From Mesostigma viride (taxonomy: Eukaryota; Streptophyta; Mesostigmatophyceae; Mesostigmatales; Mesostigmataceae): 64,000 nt of DNA. This document shows positions 1 to 64,000 of this stretch, piece by piece (within the stretch, counting starts at the first letter, position 1; each line of letters starts with the position of its first letter). Below the pieces are notes generated by a model. That model was given only the letters and a program-made list of their open reading frames with translations, had not been told where the DNA came from and searched no databases. Location: positions 729,561-793,560 of the forward strand of contig RPFO01001075.1 in the NCBI GenBank assembly GCA_009746045.1, read 5' to 3'. The position numbers were made by a program, and so were the translations under genes.

Positions 1-407
1 CGGGGGAGCGGCCGCGGGAAAAGTGCCCGCACGCGCGCGATGAGAGGTGGGAGGGTCGGCGCCTGGGAATGGAGGGAGAACGCGGTCGGGGCAGTGACGG
101 GTGTGTGTGCTGTGTGAGGGCCGTGGAAGTGGGCGGTGGCTGAGGCGCGAGTAGGGCGGCAGGGCCGCGGACAGGGGCGATACGCGTCTCGCGTGACTGC
201 GCGCAGGACGCGCATGGTCGAGTCGGTACGCGCGCGGGAGGGAGGGAGGGCGGGAGGGAGGGAGGGGAGGGCCGGGGGGGGCGCAGGGGGAGGGAGGGAG
301 GGAGGTACGTGCATCGGTGGGGATCGGTCCGGATGTGCCCGGATCCGGACGGCGGTACCTGTCGCGCACTCGCGAGGATCGGACCGGACGGCACTGCGAT
401 GGCTTCG
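1..407. repeat. GC-rich low-complexity flank with GGGA-type repeat
   Basis: This is strongly G-rich sequence containing a short GGGA/GGGC repeat at about 236-305. Open frames here are Gly/Arg-rich translations of the repeat, and I see no gene. It ends where minus-strand LINE sequence begins at about 408. Confidence 0.6.
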
Positions 408-704
408 AGGGGGGCGCTACCGGTTTTGATGTGTTCCATAGCTGTGGTGGCCTCTTCCATGGAGGGGATTTGATCGAGTTCCTGCTGTTGAGCTGGTGTA
501 AGGCGACGGGGAATGGCATGTAGGATTTTTTGCATGGCGGCAGATGAGTCAGGATGGGGTTCGTTTAGAAAGAGAGCTGAGTAGTAACGGTGACCACTCT
601 GTAGAATGGAGGTGATGTCTCGGTGGCTGCCGTGTTCGTCTTGGATTTCCGTGATAGAGGAGTGAGCTTTAGGGGTAGGAATCAGAGCAAAGAACTCTTT
701 GGTC
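408..704 (-). pseudogene. LINE fragment, start of the reverse-transcriptase region
   Basis: Read on the minus strand, this segment matches the plus-strand LINE at about 4833-5125 almost base for base. It encodes the stretch between endonuclease and reverse transcriptase that begins MTKEFFALIPTPK. It is the downstream continuation of the endonuclease part at 2672-3963. The two pieces were separated by the ATTC-flanked elements at 709-2671, because the interrupted target is the intact sequence seen near 4826-4842. It stops at about 408 next to unrelated GC-rich DNA, so most of the reverse transcriptase is missing from this copy. Confidence 0.8.
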
Positions 705-708
705 ATTC

Positions 709-942
709 ATGTCCCACGTAGCTCCCACAAAAACCAGCATCTTCATTAAAACAATAAGTGGAAGCATACATGTGACACTAATTGACATGCCCGGAGGCAC
801 GCCGTTCAAGGCCCTTCATGAAGTACGTTGCCCTAGAGGCAACCAAGACACGGGTGGGTGGGTGGGGAGCAAAGAAAGAGGCCGACAAAACCAGCCAGAG
901 CGGCTTTTAGTCGCAAAACCTCCCTTATCCCTAGCTAACTGA
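709..942 (+). CDS. Small ORF in ATTC element copy 1 (weak ubiquitin-like resemblance)
   Basis: This 77-codon frame opens with ATG at the very first base of the element. Residues 11-20 read SIFIKTISGS followed by a hydrophobic/Thr stretch, which loosely resembles the first beta-hairpin of ubiquitin (IFVKT-TG pattern). The resemblance covers about 25 residues and lacks the rest of the fold, so it may be chance. Copy 2 at 1289 repeats the start but reaches a stop soon after residue 45 because its downstream sequence differs. No partner gene is visible, and translation is unproven. Confidence 0.25.
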   Translation: MSHVAPTKTSIFIKTISGSIHVTLIDMPGGTPFKALHEVRCPRGNQDTGGWVGSKERGRQNQPERLLVAKPPLSLAN

Positions 943-1284
943 CGTCATTAAACCCTTATGTTTAGTGGATGCTAGTAAGACGCTAACCGTACAGACCGGG
1001 GGTAGAATATCCCGAATCTGCACGGCTAGTATTAAATAATGCGTAGGTTGTTCTTTTCAGGGGCACTGCACCTCACGCCCCGTTCCGCCCGGGTATAATC
1101 AACCCAAGCGCGGAACGCACATTTTATTTAATTCATTTTTCAACCATGCACTATATTGCATCTCCTAATCACAAAAGCTCTAGCCAAACAGCTACGAGTA
1201 AACACTACGACCTATAAGCCGCTCATCCAGCGGCCCCTTGTTCCCGCATTCACGTATAGAAGAAACTCCGTTCAAAGAACCCCG
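709..1284 (+). mobile_element. ATTC-flanked element of unknown class, copy 1 (short form)
   Basis: This 576-bp unit lies between ATTC at 705-708 and ATTC at 1285-1288. Its first 124 bp equal 1289-1412, and its last ~417 bp equal 2254-2671. A private 35-bp linker (about 833-867) replaces the ~840-bp middle part of copy 2. The interrupted LINE sequence has a single ATTC, so the flanks look like 4-bp target duplications. The ends (ATGTCCCACG and AACCCCG) are not inverted repeats. Near the 3' end there are small hairpins such as GTTCAAAGAAC. I do not recognise the family. A tandem array formed by insertion next to an older copy is one reading; a mispaired duplication is another. Confidence 0.6.
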
Positions 1285-1288
1285 ATTC

Positions 1289-2671
1289 ATGTCCCACGTA
1301 GCTCCCACAAAAACCAGCATCTTCATTAAAACAATAAGTGGAAGCATACATGTGACACTAATTGACATGCCCGGAGGCACGCCGTTCAAGGCCCTTCATG
1401 AAGTACGTTGCCCAATCACCCCCGCCCTGGCTTTCCCTTGAAGCCGCACTCCACCTTGCTCGTTGTCACAAGTGACCGCCCTGCCGCAAAACGGGAGCCC
1501 CCCCACATCGGGAGGCGTGTGCCCGGCGGCTGTGGATGCATGGCCAGGCCCAAAAAGGCCCAGCGCATTTGCACTGCGATTGCGCACGGCCAGCCTATCA
1601 TGACCCCTCTCGGGGCCCCGAGTCGGTACCGCTGCTATGGCCGTCTCCCCATAGACCCGGGGTGCTTCGAGAAAAAACGTGGACCTAGCCCAGGCCCCGC
1701 CAGCCCGGATGCCCGAGGCCACAGCCCCAGGCACCTGGCTGAACGAGAGTCCGTTCAGCCAAGACCGCATTCCCCCCCGAGGTTTCTATGCGTGGGGAAA
1801 AAATTTCTAGCTTAGGCGCTTTTCCCATCGCCGTCCCCAGCCCCAACCACCCCCCCCTCGGCGGAAGGCAATTGCAAAGTTTGCTGGCCAGCAGCAATTT
1901 CCGAAGAAAAAGCCGCAGGCCGCGGACCGAGACACGGGTCGCCAGTGCCAGCCATCCGGCTCCAACCCGGGGTGCAAGCATCCCCAGGTACGGAGCACCA
2001 GCTCGCGCACTGGGCCGACCAAGCGACAGTTGAGCACCTGTCACGGCATCCGGCCCACCAAAGACCCCAAGCTGGGGAAAAGGTGCGGACCGGAGGTAAT
2101 CATTTCCTTTTCTTTTAGTTAACCGAGCGAGGAACTACGCCTGGCCGGTTAACAACTGGAAGTCTCACCACTGGCCAAGTGGCCAGTGCAACCAGTGCTT
2201 TTGGGATTTTGCTCCGCAGCACCCATAGCTGCGGCTGCCGCCGCAACGACAACGAGCAAAGAAAGAGGCCGACAAAACCAGCCAGAGCGGCTTTTAGTCG
2301 CAAAACCTCCCTTATCCCTAGCTAACTGACGTCATTAAACCCTTATGTTTAGTGGATGCTAGTAAGACGCTAACCGTACAGACCGGGGGTAGAATATCCC
2401 GAATCTGCACGGCTAGTATTAAATAATGCGTAGGTTGTTCTTTTCAGGGGCACTGCACCTCACGCCCCGTTCCGCCCGGGTATAATCAACCCAAGCGCGG
2501 AACGCACATTTTATTTAATTCATTTTTCAACCATGCACTATATTGCATCTCCTAATCACAAAAGCTCTAGCCAAACAGCTACGAGTAAACACTACGACCT
2601 ATAAGCCGCTCATCCAGCGGCCCCTTGTTCCCGCATTCACGTATAGAAGAAACTCCGTTCAAAGAACCCCG
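1289..2671 (+). mobile_element. ATTC-flanked element of unknown class, copy 2 (long form)
   Basis: This 1,383-bp unit lies between ATTC at 1285-1288 and ATTC at 2672-2675. It shares both ends with copy 1 but has an extra GC-rich middle (about 1413-2253). The middle holds overlapping frames on both strands, none with a recognisable domain. Because the two copies are essentially identical where they align, they are recent or homogenised. No reverse transcriptase, transposase or tRNA-like promoter is evident, so it is presumably non-autonomous. Confidence 0.55.
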
Positions 2672-4370
2672 ATTCTTTCTCCTACCTGGTGCCACCATAG
2701 ATTTTCTGAGTCTAGTGCTAATGTGTGACGCTCGAAACGTAGTTTGTCCAGTTCGGTCTGAGCTCTTTGAAGTTTTGTTAGTTCCGATTGATACAGGGTA
2801 GGCTTCGCTTGGAGTTTATTCAATATGCGTTGGTAGTACCGATAGTCCTGTCCTTTCTAGCGGCGGATATTGTGTGAATACAGTTGGGAAAATTCTAGAA
2901 TGTTAGCTAGGCCCTCCTGCATCCAGCTGCAGCAGTCGGTGTAGCTACCCTTGCTGGCTCTCCACGACTGCCAGCGTGTCATGATCTCAAAGTAGTACTT
3001 ATCGTCCGCGAGTAGGTGTTTGTTTAAGCGGGGAATGCCGGGGCCCCGGGCGGAGTTGGTGTGATGGGCAAGGGTAACGATGAGTGGGTAGTGATCAGAA
3101 AAATTAACAGAACGGTCGACCGATGCGTAGCAAACTAGGTCCGCCCATGCGGGTGTGATGTAGATTTTATCAAGACGACGAGTAGTGCGTACATTTAAAC
3201 GTGTGGCCAGCCAAGTGGGCCCGTGGTCTCGTGAGCGGATGACATCCTGTAAGTTCAGGTCCATGATCTGTTTACTGAAGGCCGCTGTGCGTATAGGGGG
3301 GTGTTCATCCAGGTCTATATTGAAATCGCCCATCAACACAATTTCGAACCCCTGTGAGATAAGGTCAGCGGCCATTTTGAAAAGGGAAGGGTAGAATGAG
3401 GCTTGATCCGTTGGCTCGGTTGGGGCATATACACTAATAATGTATCCCTTATTTCCTGCCCATGTAATAGACTGCCGCGTCCAACGGCCCTGCCATCTAG
3501 CCGCCGCTGTGTCGGTAGCTATAGCCCAGTCCTGGCATGTCAGCGTGGGGTTGGGAGGTTTACGGTATTGAATGAGGGCAGTGCCCCCTTGTGTACCGCG
3601 TTCCCATGCCCAACGGTGAACTGTCCTAGGTGCAAGTGCTCTAGCAGCTCTAAGGGCTGTGCGTGTGGCAGCTTCTTGGATTTTATGTTCCTGCAGTCCT
3701 ATCCAAATTTCATGCGAGGGGCCCACGTAACGCTCGAGCAAGTTGTGTAATGCATTTGCTAATTCTCGTGTGCGAGGTATTCGCTGTCCCTGCCCTGGTG
3801 TGTGTGACCCGTATGTGTTCAGCCCCCTGACATTCCACGATACCAGTGTTAGTTGACTCATGTCATTGCAGGGCTCCAGCGGACCAGGCCGGGTAATTTC
3901 CGTGTAGGTCCCCATGGCGAGGTGAGGTTGGACCTGCGAAAGGTGAAAGACACGGCACAACATGAACAGGGCGTGGGCGTGAGATAGTCATTAAAAGAGA
4001 GACCTACTGTGCAGTGTGCTGTGAGCAGAACCAAAGCGATTGGAAAGGCTGCATTACACCCACGTTTGGGTAATGGCAGCAGGTATTGAGAAAAGTCGAT
4101 ATGGAGGTGTCTTAGTGATCGCGGATCACTTAGTGTGGCGATAACTATTCCATAGTCATTGCGCCGGAGAAAGGGTAACCGAGGGTACAGGAGGTCACGC
4201 TCCAAGGAGACTACTCGCCCACCCAGGTGGAGGGGCCCAGGCCAAGTCCATCCTGCCGATGGGTTTTCGAATCCGAGCCGTGGCTCACTGACCAAATGCC
4301 ATAATGGGGTAGCCGTCACTAGAAACAGTGAGGCGAGGGGCGGACTTACGAATTTCGTAAGGCCTGCTCC
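2672..4370 (-). mobile_element. LINE 5' part (endonuclease region), minus-strand copy
   Basis: This minus-strand segment of a non-LTR retrotransposon covers the 5' leader, the endonuclease domain and the linker towards the reverse transcriptase. It joins logically to 408-704. At its downstream end (about 2690-2760) it overlaps the start of the plus-strand copy (4757-4830), which shows that these are two copies of the same family in opposite orientation. The upstream boundary near 4370 is approximate. A minus-strand frame at 3858-4382 may be leader or ORF1 remnant, but it shows no known motif. Confidence 0.7.
2857..3861 (-). pseudogene. LINE ORF2 apurinic-type endonuclease domain (EEP family), interrupted by a stop
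   Basis: The open frame runs from 3963, but an ATG at about 3861 starts directly before the domain. In order it shows SWNVRGLN, the LQEHK glutamate motif, MGDFNIDLDE, the RRLDKIYI motif and the terminal SDHYPL motif. These are the catalytic blocks of the endonuclease/exonuclease/phosphatase fold, which nicks target DNA for target-primed reverse transcription. The frame ends at an in-frame TAG at 2857-2859. The same frame then continues with LINE-like protein towards the reverse transcriptase, so one nonsense change, plus the insertion at 709-2671, breaks an otherwise continuous ORF2. Confidence 0.85.
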
Positions 4371-4525
4371 TTCTACCCACACGTTTCAAGTGACGGCTAG
4401 CTTTTCCGCCCCTCAAAAGAGATGGCTAGACGTACCTTTTCGTGCTGAATCCGAATCTGCCCTTTGTTTCGCGTTTAGATTACTACGTAAGGTGCTATCT
4501 CGTCCGCCGTCAGGGCCACCATAGC

Positions 4526-4756
4526 CAGGTTAGCTGGCGGGGAACTTATATCTGTCTCACCGAGTGAGACAACGGCTAGCTGGGAACTAATATCTGTCTC
4601 ACCGAGTGAGACAACGGCGCGCTGGGAACTACTATCTGTCTCACTTGAGTGAGACGACGGCGAGCTGGGAACTACCCGTTGTCTCACTCGAGGGAGACAA
4701 CGACGCGCTGGGAACTAATATCTAGCTGTCTCACTAGAGTAAGACAACGAAGCGCT
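4526..4756. repeat. Tandem array of palindromic ~50-bp repeats
   Basis: Five imperfect units follow the pattern GTCTCAC-N-GTGAGAC followed by AACG-GCTGGGAACTA. Each unit can fold into a short hairpin whose loop and flanks vary (CCGAG, TTGAG, TCGAGG). One more unit lies at 8175-8235, on the far side of the LINE copy that inserted into the array. It has no Cas-like neighbours and the units are not separated by unique spacers, so it is a minisatellite and not a CRISPR array. Confidence 0.75.
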
Positions 4757-7700
4757 CGACGAACTACGTTTCGAGCGTCACACATTAGCACTAGACTCAG
4801 AAAATCTGTGGTGGCACCAGGTAGGAGAAAGAATGACCAAAGAGTTCTTTGCTCTGATTCCTACCCCTAAAGCTCACTCCTCTATCATGGAAATCCAAGA
4901 CGAACACGGCAGCCACCGAGACATCACCTCCATACTACAGAGTGGTCACCGTTACTACTCAGCTCTCTTTCTCAACGAACCCCATCCTGACTCATCTGCC
5001 GCCATGCAAAAAATCCTACATGCCATTCCCCGTCGCCTTACACCAGCTCAACAGCAGGAACTCGATCAAATCCCCTCCATGGAAGAGGCCACCACAGCTA
5101 TGGAACACATCAAAACCGGTAGCGCCCCGGGGTCGACGGTCTGCCTATTGAATTCTGGAAAACGTTCTGGTCCCTTCTACACATCGATTTTTACGAATGT
5201 ATTCTTGAAATTTGGCGGCACGGAAAGGTGAGCGGCAGATGGGCTGAATCTGCGCTTATCTTACTGTACAAAAAAGGAGACAAGACTCTATGGAAAAACT
5301 ACCGCCCAATCCGTCTCCTTACGGTAGCGTACAAAATCATCAGTAAAATAATCCAACGACGCTTATACACCGTCCTAGACTTCCTCATTGGTCCGGAGCA
5401 AGTGGGCTTTAGGGCCAATCTCCACATCAACGACAGCATTACCCTCATCATGGACATTGTGGAAAAAGCCTGGCGCGACGATATAGAGGGTTTCATATTG
5501 TTCTGGGATTTTGAAAAAGCCTTTGACCGTATGTGCTGGGAATACCTCGAACACATTCTAACCGCACTAGGATTTGGCCCACAACTCATGACCGTCATTA
5601 TGGGTATGATCAAATCCCTGGCTTGGTATTTACTAATAGACGGACACAAATCAGCGACCGGCGCTAGCTCACGATCGCTACCACAAGGAGATTGCATGTC
5701 CCCTATTCTATTTCTCCTGGCCCACGCAGGACTCTACTGGCTACACCAGAACGATCCTCGCATTCGGGGCTTCCCGACAGGTAACGGTAAAGGTATATTC
5801 CAAACGGCTTATGTGGATGACACAACAAATGTTTGTATCTCTCTGCCTGAAGTGCATGCTGTCATGGAGAATATCACTACCTATTCTGTTGCCACACAAC
5901 AACGATGCAATGTGCTCAAGTCCACGGGACTGCATATCGGCAAAACCAACACCCTACGCTACGCCCTCCCCAACCTGGCTGTGACCTGGGTCAAGCCGGG
6001 GGATCACCACCTTTTGCACAATTGTCCCATCGGCTGCACACCCGAGGGACGCTTGGCTGAACAACGTTCTTTCATGTATGATGAAACCAACCACGTGGGC
6101 AAGCTTGCAGGCGTTCTCCTTACCGCAGGGCGCTGGGGGGCCGTCCACCGCATGAGCCTACGAGGGCGAACCCTGATCGTCAACCAACTGTTGTTCTCTA
6201 AGGTCTTGTATTATTGCCAAGCACACCCACCCAATGATGCCACCACACAGCTCATCCAACGCCTTGGCAGCAATTTTGTCTGGAAACAGAAAGGCTTAAT
6301 CTCCCACACGGTCCACGGATGGATCAACAGAGAGATGTCCTTCATGTCATGGGTGCACGGGGGCCTCGGGCTCCACAAGTTACATACAATGGCGTCTGTG
6401 GTCGCTGTATGCTAAACAAGTGATATCCGTTTTTATGGGAGTTAACACACACCCTGGCTGCATGCTTGCACGTGAAACGCTAGCCTCTCTTTCCACCCAT
6501 GCTAGTGGCACCTCGTGGCAACTGGGGGCGGGCATACTGGGCAGCACCCTTATTTCGTACAAAGGACTCCCATGGTACTGGCAGCGCATATGGACAGGTT
6601 ACAATAAGCTCAAGCCGGGTCGCCTAGTCTTTCCTACTACTCGAGAGGAGGTGGCACGGCAGCCACTCTTTTTTAATGACTTAATCACAGACGCTACTAA
6701 CAAGCCCCTCGGCACTCTCCACGGACACAACCCGTATGATGGCTTTCTGCGCGCGTCACCGCCGATTGTCAGGGTGCTGGACCTCTACCTGGGGCACGGC
6801 GCTACGTATCGACGGCTCAGCTACGACGAGGTCAGCACTTGGGTCTCCCACATGCCCTCCCTGCAAGCGTGGCAAACTCTTATAAGTGCGATACCAGCTG
6901 CGTGGCATGCATTGATGACTGCCCCACGCAAGCCAATTATAACCGGCGACTGGGTTAGCTTCTACGCCGACGGAGTCACGCCTGCGTGCAAGGGTTTAGT
7001 CGTGACGGTTCTGCCACATGAGGGGCTCCAACTACAACTGCTGGAAGCTATTTCTGGCCACAATGGGTGTCTGTATCAACTATCCACCTTATATGCGTAC
7101 ACGCCAGCTTCCCAGTGTCACCGCATACGCGTAGTCCCATGGTCGGTGCCAAGATCTTGCATGATCCAGCCGGACCCATTATCCCCGGTTGAGAGCATTA
7201 CATGGCTACACGTGGGCAACACACGGCTCGATCTACTACATCTGGACCCGGTTGAATTTGGATGGGTCTTAACCAAGGGGGACATCAGAACCAGCAAATG
7301 TATCTTTGAGTACACCGCAGATTGGGGTTATGATATCTTGTTGCATACGTACCATCAGCCCCATCCGAGCCGAGCCCGCTGGGGAATACATTGGCCGGGC
7401 TACACTTGGGTTAAGATGATTACCCTGGCGGTAGACCACCCTCTCGTGGACCGCAGGGCCACTGATGTACAACATCTTTTGATGCATAGGGCGATAGGGG
7501 TCTGCGCTACGCTCCACGAGCGTTTTGGTCATGATGCATCATGCCTGTGCACGCACCCTAGTGAAACCATTGAGCACAGGTTTCTTTACTCTAATCTCCC
7601 AGGGGTTTGGAAGTGGCTCATTAACATCTGGGCCGCATGGACGGCATCGCCACCCACTCTCCCAATTAGCGTGCGTACCATCATTTTCGGTATTGCTGGC

Positions 7701-8174
7701 ACACCAGGGACCGAGCTTTCAGTTTCCCAAGCAGAATGGATATGGCTACGCACTACTATGCTATACGCGATCTGGACCATACGCAACGAGACAGTCTTTA
7801 AGGTCCGCGAGGAGTATACCCGCGGCGGCGTAGTCCGGCGCTTTATATACCTATGGAATGCGGCTATGCGCCGCTACTGGCTGTTAGCTCAAGAACAACA
7901 CAGGGTGTGGGACCCAGGGCCCAATAACGACAAGCCCAGCCCGCTCCAGCTCTTTCATGATCTACTGGGCCGTAATCAGGTATTCACCAGTATGCCTCAT
8001 GGCGACATTACTCAGGTCCAATGGCTTCCCTGGTCTAATAACGCGCCCTATTAGCCTTTCACCTGTCACCGCCACACGTGTGTGTGCCCACCTTCATTAG
8101 GATTCGCTGATACTCATTTCCCCTCTCACCTCTTTGGTCCATAATTGGCTAATAAAATATACCCATTTCCCCGA
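4757..8174 (+). mobile_element. 5'-truncated LINE insertion with 16-bp target-site duplication
   Basis: The sequence AAGACAACGAAGCGCT occurs at 4741-4756 and again at 8175-8190, directly bordering LINE sequence, as expected for target-primed insertion. The insert begins in the linker between endonuclease and reverse transcriptase, so the endonuclease is missing. It runs through the reverse transcriptase to a 3' non-coding tail with AATAAA at 8151-8156. There is no long poly(A) tail. The target was the palindromic repeat array, which resumes at 8175. Confidence 0.85.
4833..8054 (+). pseudogene. LINE reverse transcriptase and C-terminal region, frameshifted
   Basis: Three frames make up one broken ORF2: 4833-5231, 5228-6415 and 6420-8054. 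The first holds the linker. The second holds the reverse transcriptase with NYRPIRLLTVAYKIISK, GPEQVGFR, the FWDFEKAFDRM motif, SLPQGDCMSP and the catalytic AYVDDTT. The third continues the thumb/C-terminal part and has a Cys/His-containing stretch near its middle like the zinc-binding region of LINE C-termini. Frameshifts occur near 5130-5230 and at about 6385, where coding sequence changes frame without loss. The family looks like an endonuclease-bearing LINE of the plant/algal L1-like kind, but I cannot name the clade. Confidence 0.85.
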
Positions 8175-8235
8175 AAGACAACGAAGCGCTGGGAACTACC
8201 CGTCATTGTCTCACTCGAGGGAGACAACGGCGGGC

Positions 8236-9725
8236 TGCTAATTCTGACGCCCAGGGAAAATGGGAAAACAAAGGCGATTCATCTTCAAATAATGGCCGTG
8301 AGCGGTGCCATGGCATGCCGGTGGCAACTACATGCCTAGAGTCTGAAAAGAATGCGAACTTCGATTTCGGCGCAGAAAGAGGGACAGTGCGGTGTGCTTT
8401 CAGGGTGCTTTGTACAATGTTGATAGGTGTATCGTTAGAAGCCTACCATCGAGGCCGGTTTGAATGGAAGACAGTGACATGCATTGAGGTATCTGATTAC
8501 CGGCGCCGCAAAATTCACGTGCATGGTTCTTTGCATATCTCTTAAAGTACTTCGCGTCAGATGAAGCGATGTCAATTAGAATCTGCTGCAGTAGCATGGC
8601 AGTAGCCATGCTGGCACAACATCATCGTTACTGACTTGTTTGCAAGACGTAGCTCCTAAGGCAATAAAATGGGTAACTTCATGGAACGGCAGCCATGACA
8701 GGTAAGTGCGAAATAGACTTGCATTACTGCTTTCATTGAAGAGCGCTATGTCAACCGTTAAGGTTGTAGCCTGCGGTAACCCTCTGCTGCCGTGGGGAGC
8801 TTCATTCCTGATTTTCCAGGTAAATAGGTGTACGTTTATTCCAAATATGCTTCATTCCTGATTTTAACCCTCATGACGGTGGTTTTGTCGGTACTAGGGT
8901 TGTGCCTAGTAACCTAGCTGCATCTTTAATCTAGCTACTCAGTCAAGGTAGCATGACTCTTGTGTCCACGGTTACTCCTATGCACCTCTTTGCGGCCCCA
9001 CGTTCAACTTCCACTACTTACTGCTACACACATGCCTCTCGTGTATCTTGTTCTAGACTGAGGTCAATGCTCTCACCAGCGTATGCCAATGGCACTAAAT
9101 GATCTAGGTTGTTTGACAAGCTCAAGCACCGCAACCACTTCAAGACTGGTAAATATTATGGCAGTATAATGCATGTTTGTCATGTCAGCGGTGTTTTGGT
9201 ATGTGCAATCTGCACTACTTATCATTCAACGGCATGTTGGAAGTTTCTTGTTGTAAGTTACCATGCTTCCCCCTAATTACACATATGAATGAGACAACAT
9301 GTGTCAATTCTTTTCTTCAGGAGATGGTGAACACCGCCAATGCAGAATGGGTCCACGCTAACGATCGCTAGCATTGTGGGGAGGGAAGAACCCTCAGGCT
9401 CCGGGAGAGACCTTTATACTCTCCCAAACCAGCGCCTCCTAAATGAGTTCCATGCCTATCTGTGGCTGGCCTTTCGACCACAGGGAAGCTCTACTGTGCA
9501 TCTGCTGCTTCAAGGCTTTATTGCACCCACAGCACTTGCTAGACTCCCCTAGTGAGCACATGTGGCCTGCCTTGAACCCGTGGCCTGCCTTTCAGGCAAT
9601 GAGAGAAGGGAGTGTACTTTGCCCTCCTCAGTTGATGTGCATGATCCAGTTAGTTATAGAGTTATCTGGCCTGCCTTAGGATTAGTTAGTATAGTCTCTA
9701 GATAGATAGCATAGAACCGGTAGGA
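8236..9725. other. No recognisable feature
   Basis: This is mixed-composition sequence without convincing coding potential; its frames are all under 80 codons and unrelated to any family I know. A small direct duplication (GCTTCATTCCTGATTTT) occurs at about 8799 and 8849. It may contain old transposon debris. Confidence 0.5.
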
Positions 9726-9737
9726 CTGCTTGCCCGC

Positions 9738-9961
9738 ATCCCTCCCTCCCTCCCTCCCTCCCTCCCTCCCTCCCTCCTCCCTCCCTCCCTCCCTCCCTCC
9801 CTCCCTCCCTCCTCCCTCCCTCCCTCCCTCCCTCCCTCCCTCCCTCCCTCCTCCCTCCCTCCCTCCCTCCCTCCCTCCCTCCCTCCCTCCCTCCCTCCCT
9901 CCTCCCTCCCTCCCTCCCTCCCTCCCTCCCTCCCTCCCTCCCTCCCTCCCTCCCTCCCTCC
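9738..9961. repeat. (CCCT)n microsatellite
   Basis: About 220 bp of CCCT repeats are broken at intervals by CTC slips. It is the complement of the GGGA repeats at 44.2-44.9 kb. Pro/Ser/Leu or Gly/Arg/Glu frames across it are artefacts of the repeat. Confidence 0.95.
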
Positions 9962-10445
9962 ACTATACTATAAACTTACGGCCCGTACACGTATACGGTA
10001 CGTATACGGTACGTAAACTTTACTTCAATATACGACAAAAAGTATACGGGCCGTAAAGTTTACGGCCCGTATACTTTTTGTCGTATACTTTAGTAAACTT
10101 TACTTTAGTATACGAAAAAAAGTATACGGGCCGTAAAAATTACTACCGTATACTTTTTGTCGTATACTTTAGTAAATTTTACTTTAGTATACGACAAAAA
10201 GTATACGGGCCGTAAACTTTACGGCCTGTATACTTTGTGTCGTATGCTGCAGTAAATTTACTACCGTAAACGACGCAAAGTATACGGGCCGTAACATTTA
10301 CGGCAAGTATACTTTGTGTCGTATGCCTTACAGGCCATTTTTTACGTCCACTTGGCGTCCACTAGAATTAATGTCACGCTACGTACACGCCGCGTACACC
10401 GAACCGAGCCTAGTACGGGGCCGTAACCGAAACGGCCCCCGGTTA
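9962..10445. repeat. Cluster of nested palindromes built on GTATACGGGCCGTAAA
   Basis: Repeated forward and inverted copies of a GTATACGGGCCGTAAA / TTTACGGCCCGTATAC motif alternate with CTTTTTGTCGTATAC. The most regular part, 10029-10087, is a 59-bp palindrome whose 29-nt arms match perfectly around one central base. The whole stretch could form cruciforms. It looks like a foldback element or the collapsed end of a DNA transposon, but I found no clear outer terminal repeats. Confidence 0.75.
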
Positions 10446-10449
10446 CGGT

Positions 10450-11070
10450 CTTGTTGTTGTTGTTGTTGTTGTTGTTGTGTCCCACGCCGCACATGGGCAG
10501 CAGAGAATCTATACTGGCCGATATGGTTTTGTACTTGTCCCGTTCTAGGTACGGCACAGAGCGGTTGCGTGTTGTTCTTGTTCTTGTTCTTGTTCTTGTT
10601 CTTGTTCTTGTTCTTGTTCTTGTTCTTGTTCTTGTTCTTGTTCTTGTTCTTGTTCTTGTTCTTGTTCTTGTTCTTGTTCTTGTTCTTGTTCTTGTTCTTG
10701 TTCTTGTTCTTGTTCTTGTTCTTGTTCTTGTTCTTGTTCTTGTTCTTGTTCTTGTTCTTGTTCTTGTTCTTGTTCTTGTTCTTGTTCTTGTTCTTGTTCT
10801 TGTTCTTGTTCTTGTTCTTGTTCTTGTTCTTGTTCTTGTTCTTGTTCTTGTTCTTGTTCTTGTTCTTGTTCTTGTTCTTGTTCTTGTTCTTGTTCTTGTT
10901 CTTGTTCTTGTTCTTGTTCTTGTTCTTGTTGTTGGTTCCCATGCCGCGGAAGTTAGTTAGTTAGTTAGTTGAATCCCACGCCGCGGAAGTTGTTGTTGTT
11001 GTTGTTGTGTCCCACGCCGCGGAAGTGCAGCAGAGATTCTATATTTGCCGAGGGCCGGATAGAACGGTTG
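10450..11070. repeat. (GTT)n and (TTCTTG)n microsatellites with duplicated flanks
   Basis: A (GTT)n tract at about 10451-10478 is followed by roughly 60 copies of TTCTTG from about 10572 to 10929. A GTTA tract (10951-10970) and a second GTT tract (10989-11008) come next. The segments after the two GTT tracts share GTCCCACGCCGC and GCAGCAGAGA, so the unit around the hexamer was duplicated. The Leu/Phe/Val and Asn/Lys frames across it are repeat artefacts. Confidence 0.9.
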
Positions 11071-12014
11071 CGTGTACGGGACTGGTTTCAGGAACGCCCC
11101 CGTACCTGTGCTAGTCGAGTTTGCAGGTGGGGAGTTGTGAACCGCCGCGCCGGGCGAGAACGATTTTTCGAATTTATCAACGATCACAAGCGTCTGCCCG
11201 TGCAACGCTTGCCTCATAATTAGCCGGCCATGCCGATTTGCAGTCGCCAGCCGGTCAGTAGTGGTGAAAGAATATTTGGACTAAAAAAGAATCGCGGGCT
11301 TATTGCGCCTGAAGAAGAAGAAAGCCAAAGGCGCACTAGAACAAGCCTTTGGAGCCGCAGTTTAGCATGATTGAGTTATCATTTTTCCAGCCATCTACAG
11401 CGCTCTCTCCGATACAGCTAGCCTACCATGGCGTAGTCCTTAGCCAGCTACATCAATTTGTTCGTCTTTGTTCCTAAAGGAAATTTAAATTTCGTGACAT
11501 CGTGCGCATGCGGCATTTCACGAAGCTACTGCAATCGCATTACGCTAAACAAAGTAAGCCAATGTTCCTAATCAGCGCCCGCATATGCATGCCACGTTTA
11601 GTCGCAAGGAGTCGCATAGACTATCTGTCTCACACTTTGTTAACCACTTGGTTAATCATCGCTCATTTGCTTACTGCTCCATGAGGGGAGCTGTGTACTA
11701 CTGATTCTCTATCTTTTATGTATGGCATGCAGTCGACTTAATGTCTTTTGCCATTCTTCAGGAATCCACTCGTTCCCGTCGCTTGACAGGCTACTAAAGA
11801 TGCCTTTGAGTTACGCGACATTTTCGGCCTCGTTTACTCTACACCCGGCACATCTGGGCTACTCATTATGTGCCGATGTCCACTGTAAGTTATTCAAGTT
11901 TTTTGCCTTGCATGGTTGTCAGTTTTGCTGGGCAATTTCTCCCCACCGAGATCTCTTCTTTCGCTTTGGCAACGCCATGCTATTGTATGGTATGCCTTCG
12001 TGCCATGCTAGTGG
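11071..12014. other. No recognisable feature
   Basis: This is unique-looking sequence between the microsatellites and the minisatellite. Short frames such as 11722-12129 run into the minisatellite and show no known domain. I see nothing I can name. Confidence 0.5.
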
Positions 12015-13042
12015 GAAGGTAGGTTCACGTGCTTGTTCGTTGTCAAGAGAGGAATGCGTGCATGTGGGTGGGTGGGTGAACGCACTTTTTCCCTGTCAAG
12101 GGAGGGATGCATGTGGGGTGCATGGGTGAGTGCAAGTGCTTTTTCCTGTCAAAGGAGGGATGCATGTGGGGTGGGTGAGTGCAAGTGCTTGTTCCTTGTC
12201 AAGGGAGGGATGCACGTGGGGTTGGTGGTTGCACGTGCTTTTTCCTTGTCAAAGGAGGGATGCATGTGGGGTGGGTGAGTGCACGCGCTTGTTCCTTGTC
12301 AAGGGAGGGATGCATGTGGGGTGGGTGGGTGCACGCGCTTGTTCCTTGTCAAGGGAGGGGTGCATGTGCAGTAGGTGGGTGCACGTGCTTGTTTCTTGTA
12401 AAGGGAGGACTGCATGTGGGGTGGGTGGCTGCATGCGCTTGTTCCTTGTCAAGGGAGGGATGCATGTGGGGTGGGTGGGTGCATGCGCTTGTTCCTTGTC
12501 GAGGGAGGGATGCATGTGGGGTGGGTGGGTGCACGTGCTTGTTCCTTATCAAGGGAGGGATGCTTGTGCATTAGGTGGGTTCACGTGCTTGTTTCTTGTA
12601 AAGGGATGGATGCATGTGGGGTGGGTGGGTACACATGCTTGTTCCTTGTCAAGGGAGGGATGCATGCGCGGTGGGTAGGTGCATGCTCTTGTTCCTTGTC
12701 AAGGTAGAGATGCATGTGGGTGGGTGGGTGCATGAAATTGTTCCTTGTCAAGGGAGGGACGCAGGTGGGGTGGGTGGGTGCACATGCTTCTTCCTTGTCA
12801 AGGGAGGGATGCATGCGCGGTGGGTGGGTGCATGTGTGTGTTCTTTATCAAGGGAGGGATGCATTGCAGTAGGTGGGCCCACATGCTTGTTTCTTGTAAA
12901 GGGAGGGGTGCATGTGGGGTGGGCGGGTGAACGCACTTTTTCCCTGTCAAGGGAGGGATGCATGTGGGGTGGGTGAGTGCAAGTGCTTTTTCCTGTCAAA
13001 GGAGGGATGCATGTGGGGTGGGTGAGTGCAAGTGCTTGTCCA
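12015..13042. repeat. 50-bp minisatellite, array 1
   Basis: About 20 units of a 50-bp repeat follow the consensus GCACGTGCTTGTTCCTTGTC then AAGGGAGGGATGCATGTGGG then GTGGGTGGGT. Units differ by a few bases. The order of variants from about 12190 to 12900 is repeated in array 2 at 31.55-32.78 kb. Because 50 is not a multiple of three, the array is open in several frames on both strands. These Cys/Gly/Val-rich frames are not genes. Confidence 0.95.
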
Positions 13043-13324
13043 CTTTTGGTGGTAAGCAGTGCGCCATTTCGTTTATTGTCACGGGGGGAACAAATTGCTT
13101 GTCGCACGCGCATTTTCAACCGTCTAGATCTCGGCCCGCCGTTTCGAGCCGTAGGATGTCACTTTTAAAGTTCGAAAATTTTCCAAAATTTTCCTTGAAA
13201 CGTTTAGCCTTTCCTTGAAATGTTTATCCTCGGCGCGCGCCATTTATCAGCCGTGGATGAGATTTGCCACCGTCCGATTTCGACTCCAGAAACCCAGTAC
13301 GAGGCCATGGCAAGCGGAGGAGGT
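13043..13324. other. Flank of the piggyBac element, no feature
   Basis: This is AT/GC-mixed sequence with repeated TTCGAAAATTTTCC-like stretches. I see no gene. It ends at the TTAA target of the piggyBac insertion. Confidence 0.5.
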
Positions 13325-13639
13325 TTAACCCCTCAACCGTCCTCGTGCCGATTTTCGACTGCGAGTTTTTCTCATGCCTCACGTTCGGCATGAGTTTGTG
13401 CGCCCTGTAGGGATTTGGCGGGAAGGTTTTGGCGGGAACCAACTAGACCACCGAAAAGATCTAGATTCACTCTATCCGTAGGACACTTGTCTGACCGTAT
13501 TTGACCACCGTATCAGGGTGGAAACCCTGGTCAAAGTCAACAGGGTACCCTGGTTTTGGCAGGTTTTGGCGGTAAAAAAAATTGACAAAAACGTACGAAA
13601 ACGAAGGATGCGAAAAAAGGGGGGAGCGCGGACGTAGAC

Positions 13640-16063
13640 ATGGCGGACGAAATGCAGGCAGATATACGGACTTTCAAGGTAAAGAAGGGCATTTTCATTG
13701 CAGTGCCTGTGGAAAAGTTCGGACTAGACTGGGCGATACAGCAGTATGGGGAAAAACACAGCGAGGTACGTTTGCCGGGCAAGGTAGTGACAGTGAACAG
13801 GTCCGGAGATGGTGCACGTTGCTATTTCCCGGACGACAAGCTCACGTACCCATTCACCCGTGAGCAGATTTTCATATATTCGTGCAGCTCAGATGAGTAC
13901 GAAGCTCTAGTGAAAGAATGCGCAGCCAGGAAGGTCCCAACGTCAGGTAGCAGTGACGATGATAGCGAGCAGGGCCAGGATAGCGATTCTGACGCCGGCG
14001 AGGACGACGACGACAAATCCGAGGATATCGAGCTGCCCACACCGGTCAAGCGACGCGAGCCGGGGAAGCGCGCTGTCGGCAACCCGAAGAAGAACCCAGC
14101 CATCAGCCACGCCCCGAAAAGGCGCCGTCAGACCAAGGCGGCGGCCAGCGAGAGCGTTGTCTCGGACGCTTCCGATGACGACTTTGTTTACCAGAAGGAT
14201 GCGGAGGGTCCGGTGCCGAGCGGTGAGGCTGAGCTCGATGATTCGTTTTTTCCTGACGATACGCCTGCCACTGAGGAGCCAGCCGAGACCGTCTGGAAAT
14301 TTGGTTTCGGCAAGCCAGGCGTGTTTCCTTTTCCCGATACTCCGGTGCTGTCGCCGATGACGGGTACCGCCTGCTATCAAAACCTTTCCCCTGCCCAGCT
14401 CAAGTTTGGGCCCCTCGGGCTGTTCTCCCTTTTCTGGTCCCAGCGTGATGTCGTGGCCAAGATTGTCAAGGAGACCAACGACTATGCTGAGCTCAAGGGG
14501 GCGGGCAAGCCAGGTGGGCGTGAGTGGCACCCGATGACAATGCATGAGATGGGCAAATTTCTGGGCATCGTCATCACCATGGCCCTGGGCAGGTTCCCTT
14601 CGAGGGATGACTACTTTTCCAGCGAGGGGATGGGTGTGGGAAAGCCGGTCTGCTTCCAAGACGTGATGCCGCAGAAGCGGTTCGAGCAAATTGCACGCTT
14701 CCTCCACTGCCAGCCGACTGCCCAGCGCCCTGCCCGCGACACTGACCCGAGGGCGCACATCCTCTGGCAGACCCTGTGGCTCGAGGAGCACCTCAACGCC
14801 GCGTACATCAAGTACGTGAAGCCCGGGGACCGCATCGCGCTGGACGAGCGCTCCATCCCCACGCGCCACAAGATGTCCCCCGTGAAGTGCTTCAACCCCA
14901 CGAAGCCCGAGCAATTCCACATCAAGCTGTTCGCTCTGAACGACAAGACGGGCTACCTGCTCAAGGTGGAGACCTACGACAAGGTCAAGGAGGAGGACCA
15001 CACGTTCAAGGTGGTGACGCGCATGGTGTCCGTGCTCGAGCGCCCCGCCATCGTCGCGATGGACCGGTTCTACACGAGCAAGCGCGCCATCGACTCAGTC
15101 GCTGAGATGGGCCACCGCGTGGTCGGCACCATCTGCGCGAACCGCAAGGGGCTGCCCTTCGATGAGGTGGCGAAGCTCATGCCCAAGAAGAAGGAGGTGG
15201 AGCAGGGTGACTACGCGTGGGCGGCAAGCAACGAGGGGCACCTGCTGTGCAGCTGGCAGGACAAGAAGCCGGTGTGGACCCTCTCCAAGGGGCTGGGCGC
15301 CCTTGCGGAGGTGGCGGTCACCCGGCACGGCGGCCACACCGGGGTGCGGAAGACGGTGACCGCACCCCACAACATCGTGGAGTATTGGCTCACCTACAAG
15401 GCCACGGACGTGTGCGACCAATACTGCGCCGAGTACGACGTGTGCAAGGCCCTTGTGACGAGGGTGTGGTGGGTGCGCCTGCTGATGGGGCACTTCGCCA
15501 ACGTGCTCACCAACAGCTACCTGCTGCACGTGATGATCCACACGGAGTCCAAGACCGCCATGACCCACTCGAGGTTCCTGAGCGTGCTGGCCAAGGAGCT
15601 CGAGGCGAACGCGTGGCCGGGCGCAACCGTGCCCATCCGTGAGCTGCAGGCCACGGACATCCCCCTCAGCCGCACGGTGGGCCGATTTGGCCCCCTGCAC
15701 TACCCCGCCAAGAAGATCCCGTGGGTGGAGCAGGTGCTGTGCCAACTGTGCTGCGCGCAAGGCAGGAAGCACAAGACCTCGGTCATGTGCGAGCACTGTG
15801 ACATGGCGTTCTGCAGCAACAGCGAGCGGAACTGCTTCGGCCTCTTCCACTCCGGGCAGGTGGAGGGGCTGGACTTCAACGTGACGAAGCAGCGGGTATG
15901 GCAGCGCCTCTCCCAGCGTGGCGAATGCGCCAAGAATTTCAAGGGCGCCACTACCACGAGGGGGGCAGCAGCCACCACCCGGAAGCTCAAGGGGGTGGCG
16001 CGGCGCCGCCATCTCAGGGCGGAGCATGTCCGCCTGGGATATAGTCCTACGGAGGCTGACTAA
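13640..16063 (+). CDS. piggyBac transposase (DDE, C-terminal Cys-rich domain)
   Basis: This 807-aa uninterrupted protein would cut and paste its element at TTAA. Residues ~95-220 are acidic/Ser-rich, with basic KRR patches typical of nuclear import. The DDE_Tnp_1_7-type core follows. D402 lies in ALDERSIPTRHK, D475 in AMDRFYTSKRA (family pattern D-x-[FY]-[FY]-T-S), and the third-aspartate region is TDVCDQ, with D590 and D593. The C-terminus (~700-735) has a Cys/His cluster, CQLCC, CEHCDMAFC and CFGLFH, like the cross-brace zinc finger that binds the element's ends. The start is the first ATG after the 5' terminal region. It is longer than the ~600-aa insect founder mainly because of the acidic N-terminus. 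Nothing is missing, so activity is plausible. Confidence 0.95.
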   Translation: MADEMQADIRTFKVKKGIFIAVPVEKFGLDWAIQQYGEKHSEVRLPGKVVTVNRSGDGARCYFPDDKLTYPFTREQIFIYSCSSDEYEALVKECAARKVPTSGSSDDDSEQGQDSDSDAGEDDDDKSEDIELPTPVKRREPGKRAVGNPKKNPAISHAPKRRRQTKAAASESVVSDASDDDFVYQKDAEGPVPSGEAELDDSFFPDDTPATEEPAETVWKFGFGKPGVFPFPDTPVLSPMTGTACYQNLSPAQLKFGPLGLFSLFWSQRDVVAKIVKETNDYAELKGAGKPGGREWHPMTMHEMGKFLGIVITMALGRFPSRDDYFSSEGMGVGKPVCFQDVMPQKRFEQIARFLHCQPTAQRPARDTDPRAHILWQTLWLEEHLNAAYIKYVKPGDRIALDERSIPTRHKMSPVKCFNPTKPEQFHIKLFALNDKTGYLLKVETYDKVKEEDHTFKVVTRMVSVLERPAIVAMDRFYTSKRAIDSVAEMGHRVVGTICANRKGLPFDEVAKLMPKKKEVEQGDYAWAASNEGHLLCSWQDKKPVWTLSKGLGALAEVAVTRHGGHTGVRKTVTAPHNIVEYWLTYKATDVCDQYCAEYDVCKALVTRVWWVRLLMGHFANVLTNSYLLHVMIHTESKTAMTHSRFLSVLAKELEANAWPGATVPIRELQATDIPLSRTVGRFGPLHYPAKKIPWVEQVLCQLCCAQGRKHKTSVMCEHCDMAFCSNSERNCFGLFHSGQVEGLDFNVTKQRVWQRLSQRGECAKNFKGATTTRGAAATTRKLKGVARRRHLRAEHVRLGYSPTEAD

Positions 16064-17396
16064 GAATGCTAGCATTTGTTGCCTACGTGGCATGGCATTT
16101 GGCCTTTCCTGCCCGCGCTCATGCGCGCCGTGTATCACCATGGGCCGGCATGGTTTGAAGTGTGTGTTATTGTTTCATGGTGGACCCACCTGTGCATGTG
16201 TTATTTGGTTTCATGTTGTTAGCCTGGGTTATTGTTTCATGGTCCCACCTGTGCATCTGTTATTTGGTTTCATGTTGTTAGCCTGCATGGGTTATTGTTT
16301 CATGGTCATGTCTTATTAGCTTTCATGTTTATGCATAACTTGTGCAGTTTGAAAATCTGCTCCGTGATGGTCACAGTGCCACCTATTTCTAGTTGGCAAT
16401 TTTCAGTGTTACTGCATGCATGGTCCCTTGGTCACTAATTTATCTAGGAGTGCTGGGATGTTTTGACTTTGTGTCAAGGTCCATCATGCATGTAAAAATA
16501 AGTACCACAGTATTAGCGGGTCTGCAAGCATTTACGCTTATTGTGGCATATATTTGTGCCACATAGGCTGGAATAAACATAATCATGCATTTTTCATGCT
16601 TACCTATCATTTCCATGTTCAAAACTGCACTAGGATGTTTATTCTAGCCGCCCAAAAACTGGTGACTCAAAATAGTCACCAGCTATTTTTAGCATTATCT
16701 TGTGGGTCCCTGGGTGAAACAAGACATGTAAGTGTTTGGATGTAGTGCTTGGGTACAGTTGCAGTCCCCCCTGAAATACTAGGGTGAAATCCAAGGTATA
16801 CGTGCTCCATCATGCATGATAAGGTTGTGAACCCCGTACTCGCGGCCCGCGCGTAGTCGTCTCCAATCATATCCGGCAGGGACCTGCAGTGGTTATGGCA
16901 GGTATTGGTGGCACACAGGTTGGAATAAGTGTTAGCATGCATGTTTGCCCATACTCCATGCTTACCTATCGTTTCCATGTTCAAAACTGCACTAGGATGC
17001 CTATTTTAGCCCCCAAAAAACTCGTGACTCAAAATAGTCACCAGTTATTTTTAGCACCAGCTGATGGGTCCCTGGGGGAGTTACAATTTTTAGTGTTTCT
17101 ATCCCATCCTAACTAAAAACTCTATCTACAAAACCAACCCCAGGGTCAACTCATTGAGGAAAGGGGTCTATCATCCATTATAAGGGTGTCACCGCGCACA
17201 CTCACCGTACCCCCCTGAGGGGGGGGCTATTTATAGAGCAGGGGGGGCTAGCACTGGGACCACCCACTATACCCCCAGGTGGGCCCTAATATGGTTATGC
17301 TTGGTTCCTAGTATGGTCTAGAAAAAATAATTAGGCTGAATGGGGGCACCTGTGGCATACTGTGCAACTCGTGACTCATTTTAGTCACGAGTCAAA
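16064..17396. repeat. piggyBac 3' non-coding region with diverged internal duplications
   Basis: Two ~150-bp segments, about 16553-16700 and 16903-17060, are diverged copies. They share CTTACCTATC, CCATGTTCAAAACTGCACTA and GACTCAAAATAGTCACCAG. Short TTATTTGGTTTCATGTTGTT direct repeats occur at 16201-16300. A palindrome ACTCGTGACT...AGTCACGAGT sits near the right terminus. Such subterminal repeats often serve as transposase binding sites; that role is inferred here. Confidence 0.7.
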
Positions 17397-17413
17397 GACG
17401 GTTGAGGGGTTAA

Positions 17414-17780
17414 GCGGCGCGGAGAGGTGAGGGAGGCGGGTGGGCGAGCGTAGCGTGGGGGGGGGGGGACGTCGACGGGTGTTTTGGCGCTTTTTATGAG
17501 GCGTTTTTTTTTTTCCCTCTTAGGCTTCAGGGTTTTTTTTTACGTCTGGGCGTCGCCTTTTTTTTTTGTGGGCGTTTCTGACCGTTGGATCGGCGCTAAG
17601 CAACCCAGTTTTTTGGGAGCGCTGATGGAATCTTCCGTCCGCCAGGATCCACGACGGAATCTATTGTTGTGGTGGTGGTGTTCCCACACGGGAGCGGGAT
17701 CTTCCGTTACAACACTTGGCTTCATACACTTGAATGTACCCGGGGATTTAGGGCACCGGCTACAGTCAGTCAGCTGTATG
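17414..17780. other. Spacer between piggyBac element and large transposon
   Basis: This is G-rich then T-rich low-complexity sequence with a G10 run near 17457. It has no coding or structural signal that I can name. Confidence 0.5.
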
Positions 17781-17859
17781 GAGGGGATTCATAAGTGTTT
17801 GCTCAATTTCATAAATTTTACTCAATTTTTCCACATGTGATTAAATCCTTATATTTGTC

Positions 17860-18733
17860 AATAAAGCAGGGGTCATCCAGCCTTCAGACCATGAAAATAG
17901 ACCACCCACAAAAATTGGGCTCATTCTGAGCTCAAATGGTGACATGTGACAGCATACATGTGCAGTTTTTCGTCATTTTCCCCCTTTTCTTACATGAAAC
18001 AAATATGAATAGTGGACAAATGAACTCATTTCAGGCTGGATTCTTGCAGGCAGCATTTATACCATGAAAATAGACCACCCACAAAAATTGGGCTCATTCT
18101 GAGCTCAAATGGTGACATGTGACAGCATACATGTGCAGTTTTTCGTCATTTTCCCCCTTTTCTTACATGAAACAAATATGAACAGTGGACAAATGAACTC
18201 ATATCAGGCTGGGTTCTTGCAGGCAGCATCTAGACCATGAAAATAGACCACCCACAAAAATTGGGCTCATTTTGAGCTCAAATGGTGACATGTGACAGCA
18301 TACATGTGCAGTTTTTCGTCATTTTCCCCCTTTTCTTACATGAAACAAATATGAATAGTGAACAAATGAACTCATATCAGGCTGGATTCTTGCAGGCAGC
18401 ATGTAGACCATGAAAATAGACCACCCACAAAAATTGGGCTCATTCTGAGCTCAAATGGTGACATGTGACAGCATACATGTGCAGTTTTTCGTCATTTTCT
18501 CGGTTATCTTACATGAAACAAATATGAATATTGAACAAATGAACTCAGATCAGGCTGGAAACTTGTAAGCAGCATGTAGACCATCAAAATAGACTGTTTA
18601 CAGCTCAAAAGGTGACAAATGAAAGGAAAACAATGCAGTTTGATGCCATTGCCACTGTTCTCTTGAATAAAACATTTTTGTGCGACCAAATGAACTCGAT
18701 CGATCATGTCAGGCTGGAAACTTGCAAGCATCA
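17860..18733. repeat. Left subterminal array of 173-bp repeats
   Basis: Five units occur at exactly 173-bp spacing; the marker ACCATGAAAATAGACCACCC starts at 17888, 18061, 18234 and 18407, and a degenerate fifth starts at 18580. Each unit includes GGTGACATGTGACAGCATAC and GAAACAAATATGAA. The reverse complement of the same repeat forms the right array. The inner copies are the most degenerate, and the array ends in a palindrome, TGAATCATGAA/TTCATGATTCA, at about 18735-18760. Confidence 0.95.
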
Positions 18734-19350
18734 ACTGAATCATGAAACTTCATGATTCAATCTGAGATGAAATGGGATGGCACAAGAGCAACCCAGGCCA
18801 TCGACAAGGCACATGTCTCGGCTGCCAGTGGCACGCCACGTACTCTTTCAGTCCAGCATGAATATACAATAAGTACTAAGACATCACCTTCTACTAGAAG
18901 CACTGGCTCACTTAATAATACATCAGAAACTAGTATAAGCTTAGCTGGTAAACCAGTCATTGCTCATAGTCCAGTCATTGGAGAAGTTTGGCCACTGCTG
19001 CAATGGGCGGCCGACACCATAGTTGGGCGGAGCTGACACGGATGATGGCACCCACGTGGTCACCGGGCGCCATCGTGGCACGGGCGTCGTGTTCCCAGAC
19101 ATGGCCAGTGTCGCAATTGAGTTGAGCGCAGCCACCGCCACAGAGACCGTGCCAGAGAAGGGGTCAATGGATGGGAGCCGGCGTCCACCAACCTGCACAC
19201 CACCACCCAGCACATCAAGCCAGCATGCCTTAGGGCACGGTATATGAAGGAATAATCAACAAACCAAACAAATATATCCTATATACTCCAACAAACTATT
19301 CACAAAGGCAGATTATGTTGATTCAAAGAAATCACAATAGGAAAGGACAT

Positions 19351-19662
19351 ACCTGGGGAAGTTGCATCTGAGCCAGCATTTGCTGCACTTGCGCGAGGGG
19401 CGCTACTTCGGCGTCCCCGTCAATTACTCGTGTAGTCGTTGTAGCGGCAGGGAGTGGGAGGCGATAGTGTTGCTGTTGTTGCAGCAGCTGCTGCAGTTGC
19501 TGCAGCACCAGCTGCTGCGGATGCTGCTGCTGTAGCAGCTGTTGCTGCATCGGCGGCTGCAGCAGCTGCTGTAGTTGCTGGTGCGGCGGCGGCGGCTGCT
19601 GCTGCAGCTGCTGTAGGAGCTGCTGCAGCAGCTGCTGCTGCTGTGGCGGCGGCGCCGGCTGC

Positions 19663-19707
<45 letters not shown>

Positions 19708-21510
19708 AGGAGCTGTGAGAGCTGCAGCAGCTGCTGTGGCTGCAGCAGCTGCTGCGGCGGCGGCTCCTGCTGCTGCTGTTGCAAAGGCTGCTGCTGCTGC
19801 TGCATTTGCTGCTGCTGCTGCAGCTGCTGTAGGAGCTGCTGCTGCTGCTGTTGGTGCTGCTGCTGCTGCTGCTGCTGTTGCTGTTCCATCTCCTGCATCT
19901 TGCGTTGCAGCTGCGCAACCTCCGCGTTGTACTGCTTGTGCTGGTCCGCGACAGTGCGGCGTAGCTTCGCTACTTCTTGGTCCGAGTCGCGTTCTTCACC
20001 CGAGTCATCGCAGCGTACATATACCGAGCTCGAGGGAGGCCTCTTGTTGCGAACACCACTCGCCCTGGCTTCGGTGCTCGGCTTGACTGGCACTTGAACA
20101 CCGCACTTGGGCTCTGCAGTTGGCTGCTGGCTGTCCGCCTTCACACGCTTGGAGCGTGTGGGGTGAACCAGCTGCGCCTCTGGCACGCTTTTGTTAGCGC
20201 GAGGTTGGCTGGAAGTGGCAGCTGGTGGTGGTGCCGTGGCAGCTGGTGGTGGTGCCTTGCGCTTTGGGAAGTCCTTTACCAAGTCAAACTTGACGGCCTC
20301 GCCTTTGTTTGTGTAGATCAAGCCACCAGATGTGGCTCGAAGCGCCGCCAGACCTGCGTTTGGCAGGTATTCGCACACAGCATCTAGCCGGTCGCGCAGG
20401 ACGGTCAGGTCGCCAACCGTGGCGACAGCACCATCCTCCATGAAGACGGGCCGAAGGGCCTGGGATTGTTGAGCCCAGTTCACGTAATATGCTGGGGGAT
20501 CAGGCGTCAGCTTGGTCCCCCCGCTCTTGACAGCCTTTTCCATCATGTCCTTTCTTCCGTACGGTGTGTTGGCCAGGAAGATCCCCGCTCCTCCAGGGTA
20601 CAAATGAAACCCAAGAATTACCTTGGGGAAGAGGGGTTTGCCAAACTCCTTATGAGGGATGGCGACGCGAACCAATTGTCCAACACGGAGATGGCCAGGG
20701 GAGGGGCCATCAGGGGAGGGAAGCCACGTCATAAACGCTGGAGCTTCCGACGCAAGTTGGTCGCCGGACTTGAGGTTCGCTGCATCAAAGCTGGCGCGCC
20801 GTGTCGCACTGCTAGCGCTGCCAGGCATGGCAGCTGCTGCCGGCTGGGCCTCGTCAAGGTTAGCGTGGTCTCCATGTTCTGCACCGCCTGCACAGGGGGG
20901 AGTCGCGGAGTCGGGGGGTGTGAGGAGTCGGGTAGGTCATCGTCCACCACCCCCGCGGTCGACTTTTCATCACTCGATTGAACGCCCTTGCTGGCATCAG
21001 CCGGAATTGACGGCACGTCCTCCTTGCTGCGTGCATCTGATTCCTGGGTGGCATGGCCGTCGGTAGTACCAGGAAACACTAGCTTCCTGCCGGGTGCCTT
21101 GTGATGTGCTTTCTCGAAGTCGTCAACGGCCTTGCATCCGGAATCATCCATCAACATGCGCCGGTCTTTGTCGGTGTTTGGAAGAAACTTGTTAGCAGCG
21201 GACCCCAGGGCCGGGGGGGAGTGCCGAGCTCATGATGACCGTTCGAACCCGAAGCTTGGAGATTGGCAACTTTCACGCCACCGGGGTCCACGTCACGGCA
21301 TCCTGGGCACCACCACTCCTCCCCATTTTTATTCCCGTCAATTGCCTTGACGCAGATCGCGTGAGCAAATAGGTTGCAGCTTTCACCATTTCGGCCCCGA
21401 CAGTTGTTGTCTGCCCCATCGGCATGGCCTAAGAGGCAAACACCCGCAGTTTGTCCATAACACAGTCGTTCTGCCCGCAGCCTCTCTGTTTCACTCAGAT
21501 ACTCCGCCAT
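19351..21510 (-). CDS. PHD-finger, poly-Q accessory protein of the large transposon
   Basis: Three overlapping minus-strand frames (21510-21151, 21157-20729, and about 20900-19332) read as one gene broken by introns or small indels. The first begins MAEYLSETERL and contains a Cys/His series, C-x-LGH, CRG, CNLFAHAIC and WWCPGC, which fits a PHD zinc finger. The second is acidic and Ser/Pro-rich. The third has a ~150-residue folded-looking part (PSPGHLRVGQLVRVAIPHKEF onward), a basic nuclear-localisation-like KRVK patch, then ~150 residues of Gln-rich sequence encoded by CAG/CTG repeats. The likely role is DNA or chromatin binding for the transposon, inferred from context. It is divergent from the transposase gene and shares its promoter region. 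Exact exon borders are uncertain. Confidence 0.65.
19424..19900. repeat. CAG/CTG trinucleotide-rich tract (poly-Q coding on minus strand)
   Basis: Interrupted CTG/CTN repeats on the plus strand encode glutamine runs in the minus-strand gene. Ala-rich frames (plus) and Ser-rich frames (minus) through the tract are artefacts. The repeat is impure (CAG with CAA, CTC and CCG), which fits a translated Gln/Pro-rich region better than a pure microsatellite. Confidence 0.85.
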
Positions 21511-21760
21511 ATCCCCTACAATTTAGCGGACGACGAACTTCATCGTCGACGACGTCATAGGCTGGCACGTTCTCGTTGTGTTCGTGCGCGCATGCCCTGC
21601 AGTGTTTTCTTGGCAGACTAGTGCACGCACCTCCACCCGCGCGCGCGCAAAGACGACGGTCACTGCGCTTTGTTCATTCAAATGCCATTTGCATGCGAGG
21701 CTCGGACAACGCCGCGGACTGTTTCAGAATTTTTTCACTTTTTGGATGGTCCTTCGTTTC

Positions 21761-22162
21761 TCGCATGTTCAGCCCAGTTCAGGTTGTACGGTCAGTGTTG
21801 GGGGTCGGTGAATGAGTTCTGAATGGAATTCTCAATGGAATGCCGCAACAGCCCATTTTCATTGAGAATGCAAGTCCTTTTTGCATGTTCAGCCCAGTTC
21901 AGGCTGTACGGTCAGTGTTGGGGGTCGGTGAATGGGTTCTCAATGGAATTCTCAATGGAATGCCGCAACAGCCCATTTTCATTGAGAATGCAAGTCCTTT
22001 TCGCATGTTCAGCCCAGTTCAGGCTGTACGGTCAGTGTTGGGGGTCGGTGAATGAGTTCTGAATGGAATTCTCAATGGAATGCCGTTACAGCCCATTTTC
22101 ATTGAGAATGCAAGACCTTTTCGTTTGTTCTGGCTGTACGGTCAGTGTTGGGGGTCGGTGAA
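21761..22162. promoter_or_regulatory. 120-bp tandem repeat in the shared promoter region of two divergent genes
   Basis: The markers GCATGTTCAGCCCAGTTCAG occur at 21763, 21883 and 22003, exactly 120 bp apart; a fourth, shortened unit follows to about 22162. Each unit carries GTCAGTGTTGGGGGTCGGTG and AATGGAATTCTCAATGGAAT. It lies between the start of the PHD-finger gene (21510, minus) and that of the transposase gene (plus). It therefore most likely holds promoter or enhancer sites for both; this is inferred from position only. Confidence 0.6.
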
Positions 22163-22277
22163 TGAATTCTGAATGGAACTCTCATGCGCCGCGCTGAGTC
22201 AGCGGAAGATCGAGCCACAAACGAGGCAGGAGAGGCATAATTGGGAGAGGCGTGCCAACATAATTGCGAGAGCTGCC

Positions 22278-25200
22278 ATGGGCGGTCGTGAAGGTTCAGA
22301 CTATTGGAGGCGCCGTGACGAATATGGTGGGGGGCGCTGGAATTGGATGTCGTTGGAAATTGAAGAAGACCCTTGCCCCAGGCCCCCTGTTTTAGCCGGG
22401 GATGAGGCAGCTTGCTGGAGAATGTTCGTTGCCGTTTTGGTGTTGCTGCTCTTACGTCCCGACCACCAGGGGCCTGTCTCGTACAAGGGGAATTGATGCC
22501 CAGGCAGCGTCGATTCCCCTTGTACGAGGCCTACAACGTCGTAGTAGACGTTGATCATGACGATCAGGTCGACCATCTGGATATCGGCAGTGATGACGAT
22601 GATGATGTAGGTGGTGGGTGCCGCACAGCAGGATTCAAATCATCAGCAACAACAGTACTGAAATACGCCTGTAATGCCCATGTGATCGCGGCAGAGCTGC
22701 GCGGGCGGTGTTGTAAACATAGATGCATACAAGATCCCCAGAGCCCCCTGTCATCCTTTGTAATATGGGAGGCGGCACGTAGCAAATATTGGGGGCTGTC
22801 CTGCAATGAACGCCGGCAGCTGGTGGTGGGGCTCTTTGTCGCTGCCGGCCTGGAGCATGTGACAGTCACCTTGCCAGAGTTTGGCCGACACCATGGGAAA
22901 TACGAATGCTCGGTGCCGGTTGTGGCGGAGGTGCTGGTGCATGGGCGACGGCACCACGTGGAGGGGTGCCACCATGCGATACGACGCATGTTTGGCATCG
23001 CCCACTCCACGTGGAGGACATACATGGCCGTCGCCAAGGCGGCCTGCAAGCTTGATCACGAAGTCTGGGAGGCGGACACCCTCGACGCCGTGGGGTGTGA
23101 AATACCAGGAATCTCTCACGGTAAGAAGACATGCTATCGTTCTGCCCTTCCTCCTTTTGGATGCAATTCACCTTATTGCTGCCCTGTTTTGAGAAATCTG
23201 TATGAGAAATGCTACTGTGCCTGGCAAGCCAAAAAAAATTTTTCCCCTCGCGGGGGCGCTGGAAAACGGCAAAGGCAAAGCGGAGCCCGCCGCCTTTTTT
23301 TGGCTTGCCAGGCACATTTTTGTTGTTTCATTACTATGTTTAATACCTGATGTTGCTCTCGCGTGTGCATGTTGAGGATGACCCTGCATGGATAACTTAT
23401 ATTCTTCATGCCTCTGTTGGTAAACTTGTCCATGTGATGTGTGCCTTGTGCAATGCAGGCGCTGGCAAACGCGAGCCGAGTGTTGTGCAACAGCGTAAAG
23501 AATGGGCTGTGGACTGGATTGCGGCATACGTGCAGACGAATGGCTGCCGCGATCCCACACGCGACAATGTATTGCTGCTAGAGAAAGAGAACTTGAAAAA
23601 CCTGTGGGAGCAGCAGTATTGTATGGATTGCATCGCGGTATGGGGCAACCCAACGGAGTCGAAAATGATGTACAAGTACACGGCCTTCACCATTCTGTGG
23701 AACGACGTCTGCGAGGGCAAATACAGCGACGGCTTGAAAATAGAGATGCAGAAAAACCGGCGCAATGTGGGGATTTGTGGGCACTGTGTGCTGTACCGTA
23801 CCCTCCGTGCGGCAGCGGGAACCAATCGGGAGCAGCTGGAGCGCATCACCCTGGAGCGGAATCGCCACCTGGCTGCCGTGCGAGTTGCGCGGCGCGAGTT
23901 TTGGAAGCGCCGCCGTGAGGGTGTGGATTGGCAGATCATATCCCTTGCGTGCGATAAGATCGACAGCAACAAGTCATACGTGCCGCACATGTGCGCGAAA
24001 CACGAGGGTTGGGAAAACGGAATAAACACATTGTTTCGTTTCTCTCTCTTTTGTGTCGCAGCCCACGGGTGGAAAACTTGTTTCTTCCAGGTGCTCCCCT
24101 GGGTGGCTGTGGCAGATCAGTCGGGGGGCATCACCGTCACGCTGCTCATGTGGGTGCTCTGTGAGCTCATCAAGGCCAAGCCTTGGGAGGGGAAGGGGCT
24201 GCCGATGCCTGATACCCTCCACCTGCAACTCGACGGGGGATCTGAAAATCGCAACGACACGGTGCTGCTGTGGGCGTGGTGGCTGGTGGCGTCGGGCTTG
24301 TTCGCGCGTGTCGAGATTCATCGCCTGCCAAGGGGGCACACCCATCTCGACATCGATCAGAAATTCGGACAAGTTTGGGGGTACTTCAAGCTGGGGGCCA
24401 ACGCACTGAAGGGTGCGGTGTGGCACACAGTGGAGGAGTATGGGGAAGCGGTCGTTGCCGCGTTTCGGCGTTCGGACACGTCGGACCTGGGTCGCACCAC
24501 GCCCGCAGGCACGGTCTGCTGGACCATGGGCGCCGCCTACAACATCGCTGCGTGGCTCATGCTCTTGAAAGAGCCGGAGCTCGCGAACTGGGCGATGTCA
24601 ACGGATTGGGTGGAAAACCCGCTGACGGGGGAGGCAGAAAAAAACACAAAGTCCTGCAAGGTTCACCATCTGATGTTGCGGCGTGCTGCGGACGGGGAAG
24701 TCTACTTGTGGTATAAATTCCATGACTTGCTCGAGTGGAGGCCGGACGGCGCCGACGGCGAGCACCCGCTGTGGACTAGGGAACACGACGGCAAGGAGTT
24801 GTATGGGGTATTGGTGGTGGACGGGGAGAAGGTGGAGCGCGCACTTGGGACGGTGCCCTCGCTAGCAGGCTTGGATTTGGACTTCCTGGAGGGCAAGATG
24901 CCAGGAATCCAGAGAAAGATCAAGGGCTTGATGGCTGGAGGATACGCGCAGTATTTAAAGAAGGAGGGCATGGACAAGTGGGAGGCCTTCTGGCCTCTTG
25001 TTCCAACTGGTGTGGCCACCGTGCCTGCTGAATGGCAGCCCCCCAAGTGGCCAACTAGAGCGGAAATCCAGGCGCTGCGGCGACCCAATCAGAGCGGAGC
25101 AGGCCCGAGTGCCACCACTGACCTGGATGCGGAAACGCGTCTAGCATTGGAGGGTGCTCGTTGCTTCGTGCCGCTGGTTGACCCCGTTGTCCACGCGGGG

Positions 25201-26114
25201 CGGCCCGCTGCTGTGCGACGCGCAGAGGATGCAGCGGTCGCGCTAAAGCAAGCATCCGCTGCAGCATGGGAGGGCATCGAGGTGGGGAAGCCGGTGATGT
25301 GTCAACATCCGGGGCTAAAGGACGGCTGCGATCTTCTGTGCAGCCCCCTAATGCCTTTCACTCCTTTGCTGTACGCGGTGGCCCGCAACATCACCGGCGA
25401 CTTATCGCCAGACGCCGTGGTTGAACTTGAGTGCTACGGCTCGCACTCGTACACAACGCGGTTTTCGCCCTTCAGCCCGAGCTCGGCCCATTTCCCCCTG
25501 CCCGCCGCCACAAGGACAGGTACCCACACATTTTCAGTGAAGGCAAGCACAATCGTCTTGTCTTCGTGGCGTGCGGGGGGGGCAAGGTGCGCCGGGTGGG
25601 CTTGACAAGCAGTGGCACATTGACGCAGCACACGAAGGATGCTGTTGTTGGGCTCTCGCTCGACTGGATTCAGTGGGATGGGTACGGAACCCCGGCGATG
25701 GCGGAGAAGACGGCGGTGGGACTTTTCAAATCGCGTGTCATGGACGTGCCAGAGCCGGAATGGTTGGTGGGGACCCTGGTATGCAAGATATTTTCGGGCC
25801 CCAACTCGGGGGAGAAGCGGTATCATGGCCATGTGACGGCCTTTAGTAAGGAGCACGACATGGCCCATCTGCTATACTCCGATGGCGACGATGAAATAGT
25901 GGGATTTGATGAGGTGCAGGCTGCGCTTTGCGCATGCCCCGGTGTGCAGTTGCCAAATCTTCCACCTGCGAGCATTGCGCGAGGGAAGGCGGACATTACT
26001 GAGTGCATTCGCAAGCAGGTCGCCCAGCGGTCCACGGCAATGAAGCAAGCCAAGGCCACCCCGCGCCACAAGCGCCGGCCTCCCATCATTCCTGATTCAG
26101 ACTCTGATGACTAG
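22278..26114 (+). CDS. Large transposase-like protein of the 11.3-kb element (RNase H-fold type), spliced
   Basis: Coding frames 22278-22496, 22500-23120, 23459-25500 and about 25500-26114 join into a protein of roughly 1,200 residues. A GT-AG intron lies at 23121-23458 (donor GTAAGA). Other frame changes at about 22490 and 25500 are small introns or indels. The N-terminal part has an Asp run and a Cys/His-rich region (CKHRC, CNERR). The core shows VADQSGG, LHLQLDGGSENRN and, ~30 residues later, RLPRGHTHLDIDQKFG. This D...D-x(2)-E-N...GHTH-x-DID layout is typical of integrase-like domains (DUF7869-type) in algal and animal repeats. The C-terminus (WLVGTLVCKIF...LLYSDGDDE) resembles a Tudor/Agenet-like reader. 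Function as transposase is inferred from these motifs and the element's termini. The first ATG is uncertain. Confidence 0.7.
22478..22528. repeat. Hairpin with 16-bp perfect arms in the 5' part of the transposase gene
   Basis: CTCGTACAAGGGGAAT (22478-22493) is followed after 19 bases by its exact complement (22513-22528). It lies where the transposase reading frame shifts. It could be part of a small excised segment or a footprint of a MITE; I cannot decide which. Confidence 0.6.
23216..23316. mobile_element. 101-bp MITE-like hairpin inside the transposase intron
   Basis: 22-bp perfect inverted arms (23216-23237 and 23295-23316, beginning TGTGCCTGGCAAGCC) enclose 57 bp of GC-rich sequence. 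It lies wholly inside the 338-bp GT-AG intron of the transposase gene. No clear target duplication is visible. It could be a miniature transposon or an intronic structure. Confidence 0.65.
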
Positions 26115-26280
26115 CCTTGCCGCATGTGGCTTTTAATTTTTCATGGCTGCCCTACCTTCTCGGTGCATGCTTTGCGGCTAGCAGCCTTGTGATCAACACA
26201 TTCCGTGTCTTATGACCTTGGTTCATAGGTTTATTACATGTCCTTACAATTGGTAGAACATATATTGTCTAATCACCAAG

Positions 26281-28021
26281 AAAATGTCCTCATATGAGGA
26301 CATTTTTAAGCATGGATACCATTTGTAATAACTCACACATTTCAACATATCCATGGGTACGGCATGGAACCATGTTCATTTATGATATGTTCAAGAGTAG
26401 CAATGCTTAACATCCATGAAATATGCTCATTGTATAATTGTTTACGATTTATGAATGCAGGGGGGTCGCTACGCGAGTGACCAACAAGCACTCAAGCCAA
26501 CAATATGCCCAGAAAGAAGGCAGGGCCAGGTCATGGCTGGTCCTGAAAATGCACCCAAGGTGCCCACAACATGTCTACATTACACCCTCGCTATCCTAGA
26601 CCCTGCAGCCTGCCGGGGGGGGCACAAAATGTAACTGGCAGCCAGGGACCATGGTGCAGGCCAAATAGCAGGTGTAAAGCTAGCTCAAAGCTAGCTCAGT
26701 CCAAAGAATGAAATAAGAAGCAAATACTTGCCAAGGTTAGGTCTGTGATCGTTATTGGAGGCTTGGCTGCCACCACGGTGCTCGACAATGATGCTTAAGC
26801 CTTCAATCATATATGAAGCAGATACTGCAAAGAGGCACAAATAGCAATACAAGCACAATGTAAGCATGAAAAGCTCAAGTTTCCAAGCCAGTCTAGCTCA
26901 CTTGGACATGAGGTTAAGCGTTAGAAACATATGGGCAACATCCCAGCAAGCCTTGAAAAAGTTTTCAGCAACAAGGCAGTATATGTGTTAAATCAAACTA
27001 CCACATTGCAACTAAGCACAGTGACTTCTACTTGCTGCTGTTTTGACGACGCAAGGCCGTTTACCTTTTCAGTGACACCACGGGAAAAGAAAGCATTACC
27101 CAGCAAACTTCCTTTAAGTTCCCCGGACATAGGCGTAATCACAACCACGACGTTGGGCATTGAAAAGAACCGGAATCATTAAGTCTGCGGGGGTTATAAG
27201 CTACGATACTCTTGACACGCTTATTTAGAACGATGCGGTTGCGGATGACATCCGGAACCTTGTTCTTGACGTGCGCCCAGGCCGCCAGCTGCGCGGGACA
27301 GCTCAAGAAATATATATTAAAGGACGGTGACGCCCGGGAAGCACCCAGCCTTGCGGCAAAAGTAAAATATGGCTCGCGCTCGCCGTGGTTTTCGCCAGGC
27401 GTGACTGCGATATCACGACGAAAAAATGGAGACTCTTTGACCCATCTAACTGCCCAGGTCCCTCTGTTGCCCGGGTCGCCCATTAACCCAGAAGCGTACC
27501 ATAACCCATACTCGCGATATCCGCAGCTACTGGGCGGAAAAAGAAATTGTAAAACCGAACTGCATACTGACCTATCATGCCATCTACGTAGCTTCCAGAT
27601 TTTCTTCAACGATGCCAAAATCCGTTCATGAACAATATTTTCGACATATACAAAGCACCTGCACGTCAAAAGCAGCATCTTCGAAATGAATAGATGATGA
27701 TCTAAAGTTCTGTCTTCATTCGGGGCAAAATAATGGCCTATAACGTTCAGGCAAGCCTCAGAGCTGGAACGACCCCATAGCCGTCACTCGACAAAATGCT
27801 CGATTACATTGCAACGTTCTTGCTGTAGTAGGTACTTTTCCTCGCCTCATATTTTCCAGGTACGGTCGGCCCCTGTCGACCCCGGGGGCTTGGCGCGCTC
27901 AGTACCTATCCCAGTTTCGCGCCAAAACCCACCAGGGATCCTCAGGACCAACTTTGGCGCCAAAACCGCCCCCCTGACCCCCCCCGTCTCAAACGAGGAC
28001 TATGTCCTCAAATGAGGACAT
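26281..28021. mobile_element. Putative nested 1.74-kb element bounded by palindromes
   Basis: A perfect 26-bp palindrome, core ATGTCCTCATATGAGGACAT, starts the interval at 26281-26306. The close relative ATGTCCTCAAATGAGGACAT ends it at 28002-28021. Frames in between (26931-27182 plus, 27139-27678 minus) match nothing I know. The interval separates the transposase gene from the right subterminal array, so it may be an insertion into the large transposon. Its outer limits and target duplication are not clear. Confidence 0.4.
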
Positions 28022-28134
28022 TTGGTTTTTGGACAATATCAAATGGGATAAAACCATATTTGGGTGAACAGGTTTCATGGCTCATGGCTCATCTATTTTT
28101 TTTCAATGGGATATGACGTAAAAGCTGGCAATGT

Positions 28135-29035
28135 GCATTTTCTAAATGCTGCCTGCAAGAATCCAGCCTGAAATGAGTTCATTTGTTCACTATTCATATT
28201 TGTTTCATGGAAGTTAACCGAGAAAATCACAAAAAACTGCACATGTATGCTGTCACATGTCACCATTTGAGCTCAGAATGAGCCCAATTTTTGTGGGTGG
28301 TCTATTTTCATGGTTTAGATGCTGCCTGCAAGAATCCAGCCTGAAATGAGTTCATTTGTTCACTATTCATATTTGTTTCATGTAAGAAAAGGGGGAAAAT
28401 GACGAAAAACTGCACATGTATGCTGTCACATGTCACCATTTGAGCTCAGAATGAGCCCAATTTTTGTGGGTGGTCTATTTTCATGGTCTACATGCTGCCT
28501 GCAAGAATCCAGCCTGAAATGAGTTCATTTGTCCACTATTCATATTTGTTTCATGTAAGTAAAGGGGGAAAATGACGAAAAACTGCACATGTATGCTGTC
28601 ACATGTCACCATTTGAGCTCAGAATGAGCCCAATTTTTGTGGGTGGTCTATTTTCATGGTCTAGATGCTGCCTGCAAGAATCCAGCCTGATATGAGTTCA
28701 TTTGTCCACTATTCATATTTGTTTCATGTAAGAAAAGGGGGAAAATGACGAAAAACTGCACATGTATGCTGTCACATGTCACCATTTGAGCTCAGAATGA
28801 GCCCAATTTTTGTGGGTGGTCTATTTTCATGGTCTACATGCTGCCTGCAAGAATCCAGCCTGAAATGAGTTCATTTGTCCACTATTCATATTTGTTTCAT
28901 GTAAGTAAAGGGGGAAAATGACGAAAAACTGCACATGTATGCTGTCACATGTCACCATTTGAGCTCAGAATGAGCCCAATTTTTGTGGGTGGTCTATTTT
29001 CATGGTCTACATGCTGCCTGCAACAGTCCAGCTTT
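28135..29035. repeat. Right subterminal array of 173-bp repeats (inverted relative to left)
   Basis: Five units of the reverse complement of the left-array repeat occur at 173-bp spacing, recognisable by ATGCTGCCTGCAAGAATCCA and GGGTGGTCTATTTTCATGGT. The units are very similar to one another. The array ends ~50 bp before the right terminal inverted repeat. Confidence 0.95.
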
Positions 29036-29123
29036 AGGTACCCTCAGATCTGAAAGATTTTTTTTTTACTCATTTGAAGACTTGTGAAATTGAGCAAACA
29101 CCTATGAATCCCCTCATGGGCGC

Positions 29124-30570
29124 CAGTGTACAGCCATACGCAATACGCAGCCATACGGGGCCCTTGTGTATGGTGTATAATACGCCATACGGGGTATAAT
29201 ACGCAAACCATACGGGGACTCTTGAAAATGCTGTTTTTTGCATGGTTCAGGGGGTTCTTCAACATTCTGACCAATCAGGCATGTTTTTTTTGTGTTCTTG
29301 CAACACCACTTGCCTTTATTTAACACATCATCACATAATATTGCCGTTGCCGTCGCTGCATGCCTACAAATACAAGCATTGTACATCTGTTGTTATTAAT
29401 AATGTCTGTAAATAGCACAAAATAACAAAGTTGTATGCACAATCAGTGCACACCTGAAAAGGATAATAACACAAGTAGATATGCATGCACATTGACACTT
29501 GCAGTGGTATAGAGATCGCTGCCACCATTACTGTATGTTGAAGTTAAAAAAACATGCCATCACTGCATGGAATGGCTATACTAGGACTGAAATACTGCAC
29601 ATGGTCAGTCGGCCAACTTGCCAAAAGTAATAAGACATTGTGCCAGAAACAGACATCTTGCCTACTCGTGGTAGGCCACCATGCAATATTGATCTACATG
29701 AAGCAAGAATCCATACGGGCTGCCAACAATGTGGCTAGCGTGCAGGATAGCATGCATGCCAGCAACCCGACCCAGCTTCCCTAAACCATTAACACATATG
29801 GTACGGTGGCTGGCTAGCAGAAGCCTGCATGGCTAAATAAGGCATTTATGTGCATCGCGAGTCACACCAAATACCCCGCAGCCTGCGACGTAATGCCTCC
29901 GGCGGTCTCTTGCACTCGCTCACTCTTGCCTCCTTCGCATACGTAGCGCCCATGATATGGCGGGTGCTAGCCTTGCTCGGGTGGTAGAACCCGAGAATTT
30001 TGCATCCAAAAGTGTGCACGTCACTGAGCTAGTAGTTACCTGTCGGCTGCCCTTTCTTGTTGAGAGTCTGTTTTCACGATGTGTGTCCAGACAGTCTCGA
30101 ATACGGCCTGCATCTCGTCGGCCCCATTATCATCGTGTTCCATAGACCCACACCATCACCGTCGCTAGCCATGGTGCCTGGATGTCAATTGTGCTACGAT
30201 TAAATGTTAGGTGCCAGATGCGCGCCCTTGTTGGCAGACAACATAACTTCGTCACCTAATTTCCTCGTCCTTCGTCTCCTAGACCCTAGTCCGACACGCA
30301 GCAATCTGCAGCAATGCACGTACAGTCGTACATGCACGGCCAGCTTGGCACCTGCATCTAGTTCCGGCTCCACGTGCCGTCCAAAATGATGCCAGAAGCT
30401 ACTTCGAACGAGGTTCATACGCAAAAAATACGCAAAAAATACGCAATACGCAAAAAATACGCAAAAAATACGCAGTGCGTATTTTTTTCCCATTTCCATA
30501 CGGAAATCTTGCGTATGGCGTATAATACGCGCCATACGGCGTATTATACGCCGTATGGCTGTTCACTGAA
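29124..30570. mobile_element. hAT-like non-autonomous element next to the large transposon
   Basis: Inverted termini CAGTGTACAGCCATACGC (29124-29141) and the complement of CAGTGAACAGCCATACGG (30551-30568) start with CAGTG, typical of hAT elements. The flanks ATGGGCGC (29116-29123) and TTGGGCGC (30571-30578) agree at 7 of 8 bases, as expected of a decayed 8-bp target duplication. Beside both termini are runs of ATACGC / GTATAATACGCC repeats. The ~1.4-kb interior has no transposase-like frame. It inserted within a few bases of the right end of the 11.3-kb element. Confidence 0.7.
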
Positions 30571-30578
30571 TTGGGCGC

Positions 30579-31444
30579 GGGAGCGGGAGCGGGATACGGA
30601 AAGATTCCACCAGGTTCTTGTCAACCGCAGAATCTTTCGTATCCTCGGGACTTACTATACGTCCGGGGACTCCCTGGGATTCGCCGCTCATGGGCCGCAC
30701 AGAATCTATAGTGGCCGGGGGCCGTATATACATGGAGCCGCGGATTTCAGTACCGGTGGTACTTATCGGGGCAATGTGACGTGGACCAACTAACAAGGGC
30801 CCGGGGAGTTACGAAACCGGAATACCTAAATCCTGTCAGAAGACGTCCCTGGATTCATGTGGACGGATGGCTGCAACGGGATTCTAGCCTTGCATTCACT
30901 TAATTGCCGTACACCCCTAATAGATTCCAAACTTTCGCACCAGCAAATCTGCCCAAATCTGATTCCTTCTCTGGTGATGACGGATGGACCGGATAGATGC
31001 CCAGCTTCGTGGAATCGCAAACTACAGGTTGATACACAACTGTGGGTTATTCAGGAAGATCCTGGATCCCTGGGTCATGAATCCTCCATCGCAGCGGCAG
31101 GCCCAGGGCGGCGAAGCGTTGAGGACCCGCGACGAGATGCCAGGGTGCAGGCTAAGGTCACGATTGCGTAACCGTCATTAAGATCTGAAGTCTACGGCTG
31201 TCGCGCCCCAAGAACATGGGATTCACTACGCCCCAACCACCTGGCACTAAACACTACGTTTCCATGTTTCGGAGCTCCAAACCCGAGTAGATCCAGGGTA
31301 GATCCGATTCTTTGAGTGGCGACTGATATTCTCTTGTGTTAGTGCGAATTCCAAGACTTACAGAGAAGATTCTATCTCTTAGATCACCGAAATCTGTCAA
31401 ACATCCTTAGATTCCGGTCCGTGGGCTAAAAAAGTGGACAAGCC
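30579..31444. other. No recognisable feature
   Basis: This is mixed sequence rich in GATTC/GAATC words, beginning with a GGGAGC repeat. Short frames here (for example 30374-30793 and 30857-31171) show no domains. I can support no gene. Confidence 0.5.
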
Positions 31445-31546
31445 GCTTTCCTCACTGGACCCGAGTGCGGAAAGCAATTTGTCGCCACGCGGGCTGCTTT
31501 TCGCCCACGCGGGTTGCTTTCCGCACTCGGGTCCAGTGAGGAAAGC
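31445..31546. repeat. Inverted repeat with 32-bp perfect arms
   Basis: Arms at 31445-31476 and 31515-31546 begin GCTTTCCTCACTGGACCCGA and are exact complements. The 38-bp loop contains two copies of a ~19-bp unit (CACGCGGG-TGCTTT). It directly precedes the second minisatellite array and may mark the breakpoint at which that array was copied. Confidence 0.85.
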
Positions 31547-32785
31547 TCTACTTGTTCCTTGTCAAGGGAGGGATGCACGTGGGGTTGGTGGTTGCACGTG
31601 CTTTTTCCTTGTCAAAGGAGGGATGCATGTGGGGTGGGTGAGTGCACGCGCTTGTTCCTTGTCGAGGGAGGGATGCATGTGGGGTGGGTGGGTGCACGCG
31701 CTTGTTCCTTGTCAAGGGAGGGGTGCATGTGCAGTAGGTGGGTGCACGTGCTTGTTTCTTGTAAAGGGAGGACTGCATGTGGGGTGGGTGGCTGCATGCG
31801 CTTGTTCCTTGTCAAGGGAGGGATGCATGTGGGGTGGGTGGGTGCATGCGCTTGTTCCTTGTCGAGGGAGGGATGCATGTGGGGTGGGTGGGTGCACGTG
31901 CTTGTTCCTTATCAAGGGAGGGATGCTTGTGCATTAGGTGGGTTCACGTGCTTGTTTCTTGTAAAGGGATGGATGCATGTGGGGTGGGTGGGTACACATG
32001 CTTGTTCCTTGTCAAGGGAGGGATGCATGCGCGGTGGGTAGGTGCATGCTCTTGTTCCTTGTCAAGGTAGAGATGCATGTGGGTGGGTGGGTGCATGAAA
32101 TTGTTCCTTGTCAAGGGAGGGACGCAGGTGGGGTGGGTGGGTGCACATGCTTCTTCCTTGTCAAGGGAGGGATGCATGCGTGGTGGGTGGGTGCATGTGT
32201 GTGTTCTTTATCAAGGGAGGGATGCATGTGGGGTAGGTGGGCCCACATGCTTGTTTCTTGTAAAGGGAGGGGTGCATGTGGGGTGGGTGGGTGCACGTGC
32301 TTGTTCCTTGTCGAGGGAGGGATGCATGTGGGGTGGGTGGGTGCACGTGCTTGTTCCTTATCAAGGGAGGGATGCTTGTGCATTAGGTGGGTTCACGTGC
32401 TTGTTTCTTGTAAAGGGATGGATGCATGTGGGGTGGGTGGGTACACATGCTTGTTCCTTGTCAAGGGAGGGATGCATGCGCGGTGGGTAGGTGCATGCTC
32501 TTGTTCCTTGTCAAGGTAGAGATGCATGTGGGTGGGTGGGTGCATGAAATTGTTCCTTGTCAAGGGAGGGACGCAGGTGGGGTGGGTGGGTGCACATGCT
32601 TCTTCCTTGTCAAGGGAGGGATGCATGCGCGGTGGGTGGGTGCATGTGTGTGTTCTTTATCAAGGGAGGGATGCATTGCAGTAGGTGGGCCCACATGCTT
32701 GTTTCTTGTAAAGGGAGGGGTGCATGTGGGGTGGGTGGGTGCATGCGCTTGTTCCTTGTCGAGGGAGAGATGCATGTGGGCCGCT
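31547..32785. repeat. 50-bp minisatellite, array 2
   Basis: This is the same 50-bp unit as at 12.0-13.0 kb. From 31560 onward the series of unit variants follows array 1 from about 12195. A block of about nine units (for example the one with GCATTAGGTGGGTTCACGTG, at 31931 and 32380) is then repeated within array 2. It ends abruptly at a CT-rich minisatellite. Open frames over the array are not genes. Confidence 0.95.
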
Positions 32786-33159
32786 AGCTTCCCTCCCCTC
32801 CCCTCCCTTCTTAGCTTCCCTCCTTCCTTGCATTACTTAAGTTCCTATAGCTTCCGTCCCCTCCCCTCCCATATCCCATAGCTTAATGCCCTTCCCTTTC
32901 CTCCCTCTCCCTTTGTAGCTTTCCTCCCCTCCCTTTCTTAGCTTCCCTCCTTCCTTGCATTACCTAAGTTCCTTTAGCTTCCTTCTCCTCCCCTCCCTTT
33001 CTTAGCTTCCCTCCTTCCTTGCATTACCTAAGTTCCTTTAGCTTCCTTCCCCTCCCCTCCCATATCCCATAGCTTAATGCCCTTCCCTTTCCTCCCTCTC
33101 CCTTAGTAGCTTTCCTCCCCTCCCTTGCTTAGCTTCCCTCCCTCGTTGCATTACCTAAG
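32786..33159. repeat. CT-rich minisatellite, left part
   Basis: Tandem CT-rich units contain TAGCTTCCCTCCTTCCTTGC, ATTACCTAAGTTCC and CTTCCCCTCCCCTCCC. The array is split by the LTR retrotransposon at CTAAG (33155-33159) and resumes at 55008. Confidence 0.9.
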
Positions 33160-33732
33160 TGTTACGTCGCGTAACAATTCGTTGTAGTTACGGACGTAAA
33201 TGAGGTCTTTTGCCTCGGTTGTCCCTAGGTTTACGTTTAGGCTCCTACCGGGACATTATTGTCCTCGTAACAGTACTGTGGTACAATGGGTGCCGTTGGG
33301 CGCCGCGCCGCGTACTTTACTAGTGGTCCTGATCCTGTGGTAGAATGTAGTGGACCAGCGTGCATCAGTAGATGTAGTGGACCAGCGTGCATCTGTAGGC
33401 GAGGGCCATGTCGGCCCGAGCGTGTTGGACCGTTGGTGACCATTTATGCGCGTTCTACCCTTTGTGTGTGCACTCGGCGTGTGTTAAATGAATTAACACA
33501 TTTAGGCTTGGGTCACGGCAGTGTAGTTGTGTTTCCTTCCTCTATTCCTGGAGTAAACGGGTTTTGATAAATGGTTGTATGGCGTATTATAGTAACACAT
33601 ACGTTAATGCATTGAGATCAGCTCCGTCACGTTCGTCTTTCGCCAGAGGGTTGAGTAGAGGAGGCCTGACCAGTTTAGGTAGCATCAGGCCCATTAGAGG
33701 TAGAGGTGGAGGTAGATATCCGCGGCGTAACA
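33160..33732 (+). repeat. 5' long terminal repeat
   Basis: It begins with the self-complementary TGTTACGTCGCGTAACA and ends in CGTAACA. It contains a duplicated GTAGTGGACCAGCGTGCATC at about 33348 and 33372. A 93-codon frame within it is not considered a gene. It is identical to the 3' LTR except at about 33222 (G/T) and about 33285 (A/T). Confidence 0.95.
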
Positions 33733-33733
33733 A

Positions 33734-33745
33734 TGGTATCGGAGG
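33734..33745 (+). other. Primer-binding site, initiator-Met tRNA type
   Basis: TGGTATCGGAGG lies one base after the 5' LTR. It closely resembles the TGGTATCAGAGC site complementary to the 3' end of initiator methionine tRNA in many plant elements. Confidence 0.7.
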
Positions 33746-34240
33746 AACTTCAGTAGGTAGAGAACGCGACGACTATCCCTTGCCACATACACCTTTTCAA
33801 GACCCCTTCCGCGTCCAGGAACAAGAAGCCGACACTTCCTTGATAGGTAATGGGCGGGTCGCCTTCAAGCTAGGAGAGTAGTGCTGCCCGTTTCGGGACA
33901 CGCTCTACCTAGATGCTAGACCTGCTCGCAGCGGATAAATCCTTTCGTAGTTAGCCTGTCCTTCGCCTTGTTTTCCTGCTTACGGTTGTTTCCTGTCTTA
34001 GATAGGGGAGTATTACTGTTCAGAGACGATTAGCGTCTGGGTAGGTTCCACCTTTTCCTTCGTGCTGCTGTACATTAGACGGCCGCACTCGCAGAAAGTC
34101 ACTGGGTCGCTGACTTTAGGACTACGAGCGCTGGACCATTGCCGCCCTCGTCATTTCGGTGATCCAGATAACCCAGCTAAGTCGACTCCTACCCCTTCCA
34201 CTCCTATCGTGACTACTCAAGAACAACAAGGTGCGTTACC
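33746..34240. other. Retrotransposon 5' leader
   Basis: This is untranslated leader between the primer-binding site and the first ORF. It would carry packaging and dimerisation signals, but I see no specific motif. Short frames are not convincing. Confidence 0.5.
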
Positions 34241-34633
34241 ATGAGCCAACGGCGATCTTTGACTGCTCCTTCCCATTCTTCTAGCGATAATAGTCTAGCT
34301 AAATATTACGTAGTGATTACGCCTCAATGGTCCTCCATTTTCCTTTCTTGGTCCGACGCTAGGAAGATCGTTCAGAATCGTGTATACAACGTAATTAGGT
34401 ACAAGAAATTTATGTCCTTCGAAGAAGCTCAGCAGTTCCTTATAGATCATAGCCAAACAGATTTAGGCCTTCATGTACGCCCTATTCCTCATGGTCGTCC
34501 TCCTGTAGAAGCTCTAGTCTTTGCTACCCCTCCTTCTTCTCCCCCTAAGAGGGCTGCATCCTCATCTAGCTTAGATACTCCTCTCACCTTAGAATTCGGT
34601 TCCCTATCCATTACTGTTGTTAAAAAGGATTGA
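34241..34633 (+). CDS. Small ORF upstream of gag with RNase H1 N-domain-like fold
   Basis: This 130-aa frame starts at an ATG and precedes gag. Residues ~24-70 contain YYVVITPQW, then FLSWSDARKIV and MSFEEAQQFL. This matches the hybrid-binding domain found at the N-terminus of eukaryotic RNase H1 and in the caulimovirus transactivator family (pattern YY.V..G....I..SW...k..V......kkF.s..eA..fl). That domain grips RNA/DNA hybrids or dsRNA, which would suit a role in reverse transcription or translation control. The tail is Pro/Ser-rich. A separate ORF of this kind before gag is unusual for a chromovirus. The domain call is from pattern memory only. Confidence 0.6.
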   Translation: MSQRRSLTAPSHSSSDNSLAKYYVVITPQWSSIFLSWSDARKIVQNRVYNVIRYKKFMSFEEAQQFLIDHSQTDLGLHVRPIPHGRPPVEALVFATPPSSPPKRAASSSSLDTPLTLEFGSLSITVVKKD

Positions 34634-34756
34634 TTTAAATTGTTTCCTTCTTTTAAGCCATTAAAAGCTTTTTCTTTTCTTTCCTTGCCTTAAATTAGGC
34701 CTTGTCCTTATCCTTGTTGCTTTCAGTTAGAATTCTGATCATTTACTTAAATAAAA

Positions 34757-36496
34757 ATGGATCCAGTGGGTGGTAACATGTCGCCTATACCTACCAATAC
34801 TCCTACTATGAGTAATAATAATAATAATAATATAACAACCATAACAACAATCGTGGTAACCGACGGGACTCACTTGAAACGGTGCACCATCTCACTCCTC
34901 AAGGTAATCTTCGTACCTCACCTCCTTCTCCTATTGCTGGTGGTCGCCGTCGTCCCTCACTTACCCCTCCTACCTATGAACAACGTCAACGTATGCAGGT
35001 CAGATTTAGTGATGACCCTTCCCTTACCCTGAACCAGGCCCCTGCCCCTCCTGCAACCTTGGCTCAACCCCCAGCAGGTCCTCACTAACTAACAATGTTT
35101 CTAGGCCTCCTTCCCACCCTGTGCCTTCCATGCCTGCTCTTAACACGGGTCGTGCCTCTGCCCCTGTCGGTCCTTCTGGGCGCCCTAGTGCAGTTCCCTT
35201 TTACCCACCTGCTTCCTGGTCCTACCCTGAGACGGCCTATGAGGCAGCCCAGGTCCCTACCCGTGTGGCTGATTTAGAAGTTAATAGTGATTTCAGCACC
35301 ATGCCCCTAGATGATAGAAATTATGATCATTTTGCCTATTCCTCTCTTCGTGAGCAATATACTGTCCCCTTCTCTTATGGGCACCAGCCTGAAACGGTGG
35401 CCCCTTCTAGACCCCTACCCAAGACTTTTCCTCTTCCTTCCTTCTATCCCGCTTATGTAGCAGTGGAAGATAGTGGCCCTATGGGAAAAACTGACTCTTC
35501 TAATCCCCCTAAGCCCCCTGCTCTTCCCCTCTTTGCTAACCTTCCCAAGCTGGATGTCAAGTCTACCCCTCAACAGTTTTTCACCTTTATTATGTTGCTT
35601 ACCCAGAACACGGAGTCGTGGCAGAATCATAATAGATGGCGTCTTCTGATGCTGTATTAGTTCCTCACTATCTTACAACCTGTATTACTCCTGAGCTTGC
35701 TAACCTCATTCAGTGTGAGTCTTTGGCCTCTCATGCCTACCCTAACTCTGTAGCAGAATTGTTTAAGCGTTTAGAGAACCATTTAGTCCCTCCTGATTCA
35801 GATTGGCAGGATAGATTAGCCTTTGGTACCTTGCAGCAGGGTACTAAATCATTTAAGGAGTATATGAAAGAGTTTGATGCTCAGATGGTACGAATTAGGG
35901 ATTTGTCGGGTGCAGAAGTACGTGCTCGCTTCCTCCAAGGCCTCAGTAGACCCTTATTACGTGAAGTCAAGCGCCAGTTCTCTGCCTACCGTTTTACTGA
36001 TCTGCCCCTCAAGCATGTGCGCCAGCATCTCTTGCGTGTAGCAGATTTCTTCACCACCCCTTCTCTTCCTACCCGTTCCCGTATTAATAATATTATCCTT
36101 ACCCCTGAGGAGGAGAACTCCTATGTAGAAGAATTAGATATCTGTGTTACTGACCTTTCAGCCCTTGATGTCTCTCATATCACATGCTATCATTGTAAGG
36201 AAGTAGGTCATCTTAAACGTGAGTGCCCCAAGTTCCTTTCGGGTGCTCCCCCTCATCCCGACGCTCGCCCTCCTCGTACCCCTCAGCGTGCTCCTATTCG
36301 TCCTACTTCAGGACGCATTCCTTCAGCTACCCCTAGTAGGCTGAATGCTGTGCAGACAGGATCCCCAGGGTTCCCCTATGATAATCAGGCTCCCGCACCC
36401 TCTTCGCTCCCTCGTGACCCTCCAGCAGTGGCTTTTTCGCCAGGGTCTTCTTCGGGGTTAGTTCCTATGGATTTGGGGGGGGAGGGGGAACAGTAG
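34757..36496 (+). pseudogene. gag (capsid and zinc-knuckle nucleocapsid), frameshifted
   Basis: The protein is distributed over four frames (34757 to ~34850, ~34850-35088, ~35100-35660, 35636-36496), so three frame changes interrupt it. The N-terminal third is Asn/Thr- then Pro-rich. The capsid-like retrotransposon gag domain lies at about 35560-36060, with FGTLQQGTKSFKEYMKEFD followed by RFLQGLSRPLLREV. One CCHC knuckle, CYHCKEVGHLKREC, is at about 36186-36230, followed by a Pro/Arg-rich tail ending at 36496. It would form virus-like particles and package RNA. The frame changes sit in T/C-rich and repeat stretches, so some may be sequence errors. Confidence 0.8.
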
Positions 36497-36609
36497 GCCT
36501 GTCAGCCGGGGGTAACCTGGACAGGTCCTTAGATAGTACCCCAGATAAAAATTTTTGCCTGCCTGTTTTTATAACCTCTGTAGGAGCTGAATCTTCCCTA
36601 CCACTACGT

Positions 36610-37215
36610 GTGCGTCCTCTTATGTTCTTGAATGGTGGTTTAACCGTCCCTCACACTGTTGTAGACCCTTTCCTGCATGCTGATGAACTCTTGAATGTCT
36701 CTGTGTTGGTAGATAGCGGTGCGGCTAGCTCCTTTGTGAGCGAGGCCCTAGTTAGGCGTTTAGGACTAGTCCCTACCCCTCACACCAAACCCGTCACTGT
36801 TCATTATGCTGATGGTCGCACCAGTCATTCCCCGGGTACGGTGTCCCTTCCCATGGTTATACAAGGACGTACTGTCAACCTGACGGCCACTATAGGCCCT
36901 ATCACTACCGCTGATGTATTACTAGGATTAGATTGGCACCAGGATAATAAGATTACTATTAATTATGATACCATGGTCATCTGGTTTCCAGATAGCTCTT
37001 ACTGGGTACCGGAACGTCATTATAGATTGGAAAATTTATCCTTGGTAGATATTACTCCTCCTACACCTGTTGATCCTCCTGTAAGACCTATACCTGAAGT
37101 ATTAATGTCCAATGATGAGTTGCGTTCTGAACTAAAGGAATATGGATATTTATTATGTATGTTCCTTCAGTTAGAAGTACAGGAGATACCTATCCTAATA
37201 ATAGTGTGGATATAG
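36610..37215 (+). CDS. Aspartic protease region of pol
   Basis: This frame contains VLVDSGAASSFVSEALVRRL, with the DSG active-site triad of retropepsins, and later TADVLLGLDW, the family's second motif, ILG/LLG followed by D. It would process the Gag-Pol polyprotein. It overlaps the reverse-transcriptase frame at 37155 in a different phase, so either a frameshift mutation or a programmed shift joins them. Confidence 0.85.
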   Translation: MRPLMFLNGGLTVPHTVVDPFLHADELLNVSVLVDSGAASSFVSEALVRRLGLVPTPHTKPVTVHYADGRTSHSPGTVSLPMVIQGRTVNLTATIGPITTADVLLGLDWHQDNKITINYDTMVIWFPDSSYWVPERHYRLENLSLVDITPPTPVDPPVRPIPEVLMSNDELRSELKEYGYLLCMFLQLEVQEIPILIIVWI

Positions 37216-38217
37216 ATATAAACACAGTGGATACAATAGGAGTGGGATTTACTGAAAATGAAATAGTAAGATACATGGCTGTGATAGATTCCTCAAAGGT
37301 TTTTGAAGAAAAGACTCCTTCTTATCCTCCTCCTCGTTCTGTTTTACACCGTGTAGTTATCAAGGACGGTGCAGTTCCTACGCACTCTCCGATGTATAGA
37401 ATGGGCCCTACCGAGTTAAAGGAACTAAAACAGATTTTAGTGTCATTATTAGAAGCAGGATTGATAGAGCCTAGTAACTCCCCCTACTCAGCTGGTGTCC
37501 TGTTAGTTCCTAAGCCAAATGGCAAGTTTCGCCTAGTTACTGATTATAGGAAGTTGAATGATATTACTGTGAAGTCTAAATACCCTCTACCTCGTATTGA
37601 TGATATATTTAATAAGGTTAAAGGTTCCACTTGTTTCACAGTACTGGATTGTGCGGATGGTTTTTGGCAGTTGCGGATAGCTCCTGAGGATTGCCATAAA
37701 ACCGCCTTTGCTACCCCTTTTGGTCATTACCAGTTTAGAGTAGCGGCTATGGGACTTTGCAACTCGCCTGCCTCTTTTCAAATGTTAATGAATGAAGTGC
37801 TTAGACCTGTTATGGGAAATTCTCACCTTCCTCAGGTGTCCTCTGATCTAAAGGATCCTTCCTTCTCCTCTGTTTCTTTATCTGAGCATGACCGTTCTTG
37901 TGCTCAAGCTTACTTAGATGATATTCTTATTTACTCTCCTGATTTTGAAACGCACCTACGTGATTTAAAGAAAGTATTAGAAATAATGGCTGAAAATTCT
38001 TTGTGGGCGCGCCGTGCTAAAGTTCGTTCGGGTAGGAGTGTCCCATTTTTAGGGCACGTTCTGTCAGATGCCGGGGTCGCTACCGACCCGGATAAAACTA
38101 AGTCAATTCAGGAATGGCCTACTCCTACCGACGTTAAAGGTGTACGTAGTTTCCTAGGAATTGCTTCTTACTATATTAGGCGTTTTATCCCGCGTTTCGC
38201 AACTATAGCAGCCCCTG
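37155..38217 (+). pseudogene. Reverse transcriptase of pol, split by a TTAA element
   Basis: Motifs in order are LLVPKPNGKFRLVTDYRKLN, YPLPRIDDIF, VLDCADGFWQLRIAPED, AAMGLCNSPASFQ and the catalytic AYLDDILIYS, then FLGHVLSD and VRSFLGIASYYIRRFIPRF. This is a Ty3/gypsy RT. About 25 extra residues (HLPQVSSDLKD...) lie just before the YLDD box, which is unusual. Coding stops making sense at 38218, where the TTAA element begins. The same frame resumes at 47509 with the RNase H connection, so the break is purely insertional. Confidence 0.9.
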
Positions 38218-38392
38218 TTAACCCATACTCCGTCAAGTGTATCCATTTGGATACACTTGCACCCCCCGCCACGTGGCAAAATATTACGCGAGCGCCGCGC
38301 CATCGGGTACGGATGTAAGTGGTCAGGCAACTCGGGACAGACCCAATGTGAACGTAAATGCCTAGGTTGGTGGGATAATTGCGCCATAGCCA

Positions 38393-38480
38393 CCTAAATA
38401 CGGAAGCTCCTATTCGGGCCAGGATGAAGAAAACTCTTGTGCGGGGGCGAGTGCGGGGGTCCGGGCCAATACCGCACTAA
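38393..38480. repeat. Inner inverted repeat, left arm of the 9.29-kb element
   Basis: This arm contains AAGCTCCTATTCGGGCCAGG and ATGAAGAAAACTCTTGTGCG. It is nearly complementary to 46252-46337 (GTGCGGTAATGCGCC onward). The repeat may be part of long imperfect termini or mark a further nested element. Confidence 0.75.
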
Positions 38481-38929
38481 AATCCGACGCGCCCAGACAA
38501 GCCGCGCCGGGCCGGCACACGAATTAGCGCGGGAAACAGGGCCGATGGCGTGCATGCTGCCCGGCATACGGGACTTAAACACAATGGCACTTCACTGTGA
38601 CTACCTAGCACATTGAGGAATTATTTCTCTGAGAAAAGGAATTACCGGGTGCAGTGTTAGGGAACGCGAAGTCAAGCTAGCCCGCCCTTTATTAGTATGG
38701 CCACGGAAACGTAGTGCAGACTTGAGTGCCGGGTGTGTTCTAATATTTAGGCCTTTAGCTAGTGTTGCTATGGTCTCGTCCTAATACCGCTATTACTCCT
38801 TGCATGGGTCGCGCCGGTCTTACAAAAGGCATTTGGATGTTTGCCCAAGGTATAATTGGTCGTAAGGTCCGAAGGTAAATTGAGACGACGAACCTTTTAC
38901 GTCCCTGGGATTCATACCTGTAAGCTTAA

Positions 38930-40648
38930 CTCGTCGTCTGTCCCTGGTCCTCTACGGAGGACTGAGTTGAACTCAGTCCTCTCTAGAGGACCGAGTTTTT
39001 GGGTTTCGTAGAAAATTCGCCCCGGTCAGAATGTTAGACAAAAAAATTCTCTCAAAATTTATTCAAATACTACGTGAAAAGATCTTTCTTGGACATATTT
39101 TTGGGATTTTTTTTGATTTGGTATGAGCGGCTAAATGTACGGTCAAAGTACAGGTGGTAAGGGTACTTTTCCACGTGAAACGCGAGTTCCGGAAATGCAC
39201 GACCTAGCCATGGCGGCTCGCGCCCATGCATGCAGTTTACGTTTGCGGACGAGTTAGCTGTCCAAACTCAGGAAATAGATTTAACATGCCCTAAAGATGA
39301 TAAAAATACATTTTTAGCTCGCGGGGATGCGATTTACCCGGTGTCGGCACTGTTCTTGCTGGAAAAAACTGCGATAAGGCAGGTCGACGGAATTGATGAC
39401 TGCGCTTGCTTTCCGGCGCAATTTCAATGGCTGATAGGTTTCTTTCTACATTTTAACATGCATTGTATTAGAATAAATTGAGTGACAGTATAGATTTGAG
39501 TATTTCGACCATTCTGTCACGTCATGGTCTATGTGCCGCAAAGTGCCACTTTTGCGGGCACCGCCTGGGCCAAGGTAACGCTAGCCGTGCCAGGTAAAGC
39601 CGGATAATCGTTGCCTCTTCGTTTCTTGATGTTCGTACATGAGTTTAAGCTTGCGAGGCGTTGTCAGGTTCAAGTCTTGATGCTCTTTCTTGACCGTTGC
39701 CTGCCCTCTCTAAAACCCCCTTTTCAGATGATGTTATCAGGCATTTGCCTTGACCCAGTGTAGTTGTGCAGGGTTTTAGGAGCTGTGCAGGTTTAAACAC
39801 CTTCATAGATGTTAGTTATTCTTTTGCTACGTTCATACTGCATGATTTTGAGGCCACGGGCCGCGTCAAGGGTGCATTCAAGCTTTTACGGGTGAGTGAA
39901 AAGTCTTGGTGACAAACCACTGCCATCATGTGCCAGCAACTATGTTGGCCACATCATGGCAAGGAAAAACAGTTATAGCCATATCTATTGTTGTTAGAAA
40001 CAATGGAAATATGCTTAACCTACCCATTATATTGGTGGTTGACACTTATAACATAACCCTTTGTTGGTAGGTATCCAAGCCCATTCCCTACATGCATGCA
40101 TAGGCTCTCACTACATGATAAGGTATGATATACCTGAAGTATGATGATGCAAGTGTGTTGTCCTGTAATGCTTGAAGGGAAATGAGTTGATTGGGATGGT
40201 TGGTGGCCACGGTGGTGTGTAGTATGACCGCACTTACATGCTAGCAAAGTTAGCAAAAGCCCCATTCCTCTCCTGAGGACTGAGAGTTTTTTAATTGTTT
40301 CAGGCAGTTGCAGTGGCCAAATCGAGCCCAGTTTTTTACCACGTTTCAAGAACTATATTGTTTACATGCCTATATTTTTTCTTCATGCACGAGGATTTGA
40401 TTGAATTTTTCCCACTCGTTCTTATCCCGAAAAATGCAAATTCGCGAGGGGTGCCCATCGTCCGTGTAATTTTCAGGTGTTCGGGTCAAGTTTTCACATA
40501 TGCAGTATTTTTGCCAACAAAATGACATCTAGTACACCCCCGATCCACATCAAAACATTTGGGATGGACCCCCCACCTAGTCGCTACACGCGGTTGAAAA
40601 TTGTCAACTCAGTCCTCCTGTGAGGACTGAGTTGGGACAGACGACGAG
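38930..40648. mobile_element. 1.72-kb TTAA-flanked non-autonomous TIR element
   Basis: TTAA at 38926-38929 and 40649-40652 flank the 15-bp perfect inverted termini CTCGTCGTCTGTCCC (38930-38944; complement at 40634-40648). Directly inside each terminus are palindromes built on CAGTCCTC/GAGGACTG: two at the left (38945-39000) and one at the right (40609-40633). The interior has one 83-codon frame (39230-39481, starting MQFTFADELAVQ) of unknown nature and no transposase. The termini differ from those of the 13.3-kb and 38.2-kb TTAA elements, so it belongs to another family. Confidence 0.85.
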
Positions 40649-40652
40649 TTAA

Positions 40653-41940
40653 AGAGTATTGTCAAGCCTGGTCTTTACTAGTCACAATAAAAGCAGGCTA
40701 AGCTTTTTTCCCCTCCTGAAACCCGTTGGGCGTGGTCGACGAATGACGGAAGACATTATGGATGTACGCTTACCTGAGAACGGGCGTTTTCTCGTCTGAA
40801 AGCGCTGGGTCATACCAGCCCCACTTTCTCCCTCCCCTCCTGATCGACCATCCTGCCTTATGCCTCCCCCCCACCCCCACCCACCCACCCACACAACCCG
40901 CGCCGACCCTGCTTCCATCTCTCGTCTTCTATGCTTACCATGCCTTGCCTGCTCATACGTCGCTGTAAATTTCCAAGAAAGCATCTTATGAAATTGTCGG
41001 GAAAGGCAACAGAACGCTGCAACAATGCGTGCCTTTCCTATATGGCTTTCTGCATATCAACTTGGTTGTATATCTCGTGAGTGAAAGTGAAGGATTTCAT
41101 ATATAGCATAATGTGTCGCATGTGATAATGGTAGTGATGTGTCATTTGTTGTAATGCTTTGTGCGTACGTGTGTTAGGGTAATACTTTTAGTGGATTGAA
41201 ATAGTGTACATTGCTACTACATCTCGCGATTGGCTTTTGGGACATGCGGCCCGTGATGCTAGGATGGCAGTATATACAAAAATGTAGACCATTATACAAC
41301 GAGATGAACACCATTTATGTGCCTTCTATAGTATGTGCATGCAACTTTGTTGCCACATGTCACGCCTAGAAATGGTGGTCCGTGGTCCATGGTGAGGTAA
41401 TTGCTAGGCTGAGCCTTTAATTCAGGCCTAATTGGTTACAAGTTCGACATGCCGGCCGTAGCCATGTGCAGGATTGACCCGGCCGAGTTGTGTGTGTCAA
41501 TGACCCCCAGGCCTGTTTGGGACCGGTCAGGTAGCTTCGCTTGATATTGCTAGCCATTTCGGGGCAATTGTTATACCGTAGTTGTTGTTAAAGAATTGGT
41601 GCATTCAGGGTGGGCTCACACTCATGGTCGCACTCATGGTCGCTAAATGATCGCTATGGGTTTACATTGTGCTCAGACTATTCTACACTCATCTAAGACT
41701 ATTGTACACCTGTCATCTCACCCTCAAGTGTATTTGTTGCACATGCTTCATGTGTGGCCATCATGTAGGCCCCTTTATTCCCAAGTCCCACTGAGGACTT
41801 ATGCCCGCGTGACGCAATCTAAGTGAAATAAATAATTGAAAACCAATTAGTACCCTTTGTAAAGCCTGTTAATGAATGTGCGGTGATCGCCCCCAACCAT
41901 AGCAGCCATGGGATGAAACTAGGTGAATTTAGTGAATGCG
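40653..41940. other. Interior of the 9.29-kb element, no gene seen
   Basis: This is AT-moderate sequence with only short frames; 40682-40984 (minus) is Gly/Arg-rich low complexity. I see no transposase motif or structured RNA I can name. Confidence 0.5.
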
Positions 41941-41949
41941 TCACTCGAG

Positions 41950-42910
41950 CATAAATAATTAAATTAAATTAAATTATAACATTTTGTTGTCTCCTTGATA
42001 ACATGACTCCGTTGGGATATCATGTAGCACATATTCCTTGCTGGATGGATGGAGGTGGGCAAAGCCGCGAAACCGAGCTAATCTAACTCTAAGCTAATCT
42101 AATCTAGAAAACCCTAGCTACTCTACTCAGCAAAGTGCCCCTTCCTCTTGGGGGGATGGGGGCTTGCCCACAGGGGCTGGCGTGTGAGCCTGGACAATCC
42201 TCTTCCACCTCTTCTTGTTCTGCATAAAAGTTCAAGCAAGAGCATACATAACATTTGGGTCTTGATAACTAAACAAAACAATAATTACATGTGCTGGCTA
42301 GTGACCTCATGAGCATGCTGTGCTAACATGCACACATGACACCTAGCTGAATCAATTAATTAATCATCATGTGCATGGCTACGTGCAAATTAAAAATGTT
42401 GCCCCTACTTGAATCTGTGTTGCCGACCCGTACCCCACAACCCATACCCCACCACCCACTGATCACAGAGATTTATTAAAAAATTAAATTAAATTATAAC
42501 ATGTCTCCGTTGGGAGATCATGTAGCACATATTCCAGGTTGGATGGGTGGTGTGGGGGAAGCCGCGTAATCGTACTAACCTAACTCTAAGCTATATCTAG
42601 TCTAGAAAAGCCTATCTACGCTACTCATCAAAACGGCTCCTCCGTTTGGGGGGAGGCGGCTTGCCCACAGGGGCTGGCGTGTGCGCCTTGACAACAGAGA
42701 TTTATGCTCATGTGCATTCGTGATTGCCCCCCCCCCCAGGAGGACTTCAGGGGCGCTTTGCTGATCGAGTAGAGTAGCTAGGATTTTATAGATTAGTTTA
42801 GAGATAGCTTAGTTAGGTTTCGCGGCTTCGCCTGGACCCCCATCCATCAAGCAAGGGAATACATGCTACACGATCTCCCAACGGAGTCATGTTATAATTT
42901 AATTTAATGC
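41950..42910. repeat. Three copies of a ~210-bp repeat, two direct and one inverted
   Basis: Copies lie at about 41960-42194 and 42480-42700 (plus) and about 42735-42905 (complement). Shared words are TCCGTTGGGA, TCATGTAGCACATATTCC and GGCTTGCCCACAGGGGCTGG. A short end fragment recurs at about 43352-43400. All copies end in AAATTAAATT-type runs. The inverted pair could fold back, which suggests a foldback or MITE family. Confidence 0.8.
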
Positions 42911-42916
42911 GTGATT

Positions 42917-42985
42917 GATGCGGTTATGTCGATCATAACCGCATTTAATTAAACTTGATCATGTCGATCAAGTTTAATTAATTAA
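42917..42985. repeat. Two adjacent perfect hairpins
   Basis: ATGCGGTTATG-TCGAT-CATAACCGCAT is followed by AATTAAACTTGATC...GATCAAGTTTAATT. Both share a central ATGTCGATCA. They may be insertion footprints or protein-binding sites; no function is assigned. Confidence 0.65.
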
Positions 42986-42999
42986 TCAAAATAGGGCAG

Positions 43000-44185
43000 G
43001 TTGTGCTGTCCCAATAATTTTGTGAGTTATATCCACTCATCCTTAATCATGTACATGTGTGCCTATGATGAGCCACACCCCAGATGATGCCTAGCTTTAT
43101 TTAGTTATGTTGTGCCCATGCAGGGAGTAACTCTCTGCTGAGACGCCATGCCCTAGCTTCTTTGTATAGCTATGCTGCTCTTCCCCCCCATGACAGGCTC
43201 CCCCTTCGCTGGGCATAGCTTGAAGATCATGGGGATGCAAGTGCCCTGGTGCACCTAGAGCAAGGGTCCTTTACATCCCCACCCTTGCAGGAAGTAGCTT
43301 AGGATGTATGATAGGCCATATGCCCCCCTCTCAAGGGCTGTGTGCTACATATACTCCCAACGGAGTTATGTTACAATTCAATTCAATTCAATTCAATATC
43401 CACTCAAACTGTAGCCCCATCCCCTTTCCATACCCGTGACGCAGTCTAGGTGACATTCATTCATCCATTACGTGTAGTACGTGTATGGACATTCATTACT
43501 TCATACACTAATTAATTACTTGCTTACTTATTCATTAATTAATATACTCACGTTAATCAAATAATCAATTAGTCATACCTCATGCTTCATTATCCACTCA
43601 GTTTCTAGTGACAGGGTTGCAGGTACCACGGCCCGAATCACTATGCTTACCAAATTTGGTAACATGGGGAGCCCACACCGACTGTAGAGCGGTAAGGCCA
43701 AATATGGAGGGATAAGAACATGGAGAGCTGCATAACCTATATCATTAGCTAGCACATGGAAAACTACTACCTACAATACACATGACATGAAGCCACCATA
43801 GCTAACAAGCCTGGGCAACGTGATCGACATAAAGGCAGGTGTTTGGTCAGTTAGCTCTTCAGTTTATAGCTCCAAGCTCCACCAACTGCTGGACTCTCAC
43901 GGATTTGTAGCAGTGTCGGCCCGCATGCCTAGTCAACGCCGGCATGAATAATCAGGACTGGAACCTCGGATGATGGCCAATGCTGAGATGTCCGCTGTCT
44001 GTGTCCACACAATCAGACATGCAAGGAGGGCAAAAAATCAACCTAGAAATGACCAACATGCGTGTGCACACACACATGCACGCATACAAAGGAATGTCAA
44101 GCTATGGGCGAAACATGCTTCTTTCTTTTTGCCTATTCTGTTAACTTGCATGCAAATGTACACGCAAAAAGAAAACTTGGGAGGG
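43000..44185. other. Interior of the 9.29-kb element, no gene seen
   Basis: This is non-coding looking sequence with ATTCAATTCAATTC runs at about 43376-43396 and scattered palindromes. There is no frame with a recognisable domain. Confidence 0.5.
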
Positions 44186-44951
44186 AGCGAGGGAGGGAGG
44201 GAGGGAGGGAGGGAGGGAGGGAGGGAGGGAGTGAGTGAGTGAGTGAGTGAGTGAGTGAGGAGGGAGGGAGGGAGGGAGGGAGGGAGGGAGGGAGGGAGGG
44301 AGGGAGGGAGGGAGGGAGGGAGGGAGGGAGGGAGGGAGGGAGGGAGGGAGGGAGGGAGGGAGGGAGGGAGGGAGGGAGGGAGGAGGGAGGGAGGGAGGGA
44401 GGGAGGGAGGGAGGGAGGGAGGGAGGAGGAGGGAGGGAGGGAGGGAGGGAGGAGGGAGGGAGGGAGGGAGGGAGGGAGGGAGGGAGGAGGGAGGAGGGAG
44501 GGAGGGAGGAGGGAGGGAGGGAGGAGAGGAGGGAGGGAGGGAGGGAGGAGGGAGGGAGGGAGGGAGGAGGGAGGGAGGGAGGAGGGAGGGAGGGAGGGAG
44601 GGAGGGAGGGAGGGAGGAGGGAGGAGGGAGGGAGGAGGGAGGGAGGGAGGGAGGGAGGGAGGGAGGGAGGGAGGAGGGAGGGAGGGAGGGAGGGAGGAGG
44701 AGAGGGAGGGAGGGAGGAGGGAGGAGGGAGAGGAGGGAGGGAGGGAGGGAGGGAGGGAGGGAGGAGGGAGGGAGGGAGGAGGGAGGAGGGAGGGAGGGAG
44801 GGAGGAGGGAGGGAGGGAGGGAGGGAGGGAGGGAGGGAGGAGGGAGGGAGGGAGGGAGGGAGGGAGGGAGGGAGGGAGGGAGGAGGGAGGGAGGGAGGGA
44901 GGGAGGAGGGAGGGAGGGAGGGAGGAGGGAGGGAGGGAGGAGGGAGGGAGC
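44186..44951. repeat. (GGGA)n satellite, ~770 bp
   Basis: This is a long GGGA tetranucleotide array broken by GGA slips, with a GAGT tract near 44230-44259. The Gly/Arg/Glu frames through it are artefacts. It is the complement of the CCCT array at 9.7 kb. Confidence 0.95.
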
Positions 44952-47490
44952 TCAGCCTCCAGATTCTTAGGGTCGAGTGCTTGTTAACAGCACGCTATCG
45001 ACCGAGTACAGCGGGGTTGTGCCGAACATCTCGAGTGCATCCCCTGGTTGCAGGCTTATTAACCGGCCACTGCCCTTTCTCTACACACATGCGCCACCAA
45101 GCCCCATGGCATGGCGCTAAAATCTCCAGCAAAAATACTGGAATCTAGAAAATAAGGTAGTAAGTAAGCTCTCTAATAATTACCCGCGTTACTTTTTTCT
45201 AGTTACGGGGGTTGAAAGTCACAACAAGAAGACATTTTGGATGGCAGACCGCAGGCACCCCCGCACACTTATGCATCACCACATGCCCTTCAACGAGAAG
45301 AACACCGCCTGATTCTGATAAGCGGGTTACGATCACAAAAGCGGAAAGGAATCATTAGTTCACATTGCAGTGACACTAGGCGCAGGGCTGTAATAACTTC
45401 GGCTCATAATGTGAACATCGGGAACGGGCCGATAAGGCTGCGTCTTCTCAACGCACATGCTATGCCGGGCGAGGAATGTGATGACGAGTACGGGCTGGCA
45501 AGTGGGGTTGTTCAGCAAGGCGAAACAAGTCTTCATGTTATTATGCGCCACTTGAACAGGAACCCAAATAAAGGTTTTGTGGGCGCAACGCCTCACCTAA
45601 GGCAGACATCCAAACGATGCCGTTGACCAACCGCTAGGGAAATCGCGAGAAGGGCCACCAGCACACCCTGCCTGCTGCTGTTCAAGCAGCAAATTAAATG
45701 CTGCCGGGACGGGCCGGCGCGGCCATGAAATCTGCGAATCATGAGCTCGTTGTTGCAGTGGATGTCAACAGCCGGCTCCCCCCCCGCGTCGAGCACGAAA
45801 GGCGAACAGGAATTTGAAAGCAAAAGATGACGGTCGCACGTAGCAAACCTACCCGCCCCTGCGCAGCTTACAAGTTTATTCCAGGAACTGATCTTAATTA
45901 CAACATATTTCGCCTTTTCGTCGTGCCGATTCAGATGTTGCACACACCGGTAAACCAGTCATCTAGTTACAAGAAGCGTAAAGAGGAATAAATGTAGAGG
46001 GTGCCACGAACTTGAGTGCCAGCGAGCTCGAGTCTGGCTAGTAGCATCACAATTCAACGATGTCCTCCATGGTCGTGACTCGTGACTCGTCGCTCCAACT
46101 TGTGAAATTTGTGATCTAGGTAAACCTGTCACAGCTGTTTTTAATTTACGCGCCAAAGCTCGCGCCAAACATGGACACAGGCGCGTAGGGCCGTAGCTGG
46201 CGCGCAATGCTCCTCGTCGGCGCAGCGCTTTGTTGGGTGCTGAAACTGCAAGTGCGGTAATGCGCCGGACCTCCGCACTCGTCCCCGCACAAGAGTTTTC
46301 TTCATCCTGGCCCGAATAGGAGCTTCCCCTAAATACCACGTTGCCAGGCTGTGCATCACGTGACTTTTGCTAACATTTTTGACCGTTGCGCGCGCGCATA
46401 GCGAGATATGGCTATCAACGTGCCATTTGGTGGAAATTTTGGGTTCCGCAGCTTGAAACGGGTCAGATGATGACCCCTGAACGATGATGCATTATGTTGA
46501 TTCGTAAAGAATTATCAGATTCACGGAACTGTGAAAATACGCAGTGGTTATTATCTCTGTCTTCGTCGCCACCATCAGACGAGACGTCCCGTTTGGTTTC
46601 GCCGGTTTCTTTTTGGTTTCTTTGTAGCTTCTTTCCGCCTGGGCCTTACATTGTTTTACGGAAGTCCGCTGCGCACCATCTGCTGGGAACGTCGACGCGT
46701 TAGACGTCATCTTTGCATAGATAAATCAACATGGTTATCATGACGGATGCATGGATAGAGCGGATATGGCTGCCTGTGCCACTAGCATCAGTATTCGGGA
46801 CGTATGAGCATGTCGGCCAGCGGAACCCGGCTAGGTCGTGATCGAGGCAGGTACGGCGATTCGTTTTCGTGTTGGTTGCATGGAAACTCGTACGTTCATA
46901 CATGTCTGATGGTGGATATATTAGTGGTAATTGCAACTGCCTTCCATGCCTGCTCAAGGAGGGGTATTAGCCATTATGTTGCACAGTTTGTGGCATTTCT
47001 TGGGGGGATACCGTTCAGTGAGTGTCAGGTGGCTTCATATTTGTATTCCAGCATATTTGGCAGTCTATTGTGGTCAATTATATTGCATCATTGTATGGCA
47101 TGGCATAGTTGGCTGTTTGCGCGCGCGCAAGCCACACACGTAAACGCGGGCATGGTATGGGTCAAATGGGCTATCCGGGTAGTTTGACCAAAGGAAAGCA
47201 CCATTGGACTATCCAACTAAATTGTCCAATGTTGGGTTTGAGGTTTCTGACCCTCCCCTCAGTAGAAGGGGGGGGGGTATAGTTTTTCTTGGCACAAAAT
47301 GATCGTCTTTTGGCTCACTTTGACTGAAGGTATCATCCAAAGTACTCATCAGACTCATGATATTATTGCATATTATGAAAGCCCTTGAAGTGTAGATACT
47401 TCTAGCATCTTGGTTGGGGGTATTTGGAGTTGTGGTCTATGAGTTATGATTTTTGGCAATTTTAGGGGTCTGAAAGTGCCAAAAATGGCC
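44952..47490. other. Right part of the 9.29-kb element, no confident gene
   Basis: Frames of up to 129 codons occur (45237-45626 plus, 45959-46339 minus) but match nothing I know and overlap one another. The segment 46252-46337 is the right arm of the inner inverted repeat. Confidence 0.45.
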
Positions 47491-47508
47491 TGACGGAGTA
47501 TGGGTTAA

Positions 47509-48280
47509 TCATTTATTAAAGAAGGATATCCCCTTTGTTTGGAGTAGTGAATGTCAGTCGGCTTTTCAGTGCCTAAAATCCCTACTCCTTTCCCCTCCTG
47601 TACTCATCCTACCGGACACTACTAAACCCTTTGTTGTGGCTACAGATGCTAGTAAAGTAGCTATAGGTGGTGTCCTTCTCCAGGATCAGGGTCAGGGCTT
47701 ACAGCCAATTGAGTATATCTCTAGGACAATGCTCCCCGCGGAGCGTAACTATCCCGTACACCAGCAGGAACTCTTAGCTGTGGTGTATTGTTGCCACGCG
47801 TGGCAGCACTTCCTTAAAGGTGCTCAATTTGATGTCTGCCTGAATGAACCCTGTGAGCTAGATCCTTATAGGTTAGTTATCCAAACGGATCATCGTCCCC
47901 TTACCCATCTTCTCTCCCAACCCAACCTTACCCCTCGGCAAGCGCGCTGGATGGAATTTTTAGCACAGTTTTCCCCTTTTAAACTTCAGTATGTCAAGGG
48001 TGTAGATAACATAGTACCAGATGCACTCTCTCGTCGTGCAGACTATTCCTTCTTCGAGGACCTTGATGTTCTCAATACTACTCTAGTTCCTACTACTATG
48101 GGTGTAACCCCTTATGGTGAACTACCTGATGATGAATCCTATGCCTACCTCTTTCATACAGCTGTTCGCATGCCTGATCTCCTTTCTCACGTAGGACTCT
48201 CTCTCCCGTGTGAGGCCCTTCCCGTGGCCTCGGTGGGGGGGAGGGGAAAAATAAAATTTCTATACCGCTTAGCCATATAG
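47509..48280 (+). pseudogene. RNase H region of pol, second half of the split RT-RNase H
   Basis: Translation resumes in the same frame as the RT upstream of the TTAA insertion. RNase H motifs are FVVATDASKVAIGGVLL (first Asp), HQQELLAVVYCCHAWQHFL (Glu) and VIQTDHRPLTHLL (Asp), followed by the connection to integrase with PDALSRRADY. It degrades RNA of the RNA/DNA hybrid. The frame ends at 48280 after a G/A-rich run at about 48228-48253, where a small indel shifts it from the integrase frame. Confidence 0.9.
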
Positions 48281-48299
48281 CGACTAGGTCAGGAAAGTC

Positions 48300-49917
48300 T
48301 TATGAAAACGTAGTCCCTCTAGGACCTCCCCTTCTCTTTGGCAAGGCGGTAGGAGATCTCTTTAAACCTGTTCTGGATACTTCTGTAGCGATGCCTACCT
48401 CTGATCTTGAACGCCTTATTAGTAGATTTACGGCCACTGAGCCGGAAGCATTAGCTGCCATTGCTGCACATCCCCAACAATTAGGCAAGCACCCTTGTAA
48501 ATTTGTAGGTGGGTTTTTATATGTGCAGATAGCAGATTCTCCCCCTCAATGGCGCCTGTATGTCCCTCCTATCTGTCGCTCCTCCTTGCTCTTTGAGTTG
48601 CATGACTTAGCTGCTCATCAGGGTGGTAAACGGGTACGGGACCTAGTAGCCCGCTCTTATTACTGGCCTTCCCTTTATAAGGATGTAGATGAGTATGTTA
48701 GAACTTGTCAATCTTGCCAGGAAATGAAACCCAATAATGTAGGACAGATAGCAGAACCTAGGACCTTGCCTGACCCCATCATGCCTTGGGATTCTATCAT
48801 GATGGATTTTGTAGGACCTTTTAGAAAGAATGATAGGGGCAATGCCCAAATCCTTGTGTTCATAGATCGTTTTACTCGTATGTGCCATCTTGTGCCGTGT
48901 CCTTTAGAACTCACCGCACGTGATTGCGCACGCCTATACCTCAATAATGTATATAGATATCATGGATTGAGTAGGCAGTTTATTAGTGATAAGGATAAAT
49001 TATTTACCTCAGATTTTTGGCAGCAGTTTTTCGCTGCCATCGGTACCAAGGTTACCTACGGTACTGCCTACCACTCCTCCTCCTCTCATTTAGTAGAGCG
49101 TCTTAATAGAGTAGTAGAAGAAGCGCTTAGGCACTATGTTAATGGCTCGGGTAGTGATTGGGAGGATTATTTATGTTTGGTAGAGTTCTCCCTCAACAAT
49201 TGTCCCCAAGCTGCGCATGGATATACGCCCTTCTTCTTAGATACTGGTAGACAGCCCCTTACCCCTACCTCTCTCTTAGCTAGTCCTCTACGGGACAAGG
49301 ATGATGTGTCCCGAGATACTGTAGAAGGTGTACAGTCCTTACTAGATAGAATGAAAACTGCTCATGACCACGCGATCTCAGGGTACCAAAAAGCTCAGGC
49401 TAAGTACCTTGCTAGGTTGCGTGCCTCCTTAGATAGACGAGCACCTGAGATAGAAATAGGAGATCTAGTATTAGTAGAAGGCCCCCGTGTTGGCCGTTTT
49501 GCTCATAAGTTTGAAGCAGAACTGAAGGTCAAACTTAGGCCCGCCTTCTTAGGACCCTTCCATGTGTTGTCTAGGGTAGGAAATTTCTTATATAAAGTCG
49601 ATATCCCTACCTCCTGGCAAACGCATTCAAACACCTTCCATAGGAGCCAGCTTAAACTGTACCATCCTAGTACGTTCGCTGGCAGGGAGTTAGCGCCTGC
49701 CCCTTTAGAGCATAACCCTGACACTGGGGAAGTAGAAGACGAAGTAGAAAGCATCGTGGCCCATAGAGATATCAAAAAGGGCCGCGGTACCCAGCGTCAG
49801 TATAAAGTGAAGTGGATGTATGCTCGTAGTGAAGTAGATAAGGTTTGGTATACGGAGAGTGAGCTAGATGGGTGTAGTCGCCTGCTGCAGGAATATAAAA
49901 CCCTGCACAAGCTCTAG
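48300..49917 (+). CDS. Integrase with C-terminal chromodomain
   Basis: Coding continues from about 48300 in a new frame. The zinc-binding HHCC motif is LHDLAAHQGG ... CQSCQEMK. The catalytic core has MMDFVGPF (Asp), ISDKDKLFTSDFW (Asp) and HSSSSHLVERLNR (Glu), in which the usual HPQTDGQ is replaced. A GPF/Y-like segment (LGPFHVLSRVG) follows. The last ~55 residues (VESIVAHRDIKKGRGTQRQY, VKWMYARSEVDKVWYTES) fit a chromodomain, which in chromoviruses steers integration to marked chromatin. The protein ends at the stop at 49915-49917. It is intact apart from the upstream frame change. Confidence 0.9.
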
Positions 49918-49993
49918 TTGTAGGCCTTCTCCTCTCTTATGTTATGTCTGCTGTCGACGGGTGGTTGGTTGTCCCCTCCCCTCCGCAGCCGTC

Positions 49994-52180
49994 ATGTCAG
50001 AGCCTACCCCTCCGGCTGAGAGCCCGCTGCCGTCCCTGCCCCTACCGGACCCTGAGCTGTACTTCGAGGCCCTTCCGGGTCGTTGGGTTTCACGGTCTAG
50101 TTTCCCGGGTGGCGTCGTGCATCCGGCCCTCCAGGCCCAGCATGCGGGCATAGTCCGGGCGGCTCTCTTCGGGGTCACGTGGTACGGTCCTTCCCCTGCT
50201 GAACCGCATCAGCTTGTTTTGCACGGATTTGACGATGCCGGCCACTGTTTGCTAGAATGTGGCTCCAGCTGTCCAGCCCTGGGACAGATAGCTGCGATTC
50301 TCCAGTGCCCCAGGGTGTTTTCCTACCTTTCTACCCCTGTGGGCCGCTCCTGCCTACGGGATGTGTTCCCCTGGCTTCCTGCCGAGGGTGATGCGGAGCT
50401 GGATGAGAACCCCTGCGACCTGTTACGGGCCGTAGAGTTTATGGAGATAGCAGACCAGAACGCGGGTGTAGGATTTGGCGACCCTACCCCTACGGACGCG
50501 CCGGTAGAGGCGCAGTATTCCCCTGAGTATTCGGCCTCCCCTGCGGCGTCCTCCTCTTCAGTGTCGGCGCCTTCCCCTGTCCCGTCTTCACCGAGGTCGG
50601 TCCTGTGCGCATCGGTGGAGCCTACCCCTTCGGGCTCTGGTCGTGAGCCTGATCCTCTTGCGGCGACAGTTTCTGCGATGCAGGCGCAGATCCAGTCCCT
50701 GACGGCGGCCTTCGGGGCCTTCATGGCGGCCCAGGCGCACGCGCCAGCCACGCCAGGTGGGGTGTCTGTTGCAGCTGTGCCCCCTTCCCCTTCGGTCGCC
50801 TCGGCGTCTACGGTTCCCTCTGGTGCTGCAGCTCCTACGCCTTCGGCTACCGCTGCGCCTGCTACTGACGTACCTGCGCCTCGGCGCGAGTCCGCCGTCC
50901 CAGTGGCAGCGCCCGCCGCCGCCGCGTCCGAGCCGCCCACCACGTCAGCGCCGCCCTCGCGGGGTTTCTTCAGCGACCCGGGCGGTCTTCCCAGGCTTTG
51001 GGAGGGCGGTCCTCCGCAGAGGATCCCGGTGCCTGACTGGAGCTTGGACGGTAACCAGTCGTATGCCGGATTGCCTGTCCCCACGGGTCCTATTTTCAAC
51101 ATGTGGCCTGGTGGTGCGCCACCCCCAGAGACCGGCGCGCCAGTTGCGGAGGCGGGTCCGTCGCGACCCCCTGCGGCCTCGGGTCCGACGCGGCCCCCTG
51201 TTGTACCGGCACCTTCTGCGCCTGCGCCGGTTCCTACCCCTTCGTCGTCGGCCCCTGCCCCTTCGGCCCCGCGGTCTTTGGCTGCGGTTGTTCGGTCCAG
51301 TGGCTCTGACCCGCGCGCCACCCGCGCTGCCGATTCCCTTCGGGAGTTGTCAGAGGGCGATCGGGATCGGGCCCCTTCTGTGGTGCATGCGACTCCGGAG
51401 TCGCGCGACACGCCTGTCTTCGGGTATGGTATGTCTGCGCTCGCTTGCCGCCAGTGTGACCTGCCGCGCGCCTCCGCCGAGCTGGCCATTTCGCCCATGT
51501 CCTACGGGTTCTCCCAGGTGTGTCGGGCGCCGCGGGACCGTAACCTACCAGTTGAGACTGATCGGCCTCCTTTCGACATGGTTATTTTGGCTGATCCGGT
51601 GTTCCAGGGTGAGATCCTGGTTCGGCGCGTCCTGTACCGCTGGGCGCGACGCCACAATGACTTGGACACCTACGGCGGGTTCCAGTGGGCCTACCCTCCG
51701 CCTCTGGGCATTATGGCCTCAGATGCTCTTACGGTAGATTTTCCTGCGGTGCCGGGTGCCACGTACAGCACCGTCCTACAGCCCATCCTAGAGTGGGATG
51801 CCCGTCGTCCAGCGCCCATCCCGGGCCAGGGTTTGGACTCTCGGGGTCATCCTCCTCCCCGGGCTAGCGACTACCTTGAGACGTTCGGGTCGCGACAGTG
51901 TGCCCGCCGGTGGCGTTCCCGCGAGATTCGGCACATCCGGTTGTGGCCGTCCAACGTGGAGCCCCTGGTAGATCTGTTTTTCCCGACGGGTATGCGCCCT
52001 CGGATCCGGTATCATCGCCTGCTCCTTCGGGCTCTCTGCCTGATCGCGGTAGAGCCTTTCCTACGCCTCTTTGCCTGCGGTTTCCTGGACTGGGCCCGGG
52101 GCCAGGTCGTTCTTACACAGCATAGGTACTACTGGGCCTTCCTGGGACTTTTCCCTGACGGCGTGTGGGCCGATTGTTAA
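49994..52180 (+). CDS. Extra 3' ORF of the retrotransposon, unknown function
   Basis: This 728-codon frame begins at an ATG (MSEPTPPAESP) 77 bp after the integrase stop and is much richer in GC than gag-pol. The first ~170 residues look folded. Residues ~180-480 are Pro/Ala/Ser-rich and disordered, with a short MQAQIQSLTAAFGAF helix. The last ~230 residues are again folded-looking (FDMVILADPVFQGEILVRR, RIRYHRLLLRALCLIAVE). No signal peptide, transmembrane helix or fusion motif is evident, so it does not look like an envelope gene. It could be a second capsid-like or a captured host protein; neither is supported. Coding-like sequence at 53928-54062 may be its original C-terminus, beyond a nested insertion. 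Confidence 0.6.
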   Translation: MSEPTPPAESPLPSLPLPDPELYFEALPGRWVSRSSFPGGVVHPALQAQHAGIVRAALFGVTWYGPSPAEPHQLVLHGFDDAGHCLLECGSSCPALGQIAAILQCPRVFSYLSTPVGRSCLRDVFPWLPAEGDAELDENPCDLLRAVEFMEIADQNAGVGFGDPTPTDAPVEAQYSPEYSASPAASSSSVSAPSPVPSSPRSVLCASVEPTPSGSGREPDPLAATVSAMQAQIQSLTAAFGAFMAAQAHAPATPGGVSVAAVPPSPSVASASTVPSGAAAPTPSATAAPATDVPAPRRESAVPVAAPAAAASEPPTTSAPPSRGFFSDPGGLPRLWEGGPPQRIPVPDWSLDGNQSYAGLPVPTGPIFNMWPGGAPPPETGAPVAEAGPSRPPAASGPTRPPVVPAPSAPAPVPTPSSSAPAPSAPRSLAAVVRSSGSDPRATRAADSLRELSEGDRDRAPSVVHATPESRDTPVFGYGMSALACRQCDLPRASAELAISPMSYGFSQVCRAPRDRNLPVETDRPPFDMVILADPVFQGEILVRRVLYRWARRHNDLDTYGGFQWAYPPPLGIMASDALTVDFPAVPGATYSTVLQPILEWDARRPAPIPGQGLDSRGHPPPRASDYLETFGSRQCARRWRSREIRHIRLWPSNVEPLVDLFFPTGMRPRIRYHRLLLRALCLIAVEPFLRLFACGFLDWARGQVVLTQHRYYWAFLGLFPDGVWADC

Positions 52181-52190
52181 TCATCCCACG

Positions 52191-53927
52191 GTCCTAAATT
52201 TAGGACTTTGTCCTAAATCGTCCTAGTGGTCACTATAACCGAGGTACCGGGGGGGGGGGTCACTATATGGACCGTACCCCATGTGGACCGTACCCGGCAT
52301 GATGTACCCGACCCGTGGTACCGGCACATGGTACCCGGATTCCGTACCCGGGTACCGGGTATAATGGCGGGAAAGTAGGTACCTCGACCAAAAATATAAC
52401 CGATTTTGGAGCGAAAAAGTGGGTGCGGGAATGAAGTGAGGTGGATATGGCGACCTGACAATCGTGGCCGGCGTTTTCACGTGCGTTTATCATTTCGGGC
52501 GCCCAGTAGCAAAAACGAAAGGTTGTTAGTTATGCTTAAAGGCTGTGAATATTTTCTGCGCAAGTTTTTATGTGTAGCGCTGTATCACAGCGGCACAACA
52601 CAAATGGGTCGCAGATCGCCTGCTCGCGGAGGGTCGATTTTGGCACAAACATGTTAGTGTATTAGCAATGGTGGTGCGAATCAAGCCAGGAAATTTTTGT
52701 GGACGATTTTTATTATAGTCTGGAGTTTAGAAACGGAGTATTTGACATGGGAGCGCCTGGGCCGTGATATTCTTGCCCGATTTCCATTGTCGACCATGTT
52801 TTAGGGACGTTCAGGCTGGGCAGCGAGCGCACCTTATAGGTCTTCACTTTCGGTATTTCTTGGACCTAGAACGCAGCACAAGCGTGGTTTATATCATTGT
52901 CGAACCGGTTGGCCAGCTTTGGTGCGCTCAGCTCTCGGAAAGCTGACCTCGCTGCGGATTTCAGCGACTTTTTTGCAACCATCTGGAATGAGGCGACGTA
53001 AGTAGCAGGTAAGTGCCGGGTTGTCCTAGATCATGAGTGTAACTGGCAACGCTGTCGTGGTGTTTTGAGTCAGCCAGCTATGCCTAAAAAGAGGGGACGC
53101 TCTCTGTGCACATAACTGTCACACATAGTTGGTTTACGTCATACAATTTTTTACGTCTCTATCTTCGTCGTCTGCTGCAGCTAAAACACACATGCGTAAG
53201 AGCAGTTTGACTCATGTGTTAGTTATAAACCATGGTCCTATGGCCTGCAGTCGTTCAGGGTGTTCTCAGACAGTATATACAGTATGGTTTACGTGTTACA
53301 TGCACCCTGAATTCGCTCACAAAGCGTTGCATGTTAGCACAACGTTGTTTTGTAACTTGATTTGGCTGCATTCATGTCTTAGTTGCAATGCAAATGCAAT
53401 GTTTTTTCATCGCTGGGTGGTGGCCAGCATGTCCGTGATGTCAAAGAAGGTTTGGCATATGCTTAGAGAAAGTTTACCGCAAGGGGTGGGCCATGTTCAA
53501 GCCGGGCAACCTCAGCAACCATGCAACCCTATATTGCATTACCTGCACCATCTGTGACACCGTTAATCACGCGTATATATAGAGGCAGCCACAGCAGGGT
53601 ATGGCCTTGTTATACGCTGCCCCGCCATCCCAAGGCCTCGTAGGGTCCCCTAGCGCTTGTAAGATGCTCAAGGGACCGTGTGGATAGCATGGTCATGCGT
53701 TGACAATAATTGGTCCTAATGGTCCTAAAACCCACATTTTGGCCAAATTCGCGCTTTGAGGTCTGGCAGGTGGCAGGGCCCATTCATGCACTAAATGTAA
53801 TTATTTGACCCCAGGTTTTTGATAGAAACTAAAAAAGTGTGTTATCTGTCATGGGCACGAATGCCAGGGTCAAATTTTAATGTTTGCATATATATTTTTT
53901 AATTCCACTTGGTCCTAAATTTAGGAC
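52191..53927. mobile_element. Putative nested 1.74-kb element bounded by palindromes
   Basis: GTCCTAAATTTAGGAC, a 16-bp palindrome, occurs at 52191-52206 and at 53912-53927. The interval has no coding features apart from short frames. Its left ~150 bp is full of GGTACC palindromic words (52240-52385). After it, a 45-codon frame (53928-54062) reads like ordinary protein (YWEDGHDVFLTVDRHDNAED). A target duplication is not clear, so the borders are tentative. Confidence 0.45.
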
Positions 53928-54424
53928 TTTTACTGGGAAGATGGACACGATGTTTTCCTCACTGTAGATAGGCACGACAATGCTGAGGATGTGTCTCACT
54001 ACCAGGCTTACCTGGATGTCCTGCTGGCCTCCCGTGGTACCTACCAGACGGATGGCCATTAGATAGAGGGCCTTAGGCCCGACCTGAGGGTGTTGTCCCT
54101 CCGGTATGTAGAGTCGCCCTCATGTTCTGGCCAGTTGACTGGTCGTTCTTGGTCCTTGGTGCTGATGGGTTTACTCTGTGTGTCCTGCCCAGTGCCGTTC
54201 CCCCCGGCAAGGACTTTGTTCCAGGCAGTTAGGGGAACCTACCACCAGGCTTGCATGGTGCTGGCTAACCCTACACCTCCAGGCGTGGTGGTGGAGACCG
54301 TGTGAACTATTGGTGCCTTGTATCTTGGATGGCCTGCTGACTGTGTTAGTGTGTGCTGGGTGCATTAGGTTTCCTACCCCTTGTTTTCCTCCCTGTGCGT
54401 AGGGAGAGGGCTCCCTACCTTTGT

Positions 54425-54434
54425 GGGGGGGAGG
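54425..54434 (+). other. Polypurine tract before the 3' LTR
   Basis: GGGGGGGAGG lies directly upstream of the 3' LTR's first base, the place where plus-strand DNA synthesis is primed. Confidence 0.8.
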
Positions 54435-55007
54435 TGTTACGTCGCGTAACAATTCGTTGTAGTTACGGACGTAAATTAGGTCTTTTGCCTCGGTTGTCCC
54501 TAGGTTTACGTTTAGGCTCCTACCGGGACATTATTGTCCTCGTAACAGTACTGTGGTACATTGGGTGCCGTTGGGCGCCGCGCCGCGTACTTTACTAGTG
54601 GTCCTGATCCTGTGGTAGAATGTAGTGGACCAGCGTGCATCAGTAGATGTAGTGGACCAGCGTGCATCTGTAGGCGAGGGCCATGTCGGCCCGAGCGTGT
54701 TGGACCGTTGGTGACCATTTATGCGCGTTCTACCCTTTGTGTGTGCACTCGGCGTGTGTTAAATGAATTAACACATTTAGGCTTGGGTCACGGCAGTGTA
54801 GTTGTGTTTCCTTCCTCTATTCCTGGAGTAAACGGGTTTTGATAAATGGTTGTATGGCGTATTATAGTAACACATACGTTAATGCATTGAGATCAGCTCC
54901 GTCACGTTCGTCTTTCGCCAGAGGGTTGAGTAGAGGAGGCCTGACCAGTTTAGGTAGCATCAGGCCCATTAGAGGTAGAGGTGGAGGTAGATATCCGCGG
55001 CGTAACA
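54435..55007 (+). repeat. 3' long terminal repeat
   Basis: This 573-bp repeat is identical to the 5' LTR except for two substitutions. It is followed immediately by CTAAG, the target duplication, and by the CT-rich minisatellite. Confidence 0.95.
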
Positions 55008-55545
55008 CTAAGTTTCTTTAGCTTCCTTCCTCTCCCCTCCCATCCCTGAGCTTCCCTCCCCTTTCGTCCCTCTCCCTCCTAAGTAGCTTTCCTCCCCTTC
55101 CCTTTGTTAGCTTACCTCCTTCCTTGCATTACCTAAGTTCCTTTAGCTTCCTTCCCCTCCCCTCCCATGTCCCATAGCTTAATGCCCTCCCCTTTCGTCC
55201 CTCTCCCTTAGTAGCTTTCCTCCCCTTCCCTTTCTTAGCTTCCCTCCTTCCTTGCAGCACCTAAGATCCTTTAGCTTCCTTCCCCTCCCCTCCCACGCCT
55301 GAGCTTCCCTCCCCTTTCGTCCCTCTCCCTTAGTAGCTTTCCTCCCCTTCCCTTTCTTAGTTTCCCTCCTTCCTTGCATTACCTAAGTTCCTTTAGCTTC
55401 CTTCCTCTCCCCTCCCATCCCTTAGCTTCCCTCCCCTTTCCTCCCTCTCCCTTCTAAGTAGCTTTCCTCCCCTTCCCTTTCTTAGCTTGGGGGCTTCCTT
55501 GCATTACCGAAGTTCCTTAATTAGCTTCCTTCCCCTCCCCTCCCA
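55008..55545. repeat. CT-rich minisatellite, right part
   Basis: This continues the array interrupted at 33159. Units share TAGCTTCCTTCCCCTCCCCT and CTTCCTTGCATTACCTAAG with variable lengths. Lys/Glu/Gly-rich minus-strand frames here are artefacts. Confidence 0.9.
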
Positions 55546-55885
55546 TCTTATAAGGCCTGGTCTATACGGACTTTTGATAAAACTGGCGGGAGAGAACGGA
55601 CGGTAAGATCGATGGGGGTTTTGCATCAACGGTCCCCAAGCCTCGTCGTTTTTAACTAAAACGGGCCACTTTTAGTTAAATGCCATGCACCTCCAGAAGG
55701 GCCTGTTAAAATTTTATTCTCGCCAGGATCGCAAGATTAGAAGAAAAAGGGCGGGAAAGTCAGAGGCCTGCCAGCAACGCCTGCCAGCGACGTGAGCGGA
55801 GCTCAACGCCCAAGGCAGCCATCGCCGCAACTTTCTCCGATTGCACACCGATTTCGCCATATCACTCACGAACTAAGAAAAAAAA
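55546..55885. other. 5' region of the Harbinger-type gene
   Basis: This is non-coding sequence upstream of the transposase ATG. It starts with AAGGCCTGGTCTATACGG, which could be a Harbinger terminus, but no matching inverted copy was found on the right side, so the element's ends are not defined. Confidence 0.4.
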
Positions 55886-57302
55886 ATGTCTCTCCAGTCG
55901 CACCTGTTGCGAAAGTCAGTTGAGGACAAGATTGACAAGGAGGACATAGAAGATTGGCAAGATTTGGCCATGATGTCTACACGCCCAGGAAAGCAGGCAA
56001 GGTACACTTCTCCGGGTGTGGTACATGTGTTCAGTCCCTACGTGAGTCGAGCCGGCTTGCCACGAGTGAAAAACGAAAAACGCAAGCGACTTAACCTTGC
56101 TATGCAGCTAGATGGCATGAACGAAAGCGAGTTCAGGATGCGCTACAAGATTACCAAAGACAGGTTTCGGGCGGTTGCTGAGAGAATGCGGGAATGCGGC
56201 TTGGAACCAAACCATGTGAAGGCGGCAAACAGCAGTGGAACACCGGTTACCTGCGAAATGAAGCTCGGAGCGTTTCTGCGATGGGCTGCAGGTGGCAGGT
56301 AAATTTATTGCGTTCATCAATTAAGCACGCTACGGTCCATTCAGTAGGCATTTGGAAAGGACAGGTCAGGCGCATTGATACCCTGTTTATGCTGGTTGTA
56401 ACGTGTGCAGGCACATCGACATCATGGACGTACATGGCCTCCACAAGGCGACTTTCTACAAAGCTGTCTGGGAAGTCATGGATTTTATCAACGAGAACTA
56501 TCACCTGGACTTCCCGACCACGGATGACGGAGGCCACTTGTCAAGTTTGGCAAACGGCTTCAACAGAACGACCAAAGGAGTTGTTGAAGGATGTGTTGGT
56601 GCCATCGATGGCATTGCCATCGAAATAGATAAGCCATCACAGAGGGATGTAGTCAATCCAATGCATTATTACAATCGCAAAGGGTTTTTTGCACTCGTTT
56701 TGCAAGCCGTCTGTGATTCCAATTGCAAGTTTTTGTATGGGTCGATGAAGTGCACAGGCAGTACCCATGATAGCACCGCCTTCCAATGTTCTTCTTTGTA
56801 CAAGGCGTTGATAGAAAGGGGCTTGCCTGACGGTTTTTTTTTAGTTGGAGATGAAGCATACGTCATCAAACCCTGGTTGATCACCGGGCCTTATCCTGGA
56901 AGGGGTTTGCCTGTGCAAGAAGATGCCTGTAATTACTACATTTCCCTTTGCAGGCAGACCATAGAACGTGCGTTTGGGATTTTTGTCGCACACTTTGGCA
57001 TCCTTCATCGTGCATTAACGTGCCAGTTGAGGCATGCTTCACGGCTAATAGGTGCACTTATGCGTGTGCATAATTGGTGCATTGATGATAGGTTTATCCG
57101 AGCGGAGGTAGATCCCATCCTTGATCAAAGGAAGGGGGATTGGCCTTTGCCACATTTTCAAGATAGTTGTGCATTAGGCGGTGTGGGCGCTACTCAAAGG
57201 CGTGGCTATAAGGAGGATCGCATCACACGTGATGCCCTCCGTGATTCAATAGCAGAAATGGGCTGGGTGCGTCCATCCCACTCTAAGTGGGGACGTACTT
57301 AG
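55886..57302 (+). CDS. PIF/Harbinger transposase (DDE_Tnp_4 nuclease), one intron
   Basis: Exon 1 (55886-56298) and exon 2 (56411-57302) join through a 112-bp GT-AG intron (56299-56410; GTAAAT donor, GTGTGCAG acceptor) into about 434 residues. Exon 1 ends in LGAFLRWAAGGR, and exon 2 continues HIDIMDVHGLHKATFYKAVW, the usual helix-turn-helix-like segment. The catalytic core has GAIDGIAIEI (first Asp), GSTHDSTAFQ (second Asp), VGDEAYVIKPWLI and the glutamate in RQTIERAFGIF. It would cut and join its element at a 3-bp TTA-like target. The Myb-like partner protein usual for this group was not found, and the termini are undefined. Confidence 0.9.
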
Positions 57303-57388
57303 CATAGCTAAGGATGTTTAAATTAATGTAATAAATACAATTATTCATCCAAGTTCAAGCAAGGTGGTGCATGAAAATGTTGAAAATG

Positions 57389-57775
57389 CATTTGCTTTGC
57401 TTTGCTTTGCTTTGCTTTGCTTTGCTTTGCTTTGCTTTGCTTTGCTTTGCTTTGCTTTGCTTTGCTTTGCTTTGCTTTGCTTTGCTTTGCTTTGCTTTGC
57501 TTTGCTTTGCTTTGCTTTGCTTTGCTTTGCTTTGCTTTGCTTTGCTTTGCTTTGCTTTGCTTTGCTTTGCTTTGCTTTGCTTTGCTTTGCTTTGCTTTGC
57601 TTTGCTTTGCTTTGCTTTGCTTTGCTTTGCTTTGCTTTGCTTTGCTTTGCTTTGCTTTGCTTTGCTTTGCCTTGCCTTGCCTTGCCTGGCCTGGCCTGGC
57701 CTGGCCTGGCCTGGCCTGGCCTGGCCTGGCCTTGCATTGCATTGCTTTGCCTCCCCTCCCCTCCCCTCCCCTCCT
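57389..57775. repeat. (TTTGC)n pentanucleotide satellite grading into (CTGGC)n and (CCCCT)n
   Basis: About 56 copies of CTTTG run to 57670, then CCTTG and CCTGG variants to about 57735, then CCCCT units. The array changes by one base per block, showing how the pentamer evolved. Phe/Ala/Leu/Cys and Lys/Ala/Ser/Gln frames are artefacts. Confidence 0.95.
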
Positions 57776-57778
57776 ATC

Positions 57779-57850
57779 ATATTAAGTGAGACAACTAGGC
57801 CTGGACGCATGGCGTACCAACGTCATATATATGTCTCACTTAATATATCT
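57779..57850. repeat. Inverted repeat ATATTAAGTGAGACA
   Basis: ATATTAAGTGAGACA (near 57779) and its complement (near 57835) enclose about 40 bp. It could be a small MITE or a hairpin at the edge of the satellite. Confidence 0.65.
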
Positions 57851-58250
57851 ATTTCAATGCTTCCCATCGGCGACGCCACATCAGTAATGGGCTAAGTTGC
57901 CCCCAAAATCAATTATATAGTATAGGATTCTTCATTGTGCATCAAAGGGTCTATTGAGAATCTATTGAGGGTCTACTGCTACATGTCTCCCATTCGGGAC
58001 CGCGTGTAATACCAAAATCAATTAGTTGAAACTGCACAGCATTGAAATGCAAACATTTAACTGCAAACCCATGTGATGGTGGCCTAGCCATGACCAATTT
58101 GCTATGACAAACATCATGTGCGTCATGCCACATGAGTGCATTAGAGAGACTCAAGCGTCTCCAAAAGCTTCTTGCGTGCCATGGCAGCAATGTCAGGCTG
58201 TCGCGTTTACGTGCCATTATATCCTAGCCTATCACTTGGAAGGCATATCC
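57851..58250. other. No recognisable feature; left limit of gypsy element 2
   Basis: No LTR-like sequence matching 62342-63620 is present here, so the second gypsy element lacks a 5' LTR in this window. I see no gene. Confidence 0.5.
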
Positions 58251-59218
58251 ATAGCAATAGAGTACTCTTGTGTGTGATCCACTATATTACCAACGTGGCG
58301 TGTGCGACCGATGTGCAGGCGGTCTTGGGGGCCGTAGCAAGGCAGCATCCGAGTGTGTCTGCGGAGGTAGCATTGCCTTCCCACCTAGTCACGCAGAAGG
58401 TGGATAGCGAGGATCGCCCACCGTATGCACGCGTCAACCGGGTCGGGAGCCCCATGTGTGCACTGCCGACCCTGGTCAGTTACCAAGGGTCGACAGCATA
58501 CCGTGATCGGGGTAAGGGTCTCGTTTGGGACACTACCACCGGTCTGTTGGTGCAGCCACCCGCAGAATTTCGTGAGGCCAGCATGGGTTTTCATGTCGGG
58601 GCCTCGGCGCTGCCGGGCGTGCTCGAGAGTGAGCGCTGGTCTTTGATAGGCCAGGCTATGTCGGTGTTGCAGGTCGGGTATGTGCTGCTTGCATCGGTTG
58701 CCGTGCGCCAGTCTGGGGGGGCGTCCCCAGCCAATCCGCCTCAGCAGGTTGAGGCGCGCGCAGCCAAACTGAAGCGCCCTGCAGCGACGGGGACTTCATC
58801 AGCATGGGGGTGGCGTCTGCGACAGGTGTGGACTATCATTCTCATGACCGCCCTGCTGACCAGCACCGTGCTGGCCGGCGAGCCCACGCTGCATCGGGTA
58901 ATACACCGTGCGGCACGCGAGGCTCCGGCGGTGGGTGTCACACCAGGCGTGGCAGCCTTTTCCTTGTTCCACGACGATGCGGCTAGGGCGCCGCATCTTG
59001 AGGCACATGCGGTAGCTGTGGGTGATCCCGCGGATACGCACCCCTGGGCTATTGGCGAACACCTTTCTGATGCGCAGCGCTCAGCCATGCTAAAGTGGCT
59101 AGGCACTGCAAGGGGGGCCTTCGCTTTCACAAGTGATGAACTGGGGTGTTTCAATGGTGGGACCATGCGTGTTCCATTGGACACTGACACCCTTTGTTCC
59201 GACGCCAGCATCGCCTGA
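58250..59218 (+). pseudogene. N-terminal part of the polyprotein of gypsy element 2
   Basis: This open frame runs to a TGA at 59216-59218, with the true start unknown. Most of it matches no family I recognise. It includes a hydrophobic stretch (TIILMTALLTSTVLAG) that could be a membrane segment, and near the end it has the pre-RT linker (HLSDAQRSAMLKWLGTA). No Asp-Thr/Ser-Gly protease motif or zinc knuckle is present. It is out of frame by one base with the RT frame that begins at about 59190, so a single-base deletion or a programmed shift separates them. Confidence 0.55.
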
Positions 59219-62200
59219 GTCAGGCCGAGTTGGATTTTGTAGCCGAGCAATGCAAGGAGTTAGAGGATGCCGGTATCATCAGGCAATCTTCCTCCAGCTA
59301 TGCCGCTGCCGTTGTCGTTGCGCCCAAGAAGGACGCTATCACCGGGGCATGGACGGGTATGCGCATGGCCACCGATCTGCGGTTGCTGAATGCACACACA
59401 CCCGTGGACCGTTACCCCATGCCACGTGTGGATGATGTCCTGGATAAGATATCTCCTCATGTGAAGTTTGTGTCCTCGCTGGACCTGCGTAGCGGCTTTC
59501 ATCAGATCGCAGTTGCGCCGGAGGATCAGCGGAAGCTTGCATTCTGGGGGGGCGGCAATTTGTATGAGTGGGTGCGCATGCCCTTTGGGCACCGCAACGC
59601 TAGTGCTGTTTTCCAACGAGCTATGGACAAAGTGCTTGCAGGTCTTCCTTTCGCCGCTTGTTACATTGATGATGTAATCGTCTTTAGCGCGACATTTGAG
59701 GAGCACCTGGCGCACTTGGAGCAGGTTCGCTTGGCTCTCGAGGAGCATAATATGCGGCTGCACCCTGAGAAGTGCAAGTTCGCCCAGCGGACCCTCTCAT
59801 TCCTTGGTCATCAGATTGTGCCGGGTGGCCGGACGCCTGATGCCGCCAAGGTCGAATCCATTGTGCAGGCCGCCGTACCCACGGATGTCTCAGGGGTGCG
59901 GGCGTATTTGGGTTTGGCTGGCTATTACCGAGGTTACATTGAGAACTTCAGCAGCAAGGTGAAGCCCTTGACCGAGTTACTCAAGAAGGGGTGCGTGTGG
60001 GCGTGGGGTCCCGCACAGCAACGCGCCATCGAGACAATCAAGCAGGAGCTCACGTCGGCCCCGATTCTGCGCGCCCCTGACTATGCTTTGCCGTTTGTGT
60101 TATATACCGACTGGTCCAAGGTAGGACTGGGTGCGGTCTTGGCGCAAAAGGATGGTGATGGGCGCGAGCACGTTATTGCTTATGCTAGTCGCAGCAACAA
60201 CCCAGCGGAGAGCCGGTATTCTTCCTATGAGGGGGAGGCACTGGCTGTGGTGTGGGCCATCAAGCACTTTCGCCCGTATTTAGTTGGGCGCGTGTTTACT
60301 CTGGTGACAGACCACCAGCCGCTTCAGTGGCTAATGACCAACACCAACCTGACGGGTAAGCTCGCCCGATGGGCCATGATTATCCAGGAGTACCACATGA
60401 CCATTGTGCATCGGGCCGGCAAGGACCATGTCAACGCCGATGTGCTATCCCGATACGCCATGCCTACCACTGTTGACCACACTGGAGCCCGGGCCATGGG
60501 TGCCGAGGGCTCGTCGGGTTCTGTGGTCTTTGTGAACGCTGCTGGGTATGCGGCCGACGATGAGGAGGAGGCGTGGTGGCGCAGTGTCGAGTACTCTGTG
60601 GCGGACTTCGGCATCAGCGACGACCCGGTGCGGCCGTCGCCATTCACGCCATCCAAAGCTGTGTGCGCTATGGAAGAGGGTAGGTCTCTGTCCTTTGACA
60701 TTGATCCTTCTCTGCAGCAGCTGATCGCTGTGCAGGCTCTCTTAGCGCGTAGCTCTCTTGCTGATTGCTACACCGCTGATATCTGGCTAGATGGTCGAGT
60801 TTTGGAGCAAGTGCAGGGTGCTGTCTTGACTCCTACTCCAGTCGATTGGACTCCTGCTCAGAAGGCGACGGAGTTGAACAGGGTGCAGCACAGGGCTGCA
60901 ACCTATGGTTGGGAAGATGGGGTTTTGTACAAGCTGTTGGGCAAGCGTAGGGTGGTCGTCCCACCGCCTGACAAGCGCGTTGCTATAGTGCAGGCGTACC
61001 ACGAGCGGTATGGTCACTTGGGTGGCAATCGCACGCTCAGCCTCGTACGGACCAGCTATTGGTGGAATAACATGCGACACACAGTGGCCCAGGTAGTGGC
61101 CAGCTGTGTCCCGTGTGCTCGAACCAAGGCTAACTTTAGCGCAGATCATGGTGCCAAGGAGCTGATGTCGCTTCCCATCAAGGGCTTGTTTTATCGCTGG
61201 CACGTCGATCTGTGCGGGCCGTTTCAGGAGAGCCCTGACGGCAACCTCTATGTCATGGTATGCGTGGAGAGCTTTAGCAAATGGGTTGAGTTGATCCCCA
61301 TTGCTGACAAGCATGCCGCTACCACAGCGAAGCATTTTGCAGACATCATCACCAGGTTTGGGGCTCCCGCGGAGGTAGTCACGGACCAGGGTGGTGAGTT
61401 CAGGGGTGAGTTCCAGGAGTTGCTGGATGGATGTCTTATTGATCACCGTCGCACTTCTCGGGAGCATCCTCAGGCCAATGGTTTGGCTGAGAGATTGGTG
61501 CAGACCGTCAAGCAGGCGCTGCGCAAGTGGAGCCTGCAGGTGCCGGAGTCGGCCAGGTGGGATCGCGAGTTGGCATGGATTGCCATGGGTTATCGCATGT
61601 CTCCCCAGGAGTCTCTCGCTACCTTCTCCCCGTATTTCCTTCTGTTCGGGCGTAATCCTCTTTTGCCTACGGAGGCACAGGTTGCGCACCCCGAACCCAT
61701 GGCCTTCGACAACGCTCAGCAATTTTTGGTTGAGGTGCTGGCCAGGGCAGAGACTTTTAAGAAGGTCATGCCCATCGCGATGAACAACTTGTTCATTGCT
61801 CAGCACAGGGACTCCCTGCGTTACGCTCAGCGCCGGGGGGGCGCATACATGGCTCGCCAGCTGCGGTTTAGGCCAGGGCAGTATGTTTTCCTGCGCACTC
61901 AGCTGAAGCACACTTTGGATGTGGAGGCGGGGCCCACCATTTTGCGCATTGTGGCTATCAAACCATCGGGAGTGGCAATTTTGGAGGGCGCCGACGGGAG
62001 CCGTACGACAGACAACCTCAGCAATCTCAGTCCCTGCTCACTGCCCAATTTGGTCCACGACCTCCAACCGCACACATCTCGCCGAGTCAAGGACGCCCAG
62101 TGTCAGGTTTGTCACCGGGTCGATCAGGCGGAGTCCATGTTATTGTGTGATCAGTGTAACTGTGGTTGGCACATGCAGTGCTTGCAGCCCGTGGTCACCA

Positions 62201-62313
62201 GCATTCCGGAGGGGGATTGGTTTTGTCCAGTGTGCACCGCTGCGCAGTTTACCTCCCGCAGCTTGACTGCGGTCACCGCTGCCCTTGTCTTGGTACGATC
62301 GCTGTCTTCGTGA
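59194..62313 (+). CDS. RT-RNase H-integrase polyprotein with C-terminal PHD finger
   Basis: This uninterrupted frame of ~1,040 codons has no ATG start of its own, as expected for the downstream part of a polyprotein. RT (1-200): MATDLRLLNAH, SSLDLRSGFHQIAVAPED, MPFGHRNASAVFQ and catalytic CYIDDVIVFS. RNase H (300-430): LYTDWSKVGLGAV, EGEALAVVWAIKHF and VTDHQPLQWL. Integrase: HHCC zinc site YHERYGHLGG ... CVPCARTKA, then HVDLCGPF, VTDQGGEF and HPQANGLAERLVQ. Near the C-terminus, residues ~970-1015 (CQVCHRVDQAESMLLCDQC, CGWHMQC, DWFCPVC) form a Cys4-His-Cys3 PHD finger, which binds histone H3 tails and could guide integration. All catalytic residues are present. Confidence 0.95.
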   Translation: MFRRQHRLSQAELDFVAEQCKELEDAGIIRQSSSSYAAAVVVAPKKDAITGAWTGMRMATDLRLLNAHTPVDRYPMPRVDDVLDKISPHVKFVSSLDLRSGFHQIAVAPEDQRKLAFWGGGNLYEWVRMPFGHRNASAVFQRAMDKVLAGLPFAACYIDDVIVFSATFEEHLAHLEQVRLALEEHNMRLHPEKCKFAQRTLSFLGHQIVPGGRTPDAAKVESIVQAAVPTDVSGVRAYLGLAGYYRGYIENFSSKVKPLTELLKKGCVWAWGPAQQRAIETIKQELTSAPILRAPDYALPFVLYTDWSKVGLGAVLAQKDGDGREHVIAYASRSNNPAESRYSSYEGEALAVVWAIKHFRPYLVGRVFTLVTDHQPLQWLMTNTNLTGKLARWAMIIQEYHMTIVHRAGKDHVNADVLSRYAMPTTVDHTGARAMGAEGSSGSVVFVNAAGYAADDEEEAWWRSVEYSVADFGISDDPVRPSPFTPSKAVCAMEEGRSLSFDIDPSLQQLIAVQALLARSSLADCYTADIWLDGRVLEQVQGAVLTPTPVDWTPAQKATELNRVQHRAATYGWEDGVLYKLLGKRRVVVPPPDKRVAIVQAYHERYGHLGGNRTLSLVRTSYWWNNMRHTVAQVVASCVPCARTKANFSADHGAKELMSLPIKGLFYRWHVDLCGPFQESPDGNLYVMVCVESFSKWVELIPIADKHAATTAKHFADIITRFGAPAEVVTDQGGEFRGEFQELLDGCLIDHRRTSREHPQANGLAERLVQTVKQALRKWSLQVPESARWDRELAWIAMGYRMSPQESLATFSPYFLLFGRNPLLPTEAQVAHPEPMAFDNAQQFLVEVLARAETFKKVMPIAMNNLFIAQHRDSLRYAQRRGGAYMARQLRFRPGQYVFLRTQLKHTLDVEAGPTILRIVAIKPSGVAILEGADGSRTTDNLSNLSPCSLPNLVHDLQPHTSRRVKDAQCQVCHRVDQAESMLLCDQCNCGWHMQCLQPVVTSIPEGDWFCPVCTAAQFTSRSLTAVTAALVLVRSLSS

Positions 62314-62330
62314 TGGGGCCGGTCGCCAGC

Positions 62331-62341
62331 GAGGGGGGGAA
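62331..62341 (+). other. Polypurine tract of gypsy element 2
   Basis: GAGGGGGGGAA follows the polyprotein stop by about 17 bp and precedes the repeat-containing 3' region. This is the expected position of the plus-strand primer. Confidence 0.65.
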
Positions 62342-62483
62342 TCATGGGACAGGTCCTCGCCCACCCCACAGGGCATGCAGTTAAGGCAGGCACATCAGCT
62401 CAGCTCATTTGGGTTTTACCAAATTAAGCTGAGTGGCCAGCCGCCATGGTGGCGCCGGAGATTGTGGCACGCAGACGCGACAG
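62342..62483. repeat. 142-bp direct repeat with hairpin, copy 1
   Basis: It is identical to 63625-63766. It begins TCATGGGACAGGTCCTCGCC, ends GCAGACGCGACAGC, and contains an imperfect hairpin CTCAGCTCATTTGG ... CCAAATTAAGCTGAG. Confidence 0.85.
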
Positions 62484-63475
62484 CTGTCACGGACGCGCGC
62501 TATGTCATCCGGGCGCCCACTATGCACAAGACCGGTGACGTGCGCAAGGAATTTGTCTTCTACGCATTTTCGACAAAGGCTAGTGACCGGGGGGGACACT
62601 AGCACTTGCAGCATAAGAGCGGACGAAAGTGTACGTGCACGCGCGCCGGGCCAGGCACAGCTGGGCGCGCAGCACTGACTTGAGCGGACGGCAGCACAAG
62701 TGTGCAGCGTCGAGAGGATCATACGCGTGTTAGTGGACAGCTGGAGCTGAAGCTGGACTGCTGGACTTCAACAGCGCCGAGGCTATTGACAGGCCAGGTG
62801 TCTTTGTGGTGTAGAATAGCGGGTCAACGTTATGAGGACTGGACAGAAAATGGAAAAGGACAATTTGCGGTGCGGAGCCAGATCGCTGGAATGAATGCGA
62901 AATCGCTGGCAGCCCTAAAAAGGGATTTCTTCTAGAAAGGAACGATTAGACGCAATGTTTGCTGGGCCACTCACACGCAAGGTGTGAGCGTGCAGATTGT
63001 CTGAAGGATATTATGCTTCGACCTTGCTGGACGTGACTCAATGTCGGACATTCCCAGGGACAGAAATGCCGGAGCCTCTAGGAGATGAGATCGGCAACAG
63101 GGTAGCAATTTAGATTTGTCGGGATGCCTTCCTGCTTTTGTTGGCATGTGTGGTAGAAAGCCAGGACGGCAACTGGAATGCGGTTTCTATTCGCATGGTT
63201 CAGGCAGCAAGATAGTTTTGGCATTCCTGGCTGGACTGACAAGTGTGGCGTGTGTCATGCGTGTGGCATGACGAATGGTTTGGTTCATAGTCGAAGAGGA
63301 CTCTCACGCAGCGTGTAGTCTCTTCGAGTCTCTCGTTAGTGGCCTTCGTGTTTCTCCCTTTCCTTGGGAGCAAGGCCGGTAGCATGTCATGGAGCGCTGC
63401 CTAACTGCGGGCTCGTGAGCATGGAGTGCATCGATATTGAGACTATCAACGTGTTGTAATTGTATTAACTTTCTC

Positions 63476-63481
63476 AATAAA
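63476..63481 (+). terminator. Polyadenylation signal AATAAA
   Basis: TCTCAATAAACTCC lies in the 3' region of gypsy element 2 and is the best candidate for its transcript end. Confidence 0.5.
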
Positions 63482-63624
63482 CTCCGCATGTGCGGCTTCA
63501 TCATCAGACTGTGCAAAGTATGTGTTTTGAAAGCATTATTCTATAGCAGGGGAGGCAATAAGGTGGTTATCAGGCACGAGGGACAGTTCCTTGTCCTCGG
63601 CTGAGACACCTCCTTTCTTTAATC

Positions 63625-63766
63625 ATGGGACAGGTCCTCGCCCACCCCACAGGGCATGCAGTTAAGGCAGGCACATCAGCTCAGCTCATTTGGGTTTTAC
63701 CAAATTAAGCTGAGTGGCCAGCCGCCATGGTGGCGCCGGAGATTGTGGCACGCAGACGCGACAGCA
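63625..63766. repeat. 142-bp direct repeat with hairpin, copy 2
   Basis: This is an exact copy of 62342-62483; after 63766 the sequence diverges completely. It may be the start of a second, interrupted LTR, or a small mobile repeat. Confidence 0.85.
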
Positions 63767-64000
63767 AAATCCAGTGTGAGATGCAGGTCACGGACATACT
63801 TGGCCGCCGACCTCATGACAGGCAATTCCGTAGCCAGCCAGGTGTAGAATAAAACCATGATGCTTTATATATTTGGAAAGCAACCAAACCATTCACATTT
63901 AATTTCAAAAGACATCGACAAGAATACAAGTGTTGTCTAGTCGTATAATGTCGTACTTGTGCGTCACTGTCCAAATAAGGCTAAGCGGTTCTTGATAACC
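63767..64000. other. No recognisable feature
   Basis: This is AT-richer sequence to the window end. No gene or repeat is seen. Confidence 0.4.

Follow-up and report, generated by a model that had tools for sequence, protein, structure and literature searches.

Zisupton transposons are large and carry 99-bp subterminal repeats. Within KDZ, target site duplications of 7 bp (Kyakuja) and 8 bp (Dileera) are given in the available sections of PMC12730594, and KDZ elements are reported from Chlamydomonas in those of PMC8226300. The same part of PMC12730594 gives duplications of 2-5 bp for EnSpm/CACTA and its relatives (CMCT), elements whose termini are CA..TG in most cases; a further feature is C(2)C and H(3-4)H located between the second D and the last E. 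RAG-like elements (RAG1L/RAG2L) are two-gene DNA transposons with a PHD finger in the second protein, according to the accessible part of PMC7204232; their genes are convergent, their duplications measure 5 bp, and their termini are heptamer-like. In Galileo, which has 7-bp target duplications and a P superfamily transposase, some subfamilies contain tandem repeats of variable number within the inverted ends, proposed to be secondary binding sites (PMC3573991, in the portion available). Pfam names no function for DUF7869 (PF25273), and no mention of this word was found in the literature searched.

We analysed a window of 64,000 nucleotides from the genome of the alga Mesostigma viride (Table 1). 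The interval 17781-29115 is very probably a copy of a DNA transposon with a nested insertion, belonging to a recently mobile family with a 3-bp target duplication. Both end coordinates of the preliminary description proved exact. The inverted termini that it reported are present, but they measure 31 bp with one mismatch and not 33 bp; in 100 shuffles, no such pairing was obtained (0 matches). The length of 11.3 kb is correct for the span of the window copy, but this includes the nested insertion of 1,770 bp. Because the insertion is missing from L016, a second copy in which the two ends and the two genes are present, the element proper was estimated at about 9.56 kb, and 11.3 kb was rejected as the length of the family. 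The insertion has imperfect TGTC..GACA ends and an ATAT duplication. An ORF nearly identical to one inside it was found again at another locus.

Table 1. Features of the element and its flanks in the window.
Feature	Position	Strand	Remarks
Target site duplication ATG, left	17778..17780	.	
Left terminal inverted repeat	17781..17811	+	31 bp
Left subterminal direct copy of inner terminal motif	17816..17827	+	window family alone p 0.052
Left array	17886..18577	+	four 173-bp units, then degenerate fifth to ~18747
Gene 2	19332..21522	-	three overlapping frames; PHD-like finger ~21298-21384, poly-Q region ~19471-19883
120-bp tandem repeats	21763..22184	.	between both divergent genes
Putative transposase, exon 1	22406..23120	+	frame open from 22406; start codon not fixed
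Putative transposase, exon 2	23459..25575	+	DUF7869 at 24115-24453; end of exon-2 part inferred
Putative transposase, C-terminal part	25583..26114	+	other frame; Tudor-like (25773-25922), CxCPG motif; start inferred from families A-C
Nested 1,770-bp insertion	26266..28035	.	outside element proper; absent from L016 and L009
Right array	28144..29008	-	five 173-bp units, inverted vs left array
Right subterminal copy of inner terminal motif	29064..29075	+	absolute orientation as left copy
Right terminal inverted repeat	29085..29115	-	31 bp, 1 mismatch vs left
Target site duplication ATG, right	29116..29118	.	

The family is mobile. Twenty other copies were fetched, and in the 14 with both tips visible the 3-bp target duplications are exact without exception (15/15 counting the window copy). 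At least 40 genome matches to the left 120 bp were found at 100% identity, 40 of the 171 candidates having been scored. A paralogous empty site, with a match spanning the junction, was recovered for 8 of 17 joined flanks; two of these sites lie in the window itself, at 36175-35776 (for L023, 99.75% of 400) and at 35846-36191 (for L026, 100% of 346). Derivatives of equal length were found at different sites (L012/L013, L011/L021 and L022/L028), and the transposase match at 98% or more reaches residue 754 or further in 15 rows, the window included. The test set in advance, a search for another copy with both termini and both genes, yielded L016, which lies elsewhere. Together with the duplications and the empty sites, this copy supports the view of a two-gene DNA transposon. 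The preliminary description took the system for autonomous; for the window copy itself this is uncertain, given the insertion nested in it and its change of frame.

The PHD/poly-Q gene and the large gene of the preliminary description are both there and are divergent. The large gene is spliced at 23120/23459, as in the annotated protein P0001, and its product matches DUF7869 with an E-value of 2.3e-14 (profile positions 34-133 of 192). Close to eight consecutive G at 25575-25582 the reading frame shifts, which may truncate the protein; the same two-frame pattern is repeated in L009, L015 and L016. The Tudor match in its C-terminal part is below the Pfam cut-off, and the Tudor profile found no match in the diverged families A-D described below. 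The PHD match of gene 2 is likewise below the cut-off (E 0.1 by Pfam), and the Cys/His region of this gene is recognisable in three other families. When relatives sharing exact words were sought by protein search, P0001 was the only one among the matches listed. No relative was found in the viral contigs scanned, and comparison with solved structures by sequence gave no credible match (three matches, best E 0.25).

Families A, B and C, each represented by one locus, show 33-35% identity and retain the DUF7869 gene together with a divergent PHD-like/Q-rich gene, termini of about 30 bp and 3-bp duplications. For family B, empty sites were found in six places with one mismatch each. The outer 483-bp inverted repeats of B proved to be a palindromic repeat that had served as its insertion site. 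In family D, no terminal repeats were found in 15.6 kb. DUF7869 matches in families A-D have E-values of 3.5e-14 to 8.6e-11, and all five matches, including that of the window, are above the curated cut-off of PF25273. In an alignment of five sequences (A1), D210 (at 23953), D303 (24232), D342 (24349) and D344 (24355) are invariant, as is D427. AlphaFold models built from single sequences reached a pLDDT of 35 and 41, too low for reading the fold; therefore, fold and catalytic acids were read from the sequence. On this basis, we take the DUF7869 protein for a probable transposase of the RNase H fold, with D210, D303 and D342 or D344 as candidate catalytic acids.

The ends share an arrangement across families. 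In all four with known termini (window, A, B and C), the tips are GAG..CTC or GGG..CCC, and the inner terminal motif is copied in direct orientation 19 bp inward on the left and in inverted orientation from 37-38 bp on the right. A shift of 19 is the best one in the window family; in A and B a second shift does equally well. The match counts of 10-12 out of 19 are within reach of random sequence. The weight of this geometry comes from the recurrence of one position in four families, although the ends of A and C are related to each other.

None of the superfamilies compared, few of the 23 in Repbase, appears to fit this element, and its combination of features seems unmatched by a named group. 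The preliminary description had named KDZ-type elements as the nearest comparison, a kinship that is not supported: the duplication is 3 bp in 15/15 copies and at the single loci representing families A, B and C, compared with 7-8 bp in KDZ. The KDZ Pfam transposase profile gave no match in the window pieces or in families A-D at E up to 1, the level to which the scan was reported (the HMMER filters drop most matches above 0.1). On these two counts, KDZ membership was rejected. It is nevertheless conceivable, though rather doubtful, that a superfamily already described (KDZ, CACTA/CMCT, PIF/Harbinger, Zator or another) includes the element, which would then be too diverged for a profile match. 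Duplications of 3 bp are known in EnSpm/CACTA, PIF/Harbinger and Zator (PMC12730594 and PMC10045372, in the parts available), the placement of Plavaka has been corrected in print, and the small number of superfamilies compared here also leaves room for this reading. Against it, DUF7869 is matched by the five proteins (window and A-D), whereas at E up to 1 none of them matches a transposase profile, including the Harbinger type and the ISAzo13-like type of Zator. The GAG or GGG termini differ from CA..TG, and C(2)C and H(3-4)H are absent from alignment A1 between D303 and D342/D344, if these residues are correctly assigned. RAG-like elements differ in gene orientation, which is divergent here and in families A-C, as well as in duplication length and termini, and no RAG or kelch profile matched in the scanned pieces of the element and the families; Galileo differs in duplication length and in its transposase. 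It is very improbable that another transposase moves the element in trans, with the DUF7869 protein as a mere passenger. In favour of this reading, 13 of the 14 other two-tip copies have no P0001 match between their tips and yet have moved, so mobilisation in trans does happen. However, the DUF7869 gene is retained in four families whose end sequences differ while their end geometry agrees, and no other transposase profile was matched in a scan of seven ORF pieces from the window element.

A role for the mirrored arrays was weighed against the reading that they are a satellite picked up by the element. Five units had been described on each side; this is right for the right array, whereas the left one has four, followed by one that is degenerate. 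Compared with the first left unit, the remaining eight intact ones agree at 160-171 of 173 positions. Across the 15 two-tip copies, the number of units varies (left 4-11, right 5-14), and the loci of families A-D contain none in 71,207 bases, both as expected of a satellite without a role. Such an origin is unlikely all the same, because the 97,803 flanking bases contain none of the 255 units, all of which lie between the tips, and the spacing is constant or nearly so: the first left unit starts 105 bp in from the tip in 13/15 copies, and the last right unit ends 107 bp from it in 15/15. In the window copy, L012, L013, L016, L017 and L024, units from opposite sides resemble each other as closely as units from one side do, but in L010, L018, L022 and L028 they are less alike. 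Within the fetched sequence, the arrays do not occur as independent satellites, the other test set in advance, and free satellites were rejected as an explanation. The earlier suggestion that they are binding sites is unproven. Their position is tied to the ends, but an unbiased test detected no word shared with the terminal repeat more than expected by chance (p 0.36), and families A-C do without them. A motif chosen post hoc (p 0.0055), which would have placed the terminal motif in the array unit, was dropped after that test.

A far-reaching reading, less likely than not, is that eukaryotic DDD transposons with DUF7869 and 3-bp duplications form a superfamily still without a name. Its members would depend on two proteins, equipped with PHD-like and Tudor-like chromatin-reader modules, and their inner binding site would be turned round at one end, enforcing a left-right pairing somewhat like the 12/23 rule of RAG. 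In the mechanism that we favour for the element, the transposase would bind the inner terminal motif and its second copy. Since this copy is direct on the left and inverted on the right, the ends would be non-equivalent, and pairing of a left with a right end may be favoured. Excision and insertion through a 3-bp staggered cut would follow. The gene 2 protein, with its PHD-like finger and poly-Q region, and the Tudor-like tail of the transposase could serve as chromatin-reading parts, and the 173-bp arrays would be an add-on of the window family and its short derivatives, perhaps raising the local protein concentration.

A Pfam domain of no known function thereby gains a probable role as a transposase. 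The end geometry, constant while the sequence words change, amounts to a concrete prediction on how two transposon ends are told apart, and near-identical copies together with several diverged families in one algal genome make the mechanism testable. Should the PHD-like and Tudor-like parts prove to read chromatin, this family would have allied itself with chromatin readers independently, as RAG1/RAG2 did.

The window element is bounded at 17781 and 29115, as the preliminary description had correctly placed it, and ends in 31-bp inverted repeats with one mismatch. A genome search with its left 120 bp returned at least 40 matches, all at 100% identity (40 of 171 candidates scored; the window's own copy was not among the 40 listed). 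Both tips, the outer ends of the element, were visible in 14 of 20 other copies examined, and all 14 were flanked by an exact 3-bp duplication (15/15 with the window copy); the remaining six had no right tip within the stretch examined. L012/L013, L011/L021 and L022/L028 are pairs of derivatives of equal length, and within each pair the duplications differ.

To find empty sites, the flanks of 17 insertions (15 of the window family, plus the diverged families A and C) were joined, one copy of the duplication was removed, and the product was compared with all genome sequence retrieved. A match spanning the junction was obtained for 8/17, and none for 9/17, among them copy L016, whose right flank had only 30 bases. 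Taken together, these results show that the element is mobile. The best empty sites were those of L023 (99.75% of 400) and L026 (100% of 346), both inside the same ORF of the window; the weakest was that of L017 (82-86% over 132-167 bases). The target of family B is a palindromic repeat; further copies of this repeat have the empty site, at six places, one mismatch each.

Coordinates and properties of the features (window positions unless stated otherwise)
Feature	Position	Strand	Observation
DNA transposon copy	17781-29115		flanked on both sides by ATG
Mirrored arrays of 173-bp unit	inside both ends of window element		
Gene with DUF7869 domain		plus	E 2.3e-14 (Pfam)
Gene with PHD-like finger and poly-Q region		minus	
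Nested insertion, 1,770 bp	26266-28035		ATAT duplication, TGTC..GACA ends
ORF of nested insertion	27139-27783		near-identical ORF next to family D, another locus
Transposase splice	23120/23459		seen in P0001
Run of eight G	25575-25582		transposase frame change
Intergenic tandem repeats	21763-22184; family A element 3230-3751; joined family B stretch 6956-7234		
Family A, 10,188 bp (one locus)			duplication ATG, termini ~30 bp
Family B, 11,189 bp (one locus)			duplication TTG, termini ~30 bp
Family C, 10,364 bp (one locus)			duplication TTG, termini ~30 bp
Palindromic repeat around family B	L035 481-1130 and L036 (family B locus stretches)		several copies, direct and inverted
Long ORF	13586-16063		resembles piggyBac-type transposase (by eye)
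300-bp direct repeat, 99%	33159-33458 and 54434-54733		perhaps long terminal repeats
ORFs between the 300-bp repeats	35636-49917		retroelement-like by eye
ORF containing the L023 and L026 empty-site matches	35636-36496		resembles retroelement gene (by eye)
50-bp tandem repeat array	12019-12818 and 31432-32630		19 kb apart, identical stretches common to both

The length of 11.3 kb given earlier includes the nested insertion, which is missing in L016 and L009; in L015, different DNA begins at its position. Since L016 measures 9,558 bp without it (99.9% and 99.1% identity to the window for the parts flanking the insertion), 11.3 kb is not the family length. No match to P0001, the annotated protein corresponding to the window transposase, was found in 17 of the 20 copy stretches, nor in 13 of the 14 copies with both tips, and these 13 are therefore non-autonomous. 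Seven of the 20 (L010, L014, L018, L019, L022, L026, L028) contain an exon-3 piece at only ~77% identity; the ends of the window family may therefore also belong to a sister family whose transposase has diverged.

P0001 (labelled Mesvir1) is 100% identical to the window transposase over the 714 residues searched. The genome search with the transposase (76 rows; 59 of 1041 candidates scored) gave at least 15 rows at 98% identity or more extending to residue 754 or further, window included, and stops were absent in 14/15 of them. Diverged relatives at 35-39% were grouped by common identity and query range, one locus of each being read, into families A (at least 10 rows), B (at least 4), C (at least 7) and D (at least 15); further single loci at 58% and 40% were among the matches listed. 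The two-frame pattern of the window transposase recurs in L009, L015 and L016, and the loci read for families A-C are open through in a single frame. An alignment of five transposases revealed invariant D210-K-x-D213, D303-GGSENRN, RGH338-x-H340-x-D342-x-D344-Q, C151-x-x-C154 and D427. Because the only invariant E after the second acid sits within the DGGSENRN motif, the third putative catalytic acid is probably D342 or D344.

Families A, B and C each combine a DUF7869 gene with a divergent gene encoding PHD-like and Q-rich regions. By BLASTP restricted to four sequences (window, A, B, C), matches were obtained for the PHD-like parts, compared with composition correction switched off, in 5/6 pairs (E 2.9e-4 or better), window vs B giving no match, and for the C-terminal Tudor-like parts in 6/6 (E 6.3e-8 or better). 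Pfam matches to PHD were below cut-offs (E 0.1 for the window, 0.0046 for A, these two families being the ones scanned for this region), as was the Tudor match of the window (E 4.8e-4); Pfam reported no Tudor profile for A-D. In three families (window, A and B) the two genes are separated by tandem repeats, whose units differ from family to family. No termini of family D were found within 15.6 kb.

Among the window pieces and families A-D, no named transposase family profile was matched in Pfam. KDZ-type elements, previously regarded as the nearest comparison, did not fit in duplication length and profile, CMCT in termini and motif, and Harbinger and Zator in profile. The features of these four groups were drawn from PMC12730594 and PMC10045372, those of RAG-like elements from PMC7204232 and those of Galileo from PMC3573991; PMC8226300 was used for Chlamydomonas, and the two Mesostigma genome papers (PMC6947507, PMC7027972) for repeats and assembly. 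The word DUF7869 did not occur in the literature searched, most subscription papers being outside its reach; Repbase itself lay outside the comparison with named groups, and the group may already be published.

Within the sequence covered, the 173-bp units are confined to the element: in the 15 two-tip copies, 255 were found inside the tips and 0 outside (97,803 flanking bases, about half from the window). On the right, the array stops 107 bp short of the tip in 15/15 copies; on the left, its first unit begins 105 bp in for 13/15. In the window, L012, L013, L016, L017 and L024, units from opposite sides resemble each other as closely as same-side units do; this does not hold for L010, L018, L022 and L028. 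No such units were found at the loci of families A-D. The terminal motif, which is the inner portion of the terminal repeat, was not recovered from the 173-bp unit by an unbiased test, and the arrays are therefore no more than candidate binding sites.

To analyze the ends, we compared the terminal motif with the DNA behind it in four families. At the left end, the best direct shift was 19 bp in 4/4 (a second shift scored equally well in A and B); at the right end, the best inverted match started from 37, 38, 37 and 37 bp (window, A, B, C; tied in B). By themselves, the match counts at these shifts are within chance, and it is the agreement of position across the four families that carries the case. 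When the 45-bp stretches immediately behind the left and right terminal repeats were aligned locally, a direct repeat was obtained, with p 0.052 for the window and 0/500 shuffles for A, B and C. The word TTAGGACA, picked after the ends had been seen, occurs exactly four times per whole element in A and C, always at terminal or subterminal motif places; since they share it, the ends of A and C are not independent. With a direct match on the left and an inverted match on the right, the second site is oriented differently at the two ends, and this difference may act in the pairing of left with right ends.
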